Virus record (IMG/VR): IMGVR_UViG_3300032304_000700
Location: 1-64,000 of that record
DNA length: 64,000 bases
Origin: a virus
Strand: one strand, 5' to 3'
Shown piece by piece: positions 1 to 64,000 of the stretch (position 1 is the first letter of the stretch; every line of letters starts with the position of its first letter). The notes under the pieces are model-generated. The model made no database searches and had not been told where the DNA came from. It saw only the letters and a list, made by a program, of their open reading frames with translations. A program made the translations under genes and the position numbers.

Positions 1-812
1 CTCCTTTTGCTCCCTGGTCTCCTTTATCTCCTTTTGCTCCCTGGTCTCCTTTATCTCCTTTTGTTCCCTGATTTCCCTGGTCTCCTTTATCTCCTTTATC
101 TCCTTTTGTTCCCTGATTTCCCTGGTCTCCTTTGTCACCTTTATTACCCTGGTCTCCCTTTGCTCCTTGTGCACCTTGTGAACCAGTTGCACCTTGTGAA
201 CCATTTGTACCTGCGGTACCTTGAACACCTTGTGCACCATTTGTACCTGCAGTACCTTGTGCACCTTGATTTCCTTGTGGGCCTTGTATACCTTGATTAC
301 CCTGAGTACCTTGGGGCCCGGTCAATCCTTGTAAACCATTGGCACCTTGTGAACCTTGCTGACCTTGTGCACCTTGTGCACCGGTATTTCCAGTTAAACC
401 TTGATTTCCCTGATGACCTTGTGCACCCTGTGCTCCTTGGTCACCATTTATACCATTTGTACCATTGACACCTTGTACACCCTGAAATCCCTGATGTCCT
501 TGTGCACCTACGGAACCTTGTGCACCATTTGCACCTTGTACACCTTGCACACCCTGAAATCCCTGATGTCCTTGTGCTCCAGTAGAACCCTGGTCACCAG
601 TCAAACCTTGTACACCTTGCGTACCTTGAAAACCTTGATGCCCTTGTGCACCTACGGAACCTTGTGCACCATTTGCACCTTGTACACCTTGAGTACCTAC
701 ACTACCTTGAGCACCGGTTGTTCCTTGTGCACCATCTGCACCTTGTGTACCAGCTAAACCTTGTGCACCCTGTACACCCTGTGTACCTTGAAAACCTTGT
801 TGGCCTGTAATA
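1..812 (-). repeat. Gly-X-Y coding repeat block 1
   Basis: Tandem 9-bp triplet codes for collagen-like repeats. At 1-160 the DNA itself is a near-perfect tandem repeat of a 27-bp unit encoding GDKGDQGAK, variants of which continue leftwards off the window. Such DNA is prone to length change by slippage or recombination. Confidence 0.85.
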
Positions 813-1924
813 CCTTTAACATTGATAGACCATGATGTTATACCGGTTCCACTACCAGTTGATGATGTTATATTTACTACAAGTGTTCCATTTCCACTAT
901 TATAAGATGTAACTTTTCCTTCTAAGTAATTATTAATATCATTCGAAATTAAAATATCTTGTGCAGGAGACCAATTTAATCCGGTTCCTATTGTAAATGT
1001 TTTTGAACCAGTAGATATATCATTTGATGTTGTAGATGTTGAACTAAATCTATCACTAACACCTTGATTTCCCTGCGTACCTTGAAATCCTTGTGCACCT
1101 TGTGAACCCTGGTCACCTTGTACACCTTGAAAACCCTGGTCACCCTGATAACCCTGTGTACCTTGTGAACCTTGCACACCCACAGAACCTTGTACACCTT
1201 GAAAACCTTGATGTCCCTGGTCTCCTTGTGCACCTATCGAACCTTGCACACCTTGTGAGCCTTGTACACCTTGGAAACCCTGATGCCCCTGGTCACCTTG
1301 TGCACCTACGGAACCTTGCACACCTTGTGAACCTTGTACACCTTGAAAACCTTGATGGCCTTGGTCACCTTGAGCTCCGGTTGAACCTTGTACACCTGTA
1401 AAACCTTGATGACCTTGAAATCCCTGGTCACCAGTATCTCCTTTTACTCCTTGAGTACCTTGTGGACCAGTTGTACCTTGTGGTCCAGTTGCACCTTGTG
1501 TACCACCCAATGAAACGGATGTTCTATATTTTAACAAACCATTACCATCTCTTACTAATATATCTGTTTCTCCGGAATTACTTAAAGCAATTTCAGGAGC
1601 ATTGATTGAACCTTTTATTCTTACACTACCTGTGAATTCATGTATATCGTCAACAGTATTACCAAATTTAGTAGAACCAGAATTAAACACCGAAGATGCA
1701 CTAACATAAGTTACATGAAATTCATTTGCAGTTATGTTTCCAGTAACAACAAGTGAACCTGTAATAAATTGACTTTGTTTAAAATGGTTTGAACCAGAAA
1801 CACTTGCTATTGGTAATTCTAATGTACCATTACCTACAACCAATGTTTGTTTATCAGTATTGAATTCTAACTGACCTTGTGTAGTTACTGGTGTTGTTGT
1901 ACTATTTAATATTAATGTTGCCAT
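1..1924 (-). CDS. Collagen-like tail fibre / adhesin (C-terminus off the left edge)
   Basis: The frame opens at an ATG at 1924 (MATLILNSTTTPVTTQGQLE) and stays open to base 1, giving about 641 residues with no stop, so the gene is partial. Residues 1-140 are a beta-rich head containing the FGNTVDDIHEFTGSV module that recurs in neighbouring fibres. Residues ~141-287 and ~371-641 are uninterrupted Gly-X-Y triplets, mostly of GxQ type (GFQGVQGSQG), turning to GDKGDQGAK units near the left edge. A globular segment of ~85 residues (GSKTFTIGTGLNWSPAQDIL and following) interrupts the two collagen blocks. A trimeric, triple-helical phage fibre is likely. The receptor-binding tip is probably beyond the window. 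The collagen-like character is certain; the tail-fibre role is inferred from structure and neighbours. Confidence 0.85.
   Translation of the reverse strand, partial: MATLILNSTTTPVTTQGQLEFNTDKQTLVVGNGTLELPIASVSGSNHFKQSQFITGSLVVTGNITANEFHVTYVSASSVFNSGSTKFGNTVDDIHEFTGSVRIKGSINAPEIALSNSGETDILVRDGNGLLKYRTSVSLGGTQGATGPQGTTGPQGTQGVKGDTGDQGFQGHQGFTGVQGSTGAQGDQGHQGFQGVQGSQGVQGSVGAQGDQGHQGFQGVQGSQGVQGSIGAQGDQGHQGFQGVQGSVGVQGSQGTQGYQGDQGFQGVQGDQGSQGAQGFQGTQGNQGVSDRFSSTSTTSNDISTGSKTFTIGTGLNWSPAQDILISNDINNYLEGKVTSYNSGNGTLVVNITSSTGSGTGITSWSINVKGITGQQGFQGTQGVQGAQGLAGTQGADGAQGTTGAQGSVGTQGVQGANGAQGSVGAQGHQGFQGTQGVQGLTGDQGSTGAQGHQGFQGVQGVQGANGAQGSVGAQGHQGFQGVQGVNGTNGINGDQGAQGAQGHQGNQGLTGNTGAQGAQGQQGSQGANGLQGLTGPQGTQGNQGIQGPQGNQGAQGTAGTNGAQGVQGTAGTNGSQGATGSQGAQGAKGDQGNKGDKGDQGNQGTKGDKGDKGDQGNQGTKGDKGDQGAKGDKGDQGAKG
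1063..1500 (-). repeat. Gly-X-Y coding repeat block 2
   Basis: Second collagen-like block of the same fibre gene. It is built largely of a ~10-triplet cassette, GAQGDQGHQGFQGVQGSQG with variants, repeated about four times. The cassette boundaries are in frame. Confidence 0.8.
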
Positions 1925-1942
1925 TTAATTCTTTATGTTTGT

Positions 1943-1951
1943 TATAAATAT
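1943..1951 (-). promoter_or_regulatory. ATATTTATA motif upstream of the collagen-like fibre gene
   Basis: The sense (minus) strand reads ATATTTATA, ending 18 nt before the ATG at 1924. It is one of 14 copies of ATATTTAT found in front of genes in this window and is a candidate phage late-promoter or leader element. Confidence 0.4.
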
Positions 1952-1972
1952 AATAATATCTTTTTTCTTTTA

Positions 1973-3622
1973 TTATCTAATATAGACTTCTACTCTTGCA
2001 CTTCTATTTATACCAGTAGTATCTTGACAACAATTAATTATATCACCTGCGGAATAACTACCAAATTGTGCATCCATACCTATACCACCACCGACATCGT
2101 TTGAACCTGGTGCACCACCTGTCACCAATGTTGCGGGTGATGAATACAATCCTTCACCATTTTCATTCCACCCAAAACCCCATCTACATCTGGTTCTATC
2201 ATTTCCAAAATAATTTCCAGGACCGTCAAAATTAAATCCATAAAATCTAATATCCACCTGACTTGAAAATATTCCACTTGCCCAACCACTAAATGTTTTT
2301 GCATCTCTAATAAAATATCCACCATATCCACTTGTAAATGTTCCTGCATTCGTAAAAAAATCAACTAAATTTGTTCTACTACTAGCTCTACCACTATTAA
2401 AACTTTTTTCTAACCAAGTCCAACAACCCGCTCCAGATATACTACCACCATCGGTTGCAATATCTGGCCATCTTGCCATCAAATCGGAACCTTCAAAGTA
2501 ATTAAATGTATCAAATTTTGCATCTCCATCGTCTAAATTCAAATTAGATTGATTTAATGAATTTCTATTAGTCCAATAACTTGCAGCATAATTGAAAGTA
2601 GTTCCTCTCGTTGCTTTCATTGCCAACATCCATCCACCTCCATCAAATAAGCTATCCATAATACAATATGTTTTAGTTGGCCCTGCTGTTGGTAAATTTA
2701 TATAATATACACCATTTGGTGCATTTGGATACATTGCTTTAATAGTTGCTGCGGAATCCGCGGGATTGAATGCTGAACCCAATGGTGCATCTACTCCATA
2801 TCTCCCCCTTTGTTCATTGAATACATTTCCAATTTCTTCATCTGTTAATGCTCTATTATAAATCATAACTGCACCTAAATACCCAACAAGTAATTCACCA
2901 TCATTACCTTCACCAAATCTTAAAGTTTCAGTATTACTACTTGAATTAACAACTCCTGTTACATATGCACATCTTATTGTATTAATAAAAGTTGCTTTTG
3001 ATGAACCATTGCTTCTAATGACAACTTGTTGCCATTTACTACCTTCTATTGAATTTGTAGGTGTATCCATTGCTGCCAATGAATAGTTTGTTTCATAATG
3101 AATATATTTTAATGCACTTCGTAATGTTGCAGCATATTGTTGTGAGTTTCCTTTGCTTATTAACCCATGCCAAGTCGTTCCACCTAATGATGGATTAACC
3201 CAAATTACTGCAGTATATTGTTGTGTTCCTGAAAAATCCAATGAAGTATGGTGTGCAACATTTGCTCTCGCTGTTCCATCAAAGTATAAAGAACCTCCAC
3301 CGGTAGTATTAAATGTTACGCCGGACCCAGGTAAAGTTAAATTATTTCCATATCCCGATAAGTCCGTCAAAGTACTACCATTACCACTATAACATTGTGG
3401 ATTTCCTGCATCTATATAACACACCAATCCAGATGTGCTATAATTTTCTTTTCTTTTTTGTGCACTAATCCAGTTTGACCCATTATACACTTCAACTTCG
3501 GAACGAGATGAATTATATCTCATCATTCCTGTTGATGGTGATGGTCTTTCTGCACCTGTTCCCGCTGGTAATGCTATATACCCGGTTGAACTTGTTATAG
3601 TTGTATTTTTTAAACTTGCCAT
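1973..3622 (-). CDS. Adhesin with LamG and fibrinogen-like domains
   Basis: 549 aa. Residues 1-50 form the anchor module shared with the next two upstream genes (NTTITSSTGYIALPAGTGAE, then ERPSPSTG and a YNGSNW ending). Residues ~62-275 resemble a LamG/ConA-like jelly roll (LDFSGTQQYTAVIWVNPS, GYLGAVMIYNRALTDEEI). Residues ~285-549 resemble a fibrinogen C-terminal-type domain (NGVYYINLPTAGPTKTYC, DGGGWMLAMK, RWGFGWNENGEG, then GIGMDAQFG and a CCQDTTG cysteine pair). Both domain types commonly bind sugars, so a receptor-binding role is likely. It lies 1 nt downstream of the next adhesin gene, in one operon. The N-terminal module probably attaches it to the virion. Domain calls are by motif only. 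Confidence 0.75.
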   Translation of the reverse strand: MASLKNTTITSSTGYIALPAGTGAERPSPSTGMMRYNSSRSEVEVYNGSNWISAQKRKENYSTSGLVCYIDAGNPQCYSGNGSTLTDLSGYGNNLTLPGSGVTFNTTGGGSLYFDGTARANVAHHTSLDFSGTQQYTAVIWVNPSLGGTTWHGLISKGNSQQYAATLRSALKYIHYETNYSLAAMDTPTNSIEGSKWQQVVIRSNGSSKATFINTIRCAYVTGVVNSSSNTETLRFGEGNDGELLVGYLGAVMIYNRALTDEEIGNVFNEQRGRYGVDAPLGSAFNPADSAATIKAMYPNAPNGVYYINLPTAGPTKTYCIMDSLFDGGGWMLAMKATRGTTFNYAASYWTNRNSLNQSNLNLDDGDAKFDTFNYFEGSDLMARWPDIATDGGSISGAGCWTWLEKSFNSGRASSRTNLVDFFTNAGTFTSGYGGYFIRDAKTFSGWASGIFSSQVDIRFYGFNFDGPGNYFGNDRTRCRWGFGWNENGEGLYSSPATLVTGGAPGSNDVGGGIGMDAQFGSYSAGDIINCCQDTTGINRSARVEVYIR

Positions 3623-3623
3623 A

Positions 3624-4331
3624 CTATTTTATCCATAATTGAACATGTGAAAGATATTCCGCTTCATCCGCTTGTGCTTGGTCTGCACCCAATACATGCC
3701 TTGCGGTAAATGAAGTAGATGTGTGGTCATAATATCCACTATCAAATACATAATATCCATCTTTATTATATGCACCATTTGCCCAAGGCCTATAAGTATA
3801 TGATTTTGGGCCACTCCAAGTTGCACTTGCGCCTGATTGTAAAACCGATGGAGATGGGTCTGTGTTATATGTTTTTGTAAATCTTAAAAATTCGGTTTCG
3901 GTACCAGACGAATTCATTAAATATAAATAGTTTGTTTCAGTATCCAATGAATCAACCATATGCCAAAAAACAACATATCGAACTTGAGTATGAGTTGGTA
4001 TAGAACCTAATGTTAAAGTATATGTTGCAGGGCCTGTTGACCACCCATGTGCTGTAACATGTCCTAAACCACCAAAATTTAACATTGAATATGTTGTTGA
4101 ATTATTCCAATTTCCGGTATATAATGAGGCATCTCTACCTTCATAATAATACATATATCCTTCACTTCTAGCATCAGTATTAAACCAACTTCCTACATAT
4201 ATTTCAGGTTTTCCTGAACTAGTGTTAAATCTTAAATATCCGTTTGAAGCGGATGGTCTTTCTGCAGTAGTTCCTGTTGGTAGTTTTAGATACCCAGTAT
4301 CGTTTATTGTTAAATTTTTAAAAGTTGCCAT
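3624..4331 (-). CDS. Small adhesin with shared anchor module
   Basis: 235 aa. Residues 1-50 (MATFKNLTINDTGYLKLPTG, then TTAERPSASNGYLRFNTSSG) are the same anchor as in the two adjacent genes. The remaining ~180 residues are beta-rich with many aromatic residues and contain RYVVFWHMVDSLDTETNYLY. I do not recognise a named family in that part, though the composition fits a small lectin-like head. The start overlaps the stop of the upstream gene by 1 nt (TAATG), which indicates coupled translation. It is likely an accessory receptor-binding protein of the tail. Confidence 0.6.
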   Translation of the reverse strand: MATFKNLTINDTGYLKLPTGTTAERPSASNGYLRFNTSSGKPEIYVGSWFNTDARSEGYMYYYEGRDASLYTGNWNNSTTYSMLNFGGLGHVTAHGWSTGPATYTLTLGSIPTHTQVRYVVFWHMVDSLDTETNYLYLMNSSGTETEFLRFTKTYNTDPSPSVLQSGASATWSGPKSYTYRPWANGAYNKDGYYVFDSGYYDHTSTSFTARHVLGADQAQADEAEYLSHVQLWIK

Positions 4332-5212
4332 TATAATCCAAATCTATATTTTTGTGCGTTATAATTTTGTAATACATCTGAAGAGGATAATGCAGTATTA
4401 TATATTCTAAATACACCCATAGTTATTGGTGCATAATATCCATCAGCATTTGAAACTATTCTTCCCAATGTAACACCTATACCCGATGTTGATGTATTAT
4501 ATTGTGGAGCGGATGTTTGTGAACGTGTTAGTGTTAACGCTTTTTCTACACCATTTACATAACATTTTGTGGTTGAAGTACTAATTGTTGAACCCGATTT
4601 TACCCATGCAACATGTACATATGTATTCAATGGATAATCCGTTGCACTATCTAATCTAGTAGAATCATACACATCTATATGTATTCTATTTGTAGTTGGA
4701 GTCCAACCGGATATTGCATTTCCTTGTCCTGTACCACCAATTCCCCAAAATGCACCTACATTAAAATCGGTAGTTCTTTTTACAAAAAAATCTACTGTGA
4801 AATTTGGGTCACCATCTAATGTAGTATTTTTTATATTTGATGTCATATATTGAGATGAACCATTAAATGCAATACTCCCATTTCCATCAGTCGAACTATA
4901 AGTTGGTGAATTATAAAATATTCCGTGATGTCCATTTCCACTAATATCATACCACATTTTTCCACCTCTATAACTTGTTGATTTTGCAGCATCCAAATGA
5001 AGTTGTAAACCGGATGTTACAATAGTTCCTTCTGCAACTTTTCCAGTTGTTTGGTCTATCCAATAACTACCATTATAATATTCAATGATACCCAATGTTG
5101 TATTAAATCTAACATATCCCGTTACAGGTGAACCTGGTCTTTGGTCGGTTGTTCCTGATGGTAATCCTATATAACCCGTATCGTTTATGGTGAGATTGAT
5201 AAGATTTGCCAT
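4331..5212 (-). CDS. LamG-domain adhesin
   Basis: 293 aa. Residues 1-55 are the shared anchor (NLTINDTGYIGLPSGTTDQR and following). Residues ~62-290 form a LamG/ConA-like domain: GLQLHLDAAKSTSYRGGKMW opening, DISGNGHHG, GSIAFNGSSQYM, FTVDFFVKRT, YVHVAWVKSGS, CYVNGVEKAL and a final FRIYNTALSSSDVLQNYNAQ helix. These are the usual landmarks of phage and bacterial LamG_3 modules. It starts 1 nt inside the stop of the upstream S74 fibre, so the four genes from 8109 leftwards read as one transcription unit. The likely role is carbohydrate binding on the virion surface. Confidence 0.75.
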   Translation of the reverse strand: MANLINLTINDTGYIGLPSGTTDQRPGSPVTGYVRFNTTLGIIEYYNGSYWIDQTTGKVAEGTIVTSGLQLHLDAAKSTSYRGGKMWYDISGNGHHGIFYNSPTYSSTDGNGSIAFNGSSQYMTSNIKNTTLDGDPNFTVDFFVKRTTDFNVGAFWGIGGTGQGNAISGWTPTTNRIHIDVYDSTRLDSATDYPLNTYVHVAWVKSGSTISTSTTKCYVNGVEKALTLTRSQTSAPQYNTSTSGIGVTLGRIVSNADGYYAPITMGVFRIYNTALSSSDVLQNYNAQKYRFGL

Positions 5213-8109
5213 TATCTATTTGATTTTAAATCTTCAATTTCTTTCTTTAAATCTTTTATTGCTTCAATTAATACACCAACAATTCTACCATATGAAACTG
5301 AGTCTATTTCACCCTCTTCATTTTTCAAAACTACTTCAGGCAAAACTTCATAAATTTCTTCAGCTATTACACCCATTTCTCGTACACCATTATCTTTTTT
5401 ATCATATGTAACACCTCTCATTTGAAGAACTTTATCTAAACCATATTTTATAGTTTCAATATTTTCTTTATATCGTATTGATGAATTTTCAGTAATTGTT
5501 CCTGCAAATGTTGCATTTTGAGCACTACTAATTGTTATAGCAGTTGTTCCATTTGTTGATAAATACATTGGATTTGCACCTTCTGCGTGTAAGGTCATAC
5601 CACCTGCTTGGTTACTATAAACATACATACCAGATTGTCTATATTGTCCGGATGTTGTAAAAGTGCTACCAAACAATGCCATACCGGAACCATTTGCAGT
5701 AGTATCATTTCCTAATTGGTAATTTGAATTATTTGCAGAACTCAATGTTCTAAGATTATGTACTAAAAATCCAGAACCAGTTATTGATTGATTTCCTACG
5801 AATGAATTAGAACCAGTAGTTGCCAATCTTGCAATGTTTGTTGTAGACATTACATCAATTTGAGAACTACCACTTACAACCGTTTCTGCATTTAATCTTG
5901 TCTTAATGGTCGTATTAATAGACGATGTAAATGTTTCCAAATTAGCCGTTTCAACTTCTAATGTAGACAATCTTGTTAATGCAGAAGAACTGAATGAATT
6001 AATGTTACTATTCAATACCGATACATCAACTCCATCAACATTTCCCGAAATTGTAATACTACCTGTAATATTAACATTTGAACCTAATGAAATTGTAGTT
6101 CCATCGTCTGTAATATTTGAATCAACTAAATGTTCTTTACCTGTTCCTTTTGGTAATCTATTATTTGTAAGATAAATTTCGTTTCCTAAATTATCGTATG
6201 TTTCGGGTCCTAATACAAAATGAGATGATGTTACATTTGTACCATTTCCTCTATGTACAAATATGAATTCATCTTGTACCGAATCGTATAACAATGAACC
6301 CGAACCTCCAACTGACCCACTATCTATTATAGTCAAACCTGCAAATCTTACCGATGGGTTTGCTGTATTTAATTGAACAATATTGGTTCCAATTGATACA
6401 GATGATGCTGAAATATATTGAATTGATGAACTACCTTGTACAATTAAGTCATTTGCAACATAAAGTGAACCACTAAATGTTTGTGTACCATAAAAAGTAT
6501 TAGAACCGGTTGTTGCATAACTTCCTGTTTTACTTTCTATACTTGTCAATCTTTGATTTGATGAACCCGTATTAGTTTGGATTGTAGATATTTGTGTTGC
6601 AACCGAAGAACTAAATGTTGTAAGATTTATACCATTAATATTTCCGGTACTTTCCAAAGAACCACTTACTACTATATTATTTCCAAAAACAATAGCATTT
6701 CCTCCTGAGGATGTTACTTTATTTCCATCTTGTATTTGTAAAGTTCCTCTAACATCGATTAATCCAGTTGTTGGGTCAAATAATAAATTACCTCCACCTG
6801 ATGATTTTAGTTCAATATTTCCGTCAGCAGATTGTAAAATAATATTATCACTTCCTGCTTCTAAAATCTTAATTGATTGACCTGCATCAGTTGTAATTTG
6901 TAATTCGTTTCCAGTTGAACTTAAAACTTTTGTTCCATCTATATAAAGTGAACCAGATGAAACATATATATCTCTCCATTGGTACTCCGAACTACCTAAA
7001 TCGTATGTATTATCTATGGCAGGTATAATTGAACCACTTAATGTTTGAGTTCCTCTAAATGTATTAGAACCCGTTGTGGCGTAACTTCCCGTTTTTTCTA
7101 TTAAAGATGTTAATCTTGTTTCTATTGATGCAGTTGAAACTGAAGCAGTGTAAGTATTTAATGAATCTAATATACCAATTACTTGTGATGAACCACTTAC
7201 TATTCCAGAAGGTTTACTTGCAATGTTATCCCAATTTGTTTGTGTTATACTACCACTTAAAACATATCTTGTATCATATGAACTTGTCAATTGAGATGAA
7301 CCACTCACAGTTCCTGCGGGTGGTATCGATTCTATACCATTAGGCCCTACTAACGCGACTTGTTGATTTCCTACAATAAATTTAATACCAGCTTCAGTTG
7401 GAACAATTTGTGAACTACCTGTTACATTTGATATAAATGTTTTAAATCCAATCGGAGTCCCGACTTCACTATCCCATTGAAAATCTATTAAATATTTTCT
7501 AGATTCATTATTAAATTCACTAATTGATGCAGAACTATTTGAATTATAATCCCAACCATCAATTGGCAAATCATCACTAACTACTCCTCTCAACCCACTA
7601 CCATCTCCTGTAAATGAACCAGTAAATGAACCCGATGTTGTACCACCACCCACTTCTTGTCCATTTAATAAAAATGAACCCGTAATATTTACTGAACCTG
7701 TAAAACTATGTATGTCATCCGAAGTATTACCGAATTTAGAACTGCCACTTTCAAAAAGAACAGATGATGATATTACCGAAATGTTAAATTGTCTTGCATT
7801 GATTTGACCTAAAACCGTCAAATCGGATGTAATTCCCAAAGAACCACTTATTACACTTACACCATGATTTACGGTAAGTGTATCGTTTACTCTTAAAGAA
7901 CCGAAAGAACCAGTTCCCTCTAATCTAATAGACCCCGTTACTACGGAATTTGTTGTTAATACACTTTCAACCGATTCAATTGAACCCGATTTTTTAAAGT
8001 AAATCTTACCATCGTAAGTGTTTACCGCTAATTCTCCTAAATTTAATGAACCCGTACCAGGTACCTTTCCCGATAACGCAGAGCGTTTCAGTTGAACAAT
8101 TGATGCCAT
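5212..8109 (-). CDS. Long tail fibre with C-terminal S74 chaperone domain
   Basis: 965 aa. The N-terminus (IVQLKRSALSGKVPGTGSLN, then GELAVNTYDGKIYFKKSGS) is a module shared with the 186-aa gene just upstream. The middle is a beta-strand and short-coil mosaic carrying recurrent VSGSSQ, FGNTSDDIHSFTGSV and GTNIVQLNTANPSVRFAG modules also found in other fibres here. Residues ~875-965 are a peptidase-S74 intramolecular chaperone: NSSIRYKENI gives the Ser-x-x-Arg-x-Lys signature, followed by GVIAEEIYEVLPEVV and a C-terminal coiled coil. In this family the domain trimerises the fibre and cuts itself off at the serine. Fibre identity is clear; the exact position on the tail is unknown. Confidence 0.85.
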   Translation of the reverse strand: MASIVQLKRSALSGKVPGTGSLNLGELAVNTYDGKIYFKKSGSIESVESVLTTNSVVTGSIRLEGTGSFGSLRVNDTLTVNHGVSVISGSLGITSDLTVLGQINARQFNISVISSSVLFESGSSKFGNTSDDIHSFTGSVNITGSFLLNGQEVGGGTTSGSFTGSFTGDGSGLRGVVSDDLPIDGWDYNSNSSASISEFNNESRKYLIDFQWDSEVGTPIGFKTFISNVTGSSQIVPTEAGIKFIVGNQQVALVGPNGIESIPPAGTVSGSSQLTSSYDTRYVLSGSITQTNWDNIASKPSGIVSGSSQVIGILDSLNTYTASVSTASIETRLTSLIEKTGSYATTGSNTFRGTQTLSGSIIPAIDNTYDLGSSEYQWRDIYVSSGSLYIDGTKVLSSTGNELQITTDAGQSIKILEAGSDNIILQSADGNIELKSSGGGNLLFDPTTGLIDVRGTLQIQDGNKVTSSGGNAIVFGNNIVVSGSLESTGNINGINLTTFSSSVATQISTIQTNTGSSNQRLTSIESKTGSYATTGSNTFYGTQTFSGSLYVANDLIVQGSSSIQYISASSVSIGTNIVQLNTANPSVRFAGLTIIDSGSVGGSGSLLYDSVQDEFIFVHRGNGTNVTSSHFVLGPETYDNLGNEIYLTNNRLPKGTGKEHLVDSNITDDGTTISLGSNVNITGSITISGNVDGVDVSVLNSNINSFSSSALTRLSTLEVETANLETFTSSINTTIKTRLNAETVVSGSSQIDVMSTTNIARLATTGSNSFVGNQSITGSGFLVHNLRTLSSANNSNYQLGNDTTANGSGMALFGSTFTTSGQYRQSGMYVYSNQAGGMTLHAEGANPMYLSTNGTTAITISSAQNATFAGTITENSSIRYKENIETIKYGLDKVLQMRGVTYDKKDNGVREMGVIAEEIYEVLPEVVLKNEEGEIDSVSYGRIVGVLIEAIKDLKKEIEDLKSNR

Positions 8110-8140
8110 ATGGCGTATTTTAAGTTATTTAACAACAAAT

Positions 8141-8154
8141 GTAGTATATACTAC
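8141..8154. promoter_or_regulatory. 14-bp perfect palindrome in the S74-fibre leader
   Basis: GTAGTATATACTAC is a perfect palindrome lying between the ATATTTAT motif (8159-8166) and the start at 8109. It could be an operator or a small RNA hairpin. Function is unknown. Confidence 0.3.
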
Positions 8155-8158
8155 GAAC

Positions 8159-8166
8159 ATAAATAT
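8159..8166 (-). promoter_or_regulatory. ATATTTAT motif upstream of the S74 fibre
   Basis: Sense-strand ATATTTAT, 49 nt before the ATG at 8109, just after the terminator of the preceding gene. This is consistent with a new transcription start for the four-gene adhesin unit. Confidence 0.4.
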
Positions 8167-8169
8167 ATT

Positions 8170-8201
8170 ATAAAATAAAAAACCCCTACTATGAGGGGTT
8201 T
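8170..8201 (-). terminator. Intrinsic terminator after the 186-aa fibre gene
   Basis: On the minus strand, AAACCCCT, a 6-nt loop and AGGGGTTT form an 8-bp stem, followed by TTTTATTTTAT. It begins 22 nt after the stop at 8224, in the right orientation to end the upstream transcription unit. Confidence 0.85.
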
Positions 8202-8223
8202 CTATTATAATTTTATTTAATCT

Positions 8224-8784
8224 TTAGAATTGACCTGCATCTGGTCCGAATGATGCTGAAAGTTCTAATTGATATAATCTACCATGAACTGAGCCACTAA
8301 ATGCCAACACATCACCAATTCCGTAAAGAGAACCACTAAATCCTTGTGCAGTTGTGATAGTTGCAATTGTTACATCGTTATATCTAAAGTCAACTGCATT
8401 TTCAGTAGTTGCTACTTTATAAAGAGAACCACTACCTTGAATATATCCGATTGTACCTGCAAATGGGTCAGAGTTGAAATCAAAGTCATCAGGTCTCATT
8501 GATGCGGTTACACCACTAATTCCACTACCATCACCTACTAAGAATGATGCAGATACTACCGATGCACTAACTGCTCCAGAGAGACTAATCGAACCAGTTA
8601 CCTTTGCTCCGGCAACTACGATTTCTACTACCTCATCGGTTGAACCTGACTTGTGTAAAAACGCTTTACCATCATAGGTATTTAATGCTATTTCACCTAC
8701 CTGTAACGATGTGGTTGTAGGTACCGAACCTGCGACACCCGAGCGTTTCAGTAAAATTGATGAAGTTGTGTTATTTGTTGCCAT
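8224..8784 (-). CDS. Short fibre / fibre-base protein
   Basis: 186 aa. The first ~65 residues (SILLKRSGVAGSVPTTTSLQ, then VGEIALNTYDGKAFLHKSGS) match the N-terminal module of the 965-aa fibre downstream. The rest is short and beta-rich (SASFLVGDGSGISGV, RPDDFDFNSDPFAG) and ends DAGQF, an ending close to the GEF ends of two other small fibre genes (13186, 15318). It has no S74 or lectin-like domain. It may be a short fibre, a collar fibre or an assembly partner that shares the anchor. It is followed by a strong terminator, so its dosage may be set apart from the downstream fibre. Confidence 0.6.
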   Translation of the reverse strand: MATNNTTSSILLKRSGVAGSVPTTTSLQVGEIALNTYDGKAFLHKSGSTDEVVEIVVAGAKVTGSISLSGAVSASVVSASFLVGDGSGISGVTASMRPDDFDFNSDPFAGTIGYIQGSGSLYKVATTENAVDFRYNDVTIATITTAQGFSGSLYGIGDVLAFSGSVHGRLYQLELSASFGPDAGQF

Positions 8785-8813
8785 ATATTTTTATTTATCT
8801 TTCTTTTTTATTA

Positions 8814-11800
8814 TTAATAAGTTCCTCCGTCTATTACTGAAATTCTTGTTTCAATTGATGCACTAAATGTATTAAATCCAGTTGTTTGTGTAATATCAAT
8901 TTGTGATGAACCACTTACAACAGTTTCAGCGTTTAATTTAGTTTTAATAGTAGTATCAATCGAAGAAGTAAATAAATTTAAACTTCCAGTTGATGTTTCT
9001 AATAAACCTAATCTAGTATTTTGTGTAGTTTGAGACGATGCAAATGAAGAACTCAAAGATAATTGAGATGCTGCACTTGCAGAGAATGATGTTGCTACCG
9101 ATGAACTAAAGTTTCCAGTCACACTTGCCACACTTGCAGATAATGCAGTGATACTAGCGTTACTTGCTGAGAATGAAGTTGCGACAGATGAACTAAAGTC
9201 TCCAGTTACACTTGCTACACTTGCAGATAATGCAGTAATACTAGCGTTACTTCCACTAAATGAAGTTGCTATTGAACCACTAAATGTGTCAAATCCAGTC
9301 GTTGATGAAATTGTAATTTGAGACGAACCACTTACAACTGAATCACCAAATTGTCTTAATAATTTAGATTCATTACCTAATGTTCCACCTTTCCAATAAT
9401 CATTTGCAGAATCCCACAATAATGAACCAGATGCAGTTGAAGGTGCAGTTGGGTCTTTAACTAATAAACCACCATTTGCAGCTCCTGTACCATTTAATTC
9501 GATGATGTTATCACCAATTTGTACAGTTGTTGATGAAATTGATGTAGTAGTACCTTTAACCGTTAAGTCACCTTGTATTTCTACATTTTGTCCACTTAAA
9601 CTGATAGCCTGTTTGAATGAAGATGTAAAGTTGTTTAATTCTATTATTGAAACCTTAGCACTTCCACTTGCAGTTTCTAATTGTGATAATCTATCTAAAT
9701 TTGAACCACTAACTACATTCAATGCATTAATACTAATTTGTTGAGATGCAGATGAACTATTTAAAGCTGATATTGAAGTATTTACACTTGCAGATGTAGA
9801 TTCTAAATTAGATAATCTACCACTTGCAGATGATGTAAATGAATTAATATTTGTAATTGAAGTATTAACACTTGCAGATGTAGATTCTAAGTTTGTTAAT
9901 CTACCCAATGTAGAGCCACTAAATGTATTCAATGCATCTATACTAATTTGTTGTGATGCAGATGAAGTATTTAAAGCAGATACGGATGTGTTTACGCTTG
10001 CCGATGTACTTTCTAAGTTTGTTAATCTTCCCAAAGTTGAACCACTAACTACATTTAATGCATCTATACTAATTTGTTGAGATGCAGATGAAGTATTTAA
10101 TGCCGATACCGAAGTATTAACACTTGCACTAAATAATTCAATATTAGTTAATCTACCATCTTGTGTATCATTTGTAGATTTTGCTGCTGATGCAGATGCA
10201 ATCAATGAACCACTCACAACTCCAATTTCAGTAAACTTATCAATTGCTGATGCAGTAAATGCGTTTAATGCAGTTGTAGAAGTATTAGAAGATGTGTAAG
10301 AATTTAAAGCTGCAATTGAAATATCAACACTTGATGATTTAGATTCTAAATTATCCAATCTAAGTCCTTGCGAATCATTTGTTGTCTTAGCAGCTGATGC
10401 TGAAGCAATTAGTGAACCACTTACAACTCCAATTTCAGTCAATCTTGTTAATACAGATGAACTAAATGAATTGATATTTGTAATTGAAGTATTAACACTT
10501 GCAGAAGTTGTTTCTAAATTAGATAATCTACCTAAGTTTGAACCACTTACCGTATTTAAAGCGTCAATGCTAATTTGTTGAGAAGCAGAAGAACTATTTA
10601 AAGCCGATACCGATGTATTAACACTTGCAGACGTACTTTCTAAATTAGATAATCTAGTTAAAGACGAACCACTAAATATATTTAATGCATCGATACTAAT
10701 TTGTTGTGATGCAGATGAAGTATTTAACGCAGATACCGAAGTATTAACACTTGCAGAAGTATTTTCTAAGTTTGTTAATCTACCTAATGTAGAACCACTA
10801 AATGTATTTAAGTTATCTAATGATACTTGTTGAGATGCTGATGAACTATTTAATGCTGTTACTGAAGTATTTACACTTGCACTAAATGTGTTTAAATTTG
10901 TTATCGAAACCCCTTGTGAATCATTTGTTGTTTTTGCTGCAGATGCTGAAGCTATTAAACTTCCACTAACAACTCCAATCTCAATTAATTTTGTTTCAAC
11001 TGATGAACTAAATAATTCAATATTAGATAATCTACCTAATGTAGAAGAACTAAATGAGTTTAAGTTTGTAATTGAAACTCCAACACCACTACCTACATTT
11101 GCAGTGATTGATGCTAATGAAGCACTAACTGATTGAGAATATTCGGTTACATTTCCAATACCTGCAATTGAACCACTAAATCCTGCTGATGCACTTATTG
11201 GACCAGTTACATTTAATGAAGTTTCAATGAATACACCATTTACACCCTTAACAGTTACAGTTTGTAAACTATCATTAATCTCTACAAAGTTAGTATCGTC
11301 ACCTAAGAAGGTTTGTCCACCCGTTGCTTTAATATGAACATCTGTTACCGAAGTGTTATAAATTTCAAGCTTTCTTGCATCGTTAATATCAGGTTGTAAG
11401 AATATACTTCCAGTACCTATGATTGCGTTATTAACAATAATTGAACCACTAACACCTAAACCACCACCAATATTTATTTTAGAATTGTCTAATTGTGTAA
11501 TGATTGAGTCACCAAGATGGTCATCACCAACTGCAAGTGTGATTTTACCCGCAGTAAGTCCTAATTCGTTACCTATTGAACCAGAATTTGCAGGGCCAGA
11601 TATCAATCTTGCAGTGAAACCTGATTCTGCACCACCAGATGGATGTTGATAAATCCAATGATTATTTTGAGAATCCCATAATAATGAACCACTTGCACCT
11701 GCTCCACTACCACTATCCGATACCGATATTCCACCAAATCTAACTGCTGGTGTTGCGGTACTTAATTTAACTATATTAGTTCCGATTTCAACTACGGATG

Positions 11801-13067
11801 CAGATACATTAGCAAACGATGATGAACCATATACTACCAATGAACCTGTAATATAAACCGAACCGGTTATTACTTGTGTTCCGTCAAAATTGTTACCTCC
11901 AGCTAATTTTGCGTATGAACCACTATTACTATTTAAGTTTGCAATTGCGATTGCTGCAGCTGATGCTGAACTAATCAATGAACCACTTACAACTCCAATT
12001 TCAGTAAATCTTGTATTTGCTGAACTACTAAATGAATTTATGTTTGTAATTGAAGTATTTACACTTGCAGATGTAGTTTCTAAATTAGATAATCTACCAT
12101 CTTGTGTGTCGTTTGTAGTTTTTGCAGTTGATGCTGAACTAATCAAAGAACCTGTAATAGTTGCTAATGCACTATTTTGAGTCAATTGAGAAGAACTAAA
12201 TGAATTTAAAGATGAAACCGAAGTGTTTAAACTTGCAGTTGTTGTATTTAAATTAGAAATAGATGTATTTACACTTGCACTAAACGTCTCAATATTAGTT
12301 AATCTACCATCTTGTGTATCATTTGTAGATTTTGCAGTTGATGCAGAACTAATCAAAGAACCTGTAATAGTTGCTAAATCACTATTTTGAGTTAATTGAG
12401 AACCACTAAATGATTCTAATGAAGAAATTCTTTGACTTTGAGTTGTAAATGTTTGAGCAACTGAAGCACTGAAGTTTCCTGTTACTGATGCAACTGATGC
12501 AGATAAAGCAGTTTGAGAAGCTTGACTTGCACTAAATGAAGTTGCAACTGAAGAACTAAAGTCTCCGGTTACTGATGCAACTGAAGCAGATAAAGCAACT
12601 ATACTTGCATTACTTGCTGAGAATGAAGTTGCAACTGAAGAACTAAAATTACCAGTTACCGAAGCAACTGAAGCAGATAATGATGTTATACTTGCATTAC
12701 TTGCTGAGAAGGAAGTTACAACTGATGCACTGAAATTACTAATGTTACCCGTTAAATCTGGGATATCATTTTTGTCAGAACCAAGTAAGTATAAAGTTGA
12801 ACTACCACTTGCATAGTAAGGAACACCTTTAACTAACCCATTATAAGCAGAAGAACTAAATACATTTGGTGCATTTGTTCCTACTAAAAATCTATTTACT
12901 GCTTGTATTGAACCACTTTCTACGGCTGCAAACACCATACCAGAACCGTTGGTTGTGGTAAGGTTTGACGAACCTGATACTATTATTAATTCACCTTTTT
13001 GAAACGATGAGGTTGCTGCCGAAAGGGCTTCTAAACTACCACGTCTGTGTCTAATGATTTGTGCCAT
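8814..13067 (-). CDS. Very long repeat-rich fibre protein
   Basis: 1417 aa. The N-terminal ~75 residues (MAQIIRHRRGSLEALSAATS, then FQKGELIIVSGSS, ESGSIQAVNRFLVGTNAP) match the start of the 562-aa gene at 13582-15270. Residues ~110-215 and ~1300-1360 carry a ~27-residue repeat (ASITALSASVASVTG with SSSVATSFSASN). The middle carries about six copies of a ~42-residue unit with Ser/Thr/Asn heptads (SSASQQISIDALN, GRLTNLESTSASVNTS), predicted as trimeric coiled coil or beta-spiral. A GTNIVKLSTATPAVRFGG module shared with the S74 fibre lies near residue 430. No catalytic domain is visible. Likely a long shaft-type tail or whisker fibre. Confidence 0.8.
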   Translation of the reverse strand: MAQIIRHRRGSLEALSAATSSFQKGELIIVSGSSNLTTTNGSGMVFAAVESGSIQAVNRFLVGTNAPNVFSSSAYNGLVKGVPYYASGSSTLYLLGSDKNDIPDLTGNISNFSASVVTSFSASNASITSLSASVASVTGNFSSSVATSFSASNASIVALSASVASVTGDFSSSVATSFSASQASQTALSASVASVTGNFSASVAQTFTTQSQRISSLESFSGSQLTQNSDLATITGSLISSASTAKSTNDTQDGRLTNIETFSASVNTSISNLNTTTASLNTSVSSLNSFSSSQLTQNSALATITGSLISSASTAKTTNDTQDGRLSNLETTSASVNTSITNINSFSSSANTRFTEIGVVSGSLISSASAAAIAIANLNSNSGSYAKLAGGNNFDGTQVITGSVYITGSLVVYGSSSFANVSASVVEIGTNIVKLSTATPAVRFGGISVSDSGSGAGASGSLLWDSQNNHWIYQHPSGGAESGFTARLISGPANSGSIGNELGLTAGKITLAVGDDHLGDSIITQLDNSKINIGGGLGVSGSIIVNNAIIGTGSIFLQPDINDARKLEIYNTSVTDVHIKATGGQTFLGDDTNFVEINDSLQTVTVKGVNGVFIETSLNVTGPISASAGFSGSIAGIGNVTEYSQSVSASLASITANVGSGVGVSITNLNSFSSSTLGRLSNIELFSSSVETKLIEIGVVSGSLIASASAAKTTNDSQGVSITNLNTFSASVNTSVTALNSSSASQQVSLDNLNTFSGSTLGRLTNLENTSASVNTSVSALNTSSASQQISIDALNIFSGSSLTRLSNLESTSASVNTSVSALNSSSASQQISIDALNTVSGSNLGRLSNLETTSASVNTSITNINSFSSSVLTRLTEIGVVSGSLIASASAAKTTNDSQGLRLDNLESKSSSVDISIAALNSYTSSNTSTTALNAFTASAIDKFTEIGVVSGSLIASASAAKSTNDTQDGRLTNIELFSASVNTSVSALNTSSASQQISIDALNVVSGSTLGRLTNLESTSASVNTSVSALNTSSASQQISIDALNTFSGSTLGRLTNLESTSASVNTSITNINSFTSSASGRLSNLESTSASVNTSISALNSSSASQQISINALNVVSGSNLDRLSQLETASGSAKVSIIELNNFTSSFKQAISLSGQNVEIQGDLTVKGTTTSISSTTVQIGDNIIELNGTGAANGGLLVKDPTAPSTASGSLLWDSANDYWKGGTLGNESKLLRQFGDSVVSGSSQITISSTTGFDTFSGSIATSFSGSNASITALSASVASVTGDFSSSVATSFSASNASITALSASVASVTGNFSSSVATSFSASAASQLSLSSSFASSQTTQNTRLGLLETSTGSLNLFTSSIDTTIKTKLNAETVVSGSSQIDITQTTGFNTFSASIETRISVIDGGTY
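9660..10870 (-). repeat. ~126-bp tandem repeat region in the 1417-aa fibre gene
   Basis: About six diverged copies of a 42-codon unit (SSASQQISIDALN...GRLTNLESTSASVNTSVSALNT), partly separated by a second ~35-codon unit (VVSGSLIASASAAK). Nucleotide identity between copies looks high enough for recombination, although third positions differ. Confidence 0.7.
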
Positions 13068-13104
13068 ATTTTTTTGTTATTCTCTTAATTAAGGTTATTC
13101 CTCA

Positions 13105-13112
13105 ATAAATAT
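13105..13112 (-). promoter_or_regulatory. ATATTTAT motif upstream of the 1417-aa fibre
   Basis: Sense-strand ATATTTAT, 37 nt before the ATG at 13067, in a 118-bp intergenic gap (13068-13185) that otherwise holds only A/T-rich sequence and no gene. Confidence 0.4.
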
Positions 13113-13185
13113 CTATTTTAAGTTAAAACATATTTAATTAATAGATTTATTTCGGTTATTTTTATATATTTTATTTTACTATGTG

Positions 13186-13566
13186 TTAAAACTCTCCTGC
13201 ATCCAAGTTTGAAGATGTAACATACAACTCCTGGTCTGTTGCAAAGGTATTGTCGATTGATTGTGTAAATTGAGTAAAATTTGATAAAATTATATCAATT
13301 ACTTGTTGTGAACTACTTATAACTCCACTTGGTAGATTTGTTTCCAAACTTCCTATTACCAATTGTAACCAACCATTTGAATTTCCAACATTTGCTGTAT
13401 CGGTTAGTACCCAAATTTGATTTGTATCTCTTTGATAAACTTGCAATCCCTCATATACATTAGCTGATGATAAAGCATAACGTGCCGACTGGTCTGCTAA
13501 ACTTATTCTAGCATCAACAGGCTCATTGTTCGTTATGTTAAACCCACCAGGTAATATAATTGCCAT
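13186..13566 (-). CDS. Small fibre-associated structural protein
   Basis: 126 aa, beginning AIILPGGFNITNNEPVDAR and containing SANVYEGLQVYQRDTNQIW. A 'VY...QVYQ..TNQIWVLTD' stretch of this kind is common in small proteins beside phage fibre genes, where it precedes a fibre shaft. The C-terminal half has a VISSSQQVIDIILSNFTQFT coil and ends with LYVTSSNLDAGEF, nearly matching the end of the 157-aa gene at 15318 (VYLTASNIIDQGEF). It sits 15 nt downstream of the 562-aa fibre. Structural role inferred; no family recognised. Confidence 0.5.
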   Translation of the reverse strand: MAIILPGGFNITNNEPVDARISLADQSARYALSSANVYEGLQVYQRDTNQIWVLTDTANVGNSNGWLQLVIGSLETNLPSGVISSSQQVIDIILSNFTQFTQSIDNTFATDQELYVTSSNLDAGEF

Positions 13567-13581
13567 TTCTTATCGTTCTAT

Positions 13582-15270
13582 TTATGTTAATATATATGTT
13601 ATACTACTTCCTGCTCCACCTGCTTGTAGTGTATTTGATTTGTATACTTTGTATTGCCCAACTGTACTTAATGTAAATTGTCCTAATACTCCAAATCCAC
13701 TTGTAGTAATACTTGTTAAGTTTGCTCTCGCCGAATCAAATACTATATAATGGAATTTATCTCCTGTCCAAGTAATTGTTAGACTTTGGCCACTTGCAGT
13801 TGTTGTTCCTTTTACAATTGTTCCTATCGTTCCACCTAATGTAGTATCCCATGCACCAACATTTTCCAATTCTCCAGCAGTAAATGATGTTGCTGCACTT
13901 GCACCATGTCTTAAACTTCTAATTTTTGTATAAGTAGTAGTTGCAGTTGATGTAGTTGTAGTATCAGGAATATTATCACCCGTTGGAGATGCGTAGTTTG
14001 CAGTTGCAGTGATACTAATTGAAGTAGAACCCGTTGCAGAACCCGTTACTGAATATGGTGATGCCACATTCGTTGTTACACTTGTCAAATTCCAACCATT
14101 AGAAGGATTTGCCGAAGATGATATAAAAGAAATACTACCAGTTGCACCTTGTTCAATTTGATTTGAAGTAGTTCCTAATTGAATTGTTGTGGTTGGTGTT
14201 AATGTAGGTGAAGCAGGATTTGTTTTAGATACTGTTCCCGTTGTTGTAGTTGATGTTTTATATAAACTATTATCCAATGGAGAACTTGCCGTATATTCCA
14301 ATCTATATGTGTGAGAACCCGATGTTGTTGTACTATATGTTAAAGATGTTCCACTACCAACTTGTGTTAATAGGGTTGCTCCTTCGTATAATGATGCACT
14401 TACTAATGTATATCCTTGATTATTCCAAGTTCCATTAACTGAATATATATCTGTTACATTATTAAATCTATCCGTTGCAAATCCGGTTAAAGATGCTGCT
14501 ACTGATGTTGGTGCTAATGGTGTTCCAAAAATAAATTTCAATGTTCCGTTTACAAATGTCACTGCAACATCCGAACTATAATCTGCAACTTCTATTCCTG
14601 TTAGGTTTTGAACACTATTTGTTACATATTGTATAAACCCACTACTTGCACTCAAACTTGCCAATGAAGCCGATACTGATGAACTTAAACTTGTAATCGA
14701 TGCAGCACTTCCACTTAAAGTTGATGCTATTGATGTACTAATTGAAGATGATATTAAAGCTTGTGACGATGATAATGATGCACTAACAATTGCAACTTCT
14801 ATATCCGTTGCTATTACCGATAATGAACTACTCAATGATGCACTTACAATATCAACAATGGATTGGGAAATGGAAGAACTTAAAGTATTTAAACTTACAT
14901 TACTTGCACTAAATGATGTTGCTACCGATGCACTAAATGCACCAATGTTACCTGTTAAGTTAATTGGAGTATTGCCATCATTTCCTAACAAATATAAAGT
15001 TCCACTACCACTATCATAATAAGGAACTCCATTTACTAAACCACCATAAGTCGATGTTGGAAATTGATTTGGTGCCGAACTGCCAATTATAAATCTATTG
15101 GTAGCTTGAACCAAACCACTTTCAGTTGCTGCAAATACAATGGATGAACCATTTGAAGATGTAATATTAGATGAACCGGTTACAATTAAGATTTCTCCTT
15201 TTTTCAGAGAACCCGTAATATTGGATAATCTTTCTAAGGCACCCCTTTTATGTTGTATTAATTGAGCCAT
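13582..15270 (-). CDS. Fibre protein with Ig-like / beta-sandwich C-terminus
   Basis: 562 aa. Residues 1-75 (MAQLIQHKRGALERLSNITG, then LKKGEILIVTGSSN) are the anchor shared with the 1417-aa fibre. A Ser-rich coil follows (ISSSISTSIASTLSGSAASI) that also occurs in the 157-aa gene upstream. From ~residue 215 the protein is Thr/Ser-rich with repeated beta-sandwich features (SVNGTWNNQGYTLVSASLYE; LEYTASSPLDNS). The tail ends in a distinct ~110-residue domain (IRSLRHGASAATSFTAGELE, GKFHY-like DKFHYIVFDSARANL). It is probably a tail or baseplate fibre bearing Ig-like decoration domains. The anchor match to the 1417-aa fibre suggests both occupy equivalent attachment sites. Confidence 0.65.
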   Translation of the reverse strand: MAQLIQHKRGALERLSNITGSLKKGEILIVTGSSNITSSNGSSIVFAATESGLVQATNRFIIGSSAPNQFPTSTYGGLVNGVPYYDSGSGTLYLLGNDGNTPINLTGNIGAFSASVATSFSASNVSLNTLSSSISQSIVDIVSASLSSSLSVIATDIEVAIVSASLSSSQALISSSISTSIASTLSGSAASITSLSSSVSASLASLSASSGFIQYVTNSVQNLTGIEVADYSSDVAVTFVNGTLKFIFGTPLAPTSVAASLTGFATDRFNNVTDIYSVNGTWNNQGYTLVSASLYEGATLLTQVGSGTSLTYSTTTSGSHTYRLEYTASSPLDNSLYKTSTTTTGTVSKTNPASPTLTPTTTIQLGTTSNQIEQGATGSISFISSSANPSNGWNLTSVTTNVASPYSVTGSATGSTSISITATANYASPTGDNIPDTTTTSTATTTYTKIRSLRHGASAATSFTAGELENVGAWDTTLGGTIGTIVKGTTTASGQSLTITWTGDKFHYIVFDSARANLTSITTSGFGVLGQFTLSTVGQYKVYKSNTLQAGGAGSSITYILT

Positions 15271-15300
15271 CTATATTATTCTTAATTTACTTTATTATGT

Positions 15301-15308
15301 ATAAATAT
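15301..15308 (-). promoter_or_regulatory. ATATTTAT motif upstream of the 562-aa fibre
   Basis: Sense-strand ATATTTAT (within TTATATTTATAC), 30 nt before the ATG at 15270 and immediately after the stop of the preceding gene. Confidence 0.4.
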
Positions 15309-15317
15309 AACTTTTAA

Positions 15318-15791
15318 TTAAAACTCTCCCTGGTCAATAATGTTCGATGCAGTAAGATAAACTTCCAAGTCGGTTGCAAATGTATCTCCTAAAGATGCGG
15401 TGTATGAATGGAAAGATGCAGTTGTTGTATAAGATGTAGTTATAGTTCGTAAACTTGCACTTACCGATTGACTTAATGCAGTCACCGATAATGCACTTCC
15501 ACTTAATGTTGCAGCAATTGACGAACTTATTGATGAAGATATTAAAACTTGTGATGCCGATAACGAAGAACTTATAACTGCTACTTCTAAATCAGTTGCT
15601 ATATCATTATATCCAATTGTTCCAGTAATATAAATTTGAGATGAACCTGATACAACTCCATCAGGTAATATTCCAGCCACTTCACTCTGTACTATATTAA
15701 TTACAGATTGACTAAAGTCTTGTCCAACTTCTGCTGCTTGTTCTAATGATGAACCACTCTCTATTTGTTTTAATCTTATTAAACTTGCCAT
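15318..15791 (-). CDS. Small coiled fibre protein
   Basis: 157 aa, beginning ASLIRLKQIESGSSLEQAAE. It has a VVSGSSQIYITGTIGYNDIA beta segment, then a Ser-rich coil (VISSSLSASQVLISSSISSS) shared almost word for word with the 562-aa fibre, and ends DLEVYLTASNIIDQGEF like the 126-aa gene at 13186. The pairing of a small protein with a large fibre suggests an attachment or assembly partner. No enzymatic motif is present. Function is unassigned beyond a likely virion component. Confidence 0.5.
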   Translation of the reverse strand: MASLIRLKQIESGSSLEQAAEVGQDFSQSVINIVQSEVAGILPDGVVSGSSQIYITGTIGYNDIATDLEVAVISSSLSASQVLISSSISSSIAATLSGSALSVTALSQSVSASLRTITTSYTTTASFHSYTASLGDTFATDLEVYLTASNIIDQGEF

Positions 15792-15795
15792 TACC

Positions 15796-15804
15796 TATAA
15801 ATAT
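15796..15804 (-). promoter_or_regulatory. ATATTTATA motif just before the 157-aa fibre gene
   Basis: Sense-strand ATATTTATA ending only 4 nt before the ATG at 15791. This spacing is too short for a normal -10 element with a leader, so this copy either serves a leaderless message, has another role or is chance. Confidence 0.25.
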
Positions 15805-15806
15805 CT

Positions 15807-17588
15807 TTAAAATAATCTTTCTATTGAAATGAAGTTGTTGTTGTATGCACCACCAATTATCATAATAATTCTATATACTCTATTGTTTGTATTATCTCTT
15901 AAAATGTAGGTAGCGGTATCACCTTCACTAACAAAGTTATATGCAAACAAAGATGTACTAGCTGATGTTGTTAAACTTACAGATATAGCTGTACCATTAT
16001 TTCCACCCGTCATTACTTGGTATTGTGCAGATATATAACCGGAAATACTTCCAGCCACCGTTGCTAAACTTAATCCTCTATTACCACTTGTTGTAATAGT
16101 TGCTTTTAAATTATCCAATGTTACAAATGTTCCTGCATTTACAATTCCACTTGCTTTCCACATTAACTCACCTGCATTACCACCGGGTGTTTTACTTAAA
16201 TCAATATACACACCTCTTGCGTTTCCACCGGCTTCAAAAATTCTTAATCTATCTTGATAAATGTCCAGACTAACTACATTACCTGTTAGAGTTGTATTAG
16301 TTTGTGCGGTTGCAAGTTGTAGTTCACCACCTTCATCACCACCTGCACCACCTAATGTTACTTGTCCATTAAATCTATTTGTTCCGGTGAATGTATTATT
16401 TGTAGATGGTAAGTTTGTATTTGTGTTTAATTCTACTATTGTTAAAGTAGGGCCTGTTGATTCACCAAAGTCAAAAAGACCTGAAATACCACTAACAGTT
16501 CTCATACTATATGTATAAGTTCCGGCCGATGCGGTATCTATTACATTTACACAATATGGTACATTTAAGTTTGAACTATTTTCAACTTGAACAATATTTC
16601 CAATTGCAGTTTCATTTCTGTAAATTTGTAATCTAGTCCAAGATGTAACATTTACTGGGTTTGCATCACCGGTCACCATAATTTGGACAGGATTACCCGT
16701 TGTAGTAATACTTCCACTTATTATTGATACACCAAGCGTTGTGATACTTGTTCTTCTATTTCCTAATACTTGCACATAATTTATACTTCCCGTTATGATT
16801 GATGCTTCTAATGTATCTAATCTACTATCTACCGAAGAACTTAATGTGTTAAATGATGATGTAGTTACTAATGAACCACTATCAATTGTTTGTGACGAAC
16901 TTATAAATCCAAATGCAGTTATTTGTGCTGATGAACTTAATAAATTTGAAGGTAATGGTTGAACACTACCACTCAATGTATATCTTGTATCGTATGATGA
17001 TGTTAATTGAGATGAAGAACTTATTGCTCCACTTAAATTTCTCAAAAACGAACCCGTTTCACTTTCGGTAATCCAACTGCCACTTACACTTTCAATTGCG
17101 TTTAATCTATTTACTAATGATGATGTAGATTGTGAAGCAGTAAATGTATTTAAATTTAAAATAGATGTTACTAAACTTGCAGTTGAAATACTTGCAGTGA
17201 ATGTATTCAAAGAACTCAAATCCGTAGATTGTGAAACTATACCCGTTGGTTTATTTGCAATATTATCCCAAGTTGTTTGAGTAATACTTCCACTTACTAC
17301 ATATCTTTGGTCTAATGAACTTGTCAATTGTGATGAACCACTTATTGTACCATTTATAGCTGATGCAGTATAAGAATTAAAAGATGATGTAGATAATTTA
17401 CTATTTAATGAACTACTTAATGTATTAGTTACTAAGTCCGTTGCAAATGTACCATCCAATGAAGATGTTAAATTGTTTATAGAAATTTTATATGTCGTGC
17501 TACCTGAAATACCAAGTACAAATGTTGTGTCTAATGAAGCAACATTTAATGGAGGTAATTCTGATATTCTTTTTCTTGAGTTTGCCAT
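15807..17588 (-). CDS. Fibre / baseplate-wedge-associated structural protein
   Basis: 593 aa. The N-terminus NSRKRISELPPLNVASLDTT, then FVLGISGSTTYKISINNL, is typical of phage proteins with a short beta anchor before a fibre shaft. The middle has VSGSSQ-type modules and coil (SSLNTFTASISTAS; SGSSQLTSSLDQRYVVSGSI) also present in the 965-aa fibre. The C-terminal ~330 residues are beta-rich: an Ig-like stretch (VQIMVTGDANPVNVTSWTRL) and a final domain with FTGTNRFNGQVTLGG. No S74 or lectin landmark was found. It lies 3 nt downstream of the 183-aa gene, in the same unit as the neck genes. Virion fibre likely; exact place unknown. Confidence 0.6.
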   Translation of the reverse strand: MANSRKRISELPPLNVASLDTTFVLGISGSTTYKISINNLTSSLDGTFATDLVTNTLSSSLNSKLSTSSFNSYTASAINGTISGSSQLTSSLDQRYVVSGSITQTTWDNIANKPTGIVSQSTDLSSLNTFTASISTASLVTSILNLNTFTASQSTSSLVNRLNAIESVSGSWITESETGSFLRNLSGAISSSSQLTSSYDTRYTLSGSVQPLPSNLLSSSAQITAFGFISSSQTIDSGSLVTTSSFNTLSSSVDSRLDTLEASIITGSINYVQVLGNRRTSITTLGVSIISGSITTTGNPVQIMVTGDANPVNVTSWTRLQIYRNETAIGNIVQVENSSNLNVPYCVNVIDTASAGTYTYSMRTVSGISGLFDFGESTGPTLTIVELNTNTNLPSTNNTFTGTNRFNGQVTLGGAGGDEGGELQLATAQTNTTLTGNVVSLDIYQDRLRIFEAGGNARGVYIDLSKTPGGNAGELMWKASGIVNAGTFVTLDNLKATITTSGNRGLSLATVAGSISGYISAQYQVMTGGNNGTAISVSLTTSASTSLFAYNFVSEGDTATYILRDNTNNRVYRIIMIIGGAYNNNFISIERLF

Positions 17589-17591
17589 TTA

Positions 17592-18143
17592 TTACATTAT
17601 TATATCTAAACCATCTTCGGTTATTATTATTGAATCATTTTCGGTTGCAATTGGAATTTCTAACAATTTACCTATAACATAAATATCATTTATTGTGACA
17701 GAATCAAAATCTATGTATTCATCATTTAAAGTTATAACCACATTATTTCCAACTTCTTTAATTGTATAATCTCCTGGTATATGTAAACCATACACCAACA
17801 CTTCAAAATTGTCAGATGATGCACCTTCAGTTCCATAATCTAAACTAACATCGTATATTGTCAATGTATTCTCAATATTATCAAATGCATCAATTTGTCT
17901 ACTAACATATCTCGCACTATGTTCTAATATCTCTTGATAAAAATTAGATATATTTGATTTGTTGTTTACTAATTTTATTGAGTTGGGGTTAGAACGAGTA
18001 TTTGAATTAAATTTATTTGTAGTTGGTAATTCTATATTTTGTAAACTTCCAGTTAAATCTAAATTGACAAGATTTTCCGTATTCACTCTTGGAGGAATAA
18101 CTCTATTTAATTTTCTATTATTTGAATTAAATTGTTTAAGCAT
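17592..18143 (-). CDS. Unknown virion-operon protein
   Basis: 183 aa. Not recognised. The first 70 residues are Asn-rich and polar (KQFNSNNRKLNRVIPPRVNT). The middle (SNFYQEILEHSARYVSRQID) looks helical and the C-terminal ~90 residues alternate hydrophobic and acidic, as in beta-sandwiches (NFEVLVYGLHIPGDYTIKEV). It overlaps the start of the upstream 109-aa gene's end by 8 nt and follows the gp15-like gene in tight order. Its position between tail-completion and fibre genes suggests a small tail or baseplate part. That is inference from context only. Confidence 0.45.
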   Translation of the reverse strand: MLKQFNSNNRKLNRVIPPRVNTENLVNLDLTGSLQNIELPTTNKFNSNTRSNPNSIKLVNNKSNISNFYQEILEHSARYVSRQIDAFDNIENTLTIYDVSLDYGTEGASSDNFEVLVYGLHIPGDYTIKEVGNNVVITLNDEYIDFDSVTINDIYVIGKLLEIPIATENDSIIITEDGLDIIM

Positions 18144-18465
18144 ATCTTTCTATGTCTCCTTTAATTTCAATAAAATCCTGACTATCCAAATTGTATTCAA
18201 AACTTTCTTTTATAAACTTTATCAATAACCCATTAGGGCCTTGTTCGGTTATATAATCTCTAGGACTTATATTTTGTGTATTTATAAAAATTCTTAATCT
18301 ATCTTGTTCCTTTCTATATTGAATTTCTCTTAATATATCAACAAATCTCCAACCTGTTGCTTCCCAAATAAAATAAGTTGAATCATTTAAATCTTTTGGA
18401 GTTAAAATTGCATTACCAGGTTTTCTAAACAATTTTTGAGTTATATCTAAAAGTGTTCGTTTCAT
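18136..18465 (-). CDS. Unknown small virion-operon protein
   Basis: 109 aa. Not recognised. Basic and mixed alpha/beta, with LDITQKLFRKPGNAILTPKD at the start and a GWRFVDILREIQYRKEQDRL helix near residue 40. It shares its first base with the last base of the gp15-like gene stop (1-nt TAATG overlap) and overlaps the following gene by 8 nt, so its translation is probably coupled to both. Small proteins at this place in T4-like phages are often tail-completion or baseplate parts, but nothing in the sequence proves that here. Confidence 0.45.
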   Translation of the reverse strand: MKRTLLDITQKLFRKPGNAILTPKDLNDSTYFIWEATGWRFVDILREIQYRKEQDRLRIFINTQNISPRDYITEQGPNGLLIKFIKESFEYNLDSQDFIEIKGDIERYA

Positions 18466-19577
18466 TATACTAAATCTATAAATTTACCAGTTATTGTGAT
18501 TTCATCCTGTGAGTCTATTGAAAATCCAGGAAATAAATTTAATTGTAAAGTATTATTAGTATAAGATGTTACTGAAAAATGTGATGTTTGATAATATCTA
18601 ACACCATTTATATAAACTTTAATATCATAAGATTTTCCATCATATGTTAGGCCTGCAGTGATTACTGATTCTAATTGTGCAGGTGCAGGTATAAGTTTGA
18701 TATTGGTAAACGATACATTAGATGTTTCTGCACTTATTACTTTACTATTATTTAAAGATAAGAAATCAATCAAATCTTTATTGTCATAATATGGAGATGG
18801 TGTTGTCAATAATCCTTCTAATCTACCCGTACCACTTGTAATATCAACTTCGGTAGACATAACAACTCTTTTGGTAGAGAATGATTTTTTAATAGTATTT
18901 TCTCCATCAAACTTTTCAGGAAGTAAATATGCTTTAACTGCCAATGAAAATTCAATTCTATTTATTCTTTCAGTTCCTTCTCCTACTTCATTTATAACTT
19001 CAAAATCGGATAAAATTACTTTAAATTTAAACTTATCTTTGTCTCCCCAAAAACTTCCTGCAAATTGTAATTGTTCTATTACCTTATTCAAATGTTCGGT
19101 ATATGATGTCCAGGCCATACATTGATAACTAACCTCTACATATTGTGGCATTGTTATACTATACAATTCGTATTTAGGTTTTACACTTGTACCCATTAAA
19201 CTAAACCTGTCGTATCTATTGTCTTTTGAATATTTTGTTACTGCTGGATATGATACATGTCTATTTAACATAGGCATAGATTCGTCTTTCGTAATTGAGT
19301 TTCTACGAATCATCATCAATGGTAATTGTATTCTACCTTTATTATCTCTGAAAATACCATCTCTTTGTGCACCCTTCCATCTTTCCGAATTACCATATAT
19401 AACTGGAATCTTTAAAGCTTTACCATTATCGTCTAAAGTTGGTAATGCAGTATCTTCCAAATAAGACATCATTGCATAATCTATATCAAAAAGAGATACA
19501 CTTTGTTTCAAGTCTTGTTTTGTAACTTTAACTTGCTCTGCTCTATTTAGATTTTCTCTAAGTGGGTTTGTAGACAT
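18465..19577 (-). CDS. gp15: gp15-like tail sheath stabiliser / tail completion protein
   Basis: 370 aa, longer than T4 gp15 (272 aa as I recall). Landmarks parallel T4 gp15 in order: an early KIPVIYGNSERWKGAQRD segment, a beta-rich PLMMIRRNSITKDESMPMLN stretch, VSYQCMAWTSYTEHLNKVIE matching the gp15 helix that follows its 'IFTRYEDD' segment, and IEFSLAVKAYLLPE matching 'WSLTFEVNGWMYP'. An extra C-terminal ~100-residue beta domain (SFTNIKLIPAPAQLESV onward) is not in T4. In T4, gp15 hexamerises at the head-proximal end of the tail and joins it to gp13/gp14. The gene follows the gp14-like gene by 1 nt and the gp13-like gene precedes that, which strengthens the call. Confidence 0.7.
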   Translation of the reverse strand: MSTNPLRENLNRAEQVKVTKQDLKQSVSLFDIDYAMMSYLEDTALPTLDDNGKALKIPVIYGNSERWKGAQRDGIFRDNKGRIQLPLMMIRRNSITKDESMPMLNRHVSYPAVTKYSKDNRYDRFSLMGTSVKPKYELYSITMPQYVEVSYQCMAWTSYTEHLNKVIEQLQFAGSFWGDKDKFKFKVILSDFEVINEVGEGTERINRIEFSLAVKAYLLPEKFDGENTIKKSFSTKRVVMSTEVDITSGTGRLEGLLTTPSPYYDNKDLIDFLSLNNSKVISAETSNVSFTNIKLIPAPAQLESVITAGLTYDGKSYDIKVYINGVRYYQTSHFSVTSYTNNTLQLNLFPGFSIDSQDEITITGKFIDLV

Positions 19578-19578
19578 A

Positions 19579-20034
19579 TTATTTTATTCTTTCTTCTATG
19601 TTTAAAGCCGATTTTCTTACCATAAATGTAGAACATACAACACTAAAATTATTAGATGGCAATCCACCTACAAATTGTACTTCCGTTGTATTATCAATTT
19701 CATAATAAGATTGGTCAAAGAAAATAATATCACCAATTTCTGGATATGTATTTTTTTCCTCTAACATCCATCTATCAAATCTAAATTCTACATTTTGTGA
19801 TGTATCCGAACCAAATCCTTCGTATCCTGCAGTGTTTGGTGATTTATTTATTAACACATTTAATTCTACTCCTGGATACCATGTCTTATTTGTAGCTTCA
19901 CCATATAGGTTTACTTTAGTTTCATTTAAATTTACTTTAAACAAAACTGCAATGTTTTCTACAACATCGTCTACCACTTCTCTGGCAAAACTCTTAAATA
20001 ATTCGATATCTCTACCGACTGCAAATTTTGGCAT
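19579..20034 (-). CDS. gp14: gp14-like neck protein
   Basis: 151 aa, shorter than T4 gp14. An N-terminal helix (DIELFKSFAREVVDDVVENI) is followed by a beta-rich body with VNLYGEATNKTWYPGVELNV, SQNVEFRFDRWMLEEKN and the phrase YPEIGDIIFFDQSYYEIDNT. That 'PEIGDII-(x)n-YYEI' pattern is what I associate with gp14-type neck proteins in T4-like phages of aquatic bacteria. The gene lies between gp13-like and gp15-like genes, with a 1-nt gap to each neighbour. It would sit at the head-tail junction. Confidence 0.65.
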   Translation of the reverse strand: MPKFAVGRDIELFKSFAREVVDDVVENIAVLFKVNLNETKVNLYGEATNKTWYPGVELNVLINKSPNTAGYEGFGSDTSQNVEFRFDRWMLEEKNTYPEIGDIIFFDQSYYEIDNTTEVQFVGGLPSNNFSVVCSTFMVRKSALNIEERIK

Positions 20035-20035
20035 A

Positions 20036-21247
20036 TTATCCTACATATAATTTTAAAGGAACTTTTCTTAACATTTCTTGGTGGTGTGTAGATTCATGTG
20101 CTTTATTTTCCATCACATTCTTTCTACTCATTTCTTCTAAATTTCCTCTAAGTTGTTCAAGTAACATATCTTTTTCAACTTGAGCTTCAGCTCTCAATGC
20201 TGCACCATCCAATTGTAATTCACCATCTGGAATAGGAACCGAACTATACTTTTCTCTAATTGCACCTAATAATTCTTTTGCAAGTGCTAAAGTATATTTT
20301 CTAATCCATTGTTTACCCACATCATTTATGTTTCTATATTGAATAAAATCATATGGAATATCCGAATAGTCAGAAAGTGAATCTGATTGAATAGTTTGTG
20401 AATCATGTTCAAATTCATCTCTATTAATATATTCAAAATAAACTTTAGTTTTTCCCATACCCGTTGGAACTGGAAATATTTCTAATTTATTATCTACTAT
20501 ATTAAATGAAAAAGTTGATTTTCTAATATGGTCATTAAATTCAATTTGTTGCATTCTTAATACATCCTCATATATTGGCATCATTAAGAATTGTGCTGCA
20601 GGTGAGAAATTACCAAATCCCAACTCACTCATTAAGTTCAATGTACCTTGTGCACCAACTGAATATGGGTCAAAGAATCTTGTAATTGCAGGAACTGCTT
20701 CATGATATACTTTGAATACATCTATTGTCGATGATGAACCTGATAGTGATGATGAAATACTATTTCCAGTTGTTGCATCATATGCATTATTTATTAAATC
20801 ATATATTTGAACCGATGATGTTAAATTTACATATGCCTTTTTAATTGCAGTATTACCACCTACTCCTGCAAGTGTTCCGTATTGTTGTGACATACGAACT
20901 GCGGTTGGTAAATATGAACCATCTACAAGTGTTTGTGAATAGTTTGAAACTTTACCTTTAGGTTGTCCTCTTAGAATATCAATATTATTTCTAATATTAA
21001 ATTGATTAACTTGTGCAGAATATTCCGAAACTGATTCTTCAAAACATGCCCAAATTTGTTGATTATCTAATTCAATATTTACAATAGGATAACCTAATCT
21101 TCTAGCTACCCAAGTTGCTGTTTTTGGAGCATCTAATCTAAAATCAGTATCACTATCATACAATCCAAATGGAGTTGCAATTGACAATACTGCCGATGAT
21201 GAAAATTCTGATGCAGATGAACCCGTCCAATATGTGTTTACAGACAT
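20036..21247 (-). CDS. gp13: gp13-like neck protein
   Basis: 403 aa. The N-terminal third contains TATWVARRLGYPIVNIELDN, then a QQIWACFEESVSEYS helix, a pattern seen in the neck/adaptor proteins of T4-like phages. The central block has RFFDPYSVGAQGTLNLMSEL, PAAQFLMMPIYEDVLRMQQI and IVDNKLEIFPVPTGMGKTKV. The C-terminal ~80 residues are helical and charged (LRAEAQVEKDMLLEQLRGNL). gp13 closes the filled head with gp14 and receives the tail. It heads a gp13-gp14-gp15 run and has an ATATTTATA motif 25 nt upstream. Confidence 0.7.
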   Translation of the reverse strand: MSVNTYWTGSSASEFSSSAVLSIATPFGLYDSDTDFRLDAPKTATWVARRLGYPIVNIELDNQQIWACFEESVSEYSAQVNQFNIRNNIDILRGQPKGKVSNYSQTLVDGSYLPTAVRMSQQYGTLAGVGGNTAIKKAYVNLTSSVQIYDLINNAYDATTGNSISSSLSGSSSTIDVFKVYHEAVPAITRFFDPYSVGAQGTLNLMSELGFGNFSPAAQFLMMPIYEDVLRMQQIEFNDHIRKSTFSFNIVDNKLEIFPVPTGMGKTKVYFEYINRDEFEHDSQTIQSDSLSDYSDIPYDFIQYRNINDVGKQWIRKYTLALAKELLGAIREKYSSVPIPDGELQLDGAALRAEAQVEKDMLLEQLRGNLEEMSRKNVMENKAHESTHHQEMLRKVPLKLYVG

Positions 21248-21272
21248 TACTTAAAATTTATAGTTTTACTAC

Positions 21273-21281
21273 TATAAATAT
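21273..21281 (-). promoter_or_regulatory. ATATTTATA motif upstream of the neck operon
   Basis: Sense-strand ATATTTATA, 25 nt before the ATG at 21247 and just downstream of a terminator (21285-21319). This arrangement suggests a fresh start for the neck and tail-completion unit. Confidence 0.45.
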
Positions 21282-21284
21282 AAG

Positions 21285-21319
21285 AATAAAAAAAGAGATG
21301 ACATTTCTATCATCTCTTT
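21285..21319 (-). terminator. Intrinsic terminator with GAAA tetraloop
   Basis: The minus strand reads AAAGAGATGATA-GAAA-TGTCATCTCTTT, a ~12-bp stem closed by a GAAA tetraloop, then TTTTATTC. It starts 16 nt after the stop of the 488-aa gene at 21335. Confidence 0.85.
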
Positions 21320-21334
21320 CATATTTTAGTTTTG

Positions 21335-22801
21335 TTATGCCACCTGTGTGACCGTTAGTATTATAGATGGGATTGCCGGTATATTTCCCGTTGCAGCTTC
21401 ATATAAAATACGAGCATCGGCATCGGTTGATTGCCACACCAATTCATAATAATCGTTTGGTGAAGTTGCAGGAACTACATAATTCCAAGATGCTATTACT
21501 TCTTTATTTGCTTGTAAGAAAATTCTACCTGCTGAATTGGGAACATTTTGTCCATTTTTCTTTATCCAAATGTGTATTATAGAATCACCTGCACCAGTAT
21601 CTACTAATTGTGCTGAAAATTGTATATTATATACTCCGACATTTGCTAAAACTATTCTTGTATTATTACTAATAGTAACACCTTGTGAATAATCGGTTGA
21701 ATTAAATTGAATAGATTGAGATACATTTGCCGAACCACTTTGTGTACGGGTATCGTAAAATGCTCCATAGTTAAATAATTTATTGCCCCAACGATAGAAT
21801 GATGAACCACTTGCTATATTTACATCTCCTTTAATATCCAATGAACCAGTAATTACTTGTGAACCGGTCGTGTACATCGAACCCGTCATTATAATTGTAT
21901 GATTGTGGAAATTTGTTGAACCATGTATATCTAATGCACCACTTACACTAACACTACCACTCATTATAGTATTTCCTAAAATTGAGTTTGAACCACTTAA
22001 TTGGTGAACTCCTCTAAATGTTGTAGAACCACTTACATCTAATGTTCCACTCATTATGGTATTTCCCGATAAAGTGTTATTACCAATTTGTGTAGTTGAA
22101 CCACTTACTAAAAATGAACCCGTAATTGTTTGATTGCCAATAAATGTATTTGAACCGGTTGTTGCTAATGAACCCGTATTTATTGTCTGTGAAGAACTAA
22201 TAAACCCAAATGAAGTTATTTGTGTAGATGAACTTATAATACTTCTACCAGTAGTTTCATATGAACCACTAACTACACCACTTCCACCCAATACTTGTAC
22301 TGAACTACTTACTATTCCGATAGGTAATAATGAAACTATTTGTAAACTACTACTTACAATTCCTCTACCCGTTGTTTCATAACTTCCACTAACAAATCCA
22401 AATGCAGTTATTTGTGTAGATGAACTTACTACACCATTAGTTGCATTGATTACTCCGTTGATACCACCAATTACATTTAATGAACCAGTAATTCTAACTG
22501 AACCAGTGTATGTGTGTACATCTTCTATATGTGAACCATGATTAGTTGAACCCGTAAATAATAATGTTGATGAAGTTACAAAATTAGCTGCATAAATGTC
22601 ACCAGTAACGGTAACATTTCCATCTATAATTTGTCCTCCTTCAAATATATTAGAACCAGTAGTTGCGAATTGACCTGCCGAAACATATCCCAACATACCA
22701 TCTTCTTGACGAGTTACTATTGAATCAATACTATCTAATTCGTATTGTTTTGTATAATTTTTAGCTTTTTCAAAGGCCGTATATCTTTGTTCAACTGGCA
22801 T
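21335..22801 (-). CDS. Probable head fibre / decoration protein
   Basis: 488 aa. The N-terminus (RYTAFEKAKNYTKQYELDSI, then RQEDGMLGYVSAGQFATTGS) resembles that of the 178-aa gene next to the capsid gene (KNQDGMWGYISASNLQTT). The body is a long array of 'GNTIMSGTLDVSGST'-type beta repeats and VSSSTQITAFGF modules shared with tail fibres. The C-terminal ~130 residues (NKLFNYGAFYDTRTQSGSAN, VGVYNIQFSAQLVD, NDYYELVWQSTDADARI) look like a C1q/TNF-like trimeric beta-sandwich of the kind seen at fibre tips. Its place between the capsid gene and the neck genes favours a head or collar fibre over a tail fibre. Confidence 0.6.
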   Translation of the reverse strand: MPVEQRYTAFEKAKNYTKQYELDSIDSIVTRQEDGMLGYVSAGQFATTGSNIFEGGQIIDGNVTVTGDIYAANFVTSSTLLFTGSTNHGSHIEDVHTYTGSVRITGSLNVIGGINGVINATNGVVSSSTQITAFGFVSGSYETTGRGIVSSSLQIVSLLPIGIVSSSVQVLGGSGVVSGSYETTGRSIISSSTQITSFGFISSSQTINTGSLATTGSNTFIGNQTITGSFLVSGSTTQIGNNTLSGNTIMSGTLDVSGSTTFRGVHQLSGSNSILGNTIMSGSVSVSGALDIHGSTNFHNHTIIMTGSMYTTGSQVITGSLDIKGDVNIASGSSFYRWGNKLFNYGAFYDTRTQSGSANVSQSIQFNSTDYSQGVTISNNTRIVLANVGVYNIQFSAQLVDTGAGDSIIHIWIKKNGQNVPNSAGRIFLQANKEVIASWNYVVPATSPNDYYELVWQSTDADARILYEAATGNIPAIPSIILTVTQVA

Positions 22802-22819
22802 GGTGTATTAGTTTTAATA

Positions 22820-22827
22820 ATAAATAT
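22820..22827 (-). promoter_or_regulatory. ATATTTAT motif upstream of the 488-aa head-fibre gene
   Basis: Sense-strand ATATTTAT, 18 nt before the ATG at 22801, downstream of a terminator at 22845-22883. Confidence 0.45.
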
Positions 22828-22844
22828 GAATAATTTGTCATATA

Positions 22845-22883
22845 AATAAAAAAAGGGGAAAGTATTTCTACTCTCCCCTTTAA
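22845..22883 (-). terminator. Intrinsic terminator with GAAA tetraloop (copy 1)
   Basis: On the minus strand, AAAGGGGAGAGTA-GAAA-TACTTTCCCCTTT gives a 13-bp stem (one G.T pair) with a GAAA tetraloop, then TTTTATTTAT. It follows the stop at 22906 by ~25 nt. Its 32-nt core (22850-22881) is identical to that at 23482-23513. Confidence 0.9.
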
Positions 22884-22905
22884 TCAATTATTATCTTTAA
22901 TTATA

Positions 22906-23442
22906 TTATGCGTGAGCTATACATATATTATCACCATTTCTATAAATATCACCATATCCCAAACCACCACTCAATGCTGCTGCGTTTGATGCGTATGTTG
23001 GAATATTTGTAATATTTAATCTATTTGCACCACTACCACCAATTGTTGGCATCGATGAACCACTACCAAATTGAATGTATCCTGCTAATCTACTTTGTTG
23101 ACCGGATACAATCATAGTATTTACTAAGTTCATATCTCCAATATATGCATCATCACCAACTTTAAAGTTAGTACCCGTTCCATTGATGTTTGCTTGAACC
23201 GTATTAAATATACCATCACCGGTACCATTAAATGCGGTTGCAATGGATGCACTTAATGCTTGTACGTCAGCGTCTGTTGCTAAACCTGCACCATCTAAAG
23301 TTGTTTGTAAATTTGATGCGGAAATATATCCCCACATACCATCTTGATTTTTTGCTAATAAAGTTGTTCCTGTTACACTTTGGTATTCAGGAAAGTCCAT
23401 TGCTTTACCATACGTTGAATAAAGTTTTTCTGGATATGCCAT
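22906..23442 (-). CDS. Small head-associated fibre / decoration protein
   Basis: 178 aa. The N-terminus (YSTYGKAMDFPEYQSVTGTT, then KNQDGMWGYISASNLQTT) resembles that of the 488-aa fibre downstream. The middle has a helix (ADVQALSASIATAFNGTG) and beta repeats. The C-terminus AAALSGGLGYGDIYRNGDNI ends in CIAHA; an 'AL.GGL..GD.YR.GD....' ending is a common C-terminal motif of small phage structural proteins. It is the first gene after the major capsid gene, isolated by terminators on both sides and with its own ATATTTATA motif. That suits a highly expressed head decoration protein, but this is inferred. Confidence 0.6.
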   Translation of the reverse strand: MAYPEKLYSTYGKAMDFPEYQSVTGTTLLAKNQDGMWGYISASNLQTTLDGAGLATDADVQALSASIATAFNGTGDGIFNTVQANINGTGTNFKVGDDAYIGDMNLVNTMIVSGQQSRLAGYIQFGSGSSMPTIGGSGANRLNITNIPTYASNAAALSGGLGYGDIYRNGDNICIAHA

Positions 23443-23467
23443 TTTTAATTTGTTTTAATTGTTCTTA

Positions 23468-23476
23468 TATAAATAT
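23468..23476 (-). promoter_or_regulatory. ATATTTATA motif upstream of the 178-aa decoration gene
   Basis: Sense-strand ATATTTATA, 25 nt before the ATG at 23442, immediately after the capsid-gene terminator. Confidence 0.45.
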
Positions 23477-23481
23477 AAAAC

Positions 23482-23518
23482 AAAAAGGGGAAAGTATTTC
23501 TACTCTCCCCTTTTTTTA
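23482..23518 (-). terminator. Intrinsic terminator with GAAA tetraloop (copy 2), after the capsid gene
   Basis: Same 13-bp stem and GAAA loop as the copy at 22845-22883. It is followed on the minus strand by TTTTTGTTTTA and on the plus strand by TTTTTTTATTTTTTT, so it could act in both directions. It lies 37 nt after the capsid-gene stop (23555). Confidence 0.9.
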
Positions 23519-23554
23519 TTTTTTTAGTTTTAACTACTAAAATCTACTCAAAGA

Positions 23555-25162
23555 TTAAAGTTGGTCTAAACCATCAATGATAATCTTACCGTAGAACTCA
23601 GGTCTAACGATTTTCTTAGCGTAACGAGTCATAACACCTCTTCTTGGAGTGAAGTTAGTTGGGTCATAAACTAATGGAGTCATAATCAATGGTACATATG
23701 GTGCGTAAACTGCTCCTGTTTCGAAGAAGTTAGAACCTTTGAAGCCCATTAATAATACGTTCTCAGTCATGTATGGGTTTTTGTAAACGTCATATCTGTT
23801 AGAGATAGAACCGATGTTAGAAACACCTGCTGCGAAAGATAAAGCGTCTTTACCTGGGTTAGCAGAGAAACCATTCATTGATTCCAATATAGTTGCAACG
23901 TTTGGAGATACTACTACGAAGTTAGCACCACCTCTCATTGTTAACTGATGGATTTTGTTAGATACCTTTTGTAATTTGATACCTAAAGTTTGATACCAAG
24001 TGCTCTTAGTGTAAGCAGATGCTGCAGCAGCGTTAGAATCGATAGCGAATCCAGCACCATTCCAGTCATATCCTACTTTAGAAGACCAGTAGTCAGTTGT
24101 GAAAGCATTTTGTTGTAACATTTCTAAGATTTCTAAATCGATTTCTAAAGAGATGTACTCAGACAACATTTGAGTTAACTCAGCTTCAGCGTCTACACTA
24201 TGGTAAGCGTTTAAGTCTTGAGCTAATTCTGGAGTCCAAATAGCTTTTAATTTTCTTGTCTTAGCAACGATAGGCTCAGATTTCAATTCTAATTCGATTT
24301 CTGGGATAGCTAAATCATTACCTCTATCTTCGAAGTCACCTCTTAAAGCTGCAGTAGGTTGTACGTGGTATGCTAAAGATGTTCCAACAGATGGAGCTGT
24401 AGCTGTTCCACTTACTACGAACTCAACATTAGTACCATTCTTAGTAGTATATTGAGGGAAATAAGCTAAGTTTGAACCAGTCAACATAGTTAATTCGAAT
24501 GCTCTAATACCATTAAAATCAGCGTCTGCAGGCAATGCTACAGTTACTTTCTTCAAAGTGTTAGCTGCAAAAGATGCAGAAACAGCTGAAACTGATAAAT
24601 CGTAGTCGATATCTGCTAAAGATGCAGAAGCAACTGTTGCAGTGATTGCAGCAGTAGCGTTATTGATTGTATATCCGAATCTACCTGCACCATACAAACC
24701 ACCTTCAGCTACTTGAGTTGAACCTAATTTGTTACCTGATGGAGATAAAGAATCTTTACCAAAAGTTCCACCATTACCGAATAATGAAGAACCAGTAAAG
24801 TTTGGATTACCTGCTGGGTTAGTACCATATTTGAAGTCCATGTAGAAGATAAGACCTGAAGGCAAGTTCATTGGTTGTACAGAAACGAATTCTTTAGAAG
24901 CGATGCTTCCGAAAACTCTTCTTACCAATGGTAATGCCACACCAGCCCACTCTTCAGAACCTGCAGATGTACCTGTTCTTGTAGCTTCGTCTAATAATTG
25001 TTTTGCTTGGTTTTCTAACATTACTGCCATACCATGCTTAGTTGTTTCGGAACCTGCGTTCTCTAACAATCCTGTTTTTTCCCACTTAGCTTTCAAACCT
25101 CTTGTTTGCTCAAGCATTACTGATTGAGGGTTTGCGCCAGTCATAATTTGTTTTAAGTCCAT
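23555..25162 (-). CDS. gp23: Major capsid protein, gp23-like
   Basis: 535 aa, close to T4 gp23 (521 aa). Typical gp23 features are KAKWEKTGLLENAGSETTKH near the start, AVMLENQAKQLLDEATRTGT, the VALPLVRRVFGSIASKEFVS block, GLIFYMDFKYG, IPEIELELKSEPIVAKTRKL, AIWTPELAQDLNAYHSVDAE and the C-terminal TPLVYDPTNFTPRRGVMTRY followed by AKKIVRPEFYG. In T4-like phages the N-terminal ~65 residues are removed by the gp21 protease. Codon use is visibly less A/T-extreme than in neighbours, as expected of a very highly expressed gene. It follows the scaffold gene by 25 nt and ends at a strong terminator. No Shine-Dalgarno precedes it. Confidence 0.95.
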   Translation of the reverse strand: MDLKQIMTGANPQSVMLEQTRGLKAKWEKTGLLENAGSETTKHGMAVMLENQAKQLLDEATRTGTSAGSEEWAGVALPLVRRVFGSIASKEFVSVQPMNLPSGLIFYMDFKYGTNPAGNPNFTGSSLFGNGGTFGKDSLSPSGNKLGSTQVAEGGLYGAGRFGYTINNATAAITATVASASLADIDYDLSVSAVSASFAANTLKKVTVALPADADFNGIRAFELTMLTGSNLAYFPQYTTKNGTNVEFVVSGTATAPSVGTSLAYHVQPTAALRGDFEDRGNDLAIPEIELELKSEPIVAKTRKLKAIWTPELAQDLNAYHSVDAEAELTQMLSEYISLEIDLEILEMLQQNAFTTDYWSSKVGYDWNGAGFAIDSNAAAASAYTKSTWYQTLGIKLQKVSNKIHQLTMRGGANFVVVSPNVATILESMNGFSANPGKDALSFAAGVSNIGSISNRYDVYKNPYMTENVLLMGFKGSNFFETGAVYAPYVPLIMTPLVYDPTNFTPRRGVMTRYAKKIVRPEFYGKIIIDGLDQL

Positions 25163-25187
25163 TTTTAATGAATTTATTTGTTTTTGT

Positions 25188-26450
25188 TTATTTAATGATA
25201 CCTGCTAATTTCTTAAATCTATCAGAGAAGTTTGCATTTTCAGAAATTACTTCTTTTTGTTCTGCAACTGCTGGCTTAGTAGATTTTGTTACTTTACTAG
25301 CAATTCCTTCTTGAATTGATTTTTTAGCGATTTTGTTAGATGGTGTATATTTGAAATTCTCTGCTAATGTAGAGTATACCAATTTAACTTCTCTAACTGA
25401 GTTTGTTCTATCCAAAGTTTCAATCACTTTCACTTTTTGTTCGTTAGTCATGTTGTGAGCTCTGAATAATTTATTAGCGAATAATAACTTAGCGTTTAAT
25501 AAGTTTACTTCGTTAATAGTTTTTTGTAAAGATTTGATAGTAGAATATGCTTCTTCAAGTTCTTTCTCTTTTTCGTCATCTTTAGATTCTTCAGCTTCGT
25601 TTGTTAAGTCAGCTTCCATTTCTTTTAAGATTTCTTCTAAATCGATAACTTCATCCAAATCATCTTCTTTTTTATCATCTTCTTTAGCTTCTTCGTTAGT
25701 AGCTTCTTTTTCTTCGGTTTCGTCTTTAGCTTCTTCAACTTTTTCTTCTTTTTCAGTTTCTTCAGCTTCGTACATAGATTCTTCGTTTTCGTCAGAATCT
25801 TCACCTTCTAATTGTCTTTCTAACTCTTTTATGATAGAGTCTAAGTCCATATCATCTTCTGACATTTGGTCATCGGAATCCATATCCATAGAATCATCTT
25901 CCATGTCGTGGTCAGCCATATCATGGTCACCATCGTTATCCAAATCACCTTCTTCAGGTGTAATTGAATCCATAGAATCTTCTTCAGAATCATCACCACC
26001 TTCTAATTCTGCAATTCTAGCTTTCAATTCTGCAATTTCTGCATCTTTGTCATCACCAGCCATAGCATCATCAGCAAATGGGTTTTCTTCTTCAGAAATG
26101 TCTGCTACTTTCTTATAGTCAGTACCAGCTTGTTCAGGTTTACCAGCATCTTTCTTTACACCAACTGATAAATCAGTCATTGCATCTAAAATTGGGTTTG
26201 AACCTGGAGTCTCAGCGTATCCAGCGTCTACTTTAGACCCGATACCAGTTGAGCTTAATTCTTCGTTTGTTGTTTCTTGTTCATCATCCATATCCATTTC
26301 TTCAGCTTCTGCTCTCATCTTTTGAGATAAGATAGATTGAAGTCTTGGAGTAAATGCTTCTTCAAGAGCCAACTTAGCGTTAGCTAATGCAGTTTCTTTA
26401 ACGGCTTTAGCGTCAGCGATTGCTTCTTTCAATAATTTTGAATTTGCCAT
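25188..26450 (-). CDS. gp22: Prohead core scaffold protein, gp22-like
   Basis: 420 aa, longer than T4 gp22 (269 aa as I recall). The N-terminus NSKLLKEAIADAKAVKETAL, then ANAKLALEEAFTPRLQSILS, is typical of scaffold proteins of aquatic T4-like phages. Residues ~50-270 are extremely acidic, with Asp/Glu runs and an EEGDLDNDGDHDMADHD stretch that could bind calcium. The C-terminal third has the coil TIKSLQKTINEVNLLNAKLL followed by FANKLFRAHNMTNEQKVKVI and TLAENF, and ends RFKKLAGIIK. The scaffold fills the prohead and is degraded by gp21. Unusually for this window, the start has a perfect SD (AAGGAG, 8-nt spacer) and a 188-nt structured leader downstream of bS21. Confidence 0.8.
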   Translation of the reverse strand: MANSKLLKEAIADAKAVKETALANAKLALEEAFTPRLQSILSQKMRAEAEEMDMDDEQETTNEELSSTGIGSKVDAGYAETPGSNPILDAMTDLSVGVKKDAGKPEQAGTDYKKVADISEEENPFADDAMAGDDKDAEIAELKARIAELEGGDDSEEDSMDSITPEEGDLDNDGDHDMADHDMEDDSMDMDSDDQMSEDDMDLDSIIKELERQLEGEDSDENEESMYEAEETEKEEKVEEAKDETEEKEATNEEAKEDDKKEDDLDEVIDLEEILKEMEADLTNEAEESKDDEKEKELEEAYSTIKSLQKTINEVNLLNAKLLFANKLFRAHNMTNEQKVKVIETLDRTNSVREVKLVYSTLAENFKYTPSNKIAKKSIQEGIASKVTKSTKPAVAEQKEVISENANFSDRFKKLAGIIK

Positions 26451-26638
26451 CTTGTTTTCTCCTTAAATTTTGTTGTGAAGTTATTCTTGTAGGGAACTCC
26501 AATGTAATTATGTTGATTGTTCGGTCACACCTTATAGAGAAGGGTATTCATTAATCAACTATGTCTTGTAATCTCATAATAAAAAATGAGATATTTAGTA
26601 ATATATATGTAAATTTTTTAGAAAACTAAAGAAAACTA
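26451..26638 (-). promoter_or_regulatory. Structured leader with strong Shine-Dalgarno before the scaffold gene
   Basis: 188-nt gap with no gene. On the minus strand it holds a hairpin ATCTCAT/ATGAGAT (26571-26592), then a longer stem GTTGATT/AATCAAC (26512-26559) enclosing a second small stem (ACCCTT against AAGGTGT), and finally AAGGAG eight bases before the ATG at 26450. Nearly all other genes here lack an SD. The only other clear one is GGAG before the 194-aa gene at 29084. The leader could be a translational control site. Pairings were found by eye and not computed. Confidence 0.5.
26622..26638. repeat. 17-nt repeat AAAACTAAAGAAAACTA, copy 1
   Basis: On the plus strand, AAAACTAAAGAAAACTA, abutting the 3' end of the bS21 gene. 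It is identical to 61941-61957 in the leader of the lone plus-strand gene. It contains a direct half-repeat AAAACTA. Confidence 0.6.
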
Positions 26639-26650
26639 TTAAAATAGTTT
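26633..26650 (-). promoter_or_regulatory. 18-bp inverted repeat over the bS21 stop codon
   Basis: AAACTATT-AA-AATAGTTT spans the bS21 stop codon. On the sense strand it can form a 7-bp hairpin followed by TCTTTAGTTTTC, so it may be a weak terminator or attenuator between bS21 and the scaffold gene. Confidence 0.35.
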
Positions 26651-26815
26651 GTTTTTTCTTATAGTTTCTTGCCTTTCTATCCTTTTTCTTTTGGAAGGTT
26701 TAATAAAATTCTTCCTTTCTCTAAGTTCTTCTATTTGTTTTATGGACTGAACTCTCTTTTTGTAATCTTTTATTGCCCACTCTATGTTTCCACCTTTAAC
26801 ACTAACTATTAACAT
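26639..26815 (-). CDS. rpsU: Phage-encoded ribosomal protein bS21
   Basis: 58 aa, ATG at 26815, 2 nt after the stop of the previous gene. The protein starts MLIVSVKGGNIEWAIKDYKK and continues with RVQSIKQIEELRERKNFIKP, then SKRKR and a basic tail ending KNKLF. The bS21 family signature is visible: an N-terminal strand, 'IE.A...YK...', then 'ELR.R..F.KPS..KR'. E. coli bS21 has ~70 residues; Bacteroidota forms are nearer 60 and begin MLII/MLIV, as recalled. bS21 binds the 30S platform beside the 3' end of 16S rRNA and the anti-Shine-Dalgarno. Phage bS21 genes are known from aquatic phages. Here the gene sits in the head operon, immediately upstream of an SD-led scaffold gene. Confidence 0.88.
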   Translation of the reverse strand: MLIVSVKGGNIEWAIKDYKKRVQSIKQIEELRERKNFIKPSKRKRIERQETIRKNKLF

Positions 26816-26817
26816 CC

Positions 26818-27189
26818 TTATTGTAAATTAACCAATTTGTATTTTGTTGAGTATAATAAAGTTACAACTGTATCTATGTCGTTTTGTAACCAACTCATTT
26901 GTAATTTTTCGTCTTGTCTTAACTTTGCAACTGCTGCAATCAATTTATCAAAATATGCAACTACATTTTTAATGTCATTGTTTGTATCTAATCCACTTAC
27001 TGCTTGTAATTTGATTAAACCATATTGTCCTTGATATGCTTCAACTAATCCGTCTACTATTCCACCAATTGAGTCGTAATAATTTCCCAATGCTAAATGT
27101 GCAGATAATGAACCAACACCTCTCTGTCCTAAATGAAATGAATGTGCCTGCGTTCTACTATGTAATAATAATGATGCTAGTTGTTCCAA
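26818..27189 (-). CDS. Small helical protein, DUF5856-like
   Basis: 123 aa. No ATG is available at the N-terminus; the best start is TTG at 27189, 10 nt after the upstream stop. The sequence LLLHSRTQAHSFHLGQRGVG, then SLSAHLALGNYYDSIGGIVD and LVEAYQGQYGLI, recalls a family of phage proteins I remember as DUF5856. The 'H..HL..RG..SL.AH.AL..YYD.I....D.L.E' spacing resembles one half of a Dps/ferritin-type helical bundle. Metal binding is possible through the three His and the Asp/Glu but unproven. It is the gene directly before bS21, separated by 2 nt, so the two are probably translationally coupled. Confidence 0.6.
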   Translation of the reverse strand: MEQLASLLLHSRTQAHSFHLGQRGVGSLSAHLALGNYYDSIGGIVDGLVEAYQGQYGLIKLQAVSGLDTNNDIKNVVAYFDKLIAAVAKLRQDEKLQMSWLQNDIDTVVTLLYSTKYKLVNLQ

Positions 27190-27199
27190 TTTATTTCTT

Positions 27200-27610
27200 T
27201 TATTTTATTCCCAATCTTTCTTTCATAACATCTTCAGAAATGTCTGCAATTTCAAAATATCTACCCAATACATTTCCCATATCTTCATAAAGTGCTTCCA
27301 ATCTTTGTTGTTGTTGAGATGCTTCTTTAGCTTCTTTTTCAAATGCACCTTGTAGTTTTTTCAATTCACCCATATTTCTTTTAATAGTGACTCTATCAAA
27401 CCAATCATCACCTTCTCTCAAAGTGTATTCTTGTGCAGCATCTGCAATTGCTCCCAATGTTTCTGCAACCTGTCTAATGTCAGATTTTCTACTTATTCCT
27501 TCTCTATGTTGACCATATGTTGAAATGATTTCCAAAAAATGCTTCTTTAAGTTTGAAGGCAATTTTTGAAATTCTTCATTTTCTTTCATTAAATCTTTTA
27601 ACTTTATCAT
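27200..27610 (-). CDS. Coiled-coil protein beside the prohead protease
   Basis: 136 aa, entirely helical in appearance: KLKDLMKENEEFQKLPSNLK, GISRKSDIRQVAETLGAIAD, VTIKRNMGELKKLQGAFEKE and a Gln-rich coil ending in DISEDVMKERLGIK. No catalytic motif. It lies 4 nt downstream of the gp21-like protease and 10 nt before the DUF5856-like gene. In T4 the same region encodes small prohead core proteins (gp67, gp68), so a minor core or assembly protein is plausible. Similar genes occur near protease genes in aquatic T4-like phages, from memory. Function is not proven. Confidence 0.5.
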   Translation of the reverse strand: MIKLKDLMKENEEFQKLPSNLKKHFLEIISTYGQHREGISRKSDIRQVAETLGAIADAAQEYTLREGDDWFDRVTIKRNMGELKKLQGAFEKEAKEASQQQQRLEALYEDMGNVLGRYFEIADISEDVMKERLGIK

Positions 27611-27614
27611 CTTA

Positions 27615-28205
27615 TTAGTTTAATTCTATTATAATTTCTCTCATTAAATCTTGTGACTTACACCACTTACCACATTCCTCTGCTACTTTTGCCCATTGTT
27701 TACTTTCGTTCATAGGAGCCATAAATGCACCATGTGTTGATGGGTTTGATACAAAGTCCCATCCAACTAATTCAAAGTCTTCCTGAACCATTACAGTACC
27801 ATCTCTAAGTTCTTTTACCGAACCCAATCCTCTACTACTAATACCTAGACGGATATTATTTTTCAATAATTCTTTTAAGATATTACCAGATGGAGTTGAT
27901 AGTATTTCTACTACACCACACACATCATCACCTTCCCAAAAAATTTCTCTAATATTATGAGAAACATTTTTTAAGTTAATAACAGGAGAATCTGGATGGT
28001 CTAATTCACCCAATGCTCTTCTTTCTTTGATAAGTTGTTCGTATTTCTTACATTCTCTTTCTAAGATTTCTTTAGGATATCTTCTATGATTTTGATTTGG
28101 TGCACCTGCTCTTTGTAGGATTCCCTTAACCAAATAAGTTCCATTGTCTTCTTGTTGAAGTTTTGCTTCAAACAAATGGGTTTCTATCAATAATCCTTTA
28201 TTCAT
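27615..28205 (-). CDS. gp21: Prohead core protease, gp21-like
   Basis: 196 aa, near T4 gp21 (212 aa). Landmarks of the T4 prohead protease family (MEROPS U9, herpesvirus-assemblin-like fold) are QRAGAPNQNHRRYPKEILER early, ALGELDHPDSP with His70, VSHNIREIFWEGDDVCGVVE with His83, ILSTPSGNILKELL, IRLGISSRGLGSV with Ser123/Ser124, and ELVGWDFVSNPSTHGAF. His70 and one of Ser123/Ser124 are the likely catalytic pair. The protease sits in the prohead core, then cuts the scaffold and the N-terminus of the capsid protein. Its ATG overlaps the stop of the next upstream gene by 1 nt. Confidence 0.9.
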   Translation of the reverse strand: MNKGLLIETHLFEAKLQQEDNGTYLVKGILQRAGAPNQNHRRYPKEILERECKKYEQLIKERRALGELDHPDSPVINLKNVSHNIREIFWEGDDVCGVVEILSTPSGNILKELLKNNIRLGISSRGLGSVKELRDGTVMVQEDFELVGWDFVSNPSTHGAFMAPMNESKQWAKVAEECGKWCKSQDLMREIIIELN

Positions 28206-28498
28206 TATTTCTTATTTCTCAATGTTTCTAAATCAGAAGCTTCAATTTCACCATCACCATCGGTATCTAACTTATCTTGATTTCCAACCAATTCTTCTGG
28301 TAAGTTTGATAATCTACCTTCGTTCTTAGCTTTGTATGCTTTATCTACTGCAGTAAAGAACTTAGATTTTTGATTTGCGTCCATATCTTTTAAAGACTTA
28401 TGTGTTCTTTTCAACATATGTCTAAAAAGTTTTTCGTAGTCATCTTTGGACTCATCTAATACTTCTCTAACTACATTTCTTAATTGTTCTAAATTCAT
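28205..28498 (-). CDS. Small protein with C-terminal EF-hand-like loop
   Basis: 97 aa from the ATG at 28498, chosen over a TTG at 28510 because it lies 1 nt after the previous stop and starts the conserved-looking NLEQLRNVVREVLDESK helix. The N-terminal 70 residues are basic and helical (FRHMLKRTHKSLKDMDANQK). The C-terminus holds LDTDGDGEIEASDLETLRNK, matching an EF-hand/dockerin calcium loop (D-x-D-x-D-x-E...D). It overlaps the protease start by 1 nt. Possible roles are a prohead core component or a calcium-responsive assembly factor; neither is established. An ATATTTATA motif lies 57 nt upstream, inside the previous gene. Confidence 0.55.
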   Translation of the reverse strand: MNLEQLRNVVREVLDESKDDYEKLFRHMLKRTHKSLKDMDANQKSKFFTAVDKAYKAKNEGRLSNLPEELVGNQDKLDTDGDGEIEASDLETLRNKK

Positions 28499-28499
28499 T

Positions 28500-29084
28500 T
28501 TATTGTGCAATTTTTCTGATTTGTTGTTCTAATTTAAGTAATCTCTCTTTTATAGTATAAATATGTTTATTTGTCCTTTTCCAGAAATTTTGATTACTCA
28601 CACCATTTTCTTGCTTTATTCTACCATACCACCCCATAAATTTTTCAATTTCTGCAAGTTGTTTGTTGATATTTGAAATCCCTTTATTAACTTTTATATA
28701 AGCTGGTGAATCTTCTTTTTTCAATTCTATCCAACGATTCTCATTAACTACACTATATCCGGTTAACTTTGCAGCTTTTTTTGCACTTTTTTTATCACTA
28801 CCTTTCTTACCAAATGCATTAGGAATTTCATATCCTTGCACATTACCTGTAACATTCATTTCATCAACCATACCCCTAATTATTTCTTTAAGTTTATCGA
28901 TTGATTCCGATTTTACTTTATTTGGCAATCCTTTATGTTTAGTTGATGCAAAGTCTTTTGCAGATTTGTCATCGATATCCTCTGCAGCTTTTGCAACTTC
29001 AGGAGAAGGTGCATCCATATCACCTTTTTGTACGGCATGAACCATACCCATAAATCTTTGTTGTGCTTTACTTTTTGCTGGCAT
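28500..29084 (-). CDS. DUF3008-like protein with coiled C-terminus
   Basis: 194 aa. The N-terminal ~60 residues (PAKSKAQQRFMGMVHAVQKG, VAKAAEDIDDKSAKDFASTK, HKGLPNKV) match the DUF3008 family as I recall it, common in T4-like phages and of unknown function. The second half is a separate helical, basic region (ELKKEDSPAYIKVNKGISNI; RLLKLEQQIRKIAQ). An unusual Shine-Dalgarno-like CGGAGA lies 6 nt before the ATG. It sits in the head cluster between a small beta protein and the EF-hand protein. A role in head assembly is possible from context only. Confidence 0.65.
   Translation of the reverse strand: MPAKSKAQQRFMGMVHAVQKGDMDAPSPEVAKAAEDIDDKSAKDFASTKHKGLPNKVKSESIDKLKEIIRGMVDEMNVTGNVQGYEIPNAFGKKGSDKKSAKKAAKLTGYSVVNENRWIELKKEDSPAYIKVNKGISNINKQLAEIEKFMGWYGRIKQENGVSNQNFWKRTNKHIYTIKERLLKLEQQIRKIAQ
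28556..28564 (-). promoter_or_regulatory. ATATTTATA motif inside the DUF3008-like gene, before the EF-hand gene
   Basis: Sense-strand ATATTTATA, 57 nt upstream of the ATG at 28498 and within the coding sequence of the preceding gene. It may start a protease/scaffold sub-transcript, or be chance. Confidence 0.25.
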
Positions 29085-29103
29085 ATTATTCTCCGTTTAA
29101 ATT

Positions 29104-29376
29104 TTATGATAATAGATATGCCGAACCTGCCGTTACGGTAATACTTCTTACATGCATTGGTATTGGTTCTCCAACTGATAAATGTTCCAATTTAATTGTA
29201 GAACGATTGCTTGTTTGAGATATTGAACCACTATAATTTCCATCAACAACACCTTCTAAAACAACTGATCCAGATGTTATTCCATTTTTGGAAACCATAA
29301 CACCCCATGCATTTGTTAAAGAACCAGATTGTCCTGTGGTATATTCTTTTGCGTTATAAATTCTATAATTTACCAT
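29104..29376 (-). CDS. Unknown small beta-rich protein
   Basis: 90 aa. Not recognised. Begins VNYRIYNAKEYTTGQSGSLT and contains GVMVSKNGITSGSVVLEGVV and IPMHVRSITVTAGSAYLLS. The alternating pattern suggests an all-beta fold. The text resembles small tail or head proteins that mediate attachment ('SGSVxLEGV', 'ITVTAGSAYLL'). It starts 3 nt after the stop of the 291-aa gene and is followed by the DUF3008-like gene. Probably a minor virion protein. Confidence 0.4.
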   Translation of the reverse strand: MVNYRIYNAKEYTTGQSGSLTNAWGVMVSKNGITSGSVVLEGVVDGNYSGSISQTSNRSTIKLEHLSVGEPIPMHVRSITVTAGSAYLLS

Positions 29377-29379
29377 TTT

Positions 29380-30255
29380 TTATTTTTTTATTGATTCTTT
29401 TAATTCACTTAATAATTCATAAGTCATCATCATTGCGGAAAGGTGTTGTTCTTTAATCTTTTTTACAGACTTAATCTTTTTAACATTTGCAATTGTTTCT
29501 GTTAGTTTGATTTTAGTTACTTTATCATTAATCTTAGAACCAACTTCTTTCAATGAATCTACTAATTTAGAAACTTCATTATTAACATATTCACTTAATT
29601 TACCAGTATTGTTGATGTTATTTATATATTCTCTCAATAATGATTTTTGTTCAGATGTAAGACTTTTGTATTTGTTATTAAAAGATTCTACTAATAATTT
29701 GTATGATACTGCTCTTAAATCTTCGTCTTGTTTTCTATATTCTTCTAAAACTGCATCTTTTACCTTTACATCTTTATTTTGAATAGATGAATTGATAATG
29801 TTTTCTGCAATAGTAAATCTAGATGAAACTATATCCGTTGGGTCAAATGATTCTTCAGATGTAACGGTTTCAAATATCTTATAAATAGATGCAAGAGTTT
29901 TGTAGTTTGATATTGGAGATTTAATAAACTCATCTAAATTATAAGTTTCCTTAATTTCTTTAATAAGGTTATACTTTTCTTTTGTAAGTTTTTTCTCGTC
30001 AATCTTTTTACGAGCTTCCAATATCGTATTGATAAATTGTTCAGCCTTTGATTCCGAATTATATTTTTCGTTAATCAAATATTGATATAACTTTAGTTCT
30101 TTAGATAATTCTTTTTTAGAATTAAAATGTTCTTTTAAAATTTTTTCTGCTACTGATTTATTTGCAGACATGATTTCAGACGTAATTTGTCTTACTAACA
30201 ATTCAAATATGAATCCAGTATTTTTAAATTTAGAATGCTTTATTTTTTTCATCAA
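29380..30255 (-). CDS. Conserved-looking helical protein next to the portal gene
   Basis: 291 aa, Lys-rich and almost all helical. The N-terminus KKIKHSKFKNTGFIFELLVR, then QITSEIMSANKSVAEKILKE, looks like a family I associate with the head cluster of aquatic T4-like phages, where it has no assigned role. The central part has NLDEFIKSPISNYKTLASIY, and the C-terminus a long coil with INDKVTKIKLTETIANVKKI. Starts at the first of two Met codons; ATATTTATA lies 18 nt upstream. It may be a prohead core or internal head protein. That is inference from its position just downstream of the portal gene. Confidence 0.5.
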   Translation of the reverse strand: MMKKIKHSKFKNTGFIFELLVRQITSEIMSANKSVAEKILKEHFNSKKELSKELKLYQYLINEKYNSESKAEQFINTILEARKKIDEKKLTKEKYNLIKEIKETYNLDEFIKSPISNYKTLASIYKIFETVTSEESFDPTDIVSSRFTIAENIINSSIQNKDVKVKDAVLEEYRKQDEDLRAVSYKLLVESFNNKYKSLTSEQKSLLREYINNINNTGKLSEYVNNEVSKLVDSLKEVGSKINDKVTKIKLTETIANVKKIKSVKKIKEQHLSAMMMTYELLSELKESIKK

Positions 30256-30273
30256 TTGATATTATTTATCAGA

Positions 30274-30282
30274 TATAAATAT
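30274..30282 (-). promoter_or_regulatory. ATATTTATA motif upstream of the 291-aa head-cluster gene
   Basis: Sense-strand ATATTTATA, 18 nt before the ATG at 30255, in the 47-bp gap after the portal gene. Confidence 0.45.
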
Positions 30283-30302
30283 GTTTTTATATTAGTTTAT
30301 TA

Positions 30303-32045
30303 CTATTTATCCAAATTCTCTGTTAGAATTGTTTTTTTATTACCATTCATATCTTTAAAAACTTCTAAATATGATATTTTTCTTGGTTTGTATGGTATTG
30401 AGCCTTCTTTTGATTTAAGTGTTTTAATACCTAATGGGTCTCTACCAGCAATGTGGTCATCTTTACCATATCTAACTGTGTCTTTTGGTCTACCGATTTT
30501 ACTTTCACTTTCTAATTCGGAATTTATAGAATTAATCTCTTCCTCTACATCGGTAGGGCCTTCTGTACCTGTTGGTTTTGCCGGGTCCATTCCCTGAGTT
30601 TCAATTGAGTTTAATCTAAATGATTGTTTAGTATCCTCTAATACTTGCATTGCCATTTTCTCTTGTTCGTCTTTGGCCATATTTAAAATAGTCTCATACA
30701 TCCATTCTTTTGAAACCATCTTAGTTTGTTGCATTTGTTGAATCAATGCAACTTTGGAAGTATATAACTCAACTTTTTCTTGTTCATATATTTTAGATGG
30801 GATTGTCAATTCTAATGTAAAGTTTGTCAATCTATCATCATCAATTCCTTGTGCATATAAGTGAACAATTGCAATCTTTGTTAATTCCGAAACTATTACT
30901 CTTTGTATTCTTTCAATAGTTTTTGCAAATCTAACATCCATTGCGGCAAGTGTTGCCTTACCATTTGTGTCCTCTTCATATCCTAAATATGCTTTTGGAA
31001 TTTGTAATGCTGCCATAAACTTATTTTTCAAATAGTTAATGTCATCAATCATATTATATTCCAATCCTTTCAAAGTATCAATTGAAGTTCCATTATCACT
31101 ACCACGAACTGGCATGTAATAATCTTCAATTAAGTTTTGCATATTATATTTTAAGTTATACTCACCAGTTCTTTCATCGACAAATGGAACTTTTTTAGAT
31201 GAGTTAATAATTTTCTGCATGTAGTTATCCACTTCATTTGGTGGAATATTACCAACATCTACTTTAAAGATTCTCTTTTCAGGGGCTCTCATTACTCTGT
31301 GGATTAACATAGCGTCTTCCATCAATTGCAATTGTTTCCAAACTCTTCTACCACCTTCAATCATAGATTTTCCGTAAGGTAAGAAATTTGAGTCACCATT
31401 TAATCTAAAATGAGCTATTTCATAATTCTCATATTCTTTCTTAGGTGTAGATGATGGTCCTGAATATGGGTTTTGGTATGGTGCGTATACAAATTTAACT
31501 CTTTGTGGGTTGTTTGGGTCAAATCCTTCAACTCTACTCATTTCGTATGTTGATAGTGGCAATACATTAACAATTCCTAAGTTTTCTGCCATTTCTAATT
31601 GTAAATAAAAATCACCATACTTAACCAAATTTCTTGCCCATGGCCATAAATTAAATTCTATATTAAGAATATCGTAAAATAGATTTTCTAATATTTGTTT
31701 AATTTCTGCATCTTCGTGATGTATTTTTAAAACATTTCCAAATTCATTTCTAGCAGTACATTCATCTGCATATACATTCAATGCAGCAGATAAAATTGGG
31801 TCACTATCCATTGAATCGTAATCTCTAAACAAATCAATTCTAACTTGTTGATATGCTAATGATGATTCTACGGTACCGGATGCGTAGTTACTAACCTTCA
31901 ACTTCATAAATCTGTCTACTAGATTCGTAGTCATGTTTTGATACTCATCGGTATCAATAACTTTAATACCTCTCTCCGTTTTACGGACAATAGTATTTGT
32001 TGAAAATAATTTTTGTAACCTACTAAATATTGTTTTTTCTGCCAT
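30303..32045 (-). CDS. gp20: Portal vertex protein, gp20-like
   Basis: 580 aa (T4 gp20: 524). Typical gp20 text runs through the protein: RDYDSMDSDPILSAALNVYA then DECTARNEFGNVL, NIEFNLWPWARNLVKYGDFY, PLSTYEMSRVEGFDPNNPQR, NYEIAHFRLNGDSNFLPYGK, LIHRVMRAPEKRIFKVDVGN, KKVPFVDERTGEYNLKYN, YYMPVRGSDNGTSIDTLKG and KNKFMAALQIPKAYLGYEED. The dodecameric portal seeds head assembly and is the DNA channel that the terminase docks on. No SD; the leader is A/T-rich with a near-match ATATTTAA ~23 nt upstream. The C-terminal ~80 residues (GPTDVEEEINSINSELESES onward) are a polar extension. Confidence 0.93.
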   Translation of the reverse strand: MAEKTIFSRLQKLFSTNTIVRKTERGIKVIDTDEYQNMTTNLVDRFMKLKVSNYASGTVESSLAYQQVRIDLFRDYDSMDSDPILSAALNVYADECTARNEFGNVLKIHHEDAEIKQILENLFYDILNIEFNLWPWARNLVKYGDFYLQLEMAENLGIVNVLPLSTYEMSRVEGFDPNNPQRVKFVYAPYQNPYSGPSSTPKKEYENYEIAHFRLNGDSNFLPYGKSMIEGGRRVWKQLQLMEDAMLIHRVMRAPEKRIFKVDVGNIPPNEVDNYMQKIINSSKKVPFVDERTGEYNLKYNMQNLIEDYYMPVRGSDNGTSIDTLKGLEYNMIDDINYLKNKFMAALQIPKAYLGYEEDTNGKATLAAMDVRFAKTIERIQRVIVSELTKIAIVHLYAQGIDDDRLTNFTLELTIPSKIYEQEKVELYTSKVALIQQMQQTKMVSKEWMYETILNMAKDEQEKMAMQVLEDTKQSFRLNSIETQGMDPAKPTGTEGPTDVEEEINSINSELESESKIGRPKDTVRYGKDDHIAGRDPLGIKTLKSKEGSIPYKPRKISYLEVFKDMNGNKKTILTENLDK

Positions 32046-32100
32046 TTTGATATAATTCTATTTTTTTAAATATATGGAAAATTTTTGGTTTTTCCAAATA

Positions 32101-33129
32101 TTACCACTTTCTACAACTCCAATATCTTGCCTTATGTCTTGGTCCTGGAGTATCACAATTATGTCTAGCTCTAAACGACTTTCTCGCCTTTGGGTTAGAT
32201 TTTCTTATTTTCATTGTTTTTTCACCCTTAGACGCTGCCGATGTTCCACCATGTCCAAAATTTACTTTAACAACATTACCTGCTGGATTTTTTACATAAA
32301 CTTTAAATTTCTTAACATCACCTCTCATTGGTTTTCCTAAAGGAACATTTCTACCTTGATACTCTGCTTCAGTCATACATTCACATGTTGCCTCAGATAG
32401 TTCTGTATTATATTCTCTTATAAATTTAATAAAGTCTTTGAAATCATCATAGTTGTCTACATCATATTCCTCTGGTTCTACTTTACCATAATTTACATCA
32501 TCAGAATTTATATCTTCATAAAATTCTTCTTTTGTTAAAACTACTGCAGTTGTATAATTATCTTCAATCTCTTTTATAGGAACACAATTTGGTACCATTT
32601 TACCATTTTTCATTTTACCACCCACTTCTTTATATCCATCCCAACACTCACATAATGCATTAGATTCTCCCTCATTACATTTTTTCCAGCCACCACCTTT
32701 ACTTTTGTAGTTTTTTGCTGCCCATCCGTTTGCGTATGCAGATGGATAAACATCAAATTTAGATTTTGCAGCTGATTTACTTGCAGACCATTTAGCCGGG
32801 TCAGTTGGACAATTCTTTTCTAAAAATAAATTTACTTTTTCTTCTATGTTCATAGTTTCATTTTTTGGTTTTGTTGAAACATATATTGGTTTTTTACCTT
32901 GTCCACTACTATCTTTACCACCTCTACCTGCTTTATTTTGTGCAGCTCTTTTTCTACGAGTTGCACTTTCTTTTTCTTTTTTACTCATTCCGGCTGCTTT
33001 TGCTGCAGGAACACATTTAGCATATCCTTTCTTTTCTCCCGAAGTTCCACATGGTGGATGTTTGCCATCAACTTTTTTGCCGATGTTTACCCATTTTTCT
33101 TTAAACCACTTATTTAAATCTTCGTTCAT
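32101..33129 (-). CDS. Multi-domain Lys/Cys-rich protein (DUF6321-like plus two more modules)
   Basis: 342 aa with three modules. Residues 1-70 (LNKWFKEKWVNIGKKVDGKH, PPCGTSGEKKGYAKCVPAAK, SATRRKRAAQNKAGRGGK) match what I recall as DUF6321. Residues ~105-150 (NCPTDPAKWSASKSAAKSKF, DVYPSAYANGWAAKNYKSKG) are a second small domain often seen alone in aquatic phages. Residues ~270-342 (GDVKKFKVYVKNPAGNVVKV, NPKARKSFRARHNCDTPGPR, HKARYWSCRKW) are a third. Paired Cys residues suggest small metal-binding or disulfide units. An acidic linker (EEYDVDNYDDFKDFIKFI) joins modules 2 and 3. It lies between terminase and portal genes. Possible packaging or DNA-binding role; unproven. Confidence 0.6.
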   Translation of the reverse strand: MNEDLNKWFKEKWVNIGKKVDGKHPPCGTSGEKKGYAKCVPAAKAAGMSKKEKESATRRKRAAQNKAGRGGKDSSGQGKKPIYVSTKPKNETMNIEEKVNLFLEKNCPTDPAKWSASKSAAKSKFDVYPSAYANGWAAKNYKSKGGGWKKCNEGESNALCECWDGYKEVGGKMKNGKMVPNCVPIKEIEDNYTTAVVLTKEEFYEDINSDDVNYGKVEPEEYDVDNYDDFKDFIKFIREYNTELSEATCECMTEAEYQGRNVPLGKPMRGDVKKFKVYVKNPAGNVVKVNFGHGGTSAASKGEKTMKIRKSNPKARKSFRARHNCDTPGPRHKARYWSCRKW

Positions 33130-33146
33130 CTATAATAGTTTCAACA

Positions 33147-33155
33147 TATAAATAT
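33147..33155 (-). promoter_or_regulatory. ATATTTATA motif after the terminase gene
   Basis: Sense-strand ATATTTATA, 17 nt before the ATG at 33129, in the 33-bp gap after the terminase stop. Confidence 0.45.
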
Positions 33156-33162
33156 AAAAAAA

Positions 33163-34773
33163 TTACTTTAGCAACCAAGTTAGGTTTTCTTTCTCACCTT
33201 TGCCTAAATCCATTTCATATGGATTTCCTTGTTGTTGCCAATTAGATGTATAAACTCCTGAATTAGTGTTTATAGTTGTAGCGTTTAACATATTCTTTGT
33301 CAAATCAATTCCCTCTTGTTTTAATCTCAATGCAGTATTACGAACCCAAAGTCCAATACCTAAGGCCATAATAAGGTCATCATTATATCCTTTCATTGCT
33401 TCCGCTCTACCACTATGCCAAATGAATGTAAACATCTCATCTATCAATCTACTTGAACGAATTAAAATATCTTTATCATTCATATATGTGTCTAATGCCG
33501 ATATGATAAGTGGACGAGTTTTACTGGTTGTCGAAAATCCTGCAACCATTTGTCTTTCGTCTCTATAATATTTGTTTGACATTTGTCTTTCGGTATCAAT
33601 ATATTGTAAATCATTACTCATATAGAATAAATTTGGATACCCTCTATTGATAATTTGTTGAATACATGCCCATCCTACATTTGAGTTCTCCACTACTAAG
33701 AGTGCATTATTATATTCAGTTGCAAGTGATGTTAGAAAGTTACCAAAATCTTTTGTGTCAATTTTACCTCTATATTCTGCAACTTGTGAGCTATCTTCAA
33801 TGTCTATAACCTGTGCAGTAGAATAGTCAGCTCCGTCACCACGTGCAACGTCCGCACACACCATATATGCTCTATTGTAGTTTGGATGCTCCCACACCCA
33901 TAGATTACTATCAAATCCTCTTTTTTCAACCGGGTCCATAACATATGTATCTTTATACCATGTCAATAATGCGGGTTCAAATACTGTATCACCCGAACCT
34001 ACGAAGTCACAATCACATTCTTGTGCTGCACCTTTAACTCCTAAGATACGAGTTTGTTCATCTCTCCATGCCTGATTTCTTTCTGGATGAACTGTCCAAT
34101 GTAGATTGATATTATTAAATCCATTTTGGCCACTTTCACCATCTACCCACATTTTATGGAACCAGTTACCGATACCATTTGGAGTAGATAATACGATTGC
34201 GGAACCACCTGTTGATAAGGTTGATTGTGCTGATAACCAAATTTCATCGATATCTCTAATGAATGCTGCCTCATCCACAACTAATAGGGATAGGGCTTCA
34301 GAACGACCTGCGTCCGGAGAACTTGCGATTGCTTTTACTTGTGAACCATTTTTTAATTTAAGGGAAAGTTTGTTATCTTCTACCGAACTACTGCCACCAT
34401 CTCTTAACCAAATAGGAAGTAAGTCGTGCATAACTCTTACCTTCTCTACCAGATTCTTTGCCACAGTCACTTTCGTTGCAATTACCAATGCATTAAAGTC
34501 TTGGTTGAATAACATCTTCCATAAAATAAATCCTGCAGATAAGGTTGATAGACCCAACTGACGAGATTTAAGAATAATGTTAAAACGATTGTCTTTGAAG
34601 TCCGTTAAACAATCTTCCTGGAATGGATAAAGGTGAAAGGGTATTTTTCCTCTCACCGGATGCTGAATGACACAATACTTCTTCATAAAGTAAATTGGGT
34701 CTAACGCACACTTGCGATATTCTTCAGCAATTATCTCTTTTAAGGTTTTCTTAGGTTGCCCCTGAACTCCCAT
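33163..34773 (-). CDS. gp17: Terminase large subunit, gp17-like
   Basis: 536 aa (T4 gp17: 610). ATPase domain: Walker A region LKSRQLGLST (Lys69, Gly74, Ser76, Thr77), where the usual GK lysine is Leu75 and a lysine instead begins the loop, as in lambda gpA; Walker B LLVVDEAAF (Asp167, Glu168); coupling motif STP at 196-198. Nuclease domain: CADVARGDGADYS (Asp308), LVVENSNVG (Glu362) and KGYNDDLIMALGIGLW (Asp465/466), giving the RNase H-like acidic triad. The enzyme pumps DNA through the portal and cuts concatemers. The ATG overlaps the preceding stop by 1 nt. No separate gp16 small terminase is obvious next to it. Confidence 0.95.
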   Translation of the reverse strand: MGVQGQPKKTLKEIIAEEYRKCALDPIYFMKKYCVIQHPVRGKIPFHLYPFQEDCLTDFKDNRFNIILKSRQLGLSTLSAGFILWKMLFNQDFNALVIATKVTVAKNLVEKVRVMHDLLPIWLRDGGSSSVEDNKLSLKLKNGSQVKAIASSPDAGRSEALSLLVVDEAAFIRDIDEIWLSAQSTLSTGGSAIVLSTPNGIGNWFHKMWVDGESGQNGFNNINLHWTVHPERNQAWRDEQTRILGVKGAAQECDCDFVGSGDTVFEPALLTWYKDTYVMDPVEKRGFDSNLWVWEHPNYNRAYMVCADVARGDGADYSTAQVIDIEDSSQVAEYRGKIDTKDFGNFLTSLATEYNNALLVVENSNVGWACIQQIINRGYPNLFYMSNDLQYIDTERQMSNKYYRDERQMVAGFSTTSKTRPLIISALDTYMNDKDILIRSSRLIDEMFTFIWHSGRAEAMKGYNDDLIMALGIGLWVRNTALRLKQEGIDLTKNMLNATTINTNSGVYTSNWQQQGNPYEMDLGKGEKENLTWLLK

Positions 34774-35420
34774 TATTTTTTGAATTTAATCTTCCAATAA
34801 ACACCACCACCAATATATGGGGATAATGTTCCGTTAGTTCCATCAGTTACTCTATTAGCAACACCAACACCAACTTGATAAATTTTGTCTTTTTTGGTTT
34901 TTACTAATAATCCTGCACCGACATTTGAAACCACATCTTCTTTATTGAATCCACCGGTAAAACCATAATATACTTGTGTCTTTGGTAATTCTTTAACAAT
35001 CATAGTTTCTTTAATTGTTCTTTCTTTAACTTTTGCATCAAAGGTTCTACCCCATATTTTATTTTGTGAGATTGTATCGATTACTGAAACTGTTCCTAAT
35101 GAATCAGGTAATACTAAAACATCCTTATATAATACTTTTGAATAGTAATCTTTTAATAAAGCCTGTGTATCTACTACTGCAGGAATTACAACTTCTTTTT
35201 CAACGATTGTTTCGTGATAGATATCTTCACCTTTCTTAGTTACTACTTTAGTTTTAACTACTTCAAATGTATCGATATCATGTTTAATCACTTCATATTT
35301 TTTACCATCAATTCTAACGGTTCTTCCTGGCATCTTTCCACCTGGATTAAAATATTCCAATAATACAATTACAACCAATACCACGATTGCGATGTTTTTT
35401 AAATTTAAGAATTTTTTCAT
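34773..35420 (-). CDS. Membrane-anchored beta-rich protein
   Basis: 215 aa. Residues ~8-24 (KNIAIVVLVVIVLLEYF) are an uncleaved-looking N-terminal membrane helix after a KKF start. The rest is beta-rich and extracytoplasmic in appearance: VRIDGKKYEVIKHDIDTFEV, KEVVIPAVVDTQALLKDYYS, and a C-terminal half with YYGFTGGFNKEDVVSNVGAG and YIGGGVYWKIKFKK, resembling short outer-membrane-barrel hairpins. Similar proteins occur in phages of Bacteroidota, from memory, with no firm function. An inner-membrane spanin-like or envelope role would fit the topology. It sits just before terminase and shares 1 nt with it. Confidence 0.55.
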   Translation of the reverse strand: MKKFLNLKNIAIVVLVVIVLLEYFNPGGKMPGRTVRIDGKKYEVIKHDIDTFEVVKTKVVTKKGEDIYHETIVEKEVVIPAVVDTQALLKDYYSKVLYKDVLVLPDSLGTVSVIDTISQNKIWGRTFDAKVKERTIKETMIVKELPKTQVYYGFTGGFNKEDVVSNVGAGLLVKTKKDKIYQVGVGVANRVTDGTNGTLSPYIGGGVYWKIKFKK

Positions 35421-35425
35421 AATTT

Positions 35426-36094
35426 TTATTTTTTAATTAATTCTGGATGATTTAACTCAACCAATTTTTCTTCCAATAACCTTTTTCTTTCTATTAATAA
35501 TTCAATGGCCTCATATGCTCCATCGATGTCTTTTTTCAAATCTGTTTTTACTTTTTCAATATCTACATCCCATGTCCAAGTTTCAGTTCTACCATCTTCG
35601 GTGATAATTTCCATTTGTTTTCTAATACCACTCAAAGCTTCTTCATATCTATCCTTTAATTCTCTAACATAAGCAAGTTTGTTTCTTGTTATCTTATAAT
35701 CTTCATAGAAAGGATATGTTCCATCTTCTTTTAAACCTTGTTCAAACTTTGCAAGACAAACAATACACATTCCTGTTTTACGAATTAGTTTTTTGTCTGC
35801 ATTACTATATGATTCTGTTTTACAATCTTCATTTGAACATGTACTCAACTTTTGTAAAAATTGTCTTACATCGTCCATTTGAGTAACTGCAACTTTGAAT
35901 CCTTCTTTTTGTTCCCACTCTTTTCCTTCTTTGTCAGTCCATCTTTCTCCAACCTCTCTCTTTTCTTCAGCTTCACCTTCATAACCAAAATGAGTTTGAT
36001 TATTATCTGTTCTTCCAAAAACCGTGTCAATAATGAGTTTACGAGATTTGTGCATCCCCTTTGATTTCTCATCAAAACTTTTTCTTTTTGCCAT
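35426..36094 (-). CDS. Protein with a Cys4 cluster and coiled C-terminus, upstream of terminase
   Basis: 222 aa. Basic N-terminus (AKRKSFDEKSKGMHKSRKLI), then REVGERWTDKEGKEWEQKEG, and a CSNEDC...CIVC cluster (two CxxC-type pairs about 20 residues apart) that could bind zinc. The C-terminal half is a long coiled coil (DIEKVKTDLKKDIDGAYEAI, LLIERKRLLEEKLVELNHPE). It precedes the membrane protein and terminase genes. The coil plus the position leave open that it supplies the missing small-terminase function, but T4 gp16 has no such Cys cluster, so this is weak. Otherwise unassigned. Confidence 0.5.
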   Translation of the reverse strand: MAKRKSFDEKSKGMHKSRKLIIDTVFGRTDNNQTHFGYEGEAEEKREVGERWTDKEGKEWEQKEGFKVAVTQMDDVRQFLQKLSTCSNEDCKTESYSNADKKLIRKTGMCIVCLAKFEQGLKEDGTYPFYEDYKITRNKLAYVRELKDRYEEALSGIRKQMEIITEDGRTETWTWDVDIEKVKTDLKKDIDGAYEAIELLIERKRLLEEKLVELNHPELIKK

Positions 36095-36162
36095 ATTTCT
36101 ATACTTTTATAACTGTTTCTTTATAGTATATATATCAAAATTATTCCTGAAAAATATACACA

Positions 36163-38415
36163 CTATCCTTTCATTGCCTGTTTTACTAATGTCACTGCTT
36201 GTTTTTTAACACGCATTGTATCATCATATTTCAATGCGGATTTAACTAAAATTGTATTTCCTGTGTCTGGATTTTTAATCTTAGTTTGTAATACTTTATC
36301 AACCCTCTTTTTAGTCTTAGGGTCTAATGATTTTAATTTTGATTTTAAATCTCCTTTTTTAGTAGTTTCTTTTGATTTTTTAGCAGCTTCTGCTTTTTTG
36401 GTTGTAACTACTATATTTGCAAATACATCTTTATCAAATTTAGGATAAACTTGATTGAATATATCTTTCTTTTCTTTTGTAGTTAATAAATCGTTTCCAA
36501 AAGTAGCTCTTAATTGTGTTCCACTAATATTTTTACCATTTACTTTTAATTGCATTTCAGGTGCAATTATATAATATCCTTCATCTTCATATCCTTTCTT
36601 TTTATTGTCAGGTACTTTATCATAATTTTTAAAATATTTACCACCTTGTTCTAATCTTTCTGCATCTTTTTCGGATACTGCAGTTACATATTTTGTATCC
36701 TCCGGGTATTTACTTAATATTTCAACTGGTGAATATGGATTTTTAACCTGAATGATTTTGTTTGTTGGAATACCAAACATCTTATTCATTATTGCCTTTT
36801 TATCTTTAAATGGAAAAGGAGATTTAACGGGGTCTATCGTATTTGATGATGATATATAAACATTATCTTTACCAAATTTATCAACTAATGATTTATAGAT
36901 ACTATAATGTCCTGCGTGAAATGGTTGGAATCTACCTGAAAAAATTGCAATTTCGTTTTTCTCCGTCTTATCTTCTTTTTTTGCAGGTTTGTCAAATTTG
37001 AAAGTTCCTTGTATTTGATTTATAGGTGCAAATGTTCCTGTGTATTTATATGGGTTTCCATTATACATAAAAACCACACCTTCCGATGGCACCAAATTAT
37101 CCAACCCAATACTATCTAATCTTTCTAACTCCTTTTGAAGTTTTGCAATTTTATCTGGGTCTTTACTATCTCTAATAGATTTTATTGCAGTAAGTGTATC
37201 TCTTTTTAATTCTTTTGCTGCAGTCGGACTATTTGTTGATAAAAAATTACTAACTCTTTTTAATGTTTGTGCACCTGCATTAAGAAATATATTCTCAATA
37301 GGTTTAATCATTTCTTTTTGAGATTGTTGTAATTCGTTTGTTTCAAAGTTTCTGAACCAATCCGATTTAGTACTATCATTAAAAGATTTTACACCAAAAG
37401 TTTTATCACCATTTGCCCATCTATTTACTAAACCTTGTTTTTCTTTAGGAGAAAGATTAAGGTTTAATTCTTTGTTTTCACTATCTATTTTTTTCTGCCA
37501 CCACTTATTACGATAATCTTCCAATTTAGATTTACTATTCAATCCATATTCCTTTGCAATATCATTTAAATTAGAATTATACTCTTTTGCAAGTTTTGCA
37601 TATTTCAAACTTTCTGCATCACTAAATGCAATTACTTTTGGGCCTTCAATTCCAAATGTTTTTTGTTTATCAGCACCTACTTTTTGAACCGCTTGTGCAA
37701 ATTCTTCACCATCCGTTGATGAACGATTTATTTGTTCACCTTCTTTGTTATACTCAATAGTACCATGCATTACCAATACACTCTTACCATACGGAATTAC
37801 ATTTTGAGTATCTGGTAATATGATTTCCAAACTCATAAATTTGGAACCATTTTTAAACATATTTTTAGTTTGTTCCGGTGTTAATTTTGAAATTGCACTT
37901 TGTAAATCTTCTGCAGCTCCAACGAATGCCTTTTCAATTCCACCTCTTCCTGCAAATTGTTGTGTTATACCTTTTACATCCAATGCATTTTTACCACTAT
38001 CTCTAACATGTCCTTTATTTCTACCAAATATAATTTTACCATCTTTGAAACTGAATGCTATGTTTTGCCCGTCTAATTTTTCAGTAACAGGTGCTTCCTT
38101 ATCCAATCCACCTACTAACCCCCTCTTTATCATTTCCTTCATATCATTGAATGTCAAATCACCATCTTCAAACGGATGTGCCAAATGACCTGCTGCACCA
38201 CCTTCCAAAAGTAATGCTTCATTTAATGTTAGGTCAAAATATTCATCTATAAAATTATTTACATCATCCGTTATTTCATCCACAATATTGTAGACATATT
38301 CGGAATCCGTATCTGATTTTTTACGAATTTCTTTGTTTTTCTTTTCTATTTTATCAACTTGTGATTTAGATGGATATCCTGCTGGCAATCCCATCATAGT
38401 ATTTTCTGAATTCAT
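36163..38415 (-). CDS. Ligase-type adenylyltransferase fused to HxGH nucleotidyltransferase (NMNAT-like)
   Basis: 750 aa. Residues ~70-465 carry ATP-grasp-free ligase-type motifs: VTEKLDGQNIAF (KxDG, Lys113) preceded by GHLAHPFEDGDLTF, FGRNKGHV (Arg132), SLEIIL (Glu197) and PSEGVVFMYNGNPYKYTG (EGVV at 445-448, Lys457), the order of motifs I, Ia/III and IV/V of RNA/DNA ligases. Residues ~488-660 are a Rossmann nucleotidyltransferase: IFSGRFQPFHAGHYSIYKSL (HAGH at 500-503) and KNISGTQLRATFG (ISGTxxR), as in nicotinamide-nucleotide adenylyltransferases. The last ~90 residues are Lys-rich. The protein could make NAD and/or act on nucleic-acid ends. The fusion and its place between glycan and packaging genes are odd. 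Confidence 0.75.
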   Translation of the reverse strand: MNSENTMMGLPAGYPSKSQVDKIEKKNKEIRKKSDTDSEYVYNIVDEITDDVNNFIDEYFDLTLNEALLLEGGAAGHLAHPFEDGDLTFNDMKEMIKRGLVGGLDKEAPVTEKLDGQNIAFSFKDGKIIFGRNKGHVRDSGKNALDVKGITQQFAGRGGIEKAFVGAAEDLQSAISKLTPEQTKNMFKNGSKFMSLEIILPDTQNVIPYGKSVLVMHGTIEYNKEGEQINRSSTDGEEFAQAVQKVGADKQKTFGIEGPKVIAFSDAESLKYAKLAKEYNSNLNDIAKEYGLNSKSKLEDYRNKWWQKKIDSENKELNLNLSPKEKQGLVNRWANGDKTFGVKSFNDSTKSDWFRNFETNELQQSQKEMIKPIENIFLNAGAQTLKRVSNFLSTNSPTAAKELKRDTLTAIKSIRDSKDPDKIAKLQKELERLDSIGLDNLVPSEGVVFMYNGNPYKYTGTFAPINQIQGTFKFDKPAKKEDKTEKNEIAIFSGRFQPFHAGHYSIYKSLVDKFGKDNVYISSSNTIDPVKSPFPFKDKKAIMNKMFGIPTNKIIQVKNPYSPVEILSKYPEDTKYVTAVSEKDAERLEQGGKYFKNYDKVPDNKKKGYEDEGYYIIAPEMQLKVNGKNISGTQLRATFGNDLLTTKEKKDIFNQVYPKFDKDVFANIVVTTKKAEAAKKSKETTKKGDLKSKLKSLDPKTKKRVDKVLQTKIKNPDTGNTILVKSALKYDDTMRVKKQAVTLVKQAMKG

Positions 38416-38418
38416 ACT

Positions 38419-38427
38419 TATAAATAT
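38419..38427 (-). promoter_or_regulatory. ATATTTATA motif directly before the ligase/NMNAT fusion gene
   Basis: Sense-strand ATATTTATA, only 3 nt before the ATG at 38415. If it is a -10 element, the true start would be a later Met (residue 7 or 8), or the message is leaderless. Confidence 0.3.
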
Positions 38428-38436
38428 CGTAAAATA

Positions 38437-38562
38437 TTAGAAATTTTTATAGATAAATGGGTCTCTTTTTTTAAGTTCTTCTAATTTCTTTTTAAATCTT
38501 TGTTTTCTTTTTCTTTCTTCATATAATTTTACAAAAAAAGAAATAATTGGCCATTTTTTCAT
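38437..38562 (-). CDS. 41-aa basic protein
   Basis: 41 aa, ATG at 38562, 4 nt after the stop of the thiamine-enzyme gene: KKWPIISFFVKLYEERKRKQ, RFKKKLEELKKRDPFIYKNF. It has a short hydrophobic N-terminus and then a strongly basic helix. The frame fills most of an otherwise empty 151-bp gap, and the tight spacing supports a real gene. Not recognised. It could be a small membrane-associated or RNA-binding peptide; no evidence decides. Confidence 0.55.
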   Translation of the reverse strand: MKKWPIISFFVKLYEERKRKQRFKKKLEELKKRDPFIYKNF

Positions 38563-38566
38563 TTTA

Positions 38567-39127
38567 TTAATTTTTATAATATAATTCTGGATATTCTACT
38601 AATATATATACTCCTTTGTTTTGTGTAGCATATTTGTATGATAATTCTATATCGGTTGGTGTTTTTAAATCCAATAATTCTATATTTTTACACATAGATT
38701 TAAATTCTTCAAAATAATTACCTTTATGTTGATGTCCTGGGTCTAATGGTTTATCAGAACCCTTTCCCAATCTAATTATAATATGTGGTTTAAATCCTGT
38801 CATGGATTCGTATTTATCAATATGGTTTATTAATTGGTTTGTTGCACATATTATAAAATCCCAACGAGGATAAAATGTTACTACCAATTTATTAGTCATT
38901 GATAGTCCCAAACTCATTCCCATTTGAGTTTCTTCCATAACAGGCAATTCAATCATTTTTTCTTTTGATACTTCTCCCAATGTTGTACTCATTGGATTTC
39001 CTGCATAAACTATTTGTTGGCCAATGAATATTGAATTATCCAAATTGGATATGTTTTTCATTGCGATAGTTAATGCATCTTTATATGGTGTATATTCTGG
39101 TTTATTCATAATTAAAAGGCTATCCAT
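38567..39127 (-). CDS. Thiamine-diphosphate enzyme, pyrimidine-domain subunit (E1-beta-like)
   Basis: 186 aa from ATG 39127. An ATG at 39109 (MNKPEYTPYKDALTIAMKNI), 2 nt after the upstream stop, is equally good. The text follows the E1-beta/transketolase pyrimidine domain: NSIFIGQQIVYAGNPMSTTL, IELPVMEETQMGMSLGLSMT with the conserved Glu of 'P(I/V).E', VVTFYPRWDFIICATNQLIN and HIDKY. The usual C-terminal domain of E1-beta (about 140 residues) is absent. Paired with the next gene upstream it would form a minimal two-domain enzyme like sulfopyruvate decarboxylase ComDE in layout. It likely transfers a two-carbon or acyl unit, perhaps to a nucleotide sugar, given the neighbours. Confidence 0.75.
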   Translation of the reverse strand: MDSLLIMNKPEYTPYKDALTIAMKNISNLDNSIFIGQQIVYAGNPMSTTLGEVSKEKMIELPVMEETQMGMSLGLSMTNKLVVTFYPRWDFIICATNQLINHIDKYESMTGFKPHIIIRLGKGSDKPLDPGHQHKGNYFEEFKSMCKNIELLDLKTPTDIELSYKYATQNKGVYILVEYPELYYKN

Positions 39128-39741
39128 TTCCCACTTCCGTAGTGTGGATATTTTGATTTGTAAGTATAATGAATAACATCCGATGGGATGTCTCTTTTTT
39201 TATTCCAAGTTGATTCGGTTGGAGTATATGTTGATACCCCATTATCTTCTACAACAAATATAATTGGTAAGTCAAAGTTTCTTGCATATTTGTGCACCTC
39301 ATAGAATATACCACTTTCAAATGACATATCACCAATAAATACAAATACTTTCTCATCACTACCTTTTGATTTAATTCCCATTGCAACTCCTAAAGCAATT
39401 GATAGAGTACCGCCTACGATTGCAGAAGCGTAGAATTTTTCGTTATGTTCACACATAGTGATTGATTTACCCTCTTTGATTAATTCGGTTGCATAGTCTG
39501 CAGATAATCCTTTTAAAACCCAATGGTAATGAGAACGCCATGTACTGAATACCCAATCGGTTTCTTTAATTCTTTTAAATATTTCTATCAATTGTTCTTC
39601 GTTTCCATTTGATAAATGTACTGGTCCTCTGATTTTACCACTTTCCCATATATCAACAATTTCTTGTTCAAACCTAATAAGTTTTTCTACTGTCCAATCG
39701 ATATCTCTTACTATTGGATATTGTTCTAAATTTTTTAGCAT
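39112..39741 (-). CDS. Thiamine-diphosphate enzyme, diphosphate-binding subunit (E1-alpha-like)
   Basis: 209 aa. The PP-domain motif is clear: FIGDMSFESGIFYEVHKYAR...VEDNG, i.e. Gly137-Asp138 followed 29 residues later by Asn167, matching GD(x)25-30N for Mg/ThDP binding. Before it are VFSTWRSHYHWVLKGLS and ASAIVGGTLSIALGVAMGIK, typical of E1-alpha. The protein is ~60% of normal E1-alpha length, lacking flanking elements. Its end overlaps the pyrimidine-domain gene by 16 nt, so the two are surely co-translated. It lies directly downstream of the RmlC-like gene (7-nt overlap), which points to sugar modification rather than central metabolism. Confidence 0.8.
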   Translation of the reverse strand: MLKNLEQYPIVRDIDWTVEKLIRFEQEIVDIWESGKIRGPVHLSNGNEEQLIEIFKRIKETDWVFSTWRSHYHWVLKGLSADYATELIKEGKSITMCEHNEKFYASAIVGGTLSIALGVAMGIKSKGSDEKVFVFIGDMSFESGIFYEVHKYARNFDLPIIFVVEDNGVSTYTPTESTWNKKRDIPSDVIHYTYKSKYPHYGSGKWIAF

Positions 39742-40283
39742 CTATCTCTTTTTTGTAATATTGGTGAATCCGTTGGCCATTCGATTTGAAATTCAGGGTC
39801 ATTCCATTTTACAACACCTTGTGCGTTTTCTTCAACAAAATCACCTTCATAAAATAAATTATAATGAAATATACAATCGGTTAATGCATAATGTCCGTTT
39901 GCAAATCCTGGTGGAACTAATACTTGGTCTCTGGTTTTTTCAGTAAGTAAGTAAGAATTCCAATCACCATATGTAGGAGATTCTTTTCTAACATCCAATA
40001 CTACTAAAAATATATCACCAACCAAAGCTTGAACCAATTTCCAAGTCTTATTATCCCAATGTAATCCTCGTAACACACCTTTGTATGATTTTGAAAATCT
40101 ACCATGTACCTTCAAATCTCCGTGCATAAAATTATGAACAGGATGTTCCTCTGGATGATATGTTGTCCAAATTTCTCCTCTATATTCTCTATATACTGAT
40201 GGTGAAAATACTGGTACATCTTTACCAAATGGTTTTAAAAATGATACTTCTATATCATTCCATTTTTTGTCTTTGTAACTCAT
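39735..40283 (-). CDS. dTDP-4-dehydrorhamnose 3,5-epimerase-like (RmlC-like cupin)
   Basis: 182 aa, the usual RmlC length. Family text: SYKGVLRGLHWDNKTWKLVQ (catalytic-type His in RGLH), ALVGDIFLVVLDVRKESPTY followed by GDW, QVLVPPGFANGHYALTDCIF, HYNLFYEG and KWNDPEFQIEWPTDSPILQK. RmlC epimerises C3 and C5 of 4-keto-6-deoxy sugars, and related cupins do C3 only or isomerise. The N-terminal 45 residues are atypical (FGKDVPVFSPSVYREYRGEI). Ends overlap the ThDP-enzyme gene by 7 nt and the SGNH gene by 4 nt. The exact sugar cannot be told. No RmlA or RmlD is in the window. Confidence 0.8.
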   Translation of the reverse strand: MSYKDKKWNDIEVSFLKPFGKDVPVFSPSVYREYRGEIWTTYHPEEHPVHNFMHGDLKVHGRFSKSYKGVLRGLHWDNKTWKLVQALVGDIFLVVLDVRKESPTYGDWNSYLLTEKTRDQVLVPPGFANGHYALTDCIFHYNLFYEGDFVEENAQGVVKWNDPEFQIEWPTDSPILQKRDRC

Positions 40284-41107
40284 ATTAATTTATTTTTATT
40301 ATTTTTTTGAGGCCATCCTATAAATTCTGCAAGTTTTTTGGCATATTCTATGTGACCAAAATATCCAGGATGAGTATCAATATATTCCATCTTCCCCAAT
40401 GTCTCATCTTTTATTGTCATTTTATTTCGGAGACACCAACTGTATATATCATCTGATTTATTTTCTTTATTTGCAAATTTTATAATGTCCGATTTATTAA
40501 ATAGTTCCGAAAAATATAATGAATTTCCATTCATTATAAAAATTTTAATATTATTTAATTTGCAAAAAGAATATAATCCAATAAATGCCTTTTCATCTTG
40601 ACTAATATTATTCTCAAAACTATAATGGTTTTGATGCCAATTTTCAAATATATGCTTTGATGCACTATCCTCATTTCTATATGATAAATTAAAATAGTCT
40701 CTAGATGCACCGGCAAATGTGTGCACTGAATTATCAACTTTAGAATTTACAATAAAATATTCATTATGTTTTGCACTAAATACATCCGAACGAGACGAAT
40801 CTGGTTTTTCTAAAATTATAAAAAATTTATCTTTATTTTTCCAATTATTATAAATAAAATCATAAGTCATTCTTACAACCCTAGATGTGCTTCCTCCCGA
40901 ATTGGCTTCGTTTATACATTTTATTCCTATAATTTCTTCTAATCTTTTTCCAAAATTAACTTCACTTGTAGATTTCCAATCTATACCATACAATTCTTTA
41001 TATATTGGAATTACACCAATTCCCCGAATTTCACTTGGCTCCAGGCCTCCACCTTCACTATGTGAACATCCATTTACATAAAAACAATTATACTTACTAA
41101 AATCCAT
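40280..41107 (-). CDS. SGNH-hydrolase-like protein 1
   Basis: 275 aa. SGNH blocks: N-terminal YVNGCSHSEGGGLEPSEIRG (block I, GxSxS-like with Ser nucleophile), NEANSGGSTSRVVRMTYD (block II Gly) and C-terminal YIDTHPGYFGHIEYAKKLAE (block V, D-x-H). The core between is FFIILEKPDSSRSDVF and FCKLNNIKIFIMNGNS. The family hydrolyses or transfers acyl (often acetyl) esters, commonly on sugars. It is one of six such genes between 40280 and 47361. It may act on the glycan built by the neighbouring transferases. The block III Asn is not evident. Function inferred. Confidence 0.6.
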   Translation of the reverse strand: MDFSKYNCFYVNGCSHSEGGGLEPSEIRGIGVIPIYKELYGIDWKSTSEVNFGKRLEEIIGIKCINEANSGGSTSRVVRMTYDFIYNNWKNKDKFFIILEKPDSSRSDVFSAKHNEYFIVNSKVDNSVHTFAGASRDYFNLSYRNEDSASKHIFENWHQNHYSFENNISQDEKAFIGLYSFCKLNNIKIFIMNGNSLYFSELFNKSDIIKFANKENKSDDIYSWCLRNKMTIKDETLGKMEYIDTHPGYFGHIEYAKKLAEFIGWPQKNNKNKLI

Positions 41108-41108
41108 A

Positions 41109-42080
41109 CTATCCTAAATTTGCATATCCTAATGGAAACCCATTTCTAAACTCTGCTCCCATTTTTGGAACAATCATTTGATATCCTTGAATTAGTTGTT
41201 TAATTCCCATATCCAAATCCCATTCAGGTTTCCATCCAGTATCTTCTATTTTTTTATTTGAAACTATGTAATTTCTTTTATCTGGGTCTTGATAATAATC
41301 ATCATATACTACTGCAAAATCTTTTACATATTTTTGTATTTTTTCCAATAGTTCTTGTTTATTTAAATTTGCAGAAGTCAATCCTACATTAAAAACTTCA
41401 CTATTGTATGTTTTATAATTTTTTAACATAAATAAAAATGCAGATGCAACATCTTCTACATGAATAAAATTTCTTTTAAACGATTTTTCAAATACTACAA
41501 TATATTTGTCTGTGATTGCTTTGTAAACAAAATCGTTTACCAATAAGTCCGTTCTCATACGAGGAGATACACCAAACACAGTTGCTAATCTAAAAATTAT
41601 AGAATCAGTTGATGTTCTTAAAAAATTTTCTGCTTCACATTTGGTTTGACCATAAACGGATATTGGAGTTAATGGGGATTCTTCATCACATTCCAACTGG
41701 CCAGTACCCAACCCATATCCACTATTTGTATTTGGATATAGAATCTTTTTTCCTTTTTTGTTGGTAAATTTAACTATATTTACAATTTGGTCAAAGTTAA
41801 TTTCTTTTGCTAATTGTGGGTCGGCGGCACATGCTGGAAATCCTACAATGGCTGCTAATGGAATTATTATATCATGTTCGTTACACAATCTTTCTAATTC
41901 GGTTACATTACGAACATCACCATAAATGAATTTAAATTTTGAATTTGATGTATATTGTAATAAGGATGTTTGATTGAATAACAATTTATCTAAAACGGTA
42001 ACACTATATCCCGCATTTAACATAACTCCAGTAATTACTGAGCCCAAATACCCTGCACCTCCTGTGATAAGAATTTTCAT
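41109..42080 (-). CDS. NAD-dependent nucleotide-sugar epimerase/dehydratase (extended SDR)
   Basis: 323 aa. N-terminal Rossmann KILITGGAGYLGSVITGVML (GxxGxxG at residues 7-13), GDVRNVTELERL with the Asp that contacts adenine, IIPLAAIVGFPACAADP, and the catalytic YGQTK (Tyr143, Lys147). Later: FRLATVFGVSPRMRTDLLVN, FIHVEDVASAFLFML and EVFNVGLTSANLNKQELLEK. This is the GalE/RmlB/WcaG superfamily. Exact substrate is open: epimerase, 4,6-dehydratase or reductase. With the RmlC-like gene and the ThDP enzyme it suggests tailoring of a host-supplied nucleotide sugar. It overlaps the next SGNH gene by 4 nt. Confidence 0.88.
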   Translation of the reverse strand: MKILITGGAGYLGSVITGVMLNAGYSVTVLDKLLFNQTSLLQYTSNSKFKFIYGDVRNVTELERLCNEHDIIIPLAAIVGFPACAADPQLAKEINFDQIVNIVKFTNKKGKKILYPNTNSGYGLGTGQLECDEESPLTPISVYGQTKCEAENFLRTSTDSIIFRLATVFGVSPRMRTDLLVNDFVYKAITDKYIVVFEKSFKRNFIHVEDVASAFLFMLKNYKTYNSEVFNVGLTSANLNKQELLEKIQKYVKDFAVVYDDYYQDPDKRNYIVSNKKIEDTGWKPEWDLDMGIKQLIQGYQMIVPKMGAEFRNGFPLGYANLG

Positions 42081-42859
42081 AACTTATTTTTAATATAAGT
42101 ATAAAATTGTTTTGAAAAATTCTCATGCCACATTTCACCGGGATGGTGATTATCCCTACCCTTTAAATCATTTTTATAACAATTCATTGGATTAAAAAAT
42201 GTATCGTAATTTATAGTATTTTTTAATTGTGGTTCCAATTCTTTAAAAACATCATAATAATATCCAGCAATTGTATGGAATATTTTAATGTTATGTAATT
42301 TTGCAATAGTTTCTACAAATGTGTAAGCTTCCCAAAATGTCATTAAATCTTGATAATCATTTCTCAACTCTATAAATAATAAATCTTCACTTTCATTTTT
42401 CCAAACTAAATCATTATGGTTTGCAATTCTAAATCCTCCTACTTTTTTAAATGAACCATTTTCTCTTATATAATCTCTCCTACTAAATCCTGGCCACATT
42501 ATTAAAACCATATTTGGTATAAATTCGGTTGATATTATTTTATAAAGTGTTTTTGCAATAAATGATGTGGATACTCCATACATACCATAATTAAAAACTT
42601 TACCAAATTTATTACCAATTAGATTTGGCCAGATTTTATTATTATCAACACCGATGCCCATTGTCCAAGAACAACCCAATGTTATTACATTATACTCCGA
42701 TGTGTTATACAATGAATCCGAGCGATATCCATGTTCATTCATTTTATATTGAATTGTACCATCATCTATTGTATCACTTGCAAGAGTATTAAATGTTTTA
42801 TTTTTATATTGTTCAAAAACGAAAACATCATTTGATAATATTTTATTAACATCCATCAT
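42077..42859 (-). CDS. SGNH-hydrolase-like protein 2
   Basis: 260 aa. Blocks: NVITLGCSWTMGIGVDNNKI (block I, GCSW), VFNYGMYGVSTSFIAKTLYK (block II), VLIMWPGFSRRDYI (block III-like) and DNHHPGEMWHENFSKQFYTY (block V, with DxxH). The length and order of blocks match the other five paralogues here. Two in-frame ATGs begin the gene; the first shares 1 nt with the stop of the upstream glycosyltransferase. Probably an esterase or acyltransferase acting on carbohydrate, or a non-catalytic relative. Confidence 0.6.
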   Translation of the reverse strand: MMDVNKILSNDVFVFEQYKNKTFNTLASDTIDDGTIQYKMNEHGYRSDSLYNTSEYNVITLGCSWTMGIGVDNNKIWPNLIGNKFGKVFNYGMYGVSTSFIAKTLYKIISTEFIPNMVLIMWPGFSRRDYIRENGSFKKVGGFRIANHNDLVWKNESEDLLFIELRNDYQDLMTFWEAYTFVETIAKLHNIKIFHTIAGYYYDVFKELEPQLKNTINYDTFFNPMNCYKNDLKGRDNHHPGEMWHENFSKQFYTYIKNKL

Positions 42860-44298
42860 TACAAAATGATATTGTTTTGTATATTATAAAGTTCATTTAT
42901 AAAGTTAACACCATGTGGTTTTATTTTATGATACTCTAACAATAATTTCTGATTATGAACCAATATGTCTTCCATTTTCCAATACCAATCATGCAATTCT
43001 TCGTTTGACATTGCACATAATTTTTTAATTTCATTGTGAATTGCCAACATTCTATCTTCTTTCGATTCAATTGTGTCGTAAGTTTCATCTATAAAACCAT
43101 CAAATGTTTTAAATCCTAATTCTCTTAATAATTTTAAACCACCTGCAAATGTTACAAATATAAATGGTTGAAAATTTGCAATTGGTTTGAATATTTTTTC
43201 CGTAAGTGATTTGTGTTCTCCGTCTACTAATGTCTCAAATAATATTTCAAAATAAGAATCTAAATGAGCTTTAAAATGCATATCAGTCCATGCATTAATA
43301 TCACCATAAGTATTTCCACTTTCACTTTGTAAATTATGTGGAAACATACTATACGATGATTTAATTTTTTCAATATCTACATCTAATTTATATTCATTTA
43401 TTAAATGTTGTATAGTTAATACATCCATACCATTTGTAGATAAAAAAGACCAATCACCATATTTTAATAAATCATCATTTATCATTCTATACATGACTGC
43501 CAATCTATGAAATCTGGCATTTCTCATTTTCATCAAATACTTATTTGGTCTTATAGTATTTCTACTATTATTAAAGTCATCTATACTCATTGATAACTTT
43601 AAGTTATTTGATATTCCATCTGCATAAAACCAAGAACTATGGTCTAAACAAAATGGTAAATTTCTAACCTGATATTTTCTTTGATGTGGAGGAAACCAGT
43701 TTTCATATAATTCTTTTGCATTAAAACTATTTACAATTATAAACACAGATGTAGCCGGTAATCCACTATTTTTTAAACATTCGGTTAAAGCATTATGCAT
43801 ATTTAAATCTAAAAAAGGTTCCATAGTATAATCTATGTAAATAATTCCTTTTTTTTCTTTTACTTTTTCTAAAACTTCTCTAGAAATGAATTTCCAAAAA
43901 TATGAACCATTTAATTTATCAGCAATTGCATTATTTACCCCTGTGAATTGTGTAAATATTGGATTTGGTCTTATTGGATATATAAATTTTTTGTTTGGAT
44001 TTCTTTCAAATAAAACAGAAGATTCTTTGTATTCTAAATGGTCTCTATAAACATTGGCTTGAAAAAAATACCCATGTGCAGTATTTGGGTTGTGTCCCAT
44101 AGAATCTTCAAATATATCTTTCATAAAAATTTGATTACCTCTTTCGTTTACAGGTGCTTCAAATATTGTAGAATGTAATGTTCTATTAGTGTGTAATGAG
44201 GAGATATAATTTATAATACCAAGTTGTGTATCTAATGCATTTGGTAATATAAATGTTGGAAATATATAATCAAATACAAATGTTAATCTTTTTTTCAT
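42859..44298 (-). CDS. Glycosyltransferase-like protein (GT-B-like C-terminus)
   Basis: 479 aa. The C-terminal region KSLTEKIFKPIANFQPFIFV, TFAGGLKLLRELGFKTFDGF and IDETYDTIESKEDRMLAIHN follows the pattern of fucosyltransferase-like/GT-B enzymes ('SEK.fKp....PFI..G....L..L..lGFkTF...iDE.YD'). The N-terminal half is unusual, with FIYPIRPNPIFTQFTGVNNA, IIYIDYTMEPFLD and KYLMKMRNARFHRLAVMYRM. Similar large proteins occur in aquatic phage genomes, from memory. A sugar transferase acting on glycan or virion protein is likely. Nucleotide-sugar type is unknown. Confidence 0.6.
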   Translation of the reverse strand: MKKRLTFVFDYIFPTFILPNALDTQLGIINYISSLHTNRTLHSTIFEAPVNERGNQIFMKDIFEDSMGHNPNTAHGYFFQANVYRDHLEYKESSVLFERNPNKKFIYPIRPNPIFTQFTGVNNAIADKLNGSYFWKFISREVLEKVKEKKGIIYIDYTMEPFLDLNMHNALTECLKNSGLPATSVFIIVNSFNAKELYENWFPPHQRKYQVRNLPFCLDHSSWFYADGISNNLKLSMSIDDFNNSRNTIRPNKYLMKMRNARFHRLAVMYRMINDDLLKYGDWSFLSTNGMDVLTIQHLINEYKLDVDIEKIKSSYSMFPHNLQSESGNTYGDINAWTDMHFKAHLDSYFEILFETLVDGEHKSLTEKIFKPIANFQPFIFVTFAGGLKLLRELGFKTFDGFIDETYDTIESKEDRMLAIHNEIKKLCAMSNEELHDWYWKMEDILVHNQKLLLEYHKIKPHGVNFINELYNIQNNIIL

Positions 44299-44300
44299 AG

Positions 44301-45074
44301 TTAAGAAAATATTTGAGGCCCTAATTGGTGGGATTTATTAAATGGTATTAAAATTTTTTTAGCGTAAGCTTGGAATTGAGATTCTATACTTCGTGTGTCA
44401 ACAGCTGTTAATGATAATTCATATCTTTCTTTAGATTCTAATGTATCATATTCTGGAAAAATTTCTTTTAAATATTGATAATGCATTAATTGTGTAGGAT
44501 GTGTGTCATGTGTGTCTCTATCTTCATATTTTACATAATTGGATTCATTTTCAAAATTTATACGTTTCCAATCATCCATTGCTTCTTTTATATCTAATGT
44601 ATCTTTTATATATGTGAAATATTTATTCATTAATTTATTTAATCTATGTTCGTTTTCTAATACAATATTATTCATAGATGTTAAAAATGTATGTTTAATA
44701 TTTTTTAGAGTTAATATTTCTTTTATGGTTTTTACTGCTATATAAGTTTGATAAATACTCCATTCGTCAGACCACATATTTTCTAAAAAATCCTTTGGTA
44801 TATCTGTGTTCCAGTAAATATTACCACCATGTTTCCAATTGTTTTTATTTCTGAATGAGAATCTGTCCATATTCGTAAACATAACAACTACATAATCATC
44901 TTCATTTAAAATATTACTAACTTCTATAAATCTATTCATTATAAATGTATTAGATGCACCTCCTTGGCCATAATTCATATATTCTTCAAAATTAGCACCC
45001 ATATAATCTGCCCAAGTTGCAGTTACATATCCCGTATAACTACACCCAAATGTTATTAATCTTTTACCAACCAT
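44301..45074 (-). CDS. SGNH-hydrolase-like protein 3
   Basis: 257 aa from the ATG at 45074 (an upstream TTG at 45092 is less likely), overlapping the previous gene by 11 nt. Block I RLITFGCSYTGYVTATWADY, block II NYGQGGASNTFIMNRFIEVS, VVVMFTNMDRFSFRNKNNWK, and block V YEDRDTHDTHPTQLMHYQYL with D-x-x-H. Core segments and spacing match paralogues 2 and 6 best. The conserved serine and C-terminal Asp-His argue for a catalytic enzyme. Substrate unknown. Confidence 0.6.
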   Translation of the reverse strand: MVGKRLITFGCSYTGYVTATWADYMGANFEEYMNYGQGGASNTFIMNRFIEVSNILNEDDYVVVMFTNMDRFSFRNKNNWKHGGNIYWNTDIPKDFLENMWSDEWSIYQTYIAVKTIKEILTLKNIKHTFLTSMNNIVLENEHRLNKLMNKYFTYIKDTLDIKEAMDDWKRINFENESNYVKYEDRDTHDTHPTQLMHYQYLKEIFPEYDTLESKERYELSLTAVDTRSIESQFQAYAKKILIPFNKSHQLGPQIFS

Positions 45075-45849
45075 TATTTTTAATTTTTTCAATTATAGAA
45101 TTATAAACAATTTCATGCCCGGTCTTTGAGGTATGCATGGTTCCCATATCATCCGGATATTGATGTGATAATTTCATAAAATCTGCATCTACTATATTTT
45201 CATCATTAATATAACCATCAAATCCTTTGTCGTATGTTAAAAATAAATGTCGTATTCCTTTATTTTTCAAAAGTATATGTGACATCACCATCATTCCTAT
45301 ATCATATTGTCTTTGAATCTGGTCATCAAATATATTTAAATAATAATCTTTAAGTAATTTCATTTTATCATTACCTTCACTATCAAATCGGGCATAATAA
45401 TTAGATTGCCAGTTAGGATTATCTATACAATTATCAACATAATCTATTATACTATTAAAATTTTCGGTTAATAGTTTCCCATTATAATTTTTGTCATTTT
45501 GCATTGGATTGGGTATGGTGTATTTATAATTATCTTTACCATATGGTGGATACTGATGATAGTTTACATCCGTATTTTTAATTTCTCCAACAAAATCATA
45601 TCCTTCCTTAAACCACTCCGTTCTATTATATGTGGTCACACCTATACACATGAAATCTATATTAGATATATTTTCCAATGCATATTTTACTTGTAAAGAT
45701 ATTGAAAAATTTGAACTGGAACCTTTAGCTAAATTTATTAAATTTTTATTTAGATTTGATGCCAATAAACTGCCATACGGTTCCTTTTCTAAATTATGAC
45801 ATCCTATTCCAATATTGAAGGAATCACCACATATAACTAAATTATTCAT
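45064..45849 (-). CDS. SGNH-hydrolase-like protein 4
   Basis: 261 aa. Block I NLVICGDSFNIGIGCHNLEK (GDSF, a textbook GDSL start), block II NLAKGSSSNFSISLQVKYAL, FMCIGVTTYNRTEWFKEGYD, and near the C-terminus MGTMHTSKTGHEIVYNSIIE with a late His. The middle carries NPNWQSNYYARFDSEGNDKM. Overlaps the following paralogue by 11 nt and the preceding one by 8 nt. Likely acyl-ester hydrolase or transferase; substrate unknown. Confidence 0.62.
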   Translation of the reverse strand: MNNLVICGDSFNIGIGCHNLEKEPYGSLLASNLNKNLINLAKGSSSNFSISLQVKYALENISNIDFMCIGVTTYNRTEWFKEGYDFVGEIKNTDVNYHQYPPYGKDNYKYTIPNPMQNDKNYNGKLLTENFNSIIDYVDNCIDNPNWQSNYYARFDSEGNDKMKLLKDYYLNIFDDQIQRQYDIGMMVMSHILLKNKGIRHLFLTYDKGFDGYINDENIVDADFMKLSHQYPDDMGTMHTSKTGHEIVYNSIIEKIKNNGW

Positions 45850-46723
45850 TTATAATTTTATTTTCTTTTATATAATTATACAATTCTTCTGCCCATATTT
45901 TGTGTGAGGATGGTGATGGGTGCCAACCACTATAAACATCTTCTTTATTGTTTAATTCCATAAAACTTTTAAATGTATTATTAATTTTATTTTTTTTATA
46001 AAATCTAATATCATCGATTATGTTCCACATTGATAAATATTCTTGTTTATAATATTTTCTTTTAATATCATTAGATGACTGATAGGGGTGTAAATTCAAA
46101 TCTAATTTAGATATTTCATCGGTAATGTTTACATCAAACCATTCATTTGGAGATTTTCCCACATTTTGATAAAAAGAATTAAAACACATCCAATTAATGT
46201 TATATGTTCTACAAAAATTTTGAAATTGTAAAATATTTGTAATGTGTCTTGGTAAGTATTCTTCTTTATTCCAAAGATATTCTACATAGTAATCCCAAAA
46301 TATTTTTTGATTTTCTATTTGTAAATTTGGTATAGAAGGCCATATTCTTAATTTTTGAGAATTGTTCTCATCTTTATACCAAAAAGAATTTCTTTCAGGG
46401 GATGACCATCCAACCAATAAAAATAAATCATTTGTAGGTATTTCTTTTGAAATATAATTTGAAATAACAAATGATATAATTCTATTTAATATAGTTCCAT
46501 TGTCATCTGCAGGCCATGCTAAATTTATTAAATTTGCATTTAATTTTTCTGCAAGGTATGTTGGGAATATTTTTGATAATCTATAAGGTGTATTATCTTC
46601 AATCCAATCATATTCTCCCATATGTTTATCGAATGGTTGTGTTTTTATTATATCAGGGTCTACAATTTCTGAACCAAATACCCAACTGTCTCCATCACAT
46701 ATTATAGTTAATTTATTTTTCAT
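45842..46723 (-). CDS. SGNH-hydrolase-like protein 5
   Basis: 293 aa. Block I TIICDGDSWVFGSEIVDPDI, block II NLAWPADDNGTILNRIISFV, block III-like FLLVGWSSPERNSFWYKDEN and block V YSGWHPSPSSHKIWAEELYN. Trp- and Asn-rich middle (KIFWDYYVEYLWNKEEYLPR). The 'HPS..SH..WA..L' C-terminus is a clear block V. Tight overlaps with both neighbours place it in the same operon. Substrate unknown. Confidence 0.62.
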   Translation of the reverse strand: MKNKLTIICDGDSWVFGSEIVDPDIIKTQPFDKHMGEYDWIEDNTPYRLSKIFPTYLAEKLNANLINLAWPADDNGTILNRIISFVISNYISKEIPTNDLFLLVGWSSPERNSFWYKDENNSQKLRIWPSIPNLQIENQKIFWDYYVEYLWNKEEYLPRHITNILQFQNFCRTYNINWMCFNSFYQNVGKSPNEWFDVNITDEISKLDLNLHPYQSSNDIKRKYYKQEYLSMWNIIDDIRFYKKNKINNTFKSFMELNNKEDVYSGWHPSPSSHKIWAEELYNYIKENKIINE

Positions 46724-47361
46724 TAAATTAATTTTTTATCATTTATAAAATTAACCATTAAATGATTTGCAAAGTCTCTATGTCCTTTGAATGACCAATG
46801 GTTATCATTTATTTTATTATTAGTTGCAGTTTTAATATTTTCAAATGATGTCCATAAATCAGTAACTTCCCAAAATATACAATTATTAATTTTTTTAGAA
46901 TATAAAAATTTTTCAATAAATGCATATCTAAAATTAGTTCTATCAATGAAAGATTGGTCATTTACTAAATTTAAAAAATAAATAATATGTTCACCTTCTT
47001 CTTTACTAAATCCCAATTGTATCAATAAATCATAGGCCGATGGGGTGATAGTTGTAAATCGTTTGTACAATGGTAAATTTATATTTTGATTATTTGGAAT
47101 ATCAAATCTATGATAAAAAGTTTTACCAATTATAACAAAATCATTTTCACCTATTAAATGGTGATTTTCTAATATACTATCTATTATTCTGTCGTTTGAT
47201 AGTGAACCATATCCAAAATTTACAAGTTCTAAATTTAATTTAGATGCAATAATTTCAGCCCAATGAAAATCATTTAATTTTCTATATAATATAGAATATT
47301 CATCTTCTTCATGAGTTTTATTAAATGTAAAAGAATCACCAAAAGTAAACAATTTATTCAT
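46723..47361 (-). CDS. SGNH-hydrolase-like protein 6
   Basis: 212 aa, the shortest of the set. Block I KLFTFGDSFTFNKTHEEDEY, then HWAEIIASKLNLELVNFGYG with block II GSLSNDRI, FVIIGKTFYHRFDIPNN, and block V NDNHWSFKGHRDFANHLMVN. The GDSF nucleophile and the late His are present. Shares 1 nt with the next gene. It lies just downstream of two 'FIHTWD' transferases. Likely an esterase-type enzyme acting on the same glycan. Confidence 0.62.
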   Translation of the reverse strand: MNKLFTFGDSFTFNKTHEEDEYSILYRKLNDFHWAEIIASKLNLELVNFGYGSLSNDRIIDSILENHHLIGENDFVIIGKTFYHRFDIPNNQNINLPLYKRFTTITPSAYDLLIQLGFSKEEGEHIIYFLNLVNDQSFIDRTNFRYAFIEKFLYSKKINNCIFWEVTDLWTSFENIKTATNNKINDNHWSFKGHRDFANHLMVNFINDKKLI

Positions 47362-47364
47362 ATA

Positions 47365-48234
47365 CTATATTTTACCAAAAGAAGGGCCATACCAATCCAT
47401 TGATAGTTGTCTAATTTCTTTCCAATCTTCCATACTATGTAGGTTTCGGTCTTCCGCTGCTTTTCTAACTAAATAATAATTAGTAGTGTGTTCACCTTTT
47501 GGGTGTATATTCCAATTTACTAAATGTTTATATAATGTAGTTCCAGGTCCATAATAAAATTCTGGTCCATCCATAATTTCAAATGAATTTAATTTAATAA
47601 AATCATTATAAATAATTTTATGTTGCCAACGATACGCTTGTGCAATTATATCCATAGTTGGTGAATCTGCATAAAAAAAGATATCATCAAATGATGTATA
47701 ATTAAATTCTCTTGTAAATCTTGGTAAATATGATGAAGATGCATATGCAACAAATGGTTCTGTTGGATGTATATAAAACTTATTGGTCATTACTCCAAAT
47801 TTATTTTCTTCATCTAATGGAAAATTCAAATCAAATCTACCTTTTATTACTAAATCATAAACAAATTCATTTTCTATTTCATATTTTCTTTTTAAAAAAA
47901 CACTTTTCATAAAACTATAAAAAAGTGGAGACCATGCATTTGTAAATCGTGATTGTTCAAAATGTTCAAACTCCATTAAAACAGGATTGAATGCATTTTG
48001 AATTGCCAATCTATCATTATCATCTAATGTATAAATGGTAGATTCTTCTCTTTGTGTTGCATCGGTTTCTCTGTAAGAATTTATGTCCCAGGTATGAATA
48101 AAAAAATCAACTTTAACACGTTGTTTTGTATTATTGTTTATTTTTATATCAAAATAATTTAATATGTTTTCTACTGCGTTTTTCCATGTTCTCGATTGAC
48201 CTGTTAAACACACTGCAACTCTAAATGTTTTCAT
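47365..48234 (-). CDS. Glycosyltransferase-like protein, 'FIHTWD' family, copy 1
   Basis: 289 aa. Starts FRVAVCLTGQSRTWKNAVEN, then VKVDFFIHTWDINSYRETDA. A 'CL.GQSR.W' start followed by 'D.F.HTWD' marks a family of presumed glycosyltransferases found in aquatic phage and bacterial polysaccharide loci. Also YDLVIKGRFDLNFPLDEENK (R-x-D), DDIFFYADSPTMDIIAQAYR and GPEFYYGPGTTLYKHLVNWN. It is a paralogue of the next gene upstream. Acceptor and donor are unknown. Transferase activity inferred. Confidence 0.6.
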   Translation of the reverse strand: MKTFRVAVCLTGQSRTWKNAVENILNYFDIKINNNTKQRVKVDFFIHTWDINSYRETDATQREESTIYTLDDNDRLAIQNAFNPVLMEFEHFEQSRFTNAWSPLFYSFMKSVFLKRKYEIENEFVYDLVIKGRFDLNFPLDEENKFGVMTNKFYIHPTEPFVAYASSSYLPRFTREFNYTSFDDIFFYADSPTMDIIAQAYRWQHKIIYNDFIKLNSFEIMDGPEFYYGPGTTLYKHLVNWNIHPKGEHTTNYYLVRKAAEDRNLHSMEDWKEIRQLSMDWYGPSFGKI

Positions 48235-48986
48235 TATATCAAATTTAGCTTTGGTTCAATTGGAATATTTAATCTTTTTATTTTTATATCAAACATTCTT
48301 AAAAAAAATCCAAAAATTAATTCATTGGATGTATTTTTATTAAAATGTGTCTCATTTAACATTGGTAACATATTATATATGGATGTTATTATATCAAATG
48401 TATGAGAGTTTGCAAAAAATAGATTGTAATCAATTTTATCGTATGGAAAAGTAAATGTTTTAATTGCCGATGCCGTATAAATAGTTTTATTTTCAGGTAT
48501 ACAAAATTGGTCTGCTATTAAATTGTAACTAATTGTATCGAATTCAATATCTGGAGTTATTCTAATACAAACATCATATTCAAAATTATTAGATAATTCA
48601 TATTCTCTTTTTAAATGTGCAGACATCATTAAACTATATAGTTCCGGGCCGTACTTCGATATTAGACAATTTTGTGTTTCATCATTTGTAAAGTTTTTTC
48701 TAAGTTCATTTAAATGAGTTTCTCTACTATTGTATTTATCAAAATTATCGATTATTATTGATTTAGGTTTAATAAAATTTTTAAAATCTTCCAATGAAGA
48801 GTTGTGAATAATTTGGGTTTGATTGTGTTTAATATCAAAGTCCCAAGTATGAACAAATACATCAAATGATGTCTTTTCACTTGAAAATTGTGATAGTGCA
48901 CTTAATTTATAAAACAAATTTATCCAACTTTGATATTTGTTTGGCCAATTGTTTAAATGTCCTGATATACAAAATGCAAATTTCAT
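48234..48986 (-). CDS. Glycosyltransferase-like protein, 'VHTWD' family, copy 2
   Basis: 250 aa. Starts KFAFCISGHLNNWPNKYQSW, then FDVFVHTWDFDIKHNQTQII, LYSLMMSAHLKREYELSNNF, EYDVCIRITPDIEFDTISYN (R-x-x-x-D) and LFFANSHTFDIITSIYNMLP. It matches copy 1 in order and spacing, but is shorter and lacks the 'YYGPG' C-terminal part. Adjacent to copy 1 by a 1-nt overlap, so the pair probably arose by duplication. Likely sugar transferase. Confidence 0.58.
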   Translation of the reverse strand: MKFAFCISGHLNNWPNKYQSWINLFYKLSALSQFSSEKTSFDVFVHTWDFDIKHNQTQIIHNSSLEDFKNFIKPKSIIIDNFDKYNSRETHLNELRKNFTNDETQNCLISKYGPELYSLMMSAHLKREYELSNNFEYDVCIRITPDIEFDTISYNLIADQFCIPENKTIYTASAIKTFTFPYDKIDYNLFFANSHTFDIITSIYNMLPMLNETHFNKNTSNELIFGFFLRMFDIKIKRLNIPIEPKLNLI

Positions 48987-48987
48987 T

Positions 48988-49734
48988 TTAAAAATAAATG
49001 TTGTTTTCTATATAAAATTGAAAATAATTACCTATACCAGTCATATCCCATATTTTATATTCAGTTGAATTTTTAAAATCACAAAATATTTTATATTTGT
49101 CTTTATATGGTATAGATTCATTTAATATAGGTAATCCCTGAAATGTATCCGTTTCTAAATATTTATTTTCATAATTACTTTTTGCATCGATAACATCTGT
49201 AATTTTTAATTTATCATTTAATGCAAATAATAATTTATATTCAAATGAACCAATATTTTTATATTCATCTTCAGTAATCATATTACCACATCCCAACCAT
49301 ATTAAAGAATCGGTATATGTTAGTTTTTTCATATTCGTATATTCTATAAAACAAACAAGATTATCATTTACATATAAATTAATAATTGAATTAACATCAT
49401 CACATATCACTACATATTCATTAAATTCATTTTCTAATTCAGTTGGTAATGTATATGTTGCATTCTTGCAAATAATTTCTTCGTTGGAATCAAAAAACCA
49501 ATAATTTAATTGAATCATTGTATTTCCATCATCATTTAATATTGCAGAAAGTCCACAATGTCTACCATTTCTTGCAAAAAAATATGAAGGATTTTCTTTC
49601 ATTATAGATTCTTTTATAATTTTTACACTTGCAAAAATAGTAAAATCTTTTTCCATAAAATCATCAATTCTTTTTGATGTCTCATATCTTCCAACTGGAA
49701 GAATACAAAATATATTATCTTTATTGACTATCAT
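48988..49734 (-). CDS. Stand-alone LamG/ConA-like domain protein
   Basis: 248 aa, almost wholly a jelly-roll-type domain: CILPVGRYETSKRIDDFMEK, DFTIFASVKIIKESIMKENP, CGLSAILNDDGNTMIQLNYW, EYVVICDDVNSIINLYVNDN, LIWLGCGNMITEDEYKNIGS. Strand pattern and the 'N.W..V.C....D..N.I.LYVND' line match the lectin-like inserts in the two galactosyltransferase-like genes nearby (51156, 52598). There is no transferase or anchor motif. No signal peptide was seen, so it is probably cytoplasmic, perhaps an accessory glycan-binding subunit for the transferases. Confidence 0.55.
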   Translation of the reverse strand: MIVNKDNIFCILPVGRYETSKRIDDFMEKDFTIFASVKIIKESIMKENPSYFFARNGRHCGLSAILNDDGNTMIQLNYWFFDSNEEIICKNATYTLPTELENEFNEYVVICDDVNSIINLYVNDNLVCFIEYTNMKKLTYTDSLIWLGCGNMITEDEYKNIGSFEYKLLFALNDKLKITDVIDAKSNYENKYLETDTFQGLPILNESIPYKDKYKIFCDFKNSTEYKIWDMTGIGNYFQFYIENNIYF

Positions 49735-49737
49735 AAA

Positions 49738-51153
49738 TTATAATTTAATACTTTTGCAAAAATGATAAAATTCTTCCAATTCAGGGAATGTTTTACAAAA
49801 ATCAGTTCCTCTTCTAATATCATGATTAGAAAAATATTGATAAAAATTATATCTGTTTTTCATTTGTTGTTCTATATCTTGTGGTGAAATCATCCAATCG
49901 TAAATTCTTTTCACTTTTTGTACCTCCACATCACTATATCCAATATATTCCGGTGTGAATGATGGGGATGCATAATAGGTTATTAATTTGGATTGTTCTA
50001 AAATATATTTAGAAAAATCATATGGTAAAATTTGAACAGTTTGATGTTGTGGATGTCTTAAGTAAGATGAATCTAAAAATGTTGCAGAATTCCAATATCT
50101 ATCGGTTGAACCATATTCTCTTTTTAAATTATAAACTTCAGTAATTAACTTATTATAATTAAATAAACTTAATGCATTATACGTAGACATAAAAGTTATA
50201 TTAGTTCTTTTTAATGAACCTAATATTTTATTTACATTGTCCCAAAAACGATTAAATTCTAATCCTGTTCTAATATATTCAGCTTGTTCTCCCCATGTAT
50301 CAGTAGATGTAAAAATTACAATTTCTTTAACTCTATCTTCACCTTCTATTATTTTAAGTTTTTCTATAAATTTATCTATCAAATTATCCGGTGCACCTAA
50401 ATTTGAATTAATTGCTAATTTTAATTCTTTGTTTGGATTTTTATTTTCAATTATAAAATCTAATACACCCCACGTATCTTTCGATAATAGTGGTTCTCCT
50501 CCGGTAATTCTAAATGTATGTAAATCTCTATATAATTCTGGCCACCACTTCCAAAAGGCTTCTACATATGGATTATATTGACTATGTGGGATTGGGAATT
50601 TATCTTCAGCCTTTAACCATGCATCACCATTGAATCCATCTAATGTTGGATATGCACCAAATTTATTTATTTCCTCAACCCACTTGGAACTATATGCAGG
50701 GCCACAATATGAACATTTAAAATTACAAGCATTACTAAATGCAACTTCTACATATTTTGGATTATAATCATCTCTCCAATTTGAATTAAATATTTCTTCT
50801 TTAAATGGGAGTGACCAACTTTCTCCTGATTTAAAGATTCTATCACTAAACCTATCCGAATTATCTTCTACATTCCAACAATAATCACATTCGGTGGGCC
50901 TTGCACCACTTAACATTTCTTTTCTACGAAGTTTTTTATATCTCGTATTATGTAGTGCAGATGGATTTCTTGCAATTTCCGTTTCTGATATTTTATGAGT
51001 ACGAGGGTGGTGGCATGAGTGATTGTGGCCACTTTGTAATTGTAAAGTTACTTGTGTCCATTTTGCCAAACACATTCCATTTCCTACTTGATTTAAATCT
51101 TCTTTTACTTTAACATAAAATGGATTATCAAAATTTCCTTTATCTTCTGCCAT
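49738..51153 (-). CDS. Radical SAM protein with auxiliary (twitch-type) Cys cluster
   Basis: 471 aa. CNFKCSYC at 143-150 gives the CxxxCxxC that holds the SAM-binding [4Fe-4S] cluster; RITGGEPLLS (GGEP at ~218-221) follows. Cys28, Cys47, Cys89 and Cys92 (TECDYCWNVED) and Cys residues near the C-terminus could hold a second cluster. Proteins of this layout are annotated 'twitch domain-containing radical SAM' in marine phages, as I recall. No reaction is known. Neighbouring glycosyltransferases suggest radical modification of a sugar or a peptide. Spaced 2-3 nt from both neighbours. Confidence 0.8.
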   Translation of the reverse strand: MAEDKGNFDNPFYVKVKEDLNQVGNGMCLAKWTQVTLQLQSGHNHSCHHPRTHKISETEIARNPSALHNTRYKKLRRKEMLSGARPTECDYCWNVEDNSDRFSDRIFKSGESWSLPFKEEIFNSNWRDDYNPKYVEVAFSNACNFKCSYCGPAYSSKWVEEINKFGAYPTLDGFNGDAWLKAEDKFPIPHSQYNPYVEAFWKWWPELYRDLHTFRITGGEPLLSKDTWGVLDFIIENKNPNKELKLAINSNLGAPDNLIDKFIEKLKIIEGEDRVKEIVIFTSTDTWGEQAEYIRTGLEFNRFWDNVNKILGSLKRTNITFMSTYNALSLFNYNKLITEVYNLKREYGSTDRYWNSATFLDSSYLRHPQHQTVQILPYDFSKYILEQSKLITYYASPSFTPEYIGYSDVEVQKVKRIYDWMISPQDIEQQMKNRYNFYQYFSNHDIRRGTDFCKTFPELEEFYHFCKSIKL

Positions 51154-51155
51154 AA

Positions 51156-52601
51156 TTACGATTTTACGTTTATAAGTTTATGTTTGTCAAATATTGTATC
51201 AGTACTAATATATGTATATTTCATATTATTTATACCATCATTTTTATAATTAATATTACCTTGTTGCATTTCTAATATGTATCTTTTTTCATTTTTTGCA
51301 GTAGTGTCTCCTTTTGCCCATTTATCTATTCCACCAACACTTATTAAACCTTCGGTTTGATGTGGTAAACATTTAAATTTGCCGTCGCGTCTGTATGGTA
51401 ATATAGTATGTGGTATTATTATATCATCATTTTCAAAAGAAACATTTTTAATATTAAATTGTGTATTTTCTACATTGTTTTTAATTTTATTATTTGCAAA
51501 TGATAAATCAAATATCATTCCATTTTCTATATCATTTTTATGCAATGATTTTATCTCATTTGGATTTAAACATCTATCCCATATTTTTATTTTAGATATA
51601 TTTCCTTTAAAATATTTAGAATTAGTATCACTTTGGGTTGGTGAATATCCTATATAAAAATCTTCCATTCCATATCTTTTTAATGGTTCTTCAAAAATTA
51701 ATGGTGATAGAGTTCCAGTTCCTAATCTTGCATCACTTTCTCTACCATTTAAATAAAAATGTATTTTTTTATTTGTTGCATCAACTGACATAGTTACCCA
51801 GCTCCATTGGTTTTCATATCTTTTAATCCATTGATATAGATGTTGTTTTTTTCTGTCCCATAACATAGCAGTATATGCTCTACTATTATTGAATGATATA
51901 CCCCAATCAAAACCTGGTTTTCTAAGAATTGGATATTCACAAAATCTTCTTTCGGTGTCACCAATCAAATAAATAGGGACTTTTTCTATTTGTTGTTCTG
52001 CTTTTACTAATATAGAAACAGTATGAGAGTTTGATATGGCATTTCTTAATTTAATATTAACTGGAAATGATATTTTTGAATTTTTACCATTAAAATATCC
52101 AGTTGTATCATTTTCATTATAATCTAATTTAGTTTTTTCGACATATCCTTCCATTACACATCTCCAAAATAGGTCATCATCTTCCATGCCCCAATCCCAA
52201 TAATCATTGGAATATCCATTGGTTTTTTCTACTTGTTCTTTTGAAAATACAACCGCACCCCCAAAGTATTCCTCATATTTTAATTGATAATCCGATTGTG
52301 AAATACGAACTGCAATATGTTGTGGATTTCCTTCTGGAAATGAATAATCACAACTTTCATCTTCTGGTACCATATCAATATCATGCCAAACTATATAATC
52401 ACATCCATCATCAAATGCATATTTTGCAGCAATGTTCTTCATTAAACCTCTATTAAAAAGTTTATCGTCACATTGATGTGCTAGATAAATTGTATGTTCA
52501 ATTCCTCTTTCGGTTAAGAACTTGGATACATGTGGAACAAATATATTCATATGTTCCTCTCTATTTCTATATGGTACGCATACTCCTAATTTGTGGCTCA
52601 T
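51156..52601 (-). CDS. GT7-like galactosyltransferase with inserted LamG domain, copy 1
   Basis: 481 aa. N-terminal GT7 (beta-1,4-galactosyltransferase) text: KLGVCVPYRNREEHMNIFVP, FNRGLMKNIAAKYAFDDGCD, VWHDIDMVPED (DxD at 74-76), EEYFGGAVVFSKEQVEKTNG, YSNDYWDWGMEDDDLFWRCV. At ~residue 165 this stops and a LamG/ConA-like domain of ~200 residues follows (NAISNSHTVSILVKAEQQIE; WSWVTMSVDATNKKIHFYLN; YFKGNISKIKIWDRCLNPNE). After it the GT7 C-terminus resumes: LPHQTEGLISVGGIDKW, NYKNDGINNMKYTYIS ('DG.N.L.Y'). The lectin domain is thus inserted in the enzyme. Likely adds galactose or similar to a glycan it also binds. Confidence 0.82.
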   Translation of the reverse strand: MSHKLGVCVPYRNREEHMNIFVPHVSKFLTERGIEHTIYLAHQCDDKLFNRGLMKNIAAKYAFDDGCDYIVWHDIDMVPEDESCDYSFPEGNPQHIAVRISQSDYQLKYEEYFGGAVVFSKEQVEKTNGYSNDYWDWGMEDDDLFWRCVMEGYVEKTKLDYNENDTTGYFNGKNSKISFPVNIKLRNAISNSHTVSILVKAEQQIEKVPIYLIGDTERRFCEYPILRKPGFDWGISFNNSRAYTAMLWDRKKQHLYQWIKRYENQWSWVTMSVDATNKKIHFYLNGRESDARLGTGTLSPLIFEEPLKRYGMEDFYIGYSPTQSDTNSKYFKGNISKIKIWDRCLNPNEIKSLHKNDIENGMIFDLSFANNKIKNNVENTQFNIKNVSFENDDIIIPHTILPYRRDGKFKCLPHQTEGLISVGGIDKWAKGDTTAKNEKRYILEMQQGNINYKNDGINNMKYTYISTDTIFDKHKLINVKS

Positions 52602-54019
52602 ATTGATACTGTAATATGTGTTTGATTTCCTACTGTTGATTTACTTAATTCCTTAAATTTTAAATTAGACAACCCGTCATGTTTTGTATTTTTATGGCCA
52701 GGTGCAACTTCATTTATATATCGTAACTGATTATATCTAGTTGTTATATTTTTCCAAGAACCATTTACGAAACCATTTTCTTCATGTGGTAATAATTCAA
52801 AAGTACAATCTCTTCTATGTGGGATATAAATTATTTTATTTTTTTCAGTAGATACTCCGGCCATTCCACAATTATTAACAATTCCATCATTATTATTGGC
52901 GGATAAATCTATAAGTTTATATTCTTTCATAAATTTGGCATCGTAATAAGTTTTTAATAAATGAGGTGATTGATATTCCCCATAACTTTGACTAAGACCA
53001 AAAAAATCATTTGTGGATATTTCTAAAATTTCTTCTTCTTTCAATATTCCATCAAATATTGCAAATGATTGAATCAATCCTTTAAAGAATTTAGGATTAG
53101 TTTCTCTATTTGGGTCACCTGCTCCTAAATAAAAATATGGTTCTTTTTTATATAAGTGTAATCTATTTTCTATTTTTTTGGAACCAACGATAATACCATC
53201 TTGATACATTGTCACTATTTCATTTTTTGGGTCAATAGTTACACATATATTTGTTTTATAATTTGGTTTTATTTCTGAATTTATATAAATGATATTTTCA
53301 CATGCATCATATATTTCAAAATTATATCTACCATATGAATTATAATTTATACTCATGTCAAATCCAGGTATTGTAAATACTGAAAATGTGTCATCATAAG
53401 TTTCCGGATTACAATTTAATTCTTCCGGCATAAATGATGCAAATAATGTAATCTGATTTTTTGTATCTATTGGATTTTTACCAACTACATATGAGTCTTT
53501 TCCATTAAATTGTAAAGATGCCATATTAACACCTGGCATTTTTATTTCTTTTCTATATAATTCAACATTATGTTCTCTACATCGATGTAGTAAATCATTA
53601 TCCTCATATCCCCAACCCCAATATTCATTTGAGTAACCATTAATTGCTTCAAATATAGAATTAGGAAACATTGTTACTCCACCAAAATATTCGTCAAACA
53701 AAATTCTATTAAAAGATTTGTCAATTGATATAAAATTTGATGCCAAATGTATAGGGTGGTTAGAATAAGTATAATCTGCATCTATTGGTATCATATCTAC
53801 ATCATGAAAGACAATATAATCACATTTTAATTTTTTGGCATAAAAAAATCCTATATTTAATAGTTTTCCTCTATTAAATATTTTAGAATCATCTTGTTCA
53901 ACTACAATTAATTCATAAGGTATATCCGTATTACTTAGATAATTTGATATAACTCTTTTGAATATTAGTAATTGTCTATCTCTAGCCCTGTATGGAACTA
54001 TGATACCTAATTTTTGCAT
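52598..54019 (-). CDS. GT7-like galactosyltransferase with inserted LamG domain, copy 2
   Basis: 473 aa, same architecture as copy 1. GT7 part: KLGIIVPYRARDRQLLIFKR, FNRGKLLNIGFFYAKKLKCD, VFHDVDMIPID (DVD at 73-75), DEYFGGVTMFPNSIFEAING, YSNEYWGWGYEDNDLLHRCR. The insert spans ~170-390 (NQITLFASFMPEELNCNPET; TNICVTIDPKNEIVTMYQDG; FFKGLIQSFAIFDGILKEEE). The GT7 C-terminal segment returns as TKHDGLSNLKFKELSKSTVG. The insert is well diverged from copy 1, so ligand specificity may differ. Overlaps copy 1 by 4 nt and the 56-aa gene by 1 nt. Confidence 0.82.
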   Translation of the reverse strand: MQKLGIIVPYRARDRQLLIFKRVISNYLSNTDIPYELIVVEQDDSKIFNRGKLLNIGFFYAKKLKCDYIVFHDVDMIPIDADYTYSNHPIHLASNFISIDKSFNRILFDEYFGGVTMFPNSIFEAINGYSNEYWGWGYEDNDLLHRCREHNVELYRKEIKMPGVNMASLQFNGKDSYVVGKNPIDTKNQITLFASFMPEELNCNPETYDDTFSVFTIPGFDMSINYNSYGRYNFEIYDACENIIYINSEIKPNYKTNICVTIDPKNEIVTMYQDGIIVGSKKIENRLHLYKKEPYFYLGAGDPNRETNPKFFKGLIQSFAIFDGILKEEEILEISTNDFFGLSQSYGEYQSPHLLKTYYDAKFMKEYKLIDLSANNNDGIVNNCGMAGVSTEKNKIIYIPHRRDCTFELLPHEENGFVNGSWKNITTRYNQLRYINEVAPGHKNTKHDGLSNLKFKELSKSTVGNQTHITVSI

Positions 54020-54189
54020 TACTTATCCTGACTTAATTTATGAAATTCAGTCAAATAATATTGAATACGATTGCTCCACTCATCTTTATCAATTTCTTCA
54101 AACCAAACGGTAAGTGCGTCTAATGAATTTGCAATCTTTTCTAAAGCTTTTATTTTTTTTGTTTCTAATAATAACTCTTCGTCTGTCAT
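54019..54189 (-). CDS. 56-aa acidic helical protein
   Basis: 56 aa, ATG at 54189; its stop overlaps the next ATG in TAATG. Sequence features: TDEELLLETKKIKALEKIAN, then SLDALTVWFEEIDKDEWSNR and a YYLTEFHKL end. A single long amphipathic helix is likely, and the overlap with the GT7-like gene supports a real coding role. Not recognised. It may be a small partner of the transferases. It fills most of a 218-bp gap; the remaining 48 bp (54190-54237) are A/T-rich with nothing evident. Confidence 0.6.
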   Translation of the reverse strand: MTDEELLLETKKIKALEKIANSLDALTVWFEEIDKDEWSNRIQYYLTEFHKLSQDK

Positions 54190-54237
54190 AATTTATTTAT
54201 TTTTAGTAATATATGATTTTTTATTTAAATTACCAAA

Positions 54238-55086
54238 TTATATTGCAATAATTTTTTTAAGTAATTTTATCCATTGTTTATATCCAAATTCTTTTCCTAT
54301 GTATTCAAACATATATTCCGTATTTGTAACATCTATTTCAAAATTATTACTTCTCAATGATTGATACATTTTTAAATATTCATTTGAAAAAGAATAATCT
54401 TTTTTAATATCAGCAACTTCTTTAATCCTTTTAATGCAAGTTGAATCCCATTTGAAATGATGTACCTGAACATTATATTCATCAATAGGTGCAATCAACG
54501 GATGATTCCAACCTTGCCATCTCCATGTTGTTTGTCCGTCTATTTTTGCGTAGTGTTGACCGGGTGTAATTTCAATATATCCCCTCATTATACATATTTT
54601 ATTTGGACATGCACCACTCATTGGGTATCTAAAAAATCCTGCAACTGGAAATTGGTCGAATATATTTTCTTTTTTATTTATCTTTGGAAAATCTCCTGTT
54701 TGGCCAATTCTATCAATGAATCCACCTCTTACTAATTCCCACCCGTTTCTATCACAATCTGAAATTATTTCTTTTAGTGGTTTTGAGTAAATATGTAATT
54801 CATCATCATCCGAAACTACCCACCAATCATTAGGAAATAACATTTTAGTTTCATTATATAATTCGGTAACATATTCCCAATTAAATTTTTCTTTGGTTAC
54901 TCTTTGTACAATTTTTGCTGTATTAAATTCTTTTGTTATTTTTAAAACTTCATTATAAGTACTAGAACCTTCCCACTCATAAACTACTACATACATTTCG
55001 TCCACCAAATCTTTATAATGATTCAGCATATGCCACAAAGTGTCTACCCTGCTGCCAGTAACAGTAACTAATCTTATTTTATTCAT
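54238..55086 (-). CDS. GT2/GT92-like glycosyltransferase
   Basis: 282 aa. Starts RLVTVTGSRVDTLWHMLNHY, then KDLVDEMYVVVYEWEGSSTY, typical of the 'G.R.d.L..ml.HY..lvDe.yv' family. A metal-binding-type acidic run is in DWWVVSDDDELHIYSKPLKE. Later: FRYPMSGACPNKICIMRGYI, QHYAKIDGQTTWRW and VQVHHFKWDSTCIKRIKEVA, a 'HHFKW' motif common at the end of such enzymes. Likely a nucleotide-sugar-dependent transferase with inverting GT-A fold. Acceptor unknown. Confidence 0.75.
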   Translation of the reverse strand: MNKIRLVTVTGSRVDTLWHMLNHYKDLVDEMYVVVYEWEGSSTYNEVLKITKEFNTAKIVQRVTKEKFNWEYVTELYNETKMLFPNDWWVVSDDDELHIYSKPLKEIISDCDRNGWELVRGGFIDRIGQTGDFPKINKKENIFDQFPVAGFFRYPMSGACPNKICIMRGYIEITPGQHYAKIDGQTTWRWQGWNHPLIAPIDEYNVQVHHFKWDSTCIKRIKEVADIKKDYSFSNEYLKMYQSLRSNNFEIDVTNTEYMFEYIGKEFGYKQWIKLLKKIIAI

Positions 55087-55107
55087 TTAATTTTTTATTA
55101 ATCTTTT

Positions 55108-55866
55108 TTAAAGCTTTCTTGTTAGCAGTGCTAAACCAGTGCTTGTAACTTTTTTATCAAACATACGAAAATTTTTTAAATTTACCAAATTCCATTTTTT
55201 ATCCTCTTCTAATTCTTTAATAAATTTACATGGTCCGTCAAAAGGAACAAAATCTTCCTTTGAATTTTCCGTAACAACTAATGTATCATGGTAGGTTTGG
55301 TCGGTATCGTGAATTGTTATAATACCATTTTCAGACATTATAGTTGAATATAATTCAAAATCTTTTTTAACTCCTTCGTATGAATGGTCTCCGTCAATAT
55401 GTAAATAATCTATTTTCATATCTTGTCTTACAAAATAATCATAAAAAGCTCTTTCGGATGTTTCTAATATAACTTGTGGTGAAAAGTGTTGTCTTAAAAA
55501 ACTATTTTCATTTGTCCAATCGGTAAACCCACCAACACCATTAGCAGCATCTATTATTATTGTAGTTCCAATATCACCCCATTCTGCTTGGCCATTTCCT
55601 TCAAATATATTTTGAGAATGTAAATCCATTCTAGCTTGTGTCATAAGTCTTGGAATAAAACCTCCTCCTGACCCAATACAGACACATATTTTTGCTCTAA
55701 TAAATTGAATGAAAGAATATACCAATAATCCATCACCCAGGTGTAAATCGGTTGCACCATGTGTCCAACGATATTTGACAGGTTCTAAAACTTCTTCATC
55801 ATTTTCGTTTATTGTATGATTATTTGTTAAATACTTTTTTATAAGTACATCATTAAGTAACTGCAT
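55108..55866 (-). CDS. SAM-dependent methyltransferase-like (class I, Methyltransf_24 type)
   Basis: 252 aa. Key line: MKIDYLHIDGDHSYEGVKKD, then FELYSTIMSENGIITIHDTD, the standard 'D.LHIDG.HsYe.V..D...w...l...G.i..HD' of class I methyltransferases that modify sugars or small molecules. An N-terminal Gly-rich SAM loop is CVCIGSGGGFIPRLMTQARM, followed by TTIIIDAANGVGGFTDWTNE. Overlaps the next glycosyltransferase gene by 28 nt. O-methylation of a sugar on the glycan is a reasonable guess. Confidence 0.75.
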   Translation of the reverse strand: MQLLNDVLIKKYLTNNHTINENDEEVLEPVKYRWTHGATDLHLGDGLLVYSFIQFIRAKICVCIGSGGGFIPRLMTQARMDLHSQNIFEGNGQAEWGDIGTTIIIDAANGVGGFTDWTNENSFLRQHFSPQVILETSERAFYDYFVRQDMKIDYLHIDGDHSYEGVKKDFELYSTIMSENGIITIHDTDQTYHDTLVVTENSKEDFVPFDGPCKFIKELEEDKKWNLVNLKNFRMFDKKVTSTGLALLTRKL

Positions 55867-56825
55867 ATTTCTTTAATCCAATTTTGTTTATTTGTATATT
55901 TTGTCAATCCATCTCTCAATTTACAAAATTCTAAATTTACTTTTTCAAATTCATCCTCTTGTAATTCTAAATATCTTTGATGAAATTCCCCTTTACTACT
56001 TGCTCTATATTTGTAATCAATACCTTTCATCCAATCGGTATGTATAATTGGAACTTTACCATTATCAACTGCATCAAAAATTGCATATCCAAATGGTTCT
56101 TTGGTATAACATCCATGAAATATTTGAAAGTTTTTTTGAAAAAAATTATTATGAAAATTATAATCAAATTCCATAAAATTATGATAGTCCGAATTAGTTT
56201 TTGACCCTTCTAACATTCTTTTGTAATCGTATTTGTTTGAAAAGATAATTGATGGAATGCAATCTAAATAGTGTGCATTCTTTCTGGTCTCACATCTTGC
56301 AGCATATCCAATTTTATTAGTTATTATTCCTGTGAATGGTTTATTGTGTTTCCATTCATAGTAGTTTGTAATCGTTTTTGTTTTTGGATATTGATTGTGT
56401 ATTGTATCGTTTTCATATCCTATCCAAACTATGTTTTCGGAATTATCTAATATTTCTTTTTGCCATTCCCAATCGACTTTTGTCATTATATTTTCGTAAT
56501 CAGAATTTAAACCCAACATATCAGGAATAAACGCATGGACAAATGTAAGATAAGTTTTGTGTAAATAGTTTTTAATAATAGGATTTTGTTTGTAAGAGTG
56601 ATGTAAGAAAATAATCTTATCACATTCATCTAATATTTTATCAACTTCTTTTTCGTTTCCAAAAGTGTAGATTGCATCAATTTCTCTAATCAACGGCCTG
56701 CCATCAATTATAATTTTATAATCTTCTTTGACTAATGGTAAAACATTTTCTATAAAGTTATTGCACCAAATATCAGCACCACCGATAACATTTTTTCCAT
56801 AACCTGTTGTAATAAAAACTATCAT
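55839..56825 (-). CDS. GT4-like (GT-B) glycosyltransferase
   Basis: 328 aa. N-terminal TTGYGKNVIGGADIWCNNFI (GGA donor-loop type), a KIIFLHHSYKQNPIIKNY segment, and a C-terminal Rossmann half with GYAARCETRKNAHYLDCIPS, and KEPFGYAIFDAVDNGKVPII (the 'E.fG....EA...G.P.i' nucleotide-binding region, with Asp for the second Glu), then HTDWMKGIDYKYRASSKGEF. It is the first gene of the tight glycan operon after the 132-aa gene. Retaining GT-B transferase likely; sugar unknown. Confidence 0.7.
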   Translation of the reverse strand: MIVFITTGYGKNVIGGADIWCNNFIENVLPLVKEDYKIIIDGRPLIREIDAIYTFGNEKEVDKILDECDKIIFLHHSYKQNPIIKNYLHKTYLTFVHAFIPDMLGLNSDYENIMTKVDWEWQKEILDNSENIVWIGYENDTIHNQYPKTKTITNYYEWKHNKPFTGIITNKIGYAARCETRKNAHYLDCIPSIIFSNKYDYKRMLEGSKTNSDYHNFMEFDYNFHNNFFQKNFQIFHGCYTKEPFGYAIFDAVDNGKVPIIHTDWMKGIDYKYRASSKGEFHQRYLELQEDEFEKVNLEFCKLRDGLTKYTNKQNWIKEICSYLMMYL

Positions 56826-56843
56826 AACTTATTTTAATATTTT

Positions 56844-57242
56844 TTACAATCCACAATCACCTAAATATCTAAAATCTCCAGAATTACTTATTCTACCATA
56901 TGAAGTAGCATCTGAGTAAATTCTTCCACCACCAGCAAATTCGGTACCATCTGAATTATAATATGTTGTTCCATCATTTAAACCACCATACTCATTACTA
57001 TAAAGTACATTAGTATAATTTCCATTTCCGGCATTTAAACAAGCTGTTCCAGTTGGTCCAGTTGTTCCAGTTGCAACAAAAAATGCATAAGTATATCCAC
57101 CACCCCCTCCTCCTGGATTTAGCCAACTATCAAATTCCGACATACTATCTGGTGCAGTAAGTCCTCTAGCAGCGGCATAACTTCTAAGATTTAAATCCGA
57201 GCTTCCTAATTTATTTTTTATAGCTAACATTGATTGACTCAT
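56844..57242 (-). CDS. Small glycine-rich structural protein downstream of the S74 fibre
   Basis: 132 aa. N-terminus SMLAIKNKLGSSDLNLRSYA, then AARGLTAPDSMSEFDSWLNP, followed by GGGGGGYTYAFFVATGTTGP and a C-terminal Gly/Tyr/Asn beta part ending RISNSGDFRYLGDCGL with two Cys. 'LRSYAAARGLTAPDSMSEFD'-type text recurs in virion proteins of Bacteroidota phages, in my recollection, before a poly-Gly linker. Its stop-start overlap with the 1540-aa fibre (1 nt) indicates a fibre partner, perhaps a tip or chaperone. Confidence 0.55.
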   Translation of the reverse strand: MSQSMLAIKNKLGSSDLNLRSYAAARGLTAPDSMSEFDSWLNPGGGGGGYTYAFFVATGTTGPTGTACLNAGNGNYTNVLYSNEYGGLNDGTTYYNSDGTEFAGGGRIYSDATSYGRISNSGDFRYLGDCGL

Positions 57243-60200
57243 TATCTATTCCTTTTTAATTCTTCAATTTCTGATTTTAATTCTTTAATACACTCAACCA
57301 ATAATGGAACGATTCTTTCATAATTTAAAGTCATATAATTTTCACCAGATTTACTTTGATTAGTTTGACCAAGAGAATCAAAAGGTGCCAAATCAATCAC
57401 TTCAGGTAAAACTTCGTTAACTTCTTGTGCAATTAATCCAATTTGTCTTTTTTTATTTTTAAATCCAAAATCTTCCGCTAATTTATTTTGTGTATAATAT
57501 ACCCCGTTTAACTTTTCAATTTTATCTAACGGATTTTCAATTTTGCCTTCAATATTTTTTAATCTACCATCAGAATAGTTTGCCACTACATCACCCCAAA
57601 CCTGTAATTTTGTACCATTTAAAGTTGCCCATGGCCCCCCTGCATATTGACCAAAAGTAAATGAAGTCAGAGCACTCAATACCGTATTTCTTTCAATAGA
57701 TTCTAATCCTGGTATCCCCTCATTATATATAGTTTTATATCCTCTAAGAAATCCCATTATAGTTGCCGGTGTGTCCGGGTCCCTAAATTCAAAATTACCC
57801 CCAGGTGTAATCGTTTGCGGGTTCATACCTGATGCTAGAACATCTTTCCACCCTCTTATTATGACATTTGAATTTACAGTCATATTACCAGATAATGTTG
57901 CATTTCCACTACTATCTACTGAAAATTTATCCGGCCCGATATTAATAGTACCACCGGTTATGGTTGTACCACTTAAGGTTCCACCGGTTATGGTTGTACC
58001 ACTTATTGTTGTACCACTTATTGTTGTACCACTTAATGTTCCACCGGTTATAGTAGAACCACTTACTGCTCCTTTAAAGAATGCATTCCCCGATGTATCA
58101 ATATAAAATTGTTGTGCATGTATAGAACCACCACTATTTAAAGTTATACCAGATGTTGAAAAACCATCTGTATCTTTTGTTCCACTAAATATTGAATTAC
58201 TATCTATTGTCCAACCACCAACAGTACCTGCCGTTTTAGCAGAACCATTTTGTTGAGCAGTTGCACCACTAGCCGCACCATCTTTAACGGTTGTTGCATC
58301 TGTTCCACCAATTGTTGCCGTACCTGAAATTGAAACACTACCTGCTATTACAACTCCTTCACTTTCAGTGAATTTTATGTGTGCACCAGACGGGTCTCCA
58401 AATCTCATACTACCTGTTGTATCTAAGTAATATCCTTTTCCGGTCATTAATGCCGATGCATTTGCACTTCTAATAAATCCTTTATCACTTGTACCATATG
58501 TTCCCATTACTAAACCTCGTGTAATAGTTGCATCTTGTGCCAAAAGAATATCAGTTGCAACCGAACTAAACGTTGCACCAAATGAACTCCATTGATTTAA
58601 ATATGATGTACCAGTTATTGGTTTATCCACTGCACCATCTGCAGTAGATGTGTGTCCTACTTTTGTTAAATAGTATTGTGAATTACTACCTCTTACAACA
58701 TCTATTCTAACGGATGATGAAAAATATGCTGTATTAGGTGCCCAATCTCCTCTATAAACTACACCTGGTCCTGCACCACCATCTGCACCATTTAAACCGT
58801 TACTTCCTGCAGTTCCCGTATTCACTTTTGTAAATCTTGCAACAATAGTTTGTGTTTGACCAGTAGTACCTTCACTATCAGTATGTGTTACAACAATTGT
58901 AGCAGATGCTTCAGCTGCATTCATTACTGCAGATGTCATTGTTAATATTGCACTACTAATTGTTGGATTTGTTGAAAACCCTGAATATGTTGCAGTCATA
59001 GATGTAAATCTACTCGTAGTTCCTTCCAATGCAGTTACTGTCACATTTGATAAAATTCCAGTTTGAACACCAGCAGCATTGGCCAATACCGATTGTGCTT
59101 GTGGAGTTGCAGATATAACTACATTTGGAACTGCTTTTTTAGTTTTTGATAATGCCAATGTATCTGTTATAGTTCTACTTACACCTTCCGAATCTGTAAC
59201 TACTGCACTAATATCTACAGTTGTTGAATTTACTCCGTTTGCTAAAGTTTTTCCATTTAAAGTAATCAATCCTGTTGATGGTGTTGTTGATATAGTTGCA
59301 ATATTTGCAGATGTTGCAGTTAAAGATGTTATCGTTAAATTTGTAGTAACACCATTATAAGTTTCTTTTACCGATATGGTTACATTTGAAAATGCATCTA
59401 TTTGTTCACCTGTTGATTTTGCAGTTACTGTTTGGTCTTTTGGTGTTGATGTAATTTGCAAAACGGGTGCAGCTTTTTTGTTTTTAGTATATGTTACTAA
59501 TTTTGTTGTATCAGATGTATCACCCGCACCATCTTTATATCTTATAGTCAAATTCAAAGAACCACTATCAGCATCTAATCTTGTTATGAAATAGTCGGTT
59601 GTTGAATAATTCAATGAACCAGTTTGAACATTTGTTGCAACTGCCGATACAACATCAAATCTATTATTTGCAGATAATCCATTATTATGTGTTATAGTTT
59701 CATTACCAACTTTAACACTAACCGAACCACTACTCAATACAAAAGAACCACTTTCTACAAATCCAGTAGAACGTGCCGGTAGTGATGCATTATCGTTTGT
59801 CAAAGATACAGATAATCCATCTAATATTTTTACAGGACTTATTTTAATTGCATCTGAAAATACATTCCCAAATTGGTCAGAACCAGAAATAGAATAAATC
59901 GTTTCACCCGTTCCATATGGATAAGATGTTCCTGATAATGTATAAGTATCTACACCATTTGTTGTATTTGTGGAAACATATGTTAGAGCGGGTTTTCCAC
60001 TTCCAGAATTTACAGTTAAAGGAGTGTCTGCAGATGCTAAGTTTTTTCTTTTAGCTTCAAGTGTTATAACTTGACCTGTTGGGTTTAATGATAAATCGGT
60101 TGCTTTGTAAATAAATTGATTTGTATTTGCAGTTACAAAAACACCAGGTGCATTATCACCATCTTCAAATCTATAAATTGTTTCATGTTGATGTAATTCT

Positions 60201-61864
60201 TCACATGATGCAGTATATGTAATTGACCCAATCGTTATATTTGCAAGACTTCCAGTAAACTCATCTATATGTGCAATAAAACCATTTTCACTTGGATTTG
60301 TAGGTTCTCCTGGATATGGATAAGGGCCACCTGGAGCTGAAGCATAAACGGATGGTGCAATATAACTTCCTGTTAGGTCAAAAACTGAACGGCCGTATGT
60401 TACCGAACCTGTTAAATTTGTCCTTCCAACTGTAAATGCAATTTGTTGAAATCTCGGATTACCAATTGAACCAGTAGCAAATCTAAATGCATTTCTATCC
60501 GAATCAAATGTTAATGTTTTTGCTACTCTATTTAAATTACCTCCTGTAAAATTTGCACTTTGAGTAACAAACACAGGTACATAGTTATTATTAACATCGT
60601 AAAATTCAAACTTAAAATTATAATCTTCATTACCAATTGAAGTAGGCATTGTAGTTATAAAAGAAACCTCATCAGGAGAAAAAGCTGTATCTTGTGATAA
60701 TCTCAAACTAATATTTCCTAAATGCCATTCACCTTGAGATTGTGAAAAATACAAAGATGCAGTTGGATAATCTCTATCTATTTTAAATGGTATTACCGTA
60801 TCTAATAAATTTTTAGTTGGTTGTGTTCCTACTAAAGTTGCAAGACTACTTGTAAATGTTGTAGACTGAGAAACATAACTCAAATATATCCCCAAATTAC
60901 TAGATGTGGATGCTGAATAAAATGCATCTAAATTTAATTCATATGTATTTGCACTTTTTATATCTAAAGATGAGGTATATGTTAATTTTCCGTTACCAGT
61001 CATCTTTATACCACTCTCAACTCTATTATTTGATAATTGTGTATTCAATGAACCAGTATTCCAATAATTTTTAAGTGTTTCTGATGTAAATGTTCCTGTA
61101 TTTCCTACGACACTTCCCGATAGTCCAAATGTAGTTAATAATTCTTTTGATTCAACTAATATATCTTGTATCAAACTAAAATCGGATATATCACCCAATG
61201 AAGTTCTAAATACTTTTACTCTTTTTACATCTCCGGCAAATGTTTCTAAATTTGATAACTTAATATCTGCAAATGATTGACTTATTCCTGAATTTATTTT
61301 TGAACCACTATCTATTCTATAAATTGGTTCTAATAATTCAGTAATACTTACGGTAGGCCTTTTATAAAATCTAATCTTAGTGGTATTTGCAAGAGATGGG
61401 TTTACATCAATTTGCTTTTGCCATTTTACATTATACTTATTTTCCCAATCCAACGGCACAGGAAGTGTAAGACCATTTGAATCTTGATATTCACTTAATT
61501 CACCCAATATAGTAAGTGTACAAGGGCCATATGCAGTATCCGGATAAACATATACTGCAACTACTTTAGAAACACCTTCATAATATTCTGCAATAAATGG
61601 TTCACCACCTAATGATGAAGAAATCAAACCCTCACCAGGTTCGTGATAGATAACATTTCCGGCAGAATCTTTTAATTCAATCTGTATTTTAGTATCCGGA
61701 ACCAAATATTCCGAACCTGCGATTAAGAATGCATTTTTTCCACCTGTAAATGTGTCAGGTAGTTCGGTTATTTTAAAATATTTACTATCCGATTGAGTAT
61801 CGTTTACTAATATAGCGTACTTATCTAAATTCTTTGGGAATAATGTTTTCTTTATAACAGCCAT
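57242..61864 (-). CDS. Giant tail fibre with Ig-like repeats and S74 chaperone domain
   Basis: 1540 aa. Residues 1-200 are a folded beta domain (AVIKKTLFPKNLDKYAILVN; TKIRFYKRPTVSITELLEPI) that probably binds the tail. Residues ~200-520 are fibre-like. Residues ~560-1020 carry at least three Ig/cadherin-like segments with 'TKNKKAAPVLQITSTPKDQT', 'KTKKAVPNVVISATPQAQSV' linkers. A collagen-like scrap GSNGLNGADGGAGPG is at ~1020. Residues ~1266-1304 form a Thr-rich 'GGTLSGTTISGTTITGG' beta repeat, then a final S74 domain from ~1431 (SDGRLKNIEG; LIAQEVNEVLPEVI; NYERIVPLLVECIKELK). S74 self-cleavage at the Ser is expected. Likely the long receptor-binding fibre. Confidence 0.87.
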   Translation of the reverse strand: MAVIKKTLFPKNLDKYAILVNDTQSDSKYFKITELPDTFTGGKNAFLIAGSEYLVPDTKIQIELKDSAGNVIYHEPGEGLISSSLGGEPFIAEYYEGVSKVVAVYVYPDTAYGPCTLTILGELSEYQDSNGLTLPVPLDWENKYNVKWQKQIDVNPSLANTTKIRFYKRPTVSITELLEPIYRIDSGSKINSGISQSFADIKLSNLETFAGDVKRVKVFRTSLGDISDFSLIQDILVESKELLTTFGLSGSVVGNTGTFTSETLKNYWNTGSLNTQLSNNRVESGIKMTGNGKLTYTSSLDIKSANTYELNLDAFYSASTSSNLGIYLSYVSQSTTFTSSLATLVGTQPTKNLLDTVIPFKIDRDYPTASLYFSQSQGEWHLGNISLRLSQDTAFSPDEVSFITTMPTSIGNEDYNFKFEFYDVNNNYVPVFVTQSANFTGGNLNRVAKTLTFDSDRNAFRFATGSIGNPRFQQIAFTVGRTNLTGSVTYGRSVFDLTGSYIAPSVYASAPGGPYPYPGEPTNPSENGFIAHIDEFTGSLANITIGSITYTASCEELHQHETIYRFEDGDNAPGVFVTANTNQFIYKATDLSLNPTGQVITLEAKRKNLASADTPLTVNSGSGKPALTYVSTNTTNGVDTYTLSGTSYPYGTGETIYSISGSDQFGNVFSDAIKISPVKILDGLSVSLTNDNASLPARSTGFVESGSFVLSSGSVSVKVGNETITHNNGLSANNRFDVVSAVATNVQTGSLNYSTTDYFITRLDADSGSLNLTIRYKDGAGDTSDTTKLVTYTKNKKAAPVLQITSTPKDQTVTAKSTGEQIDAFSNVTISVKETYNGVTTNLTITSLTATSANIATISTTPSTGLITLNGKTLANGVNSTTVDISAVVTDSEGVSRTITDTLALSKTKKAVPNVVISATPQAQSVLANAAGVQTGILSNVTVTALEGTTSRFTSMTATYSGFSTNPTISSAILTMTSAVMNAAEASATIVVTHTDSEGTTGQTQTIVARFTKVNTGTAGSNGLNGADGGAGPGVVYRGDWAPNTAYFSSSVRIDVVRGSNSQYYLTKVGHTSTADGAVDKPITGTSYLNQWSSFGATFSSVATDILLAQDATITRGLVMGTYGTSDKGFIRSANASALMTGKGYYLDTTGSMRFGDPSGAHIKFTESEGVVIAGSVSISGTATIGGTDATTVKDGAASGATAQQNGSAKTAGTVGGWTIDSNSIFSGTKDTDGFSTSGITLNSGGSIHAQQFYIDTSGNAFFKGAVSGSTITGGTLSGTTISGTTISGTTITGGTLSGTTITGGTINIGPDKFSVDSSGNATLSGNMTVNSNVIIRGWKDVLASGMNPQTITPGGNFEFRDPDTPATIMGFLRGYKTIYNEGIPGLESIERNTVLSALTSFTFGQYAGGPWATLNGTKLQVWGDVVANYSDGRLKNIEGKIENPLDKIEKLNGVYYTQNKLAEDFGFKNKKRQIGLIAQEVNEVLPEVIDLAPFDSLGQTNQSKSGENYMTLNYERIVPLLVECIKELKSEIEELKRNR
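57950..58065 (-). repeat. GTTI/GGT tandem repeat in the 1540-aa fibre
   Basis: Six-codon units (T-I-[ST]-G-[TG]-T with GGTLSG variants) repeat about six times in the DNA, with near-identical 18-nt and 36-nt blocks. In protein this gives a narrow triple beta-spiral or beta-helix rod. The exact DNA repeats may allow length change. Confidence 0.7.
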
Positions 61865-61877
61865 TTAATCTTTTTAA

Positions 61878-61885
61878 ATAAATAT
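61878..61885 (-). promoter_or_regulatory. ATATTTAT motif upstream of the giant fibre / glycan unit
   Basis: Minus-strand ATATTTAT, 13 nt before the ATG at 61864. With the plus-strand copy at 61907-61915 it forms a divergent pair. No further exact copy was noticed until 38419, so this may drive some 24 genes. Confidence 0.45.
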
Positions 61886-61906
61886 CTCCAAAAAAATTAT
61901 TATCTC

Positions 61907-61915
61907 ATATTTATA
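61907..61915 (+). promoter_or_regulatory. ATATTTATA motif upstream of the plus-strand RHH gene
   Basis: Plus-strand ATATTTATA, 50 nt before the ATG at 61966. Its sense orientation matches all other copies relative to their genes, which supports the view that the motif is directional. Confidence 0.45.
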
Positions 61916-61940
61916 TAAAGAAAACTAATAAAGTCTTTAA

Positions 61941-61957
61941 AAAACTAAAGAAAACTA
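61941..61957. repeat. 17-nt repeat AAAACTAAAGAAAACTA, copy 2
   Basis: Exact match to 26622-26638. It ends 8 nt before the ATG of the RHH-like gene. A related half-copy AAAGAAAACTAA begins at 61918. The position suits an operator for autoregulation. Confidence 0.6.
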
Positions 61958-61965
61958 AATAAGTT

Positions 61966-62151
61966 ATGAAATACGCAATGTTACAAATCAAAAAAGAAAC
62001 CCATGAACTTCTCAAAGAATATTGTGAAGAACACGGGTTTAAAATGGGTAGTCTAGTTGAAAATCTAATTAAGAAACACATTGGTGTCTCAAAACCACAA
62101 TCAAGTGTGTTGAAGGCTGATAAGGTAGTTCTTAGAAATCAATCTTACTAA
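61966..62151 (+). CDS. Ribbon-helix-helix-like small protein (candidate DNA-binding regulator)
   Basis: 61 aa, the only plus-strand gene seen. KYAMLQIKKETHELLKEYCE, then EHGFKMGSLVENLIKKHI, fits the ribbon-helix-helix plan: one strand (AMLQIKKE), helix A (HELLKEYCEEHG), turn, helix B (SLVENLIKKHI). The last ~20 residues are a polar tail. RHH proteins dimerise and bind short repeated operators. The gene's leader holds the 17-nt repeat and an ATATTTATA motif. Its last 20 nt overlap the end of the convergent gp46-like gene. A second ATG at 61978 is possible. Likely a transcription regulator or a small toxin-antitoxin-type DNA binder. Confidence 0.65.
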   Translation: MKYAMLQIKKETHELLKEYCEEHGFKMGSLVENLIKKHIGVSKPQSSVLKADKVVLRNQSY

Positions 62152-64000
62152 ATCCATTTTCTTTTTTTATTTCAATCAATCCGTCTACGATGTCTCTCAT
62201 TTGTTCTAAGTGAGAAATCATCCATATAAAATCAAATTGAGTTTTAAGATATTGCATCATCATAAATAAAGATGATAAATTGTCTGCATCTAATGTTCCA
62301 AATCCTTCATCTACTACTAAGAAATTTGGACGAGGTAGGTTACATACATTAATAAGTGCAACTCTAATAGCAAGTCCACTAACAAACTTCTCCATACCAC
62401 TACACATCTCCAACGGCCATTCCTGGTCTTCGTAAACAATCTTTGCATTGATTGACTTGCCGTCCATTTCCATTGTAATACCAAAATCTACAACCTGTCC
62501 TAAAATATTATTAATTTCATTCTCAATTACTGGAAGTGCTTTACTAATTAACTCATAAGGAATACCATCTCTCTTTACGGCATCCAAATAATAGGTGTAT
62601 AATCTGTTCTTTTCTTCTAAGTCCTTAACATCATTCATCTTTTGTTTAATACCTCCTATATAGGTCTCTAATGATGAAATAGAACCATTCTTAAATGATA
62701 TTTGTTTACTGATATCTTTGATGTCCGACTCAATTTTCTTTTTCTCTACTTCTAATTCTTTAATTTGTTTTTCTAACTCTTTATTACTTTGAATTGTTTC
62801 TTCGTTTTCATAATACTTTTCAATATCTTCTTCAACTTTATCCAATTGATGTTGTAATAATTCTTCTTTTGTTTCTAAACCAGATAATTCAGCTTCGGCC
62901 GTCTTTAAGATGCCTTTGGATTGTCCAAGTTTTATTTTTAAGTCGGTCAATTCATTATATTGTTCCTCAACACCTTCCATCGTATCTATGGTTTGTTGAA
63001 TACTGGTACAATCAACTAAGGCTTCTCTAAGTATTTCTTTTAATTGAGGTAATAATTCTTTTACTCTCATTGCATCTTTTACAAAAGTATTATCACAACA
63101 AAATTCACAATTTGGGTCGTATTTATGATTATCCAAATGTGTAATCGTTTCTTCTGCGGAACTTACATGCAATTTTGCAATATCATAAGTTTTAGTTGCT
63201 TCTATTAATGCTTTTTCTTCTCGTTGATAATTTGAATATGCCGTTTCAATATCAATACTACCAAATAATTTTTTATCTTCTATTGATTGTGAAATTTCTT
63301 CAATTTTTCCTTCTAATATTTTAATGAATGTTTCTTTTGTACCAATTAAAGTTGTATTGTTTTGAATATCTTCACTCAAACCCTTTCTTTTTTCTTTCAA
63401 AATAGGTAAGTCCAAATTAGAATCAATTGGAGTAAGATTTCTACTTAATTCCAATATAACACTATCTAATCCACCTTTGTCACCATTTAATCTAGCCAAT
63501 TCGGTTTCTAATTCTTTTAATTCAACCTTTGTTTCTTTTAAGATATTTGCATTATTTGCAAGTTCCGTTGTAAAGTCGGTTTTCTTAAAGTTCTTAATCA
63601 ATACTGAAACTTCTTTGATATCCTCAATTGCTGTATCGTATAATTTATCAAAAACATTTAATCCCATAAATTGAGCAAGTAAATCTTTTCTTTCACTTTG
63701 TGACTTATCAATGAATATAGAGTTATTACCTTGTAAAGATAATGTAGTCAATACGAAATCTTCATACTTACCAACATATTGTTCAATGACTTGATTTGTA
63801 TCTCTCCTTTCGGTTCCGTTTAGGGACACCTTCTCACCACCCATGTCAATATACCAAAAGTTTACATCAACCTTTACATTCTTACCTTTGTTAATTGTTT
63901 TAGCAGTTCTTTCAATAAAGTAATCCACTCCATTAACTTGGAAATTCAAATAACATCTAAAATCAGTCTTACGATTGTTTAAGATATTAGCTGCTTTGAA
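62132..64000 (-). CDS. gp46: gp46/SbcC/Rad50-like recombination nuclease subunit (N-terminus off the right edge)
   Basis: The frame is open from base 64000 (FKAANILNNRKTDFRCYLNF...) to a stop at 62132, about 622 codons; the N-terminus with Walker A lies outside. Visible: GKYEDFVLTTLSLQGNNSIF, KSQSERKDLLAQFMGLNVFD, two long coiled arms around a zinc-hook-like DPNCEFCCDN (CxxC), and the C-terminal ABC half with EMCSGMEKFVSGLAIRVALI (signature) and FLVVDEGFGTLDADNLSSLF (Walker B/D-loop), then MISHLEQM (H-loop). With gp47 it resects DNA ends for recombination-dependent replication. The hook Cys pair is an unusual feature next to T4 gp46. It converges on the RHH-like gene with 20-nt overlap. Confidence 0.9.
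   Translation of the reverse strand, partial: FKAANILNNRKTDFRCYLNFQVNGVDYFIERTAKTINKGKNVKVDVNFWYIDMGGEKVSLNGTERRDTNQVIEQYVGKYEDFVLTTLSLQGNNSIFIDKSQSERKDLLAQFMGLNVFDKLYDTAIEDIKEVSVLIKNFKKTDFTTELANNANILKETKVELKELETELARLNGDKGGLDSVILELSRNLTPIDSNLDLPILKEKRKGLSEDIQNNTTLIGTKETFIKILEGKIEEISQSIEDKKLFGSIDIETAYSNYQREEKALIEATKTYDIAKLHVSSAEETITHLDNHKYDPNCEFCCDNTFVKDAMRVKELLPQLKEILREALVDCTSIQQTIDTMEGVEEQYNELTDLKIKLGQSKGILKTAEAELSGLETKEELLQHQLDKVEEDIEKYYENEETIQSNKELEKQIKELEVEKKKIESDIKDISKQISFKNGSISSLETYIGGIKQKMNDVKDLEEKNRLYTYYLDAVKRDGIPYELISKALPVIENEINNILGQVVDFGITMEMDGKSINAKIVYEDQEWPLEMCSGMEKFVSGLAIRVALINVCNLPRPNFLVVDEGFGTLDADNLSSLFMMMQYLKTQFDFIWMISHLEQMRDIVDGLIEIKKENGFSKIDF

Follow-up and report, generated by a model that had tools for sequence, protein, structure and literature searches.

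A same-strand phage bS21 without Tyr54 among T4-like head genes, beside a candidate leader RNA

Among ribosomal proteins encoded by viruses, bS21 is the commonest, and its role there is unproven. Its presence next to head genes in myoviruses that infect Bacteroidota was published by Chen et al. 2022 (PMC9723584), together with its late expression and the idea of a ribosome takeover. A pelagiphage bS21 was found to be incorporated into E. coli ribosomes, which were then about 5% active (PMC6375957). On the host side, Tyr54 of Flavobacterium bS21 stacks on A1534 of the 16S 3' tail, helps to divert this tail, and is required for full sequestration of the anti-Shine-Dalgarno (anti-SD) sequence (PMC9976891). 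F. johnsoniae ribosomes in which the C-terminus of bS21 is missing form poor initiation complexes on SD-less mRNA (Fmax 0.34 compared to 0.98), while Y54A ribosomes are near normal on such mRNA (0.95); the Y54A change raises translation from strong SDs and leaves SD-less initiation nearly intact (PMC9976891).

The gene described here is a known kind of phage bS21, in a distinct lineage where it shares the strand of the head genes but lacks Tyr54, and it stands beside a new candidate RNA element. The window, that is, the whole stretch of DNA analyzed, comprises 64,000 nt (positions 1 to 64,000 of IMG/VR record IMGVR_UViG_3300032304_000700).

The bS21 gene and its place in the head module

The open reading frame at 26639-26815, on the minus strand, encodes 58 amino acids (MLIVSVKGGNIEWAIKDYKKRVQSIKQIEELRERKNFIKPSKRKRIERQETIRKNKLF) and is a genuine bS21, as a preliminary description of this DNA had claimed. 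Its Pfam PF01165 match scores 41.5 bits (E = 1.1e-10, model positions 2 to 54 of 55), for a curated cut-off of 27 bits, and it also matches PHROG 21469, 'ribosomal protein S21' (E = 2e-4). It was the sole bS21 found in a scan of the whole 89.4-kb virus record (89,399 bp; E = 2.7e-11). In a PDB sequence search, the nearest solved chains were Bacteroidota bS21: the top match was the F. johnsoniae protein (7jil_z, E = 3e-6), and a second close chain was another bS21 (9i5v; aligned tail ending in 'KAIY'). The AlphaFold model (pLDDT 84) contains helices at residues 11-35 and 40-57. A Foldseek search with this model gave nine matches, all of them ribosome chains, including L. lactis S21 (5myj_AU), and none significant (best E 0.67). 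No SD precedes the bS21 start.

The gene belongs to a T4-like head module on the minus strand, whose members are, in the order of transcription:

33163..34773, minus strand: terminase large subunit TerL (PF03237)
30303..32045, minus strand: portal gp20 (PF07230)
27615..28205, minus strand: prohead protease gp21 (PF03420)
27200..27610, minus strand: helical gene, without family match
26818..27189, minus strand: DUF5856 gene (PF19174; PHROG 858 'starvation-inducible'), TTG start, ending 2 nt before bS21
26639..26815, minus strand: bS21 gene (58 aa), Arg53 aligned with Tyr54 of F. johnsoniae bS21
26459..26464, minus strand: AAGGAG, SD-like, ahead of the scaffold start
25188..26450, minus strand: putative scaffold (gp22 position), without family match, assigned from its place between gp21 and gp23
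23555..25162, minus strand: major capsid protein (MCP) gp23 (PF07068), without SD

This arrangement bears out the earlier statements that bS21 sits inside the capsid assembly operon and begins 2 nt after the preceding gene, which is the DUF5856 gene and is found in bS21-less sister phages as well. It had also been placed directly before an SD-led scaffold gene; the gene order holds, but 188 nt lie between the two, with a box, a promoter-like site, a hairpin and a structured RNA. No tRNAs or Rfam matches were found in the window. Just past the MCP gene, two near-identical terminators (GGGGAGAGTAGAAATACTTTCCCC followed by a T tract; 22802-22905 and 23443-23554) flank a gene at 22906-23442. Elsewhere, at 38567-39741, two adjoining genes each resemble one half of a thiamine-dependent E1 dehydrogenase/transketolase (PF00676 scores above its cut-off, PF02779 below), surrounded by sugar epimerase, glycosyltransferase, methyltransferase and radical-SAM genes.

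Ninety relatives were found in IMG/VR, of which 80 were kept, and bS21 was recovered in all 80, at the same place and on the same strand. Where the contig was long enough, it nearly always lay a few nucleotides after a DUF5856-type ORF and 182 to 190 nt before the scaffold ORF; an exception is L026, in which, owing to a deletion, bS21 runs on into the gap and leader region. This constancy of place, together with a pooled pN/pS of 0.15 (60 distinct DNA sequences), argues that the ORF is not a chance one. The FxKPS motif and the basic C-terminal half are kept in 43 of 43 distinct variants of the near set. The gene is nevertheless missing from scattered sister phages of the same lineage, and is therefore not essential: on the gp21 tree, at least four gains or losses are forced by well-supported branches, and seven are needed on the best tree. 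The bS21 slot is taken by a terminator hairpin in many of these sisters and by a different short ORF in others. In L234, L250, L264, L290 and L296, the slot holds a short helical ORF other than bS21. The scattered absence, combined with a median dN/dS of approximately 0.11, indicates that bS21 is an accessory gene under purifying selection.

By MCP, the nearest phages are Microcystis phage Mel-JY01 (53.8%) and Flavobacterium phage immuto (53.5%); by TerL, immuto is the closest cultured relative (52.6%), followed by Mel-JY01 (51.5%), and Rhodothermus phage RM378 is more distant by both. This kinship, the A-rich, SD-poor, Bacteroidota-like translation starts of the phage, and the grouping of its bS21 with those of Bacteroidota phages (see below) point to a host that is probably a member of the Bacteroidota, probably of the Flavobacteriia, in agreement with the preliminary description. 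Mel-JY01 (L154, PP395634), named a 'Microcystis phage', groups with Flavobacterium phages by MCP and TerL despite an SD-rich head region (47% compared to 9% expected); its bS21 is likewise devoid of Tyr54, with Lys in its place.

Replacement of Tyr54

Arg53 of the phage protein falls on host Tyr54, in an alignment without gap between FxKPS and this site. It is present in 43 of 43 distinct bS21 variants of the near set, and among the classified leader-bearing loci with bS21 the residue is Arg in about 175 of 178, His in two and Tyr in one. By comparison, Tyr54 is found in 31 of 31 Flavobacteriaceae host bS21, and in the fetched Chen-type phage loci, where bS21 is on the opposite strand, position 54 is also Tyr. 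Stacking of Tyr54 on A1534 defines the anti-SD-sequestering bS21 of Bacteroidia, and the phage protein lacks this Tyr. The rpsU gene of nearly all 31 Flavobacteriaceae has an AGGAGG-type SD. Many of the Flavobacteriaceae genomes considered carry two or three bS21 genes, so that hosts, too, may often have paralogues of this protein.

A tree of phage and host bS21, weak with its 64 columns, placed the proteins of this lineage in one clade (91/94), beside those of the Chen-type phages and apart from the 31 Flavobacteriaceae sequences. The Tyr, His and some of the Arg forms are basal within the lineage, and the remaining 33 rows, all Arg, constitute a 100/99 clade, which suggests that Tyr54 was probably lost within this phage lineage. 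As the residue needed for full anti-SD sequestration is Arg here, the phage protein may alter the 16S 3' tail, and would probably grip it less firmly than host bS21 does.

The gap between bS21 and the scaffold gene

The following elements are found in the 188-nt gap, in order after bS21:

26619..26634, minus strand: box TTTCTTTAGTTTTCTA, unchanged across all 49 distinct gaps in the close set; putative DNA-level regulatory site
26599..26607, minus strand: putative late-promoter-like site TATATATTA (TATTTATTA in relatives), matching the ATATTTATA motif present before many other phage genes
26571..26592, minus strand: hairpin ATCTCAT-8 nt-ATGAGAT, close to where the gp22 transcript is expected to start
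26475..26561, minus strand: 87-nt conserved structured leader RNA (model R1), with three helices
26553-26559/26512-26518: leader helix P1
26540-26546/26526-26533: leader helix P2
26495-26501/26476-26482: leader helix P3

The only near-copies of the TTTCTTTAGTTTTCTA box, at 61938-61963 on the minus strand, lie upstream of a 1540-aa gene (57242-61864, Peptidase_S74 tail protein) and perhaps mark a site for a phage regulator. Long-range pairing between the box and the SD region was considered but abandoned, since the box is constant and its would-be partner is not. The ATATTTATA motif, which reads as the T4 late promoter TATAAATA on the complementary strand, recurs some 20 to 40 nt before starts (for instance at 13068-13185, 15271-15317, 23443-23554 and 30253-30302), and is probably the late promoter of this phage. 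As for the hairpin, about nine different stems, all perfectly complementary, are encountered among relatives.

The structure of the leader is supported by covariation. With RNAalifold on 38 distinct sequences, the three helices comprise 21 pairs, seven of them with compensatory changes; 99.4% of cells pair, compared to 36 to 50% when the partners are slid, and the number of both-side changes was reached by none of 500 shuffles. The folding energy of the single sequence is not significant (z 0.13). With the corresponding covariance model, each related genome gives a single strong match, located before gp22, whether bS21 is present or not, and the motif occurs in at least 120 IMG/VR stretches. 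A weaker full-length copy lies directly before the Mel-JY01 scaffold gene (39.3 bits, E = 7e-5), and no copy was found in immuto, LR756508 or RM378; second matches in four genomes are at chance level (E 0.1 to 0.3).

A known riboswitch or ribosomal protein leader was rejected as an identity for this RNA, as none of 4227 Rfam families matched at the gathering threshold, and those appearing at E up to 10 were at chance level. An origin from the host was likewise discarded after a search of 198 genomes of the host class gave no match, in a set for which there was no genome to serve as positive control. BLASTN of the gap against INPHARED returned nothing. We conclude that the 87-nt RNA is a new, undescribed candidate regulator of capsid gene expression: the hairpin may protect the mRNA, and the structured domain may control or enhance translation. 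The leader being independent of bS21, the two are neighbors and not a single device.

Possible roles of the phage bS21 and comparison with known systems

We lean slightly towards a role as a replacement part: a phage-adapted bS21 would, late in infection, exchange into the 30S subunits of the host and keep them competent for SD-less initiation when the supply of host bS21 fails. The paralogue would be made from the transcript of the head genes, its translation coupled to that of DUF5856; both its incorporation and the timing are conjectural here. Subunits containing it would remain competent for the almost entirely SD-less phage messages as host bS21 runs short, which is the presumed benefit, and a weaker hold on the 16S 3' tail would be a side feature rather than a means of choosing phage messages. 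The sequences themselves establish the identity of the protein, purifying selection, its conserved place, the change of Tyr54 to Arg and the SD-poor genome. In favor of this reading are the bS21 family match, the FxKPS motif and basic C-terminal half kept in all variants of the near set, the low dN/dS, the separate phage clade and the SD-poor phage genes, together with the published poor SD-less initiation of F. johnsoniae ribosomes with truncated bS21 and near-normal initiation with Y54A (PMC9976891), the entry of pelagiphage bS21 into ribosomes (PMC6375957) and the late expression of Chen-type bS21 (PMC9723584). Against it stand the bS21-less sisters, the activity of about 5% of pelagiphage-bS21 ribosomes in E. 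coli, and the indirect assignment of the host.

The preliminary description had suggested a selection of messages through the anti-SD. In such a switch, Arg53 of the phage protein would release the 16S 3' tail, and ribosomes would come to prefer SD-led messages, such as that of the scaffold with its AAGGAG. The nearly uniform Arg in these phages, compared to Tyr in hosts and Chen-type phages, fits this proposal, as does the boost that Y54A or a C-terminal truncation gives to translation of a strong-SD reporter (PMC9976891); however, Arg is itself able to stack on adenine, so that release of the tail is uncertain, and the strongest SD of the hosts, the AGGAGG on rpsU itself, would also be favored by such a switch. 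A freed anti-SD would moreover predict an enrichment of SDs in phages with bS21, and none was seen: AGGAG or GGAGG precedes 0 to 2.6% of genes in five genomes with bS21 and 1.5 to 2.3% in three sisters without it, near background in both. The MCP start has no SD, and the scaffold AAGGA(G) is found also in bS21-less sisters and is missing in several phages with bS21 (Fisher P = 0.08 when any SD is counted; with the full AAGGAG the trend runs the other way, P = 0.06; L026 counted among the phages with bS21 by manual adjustment). A link between SDs and bS21 was therefore rejected; the SD distribution leaves the switch unsupported, and we hold it to be unlikely.

The low activity of pelagiphage-bS21 ribosomes in E. 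coli (PMC6375957) might instead indicate a poison or decoy, joining host 30S subunits to depress host translation. That activity was measured in a foreign host, however, late capsid synthesis requires active ribosomes, and the gene is placed with the head genes and not with early genes, all of which makes this reading decidedly improbable. An action outside the ribosome, with bS21 binding the structured leader just downstream and regulating scaffold and MCP synthesis, might be imagined for a member of an RNA-binding family whose gene adjoins the leader in all near relatives, the distant Mel-JY01 having both bS21 and a leader match. Yet the leader is kept in bS21-less sisters, LR756508 has bS21 before the scaffold without any leader, and the Rfam search related the leader to no known ribosomal protein leader family; we consider this explanation very improbable.

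A broader picture would be that, in phages of Flavobacteria, bS21 has lost the anti-SD-clamping Tyr by way of His or Arg, so that infected cells would contain an additional kind of 30S subunit whose 16S 3' tail is less restrained, together with a new class of structured leader RNA governing translation of the scaffold and capsid genes in an SD-less host; taken as a whole, it is quite unlikely. Whatever the role, this lineage includes pairs of related phages that differ naturally in having or lacking bS21, as well as a natural Tyr, His and Arg series at position 54 in a host group where bS21 governs access to the anti-SD, which makes the 'specialized ribosome' idea directly testable.

Among described systems, the bS21 of Chen clades a to e are likewise located among TerL, portal, protease and MCP genes in phages of Bacteroidota hosts, share the phage-type N-terminal helix (KQIE..LR), and occupy neighboring tree branches. 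They differ in being on the opposite strand, whereas here the gene is on the strand of the head genes, 2 nt after DUF5856, and in having, every one of them, an aromatic residue at position 54 where Arg is found here. RpsU of Mel-JY01 (PP395634) shares the strand and the position between gp21 and the scaffold, in a phage with a weak full-length leader match; it is a divergent protein of 75 aa (21% identity), two ORFs separate it from the leader, and the head genes are SD-rich. Pelagibacter phage HTVC008M (Mizuno 2019, PMC6375957) is also a myovirus with a bS21, of alphaproteobacterial origin, whose protein was shown to enter ribosomes. Finally, the host rpsU of Flavobacteriaceae belongs to the same family and has the same FxKPS core, with Tyr54 and an AGGAGG SD, in contrast to the phage gene, which has Arg53 and is SD-less.
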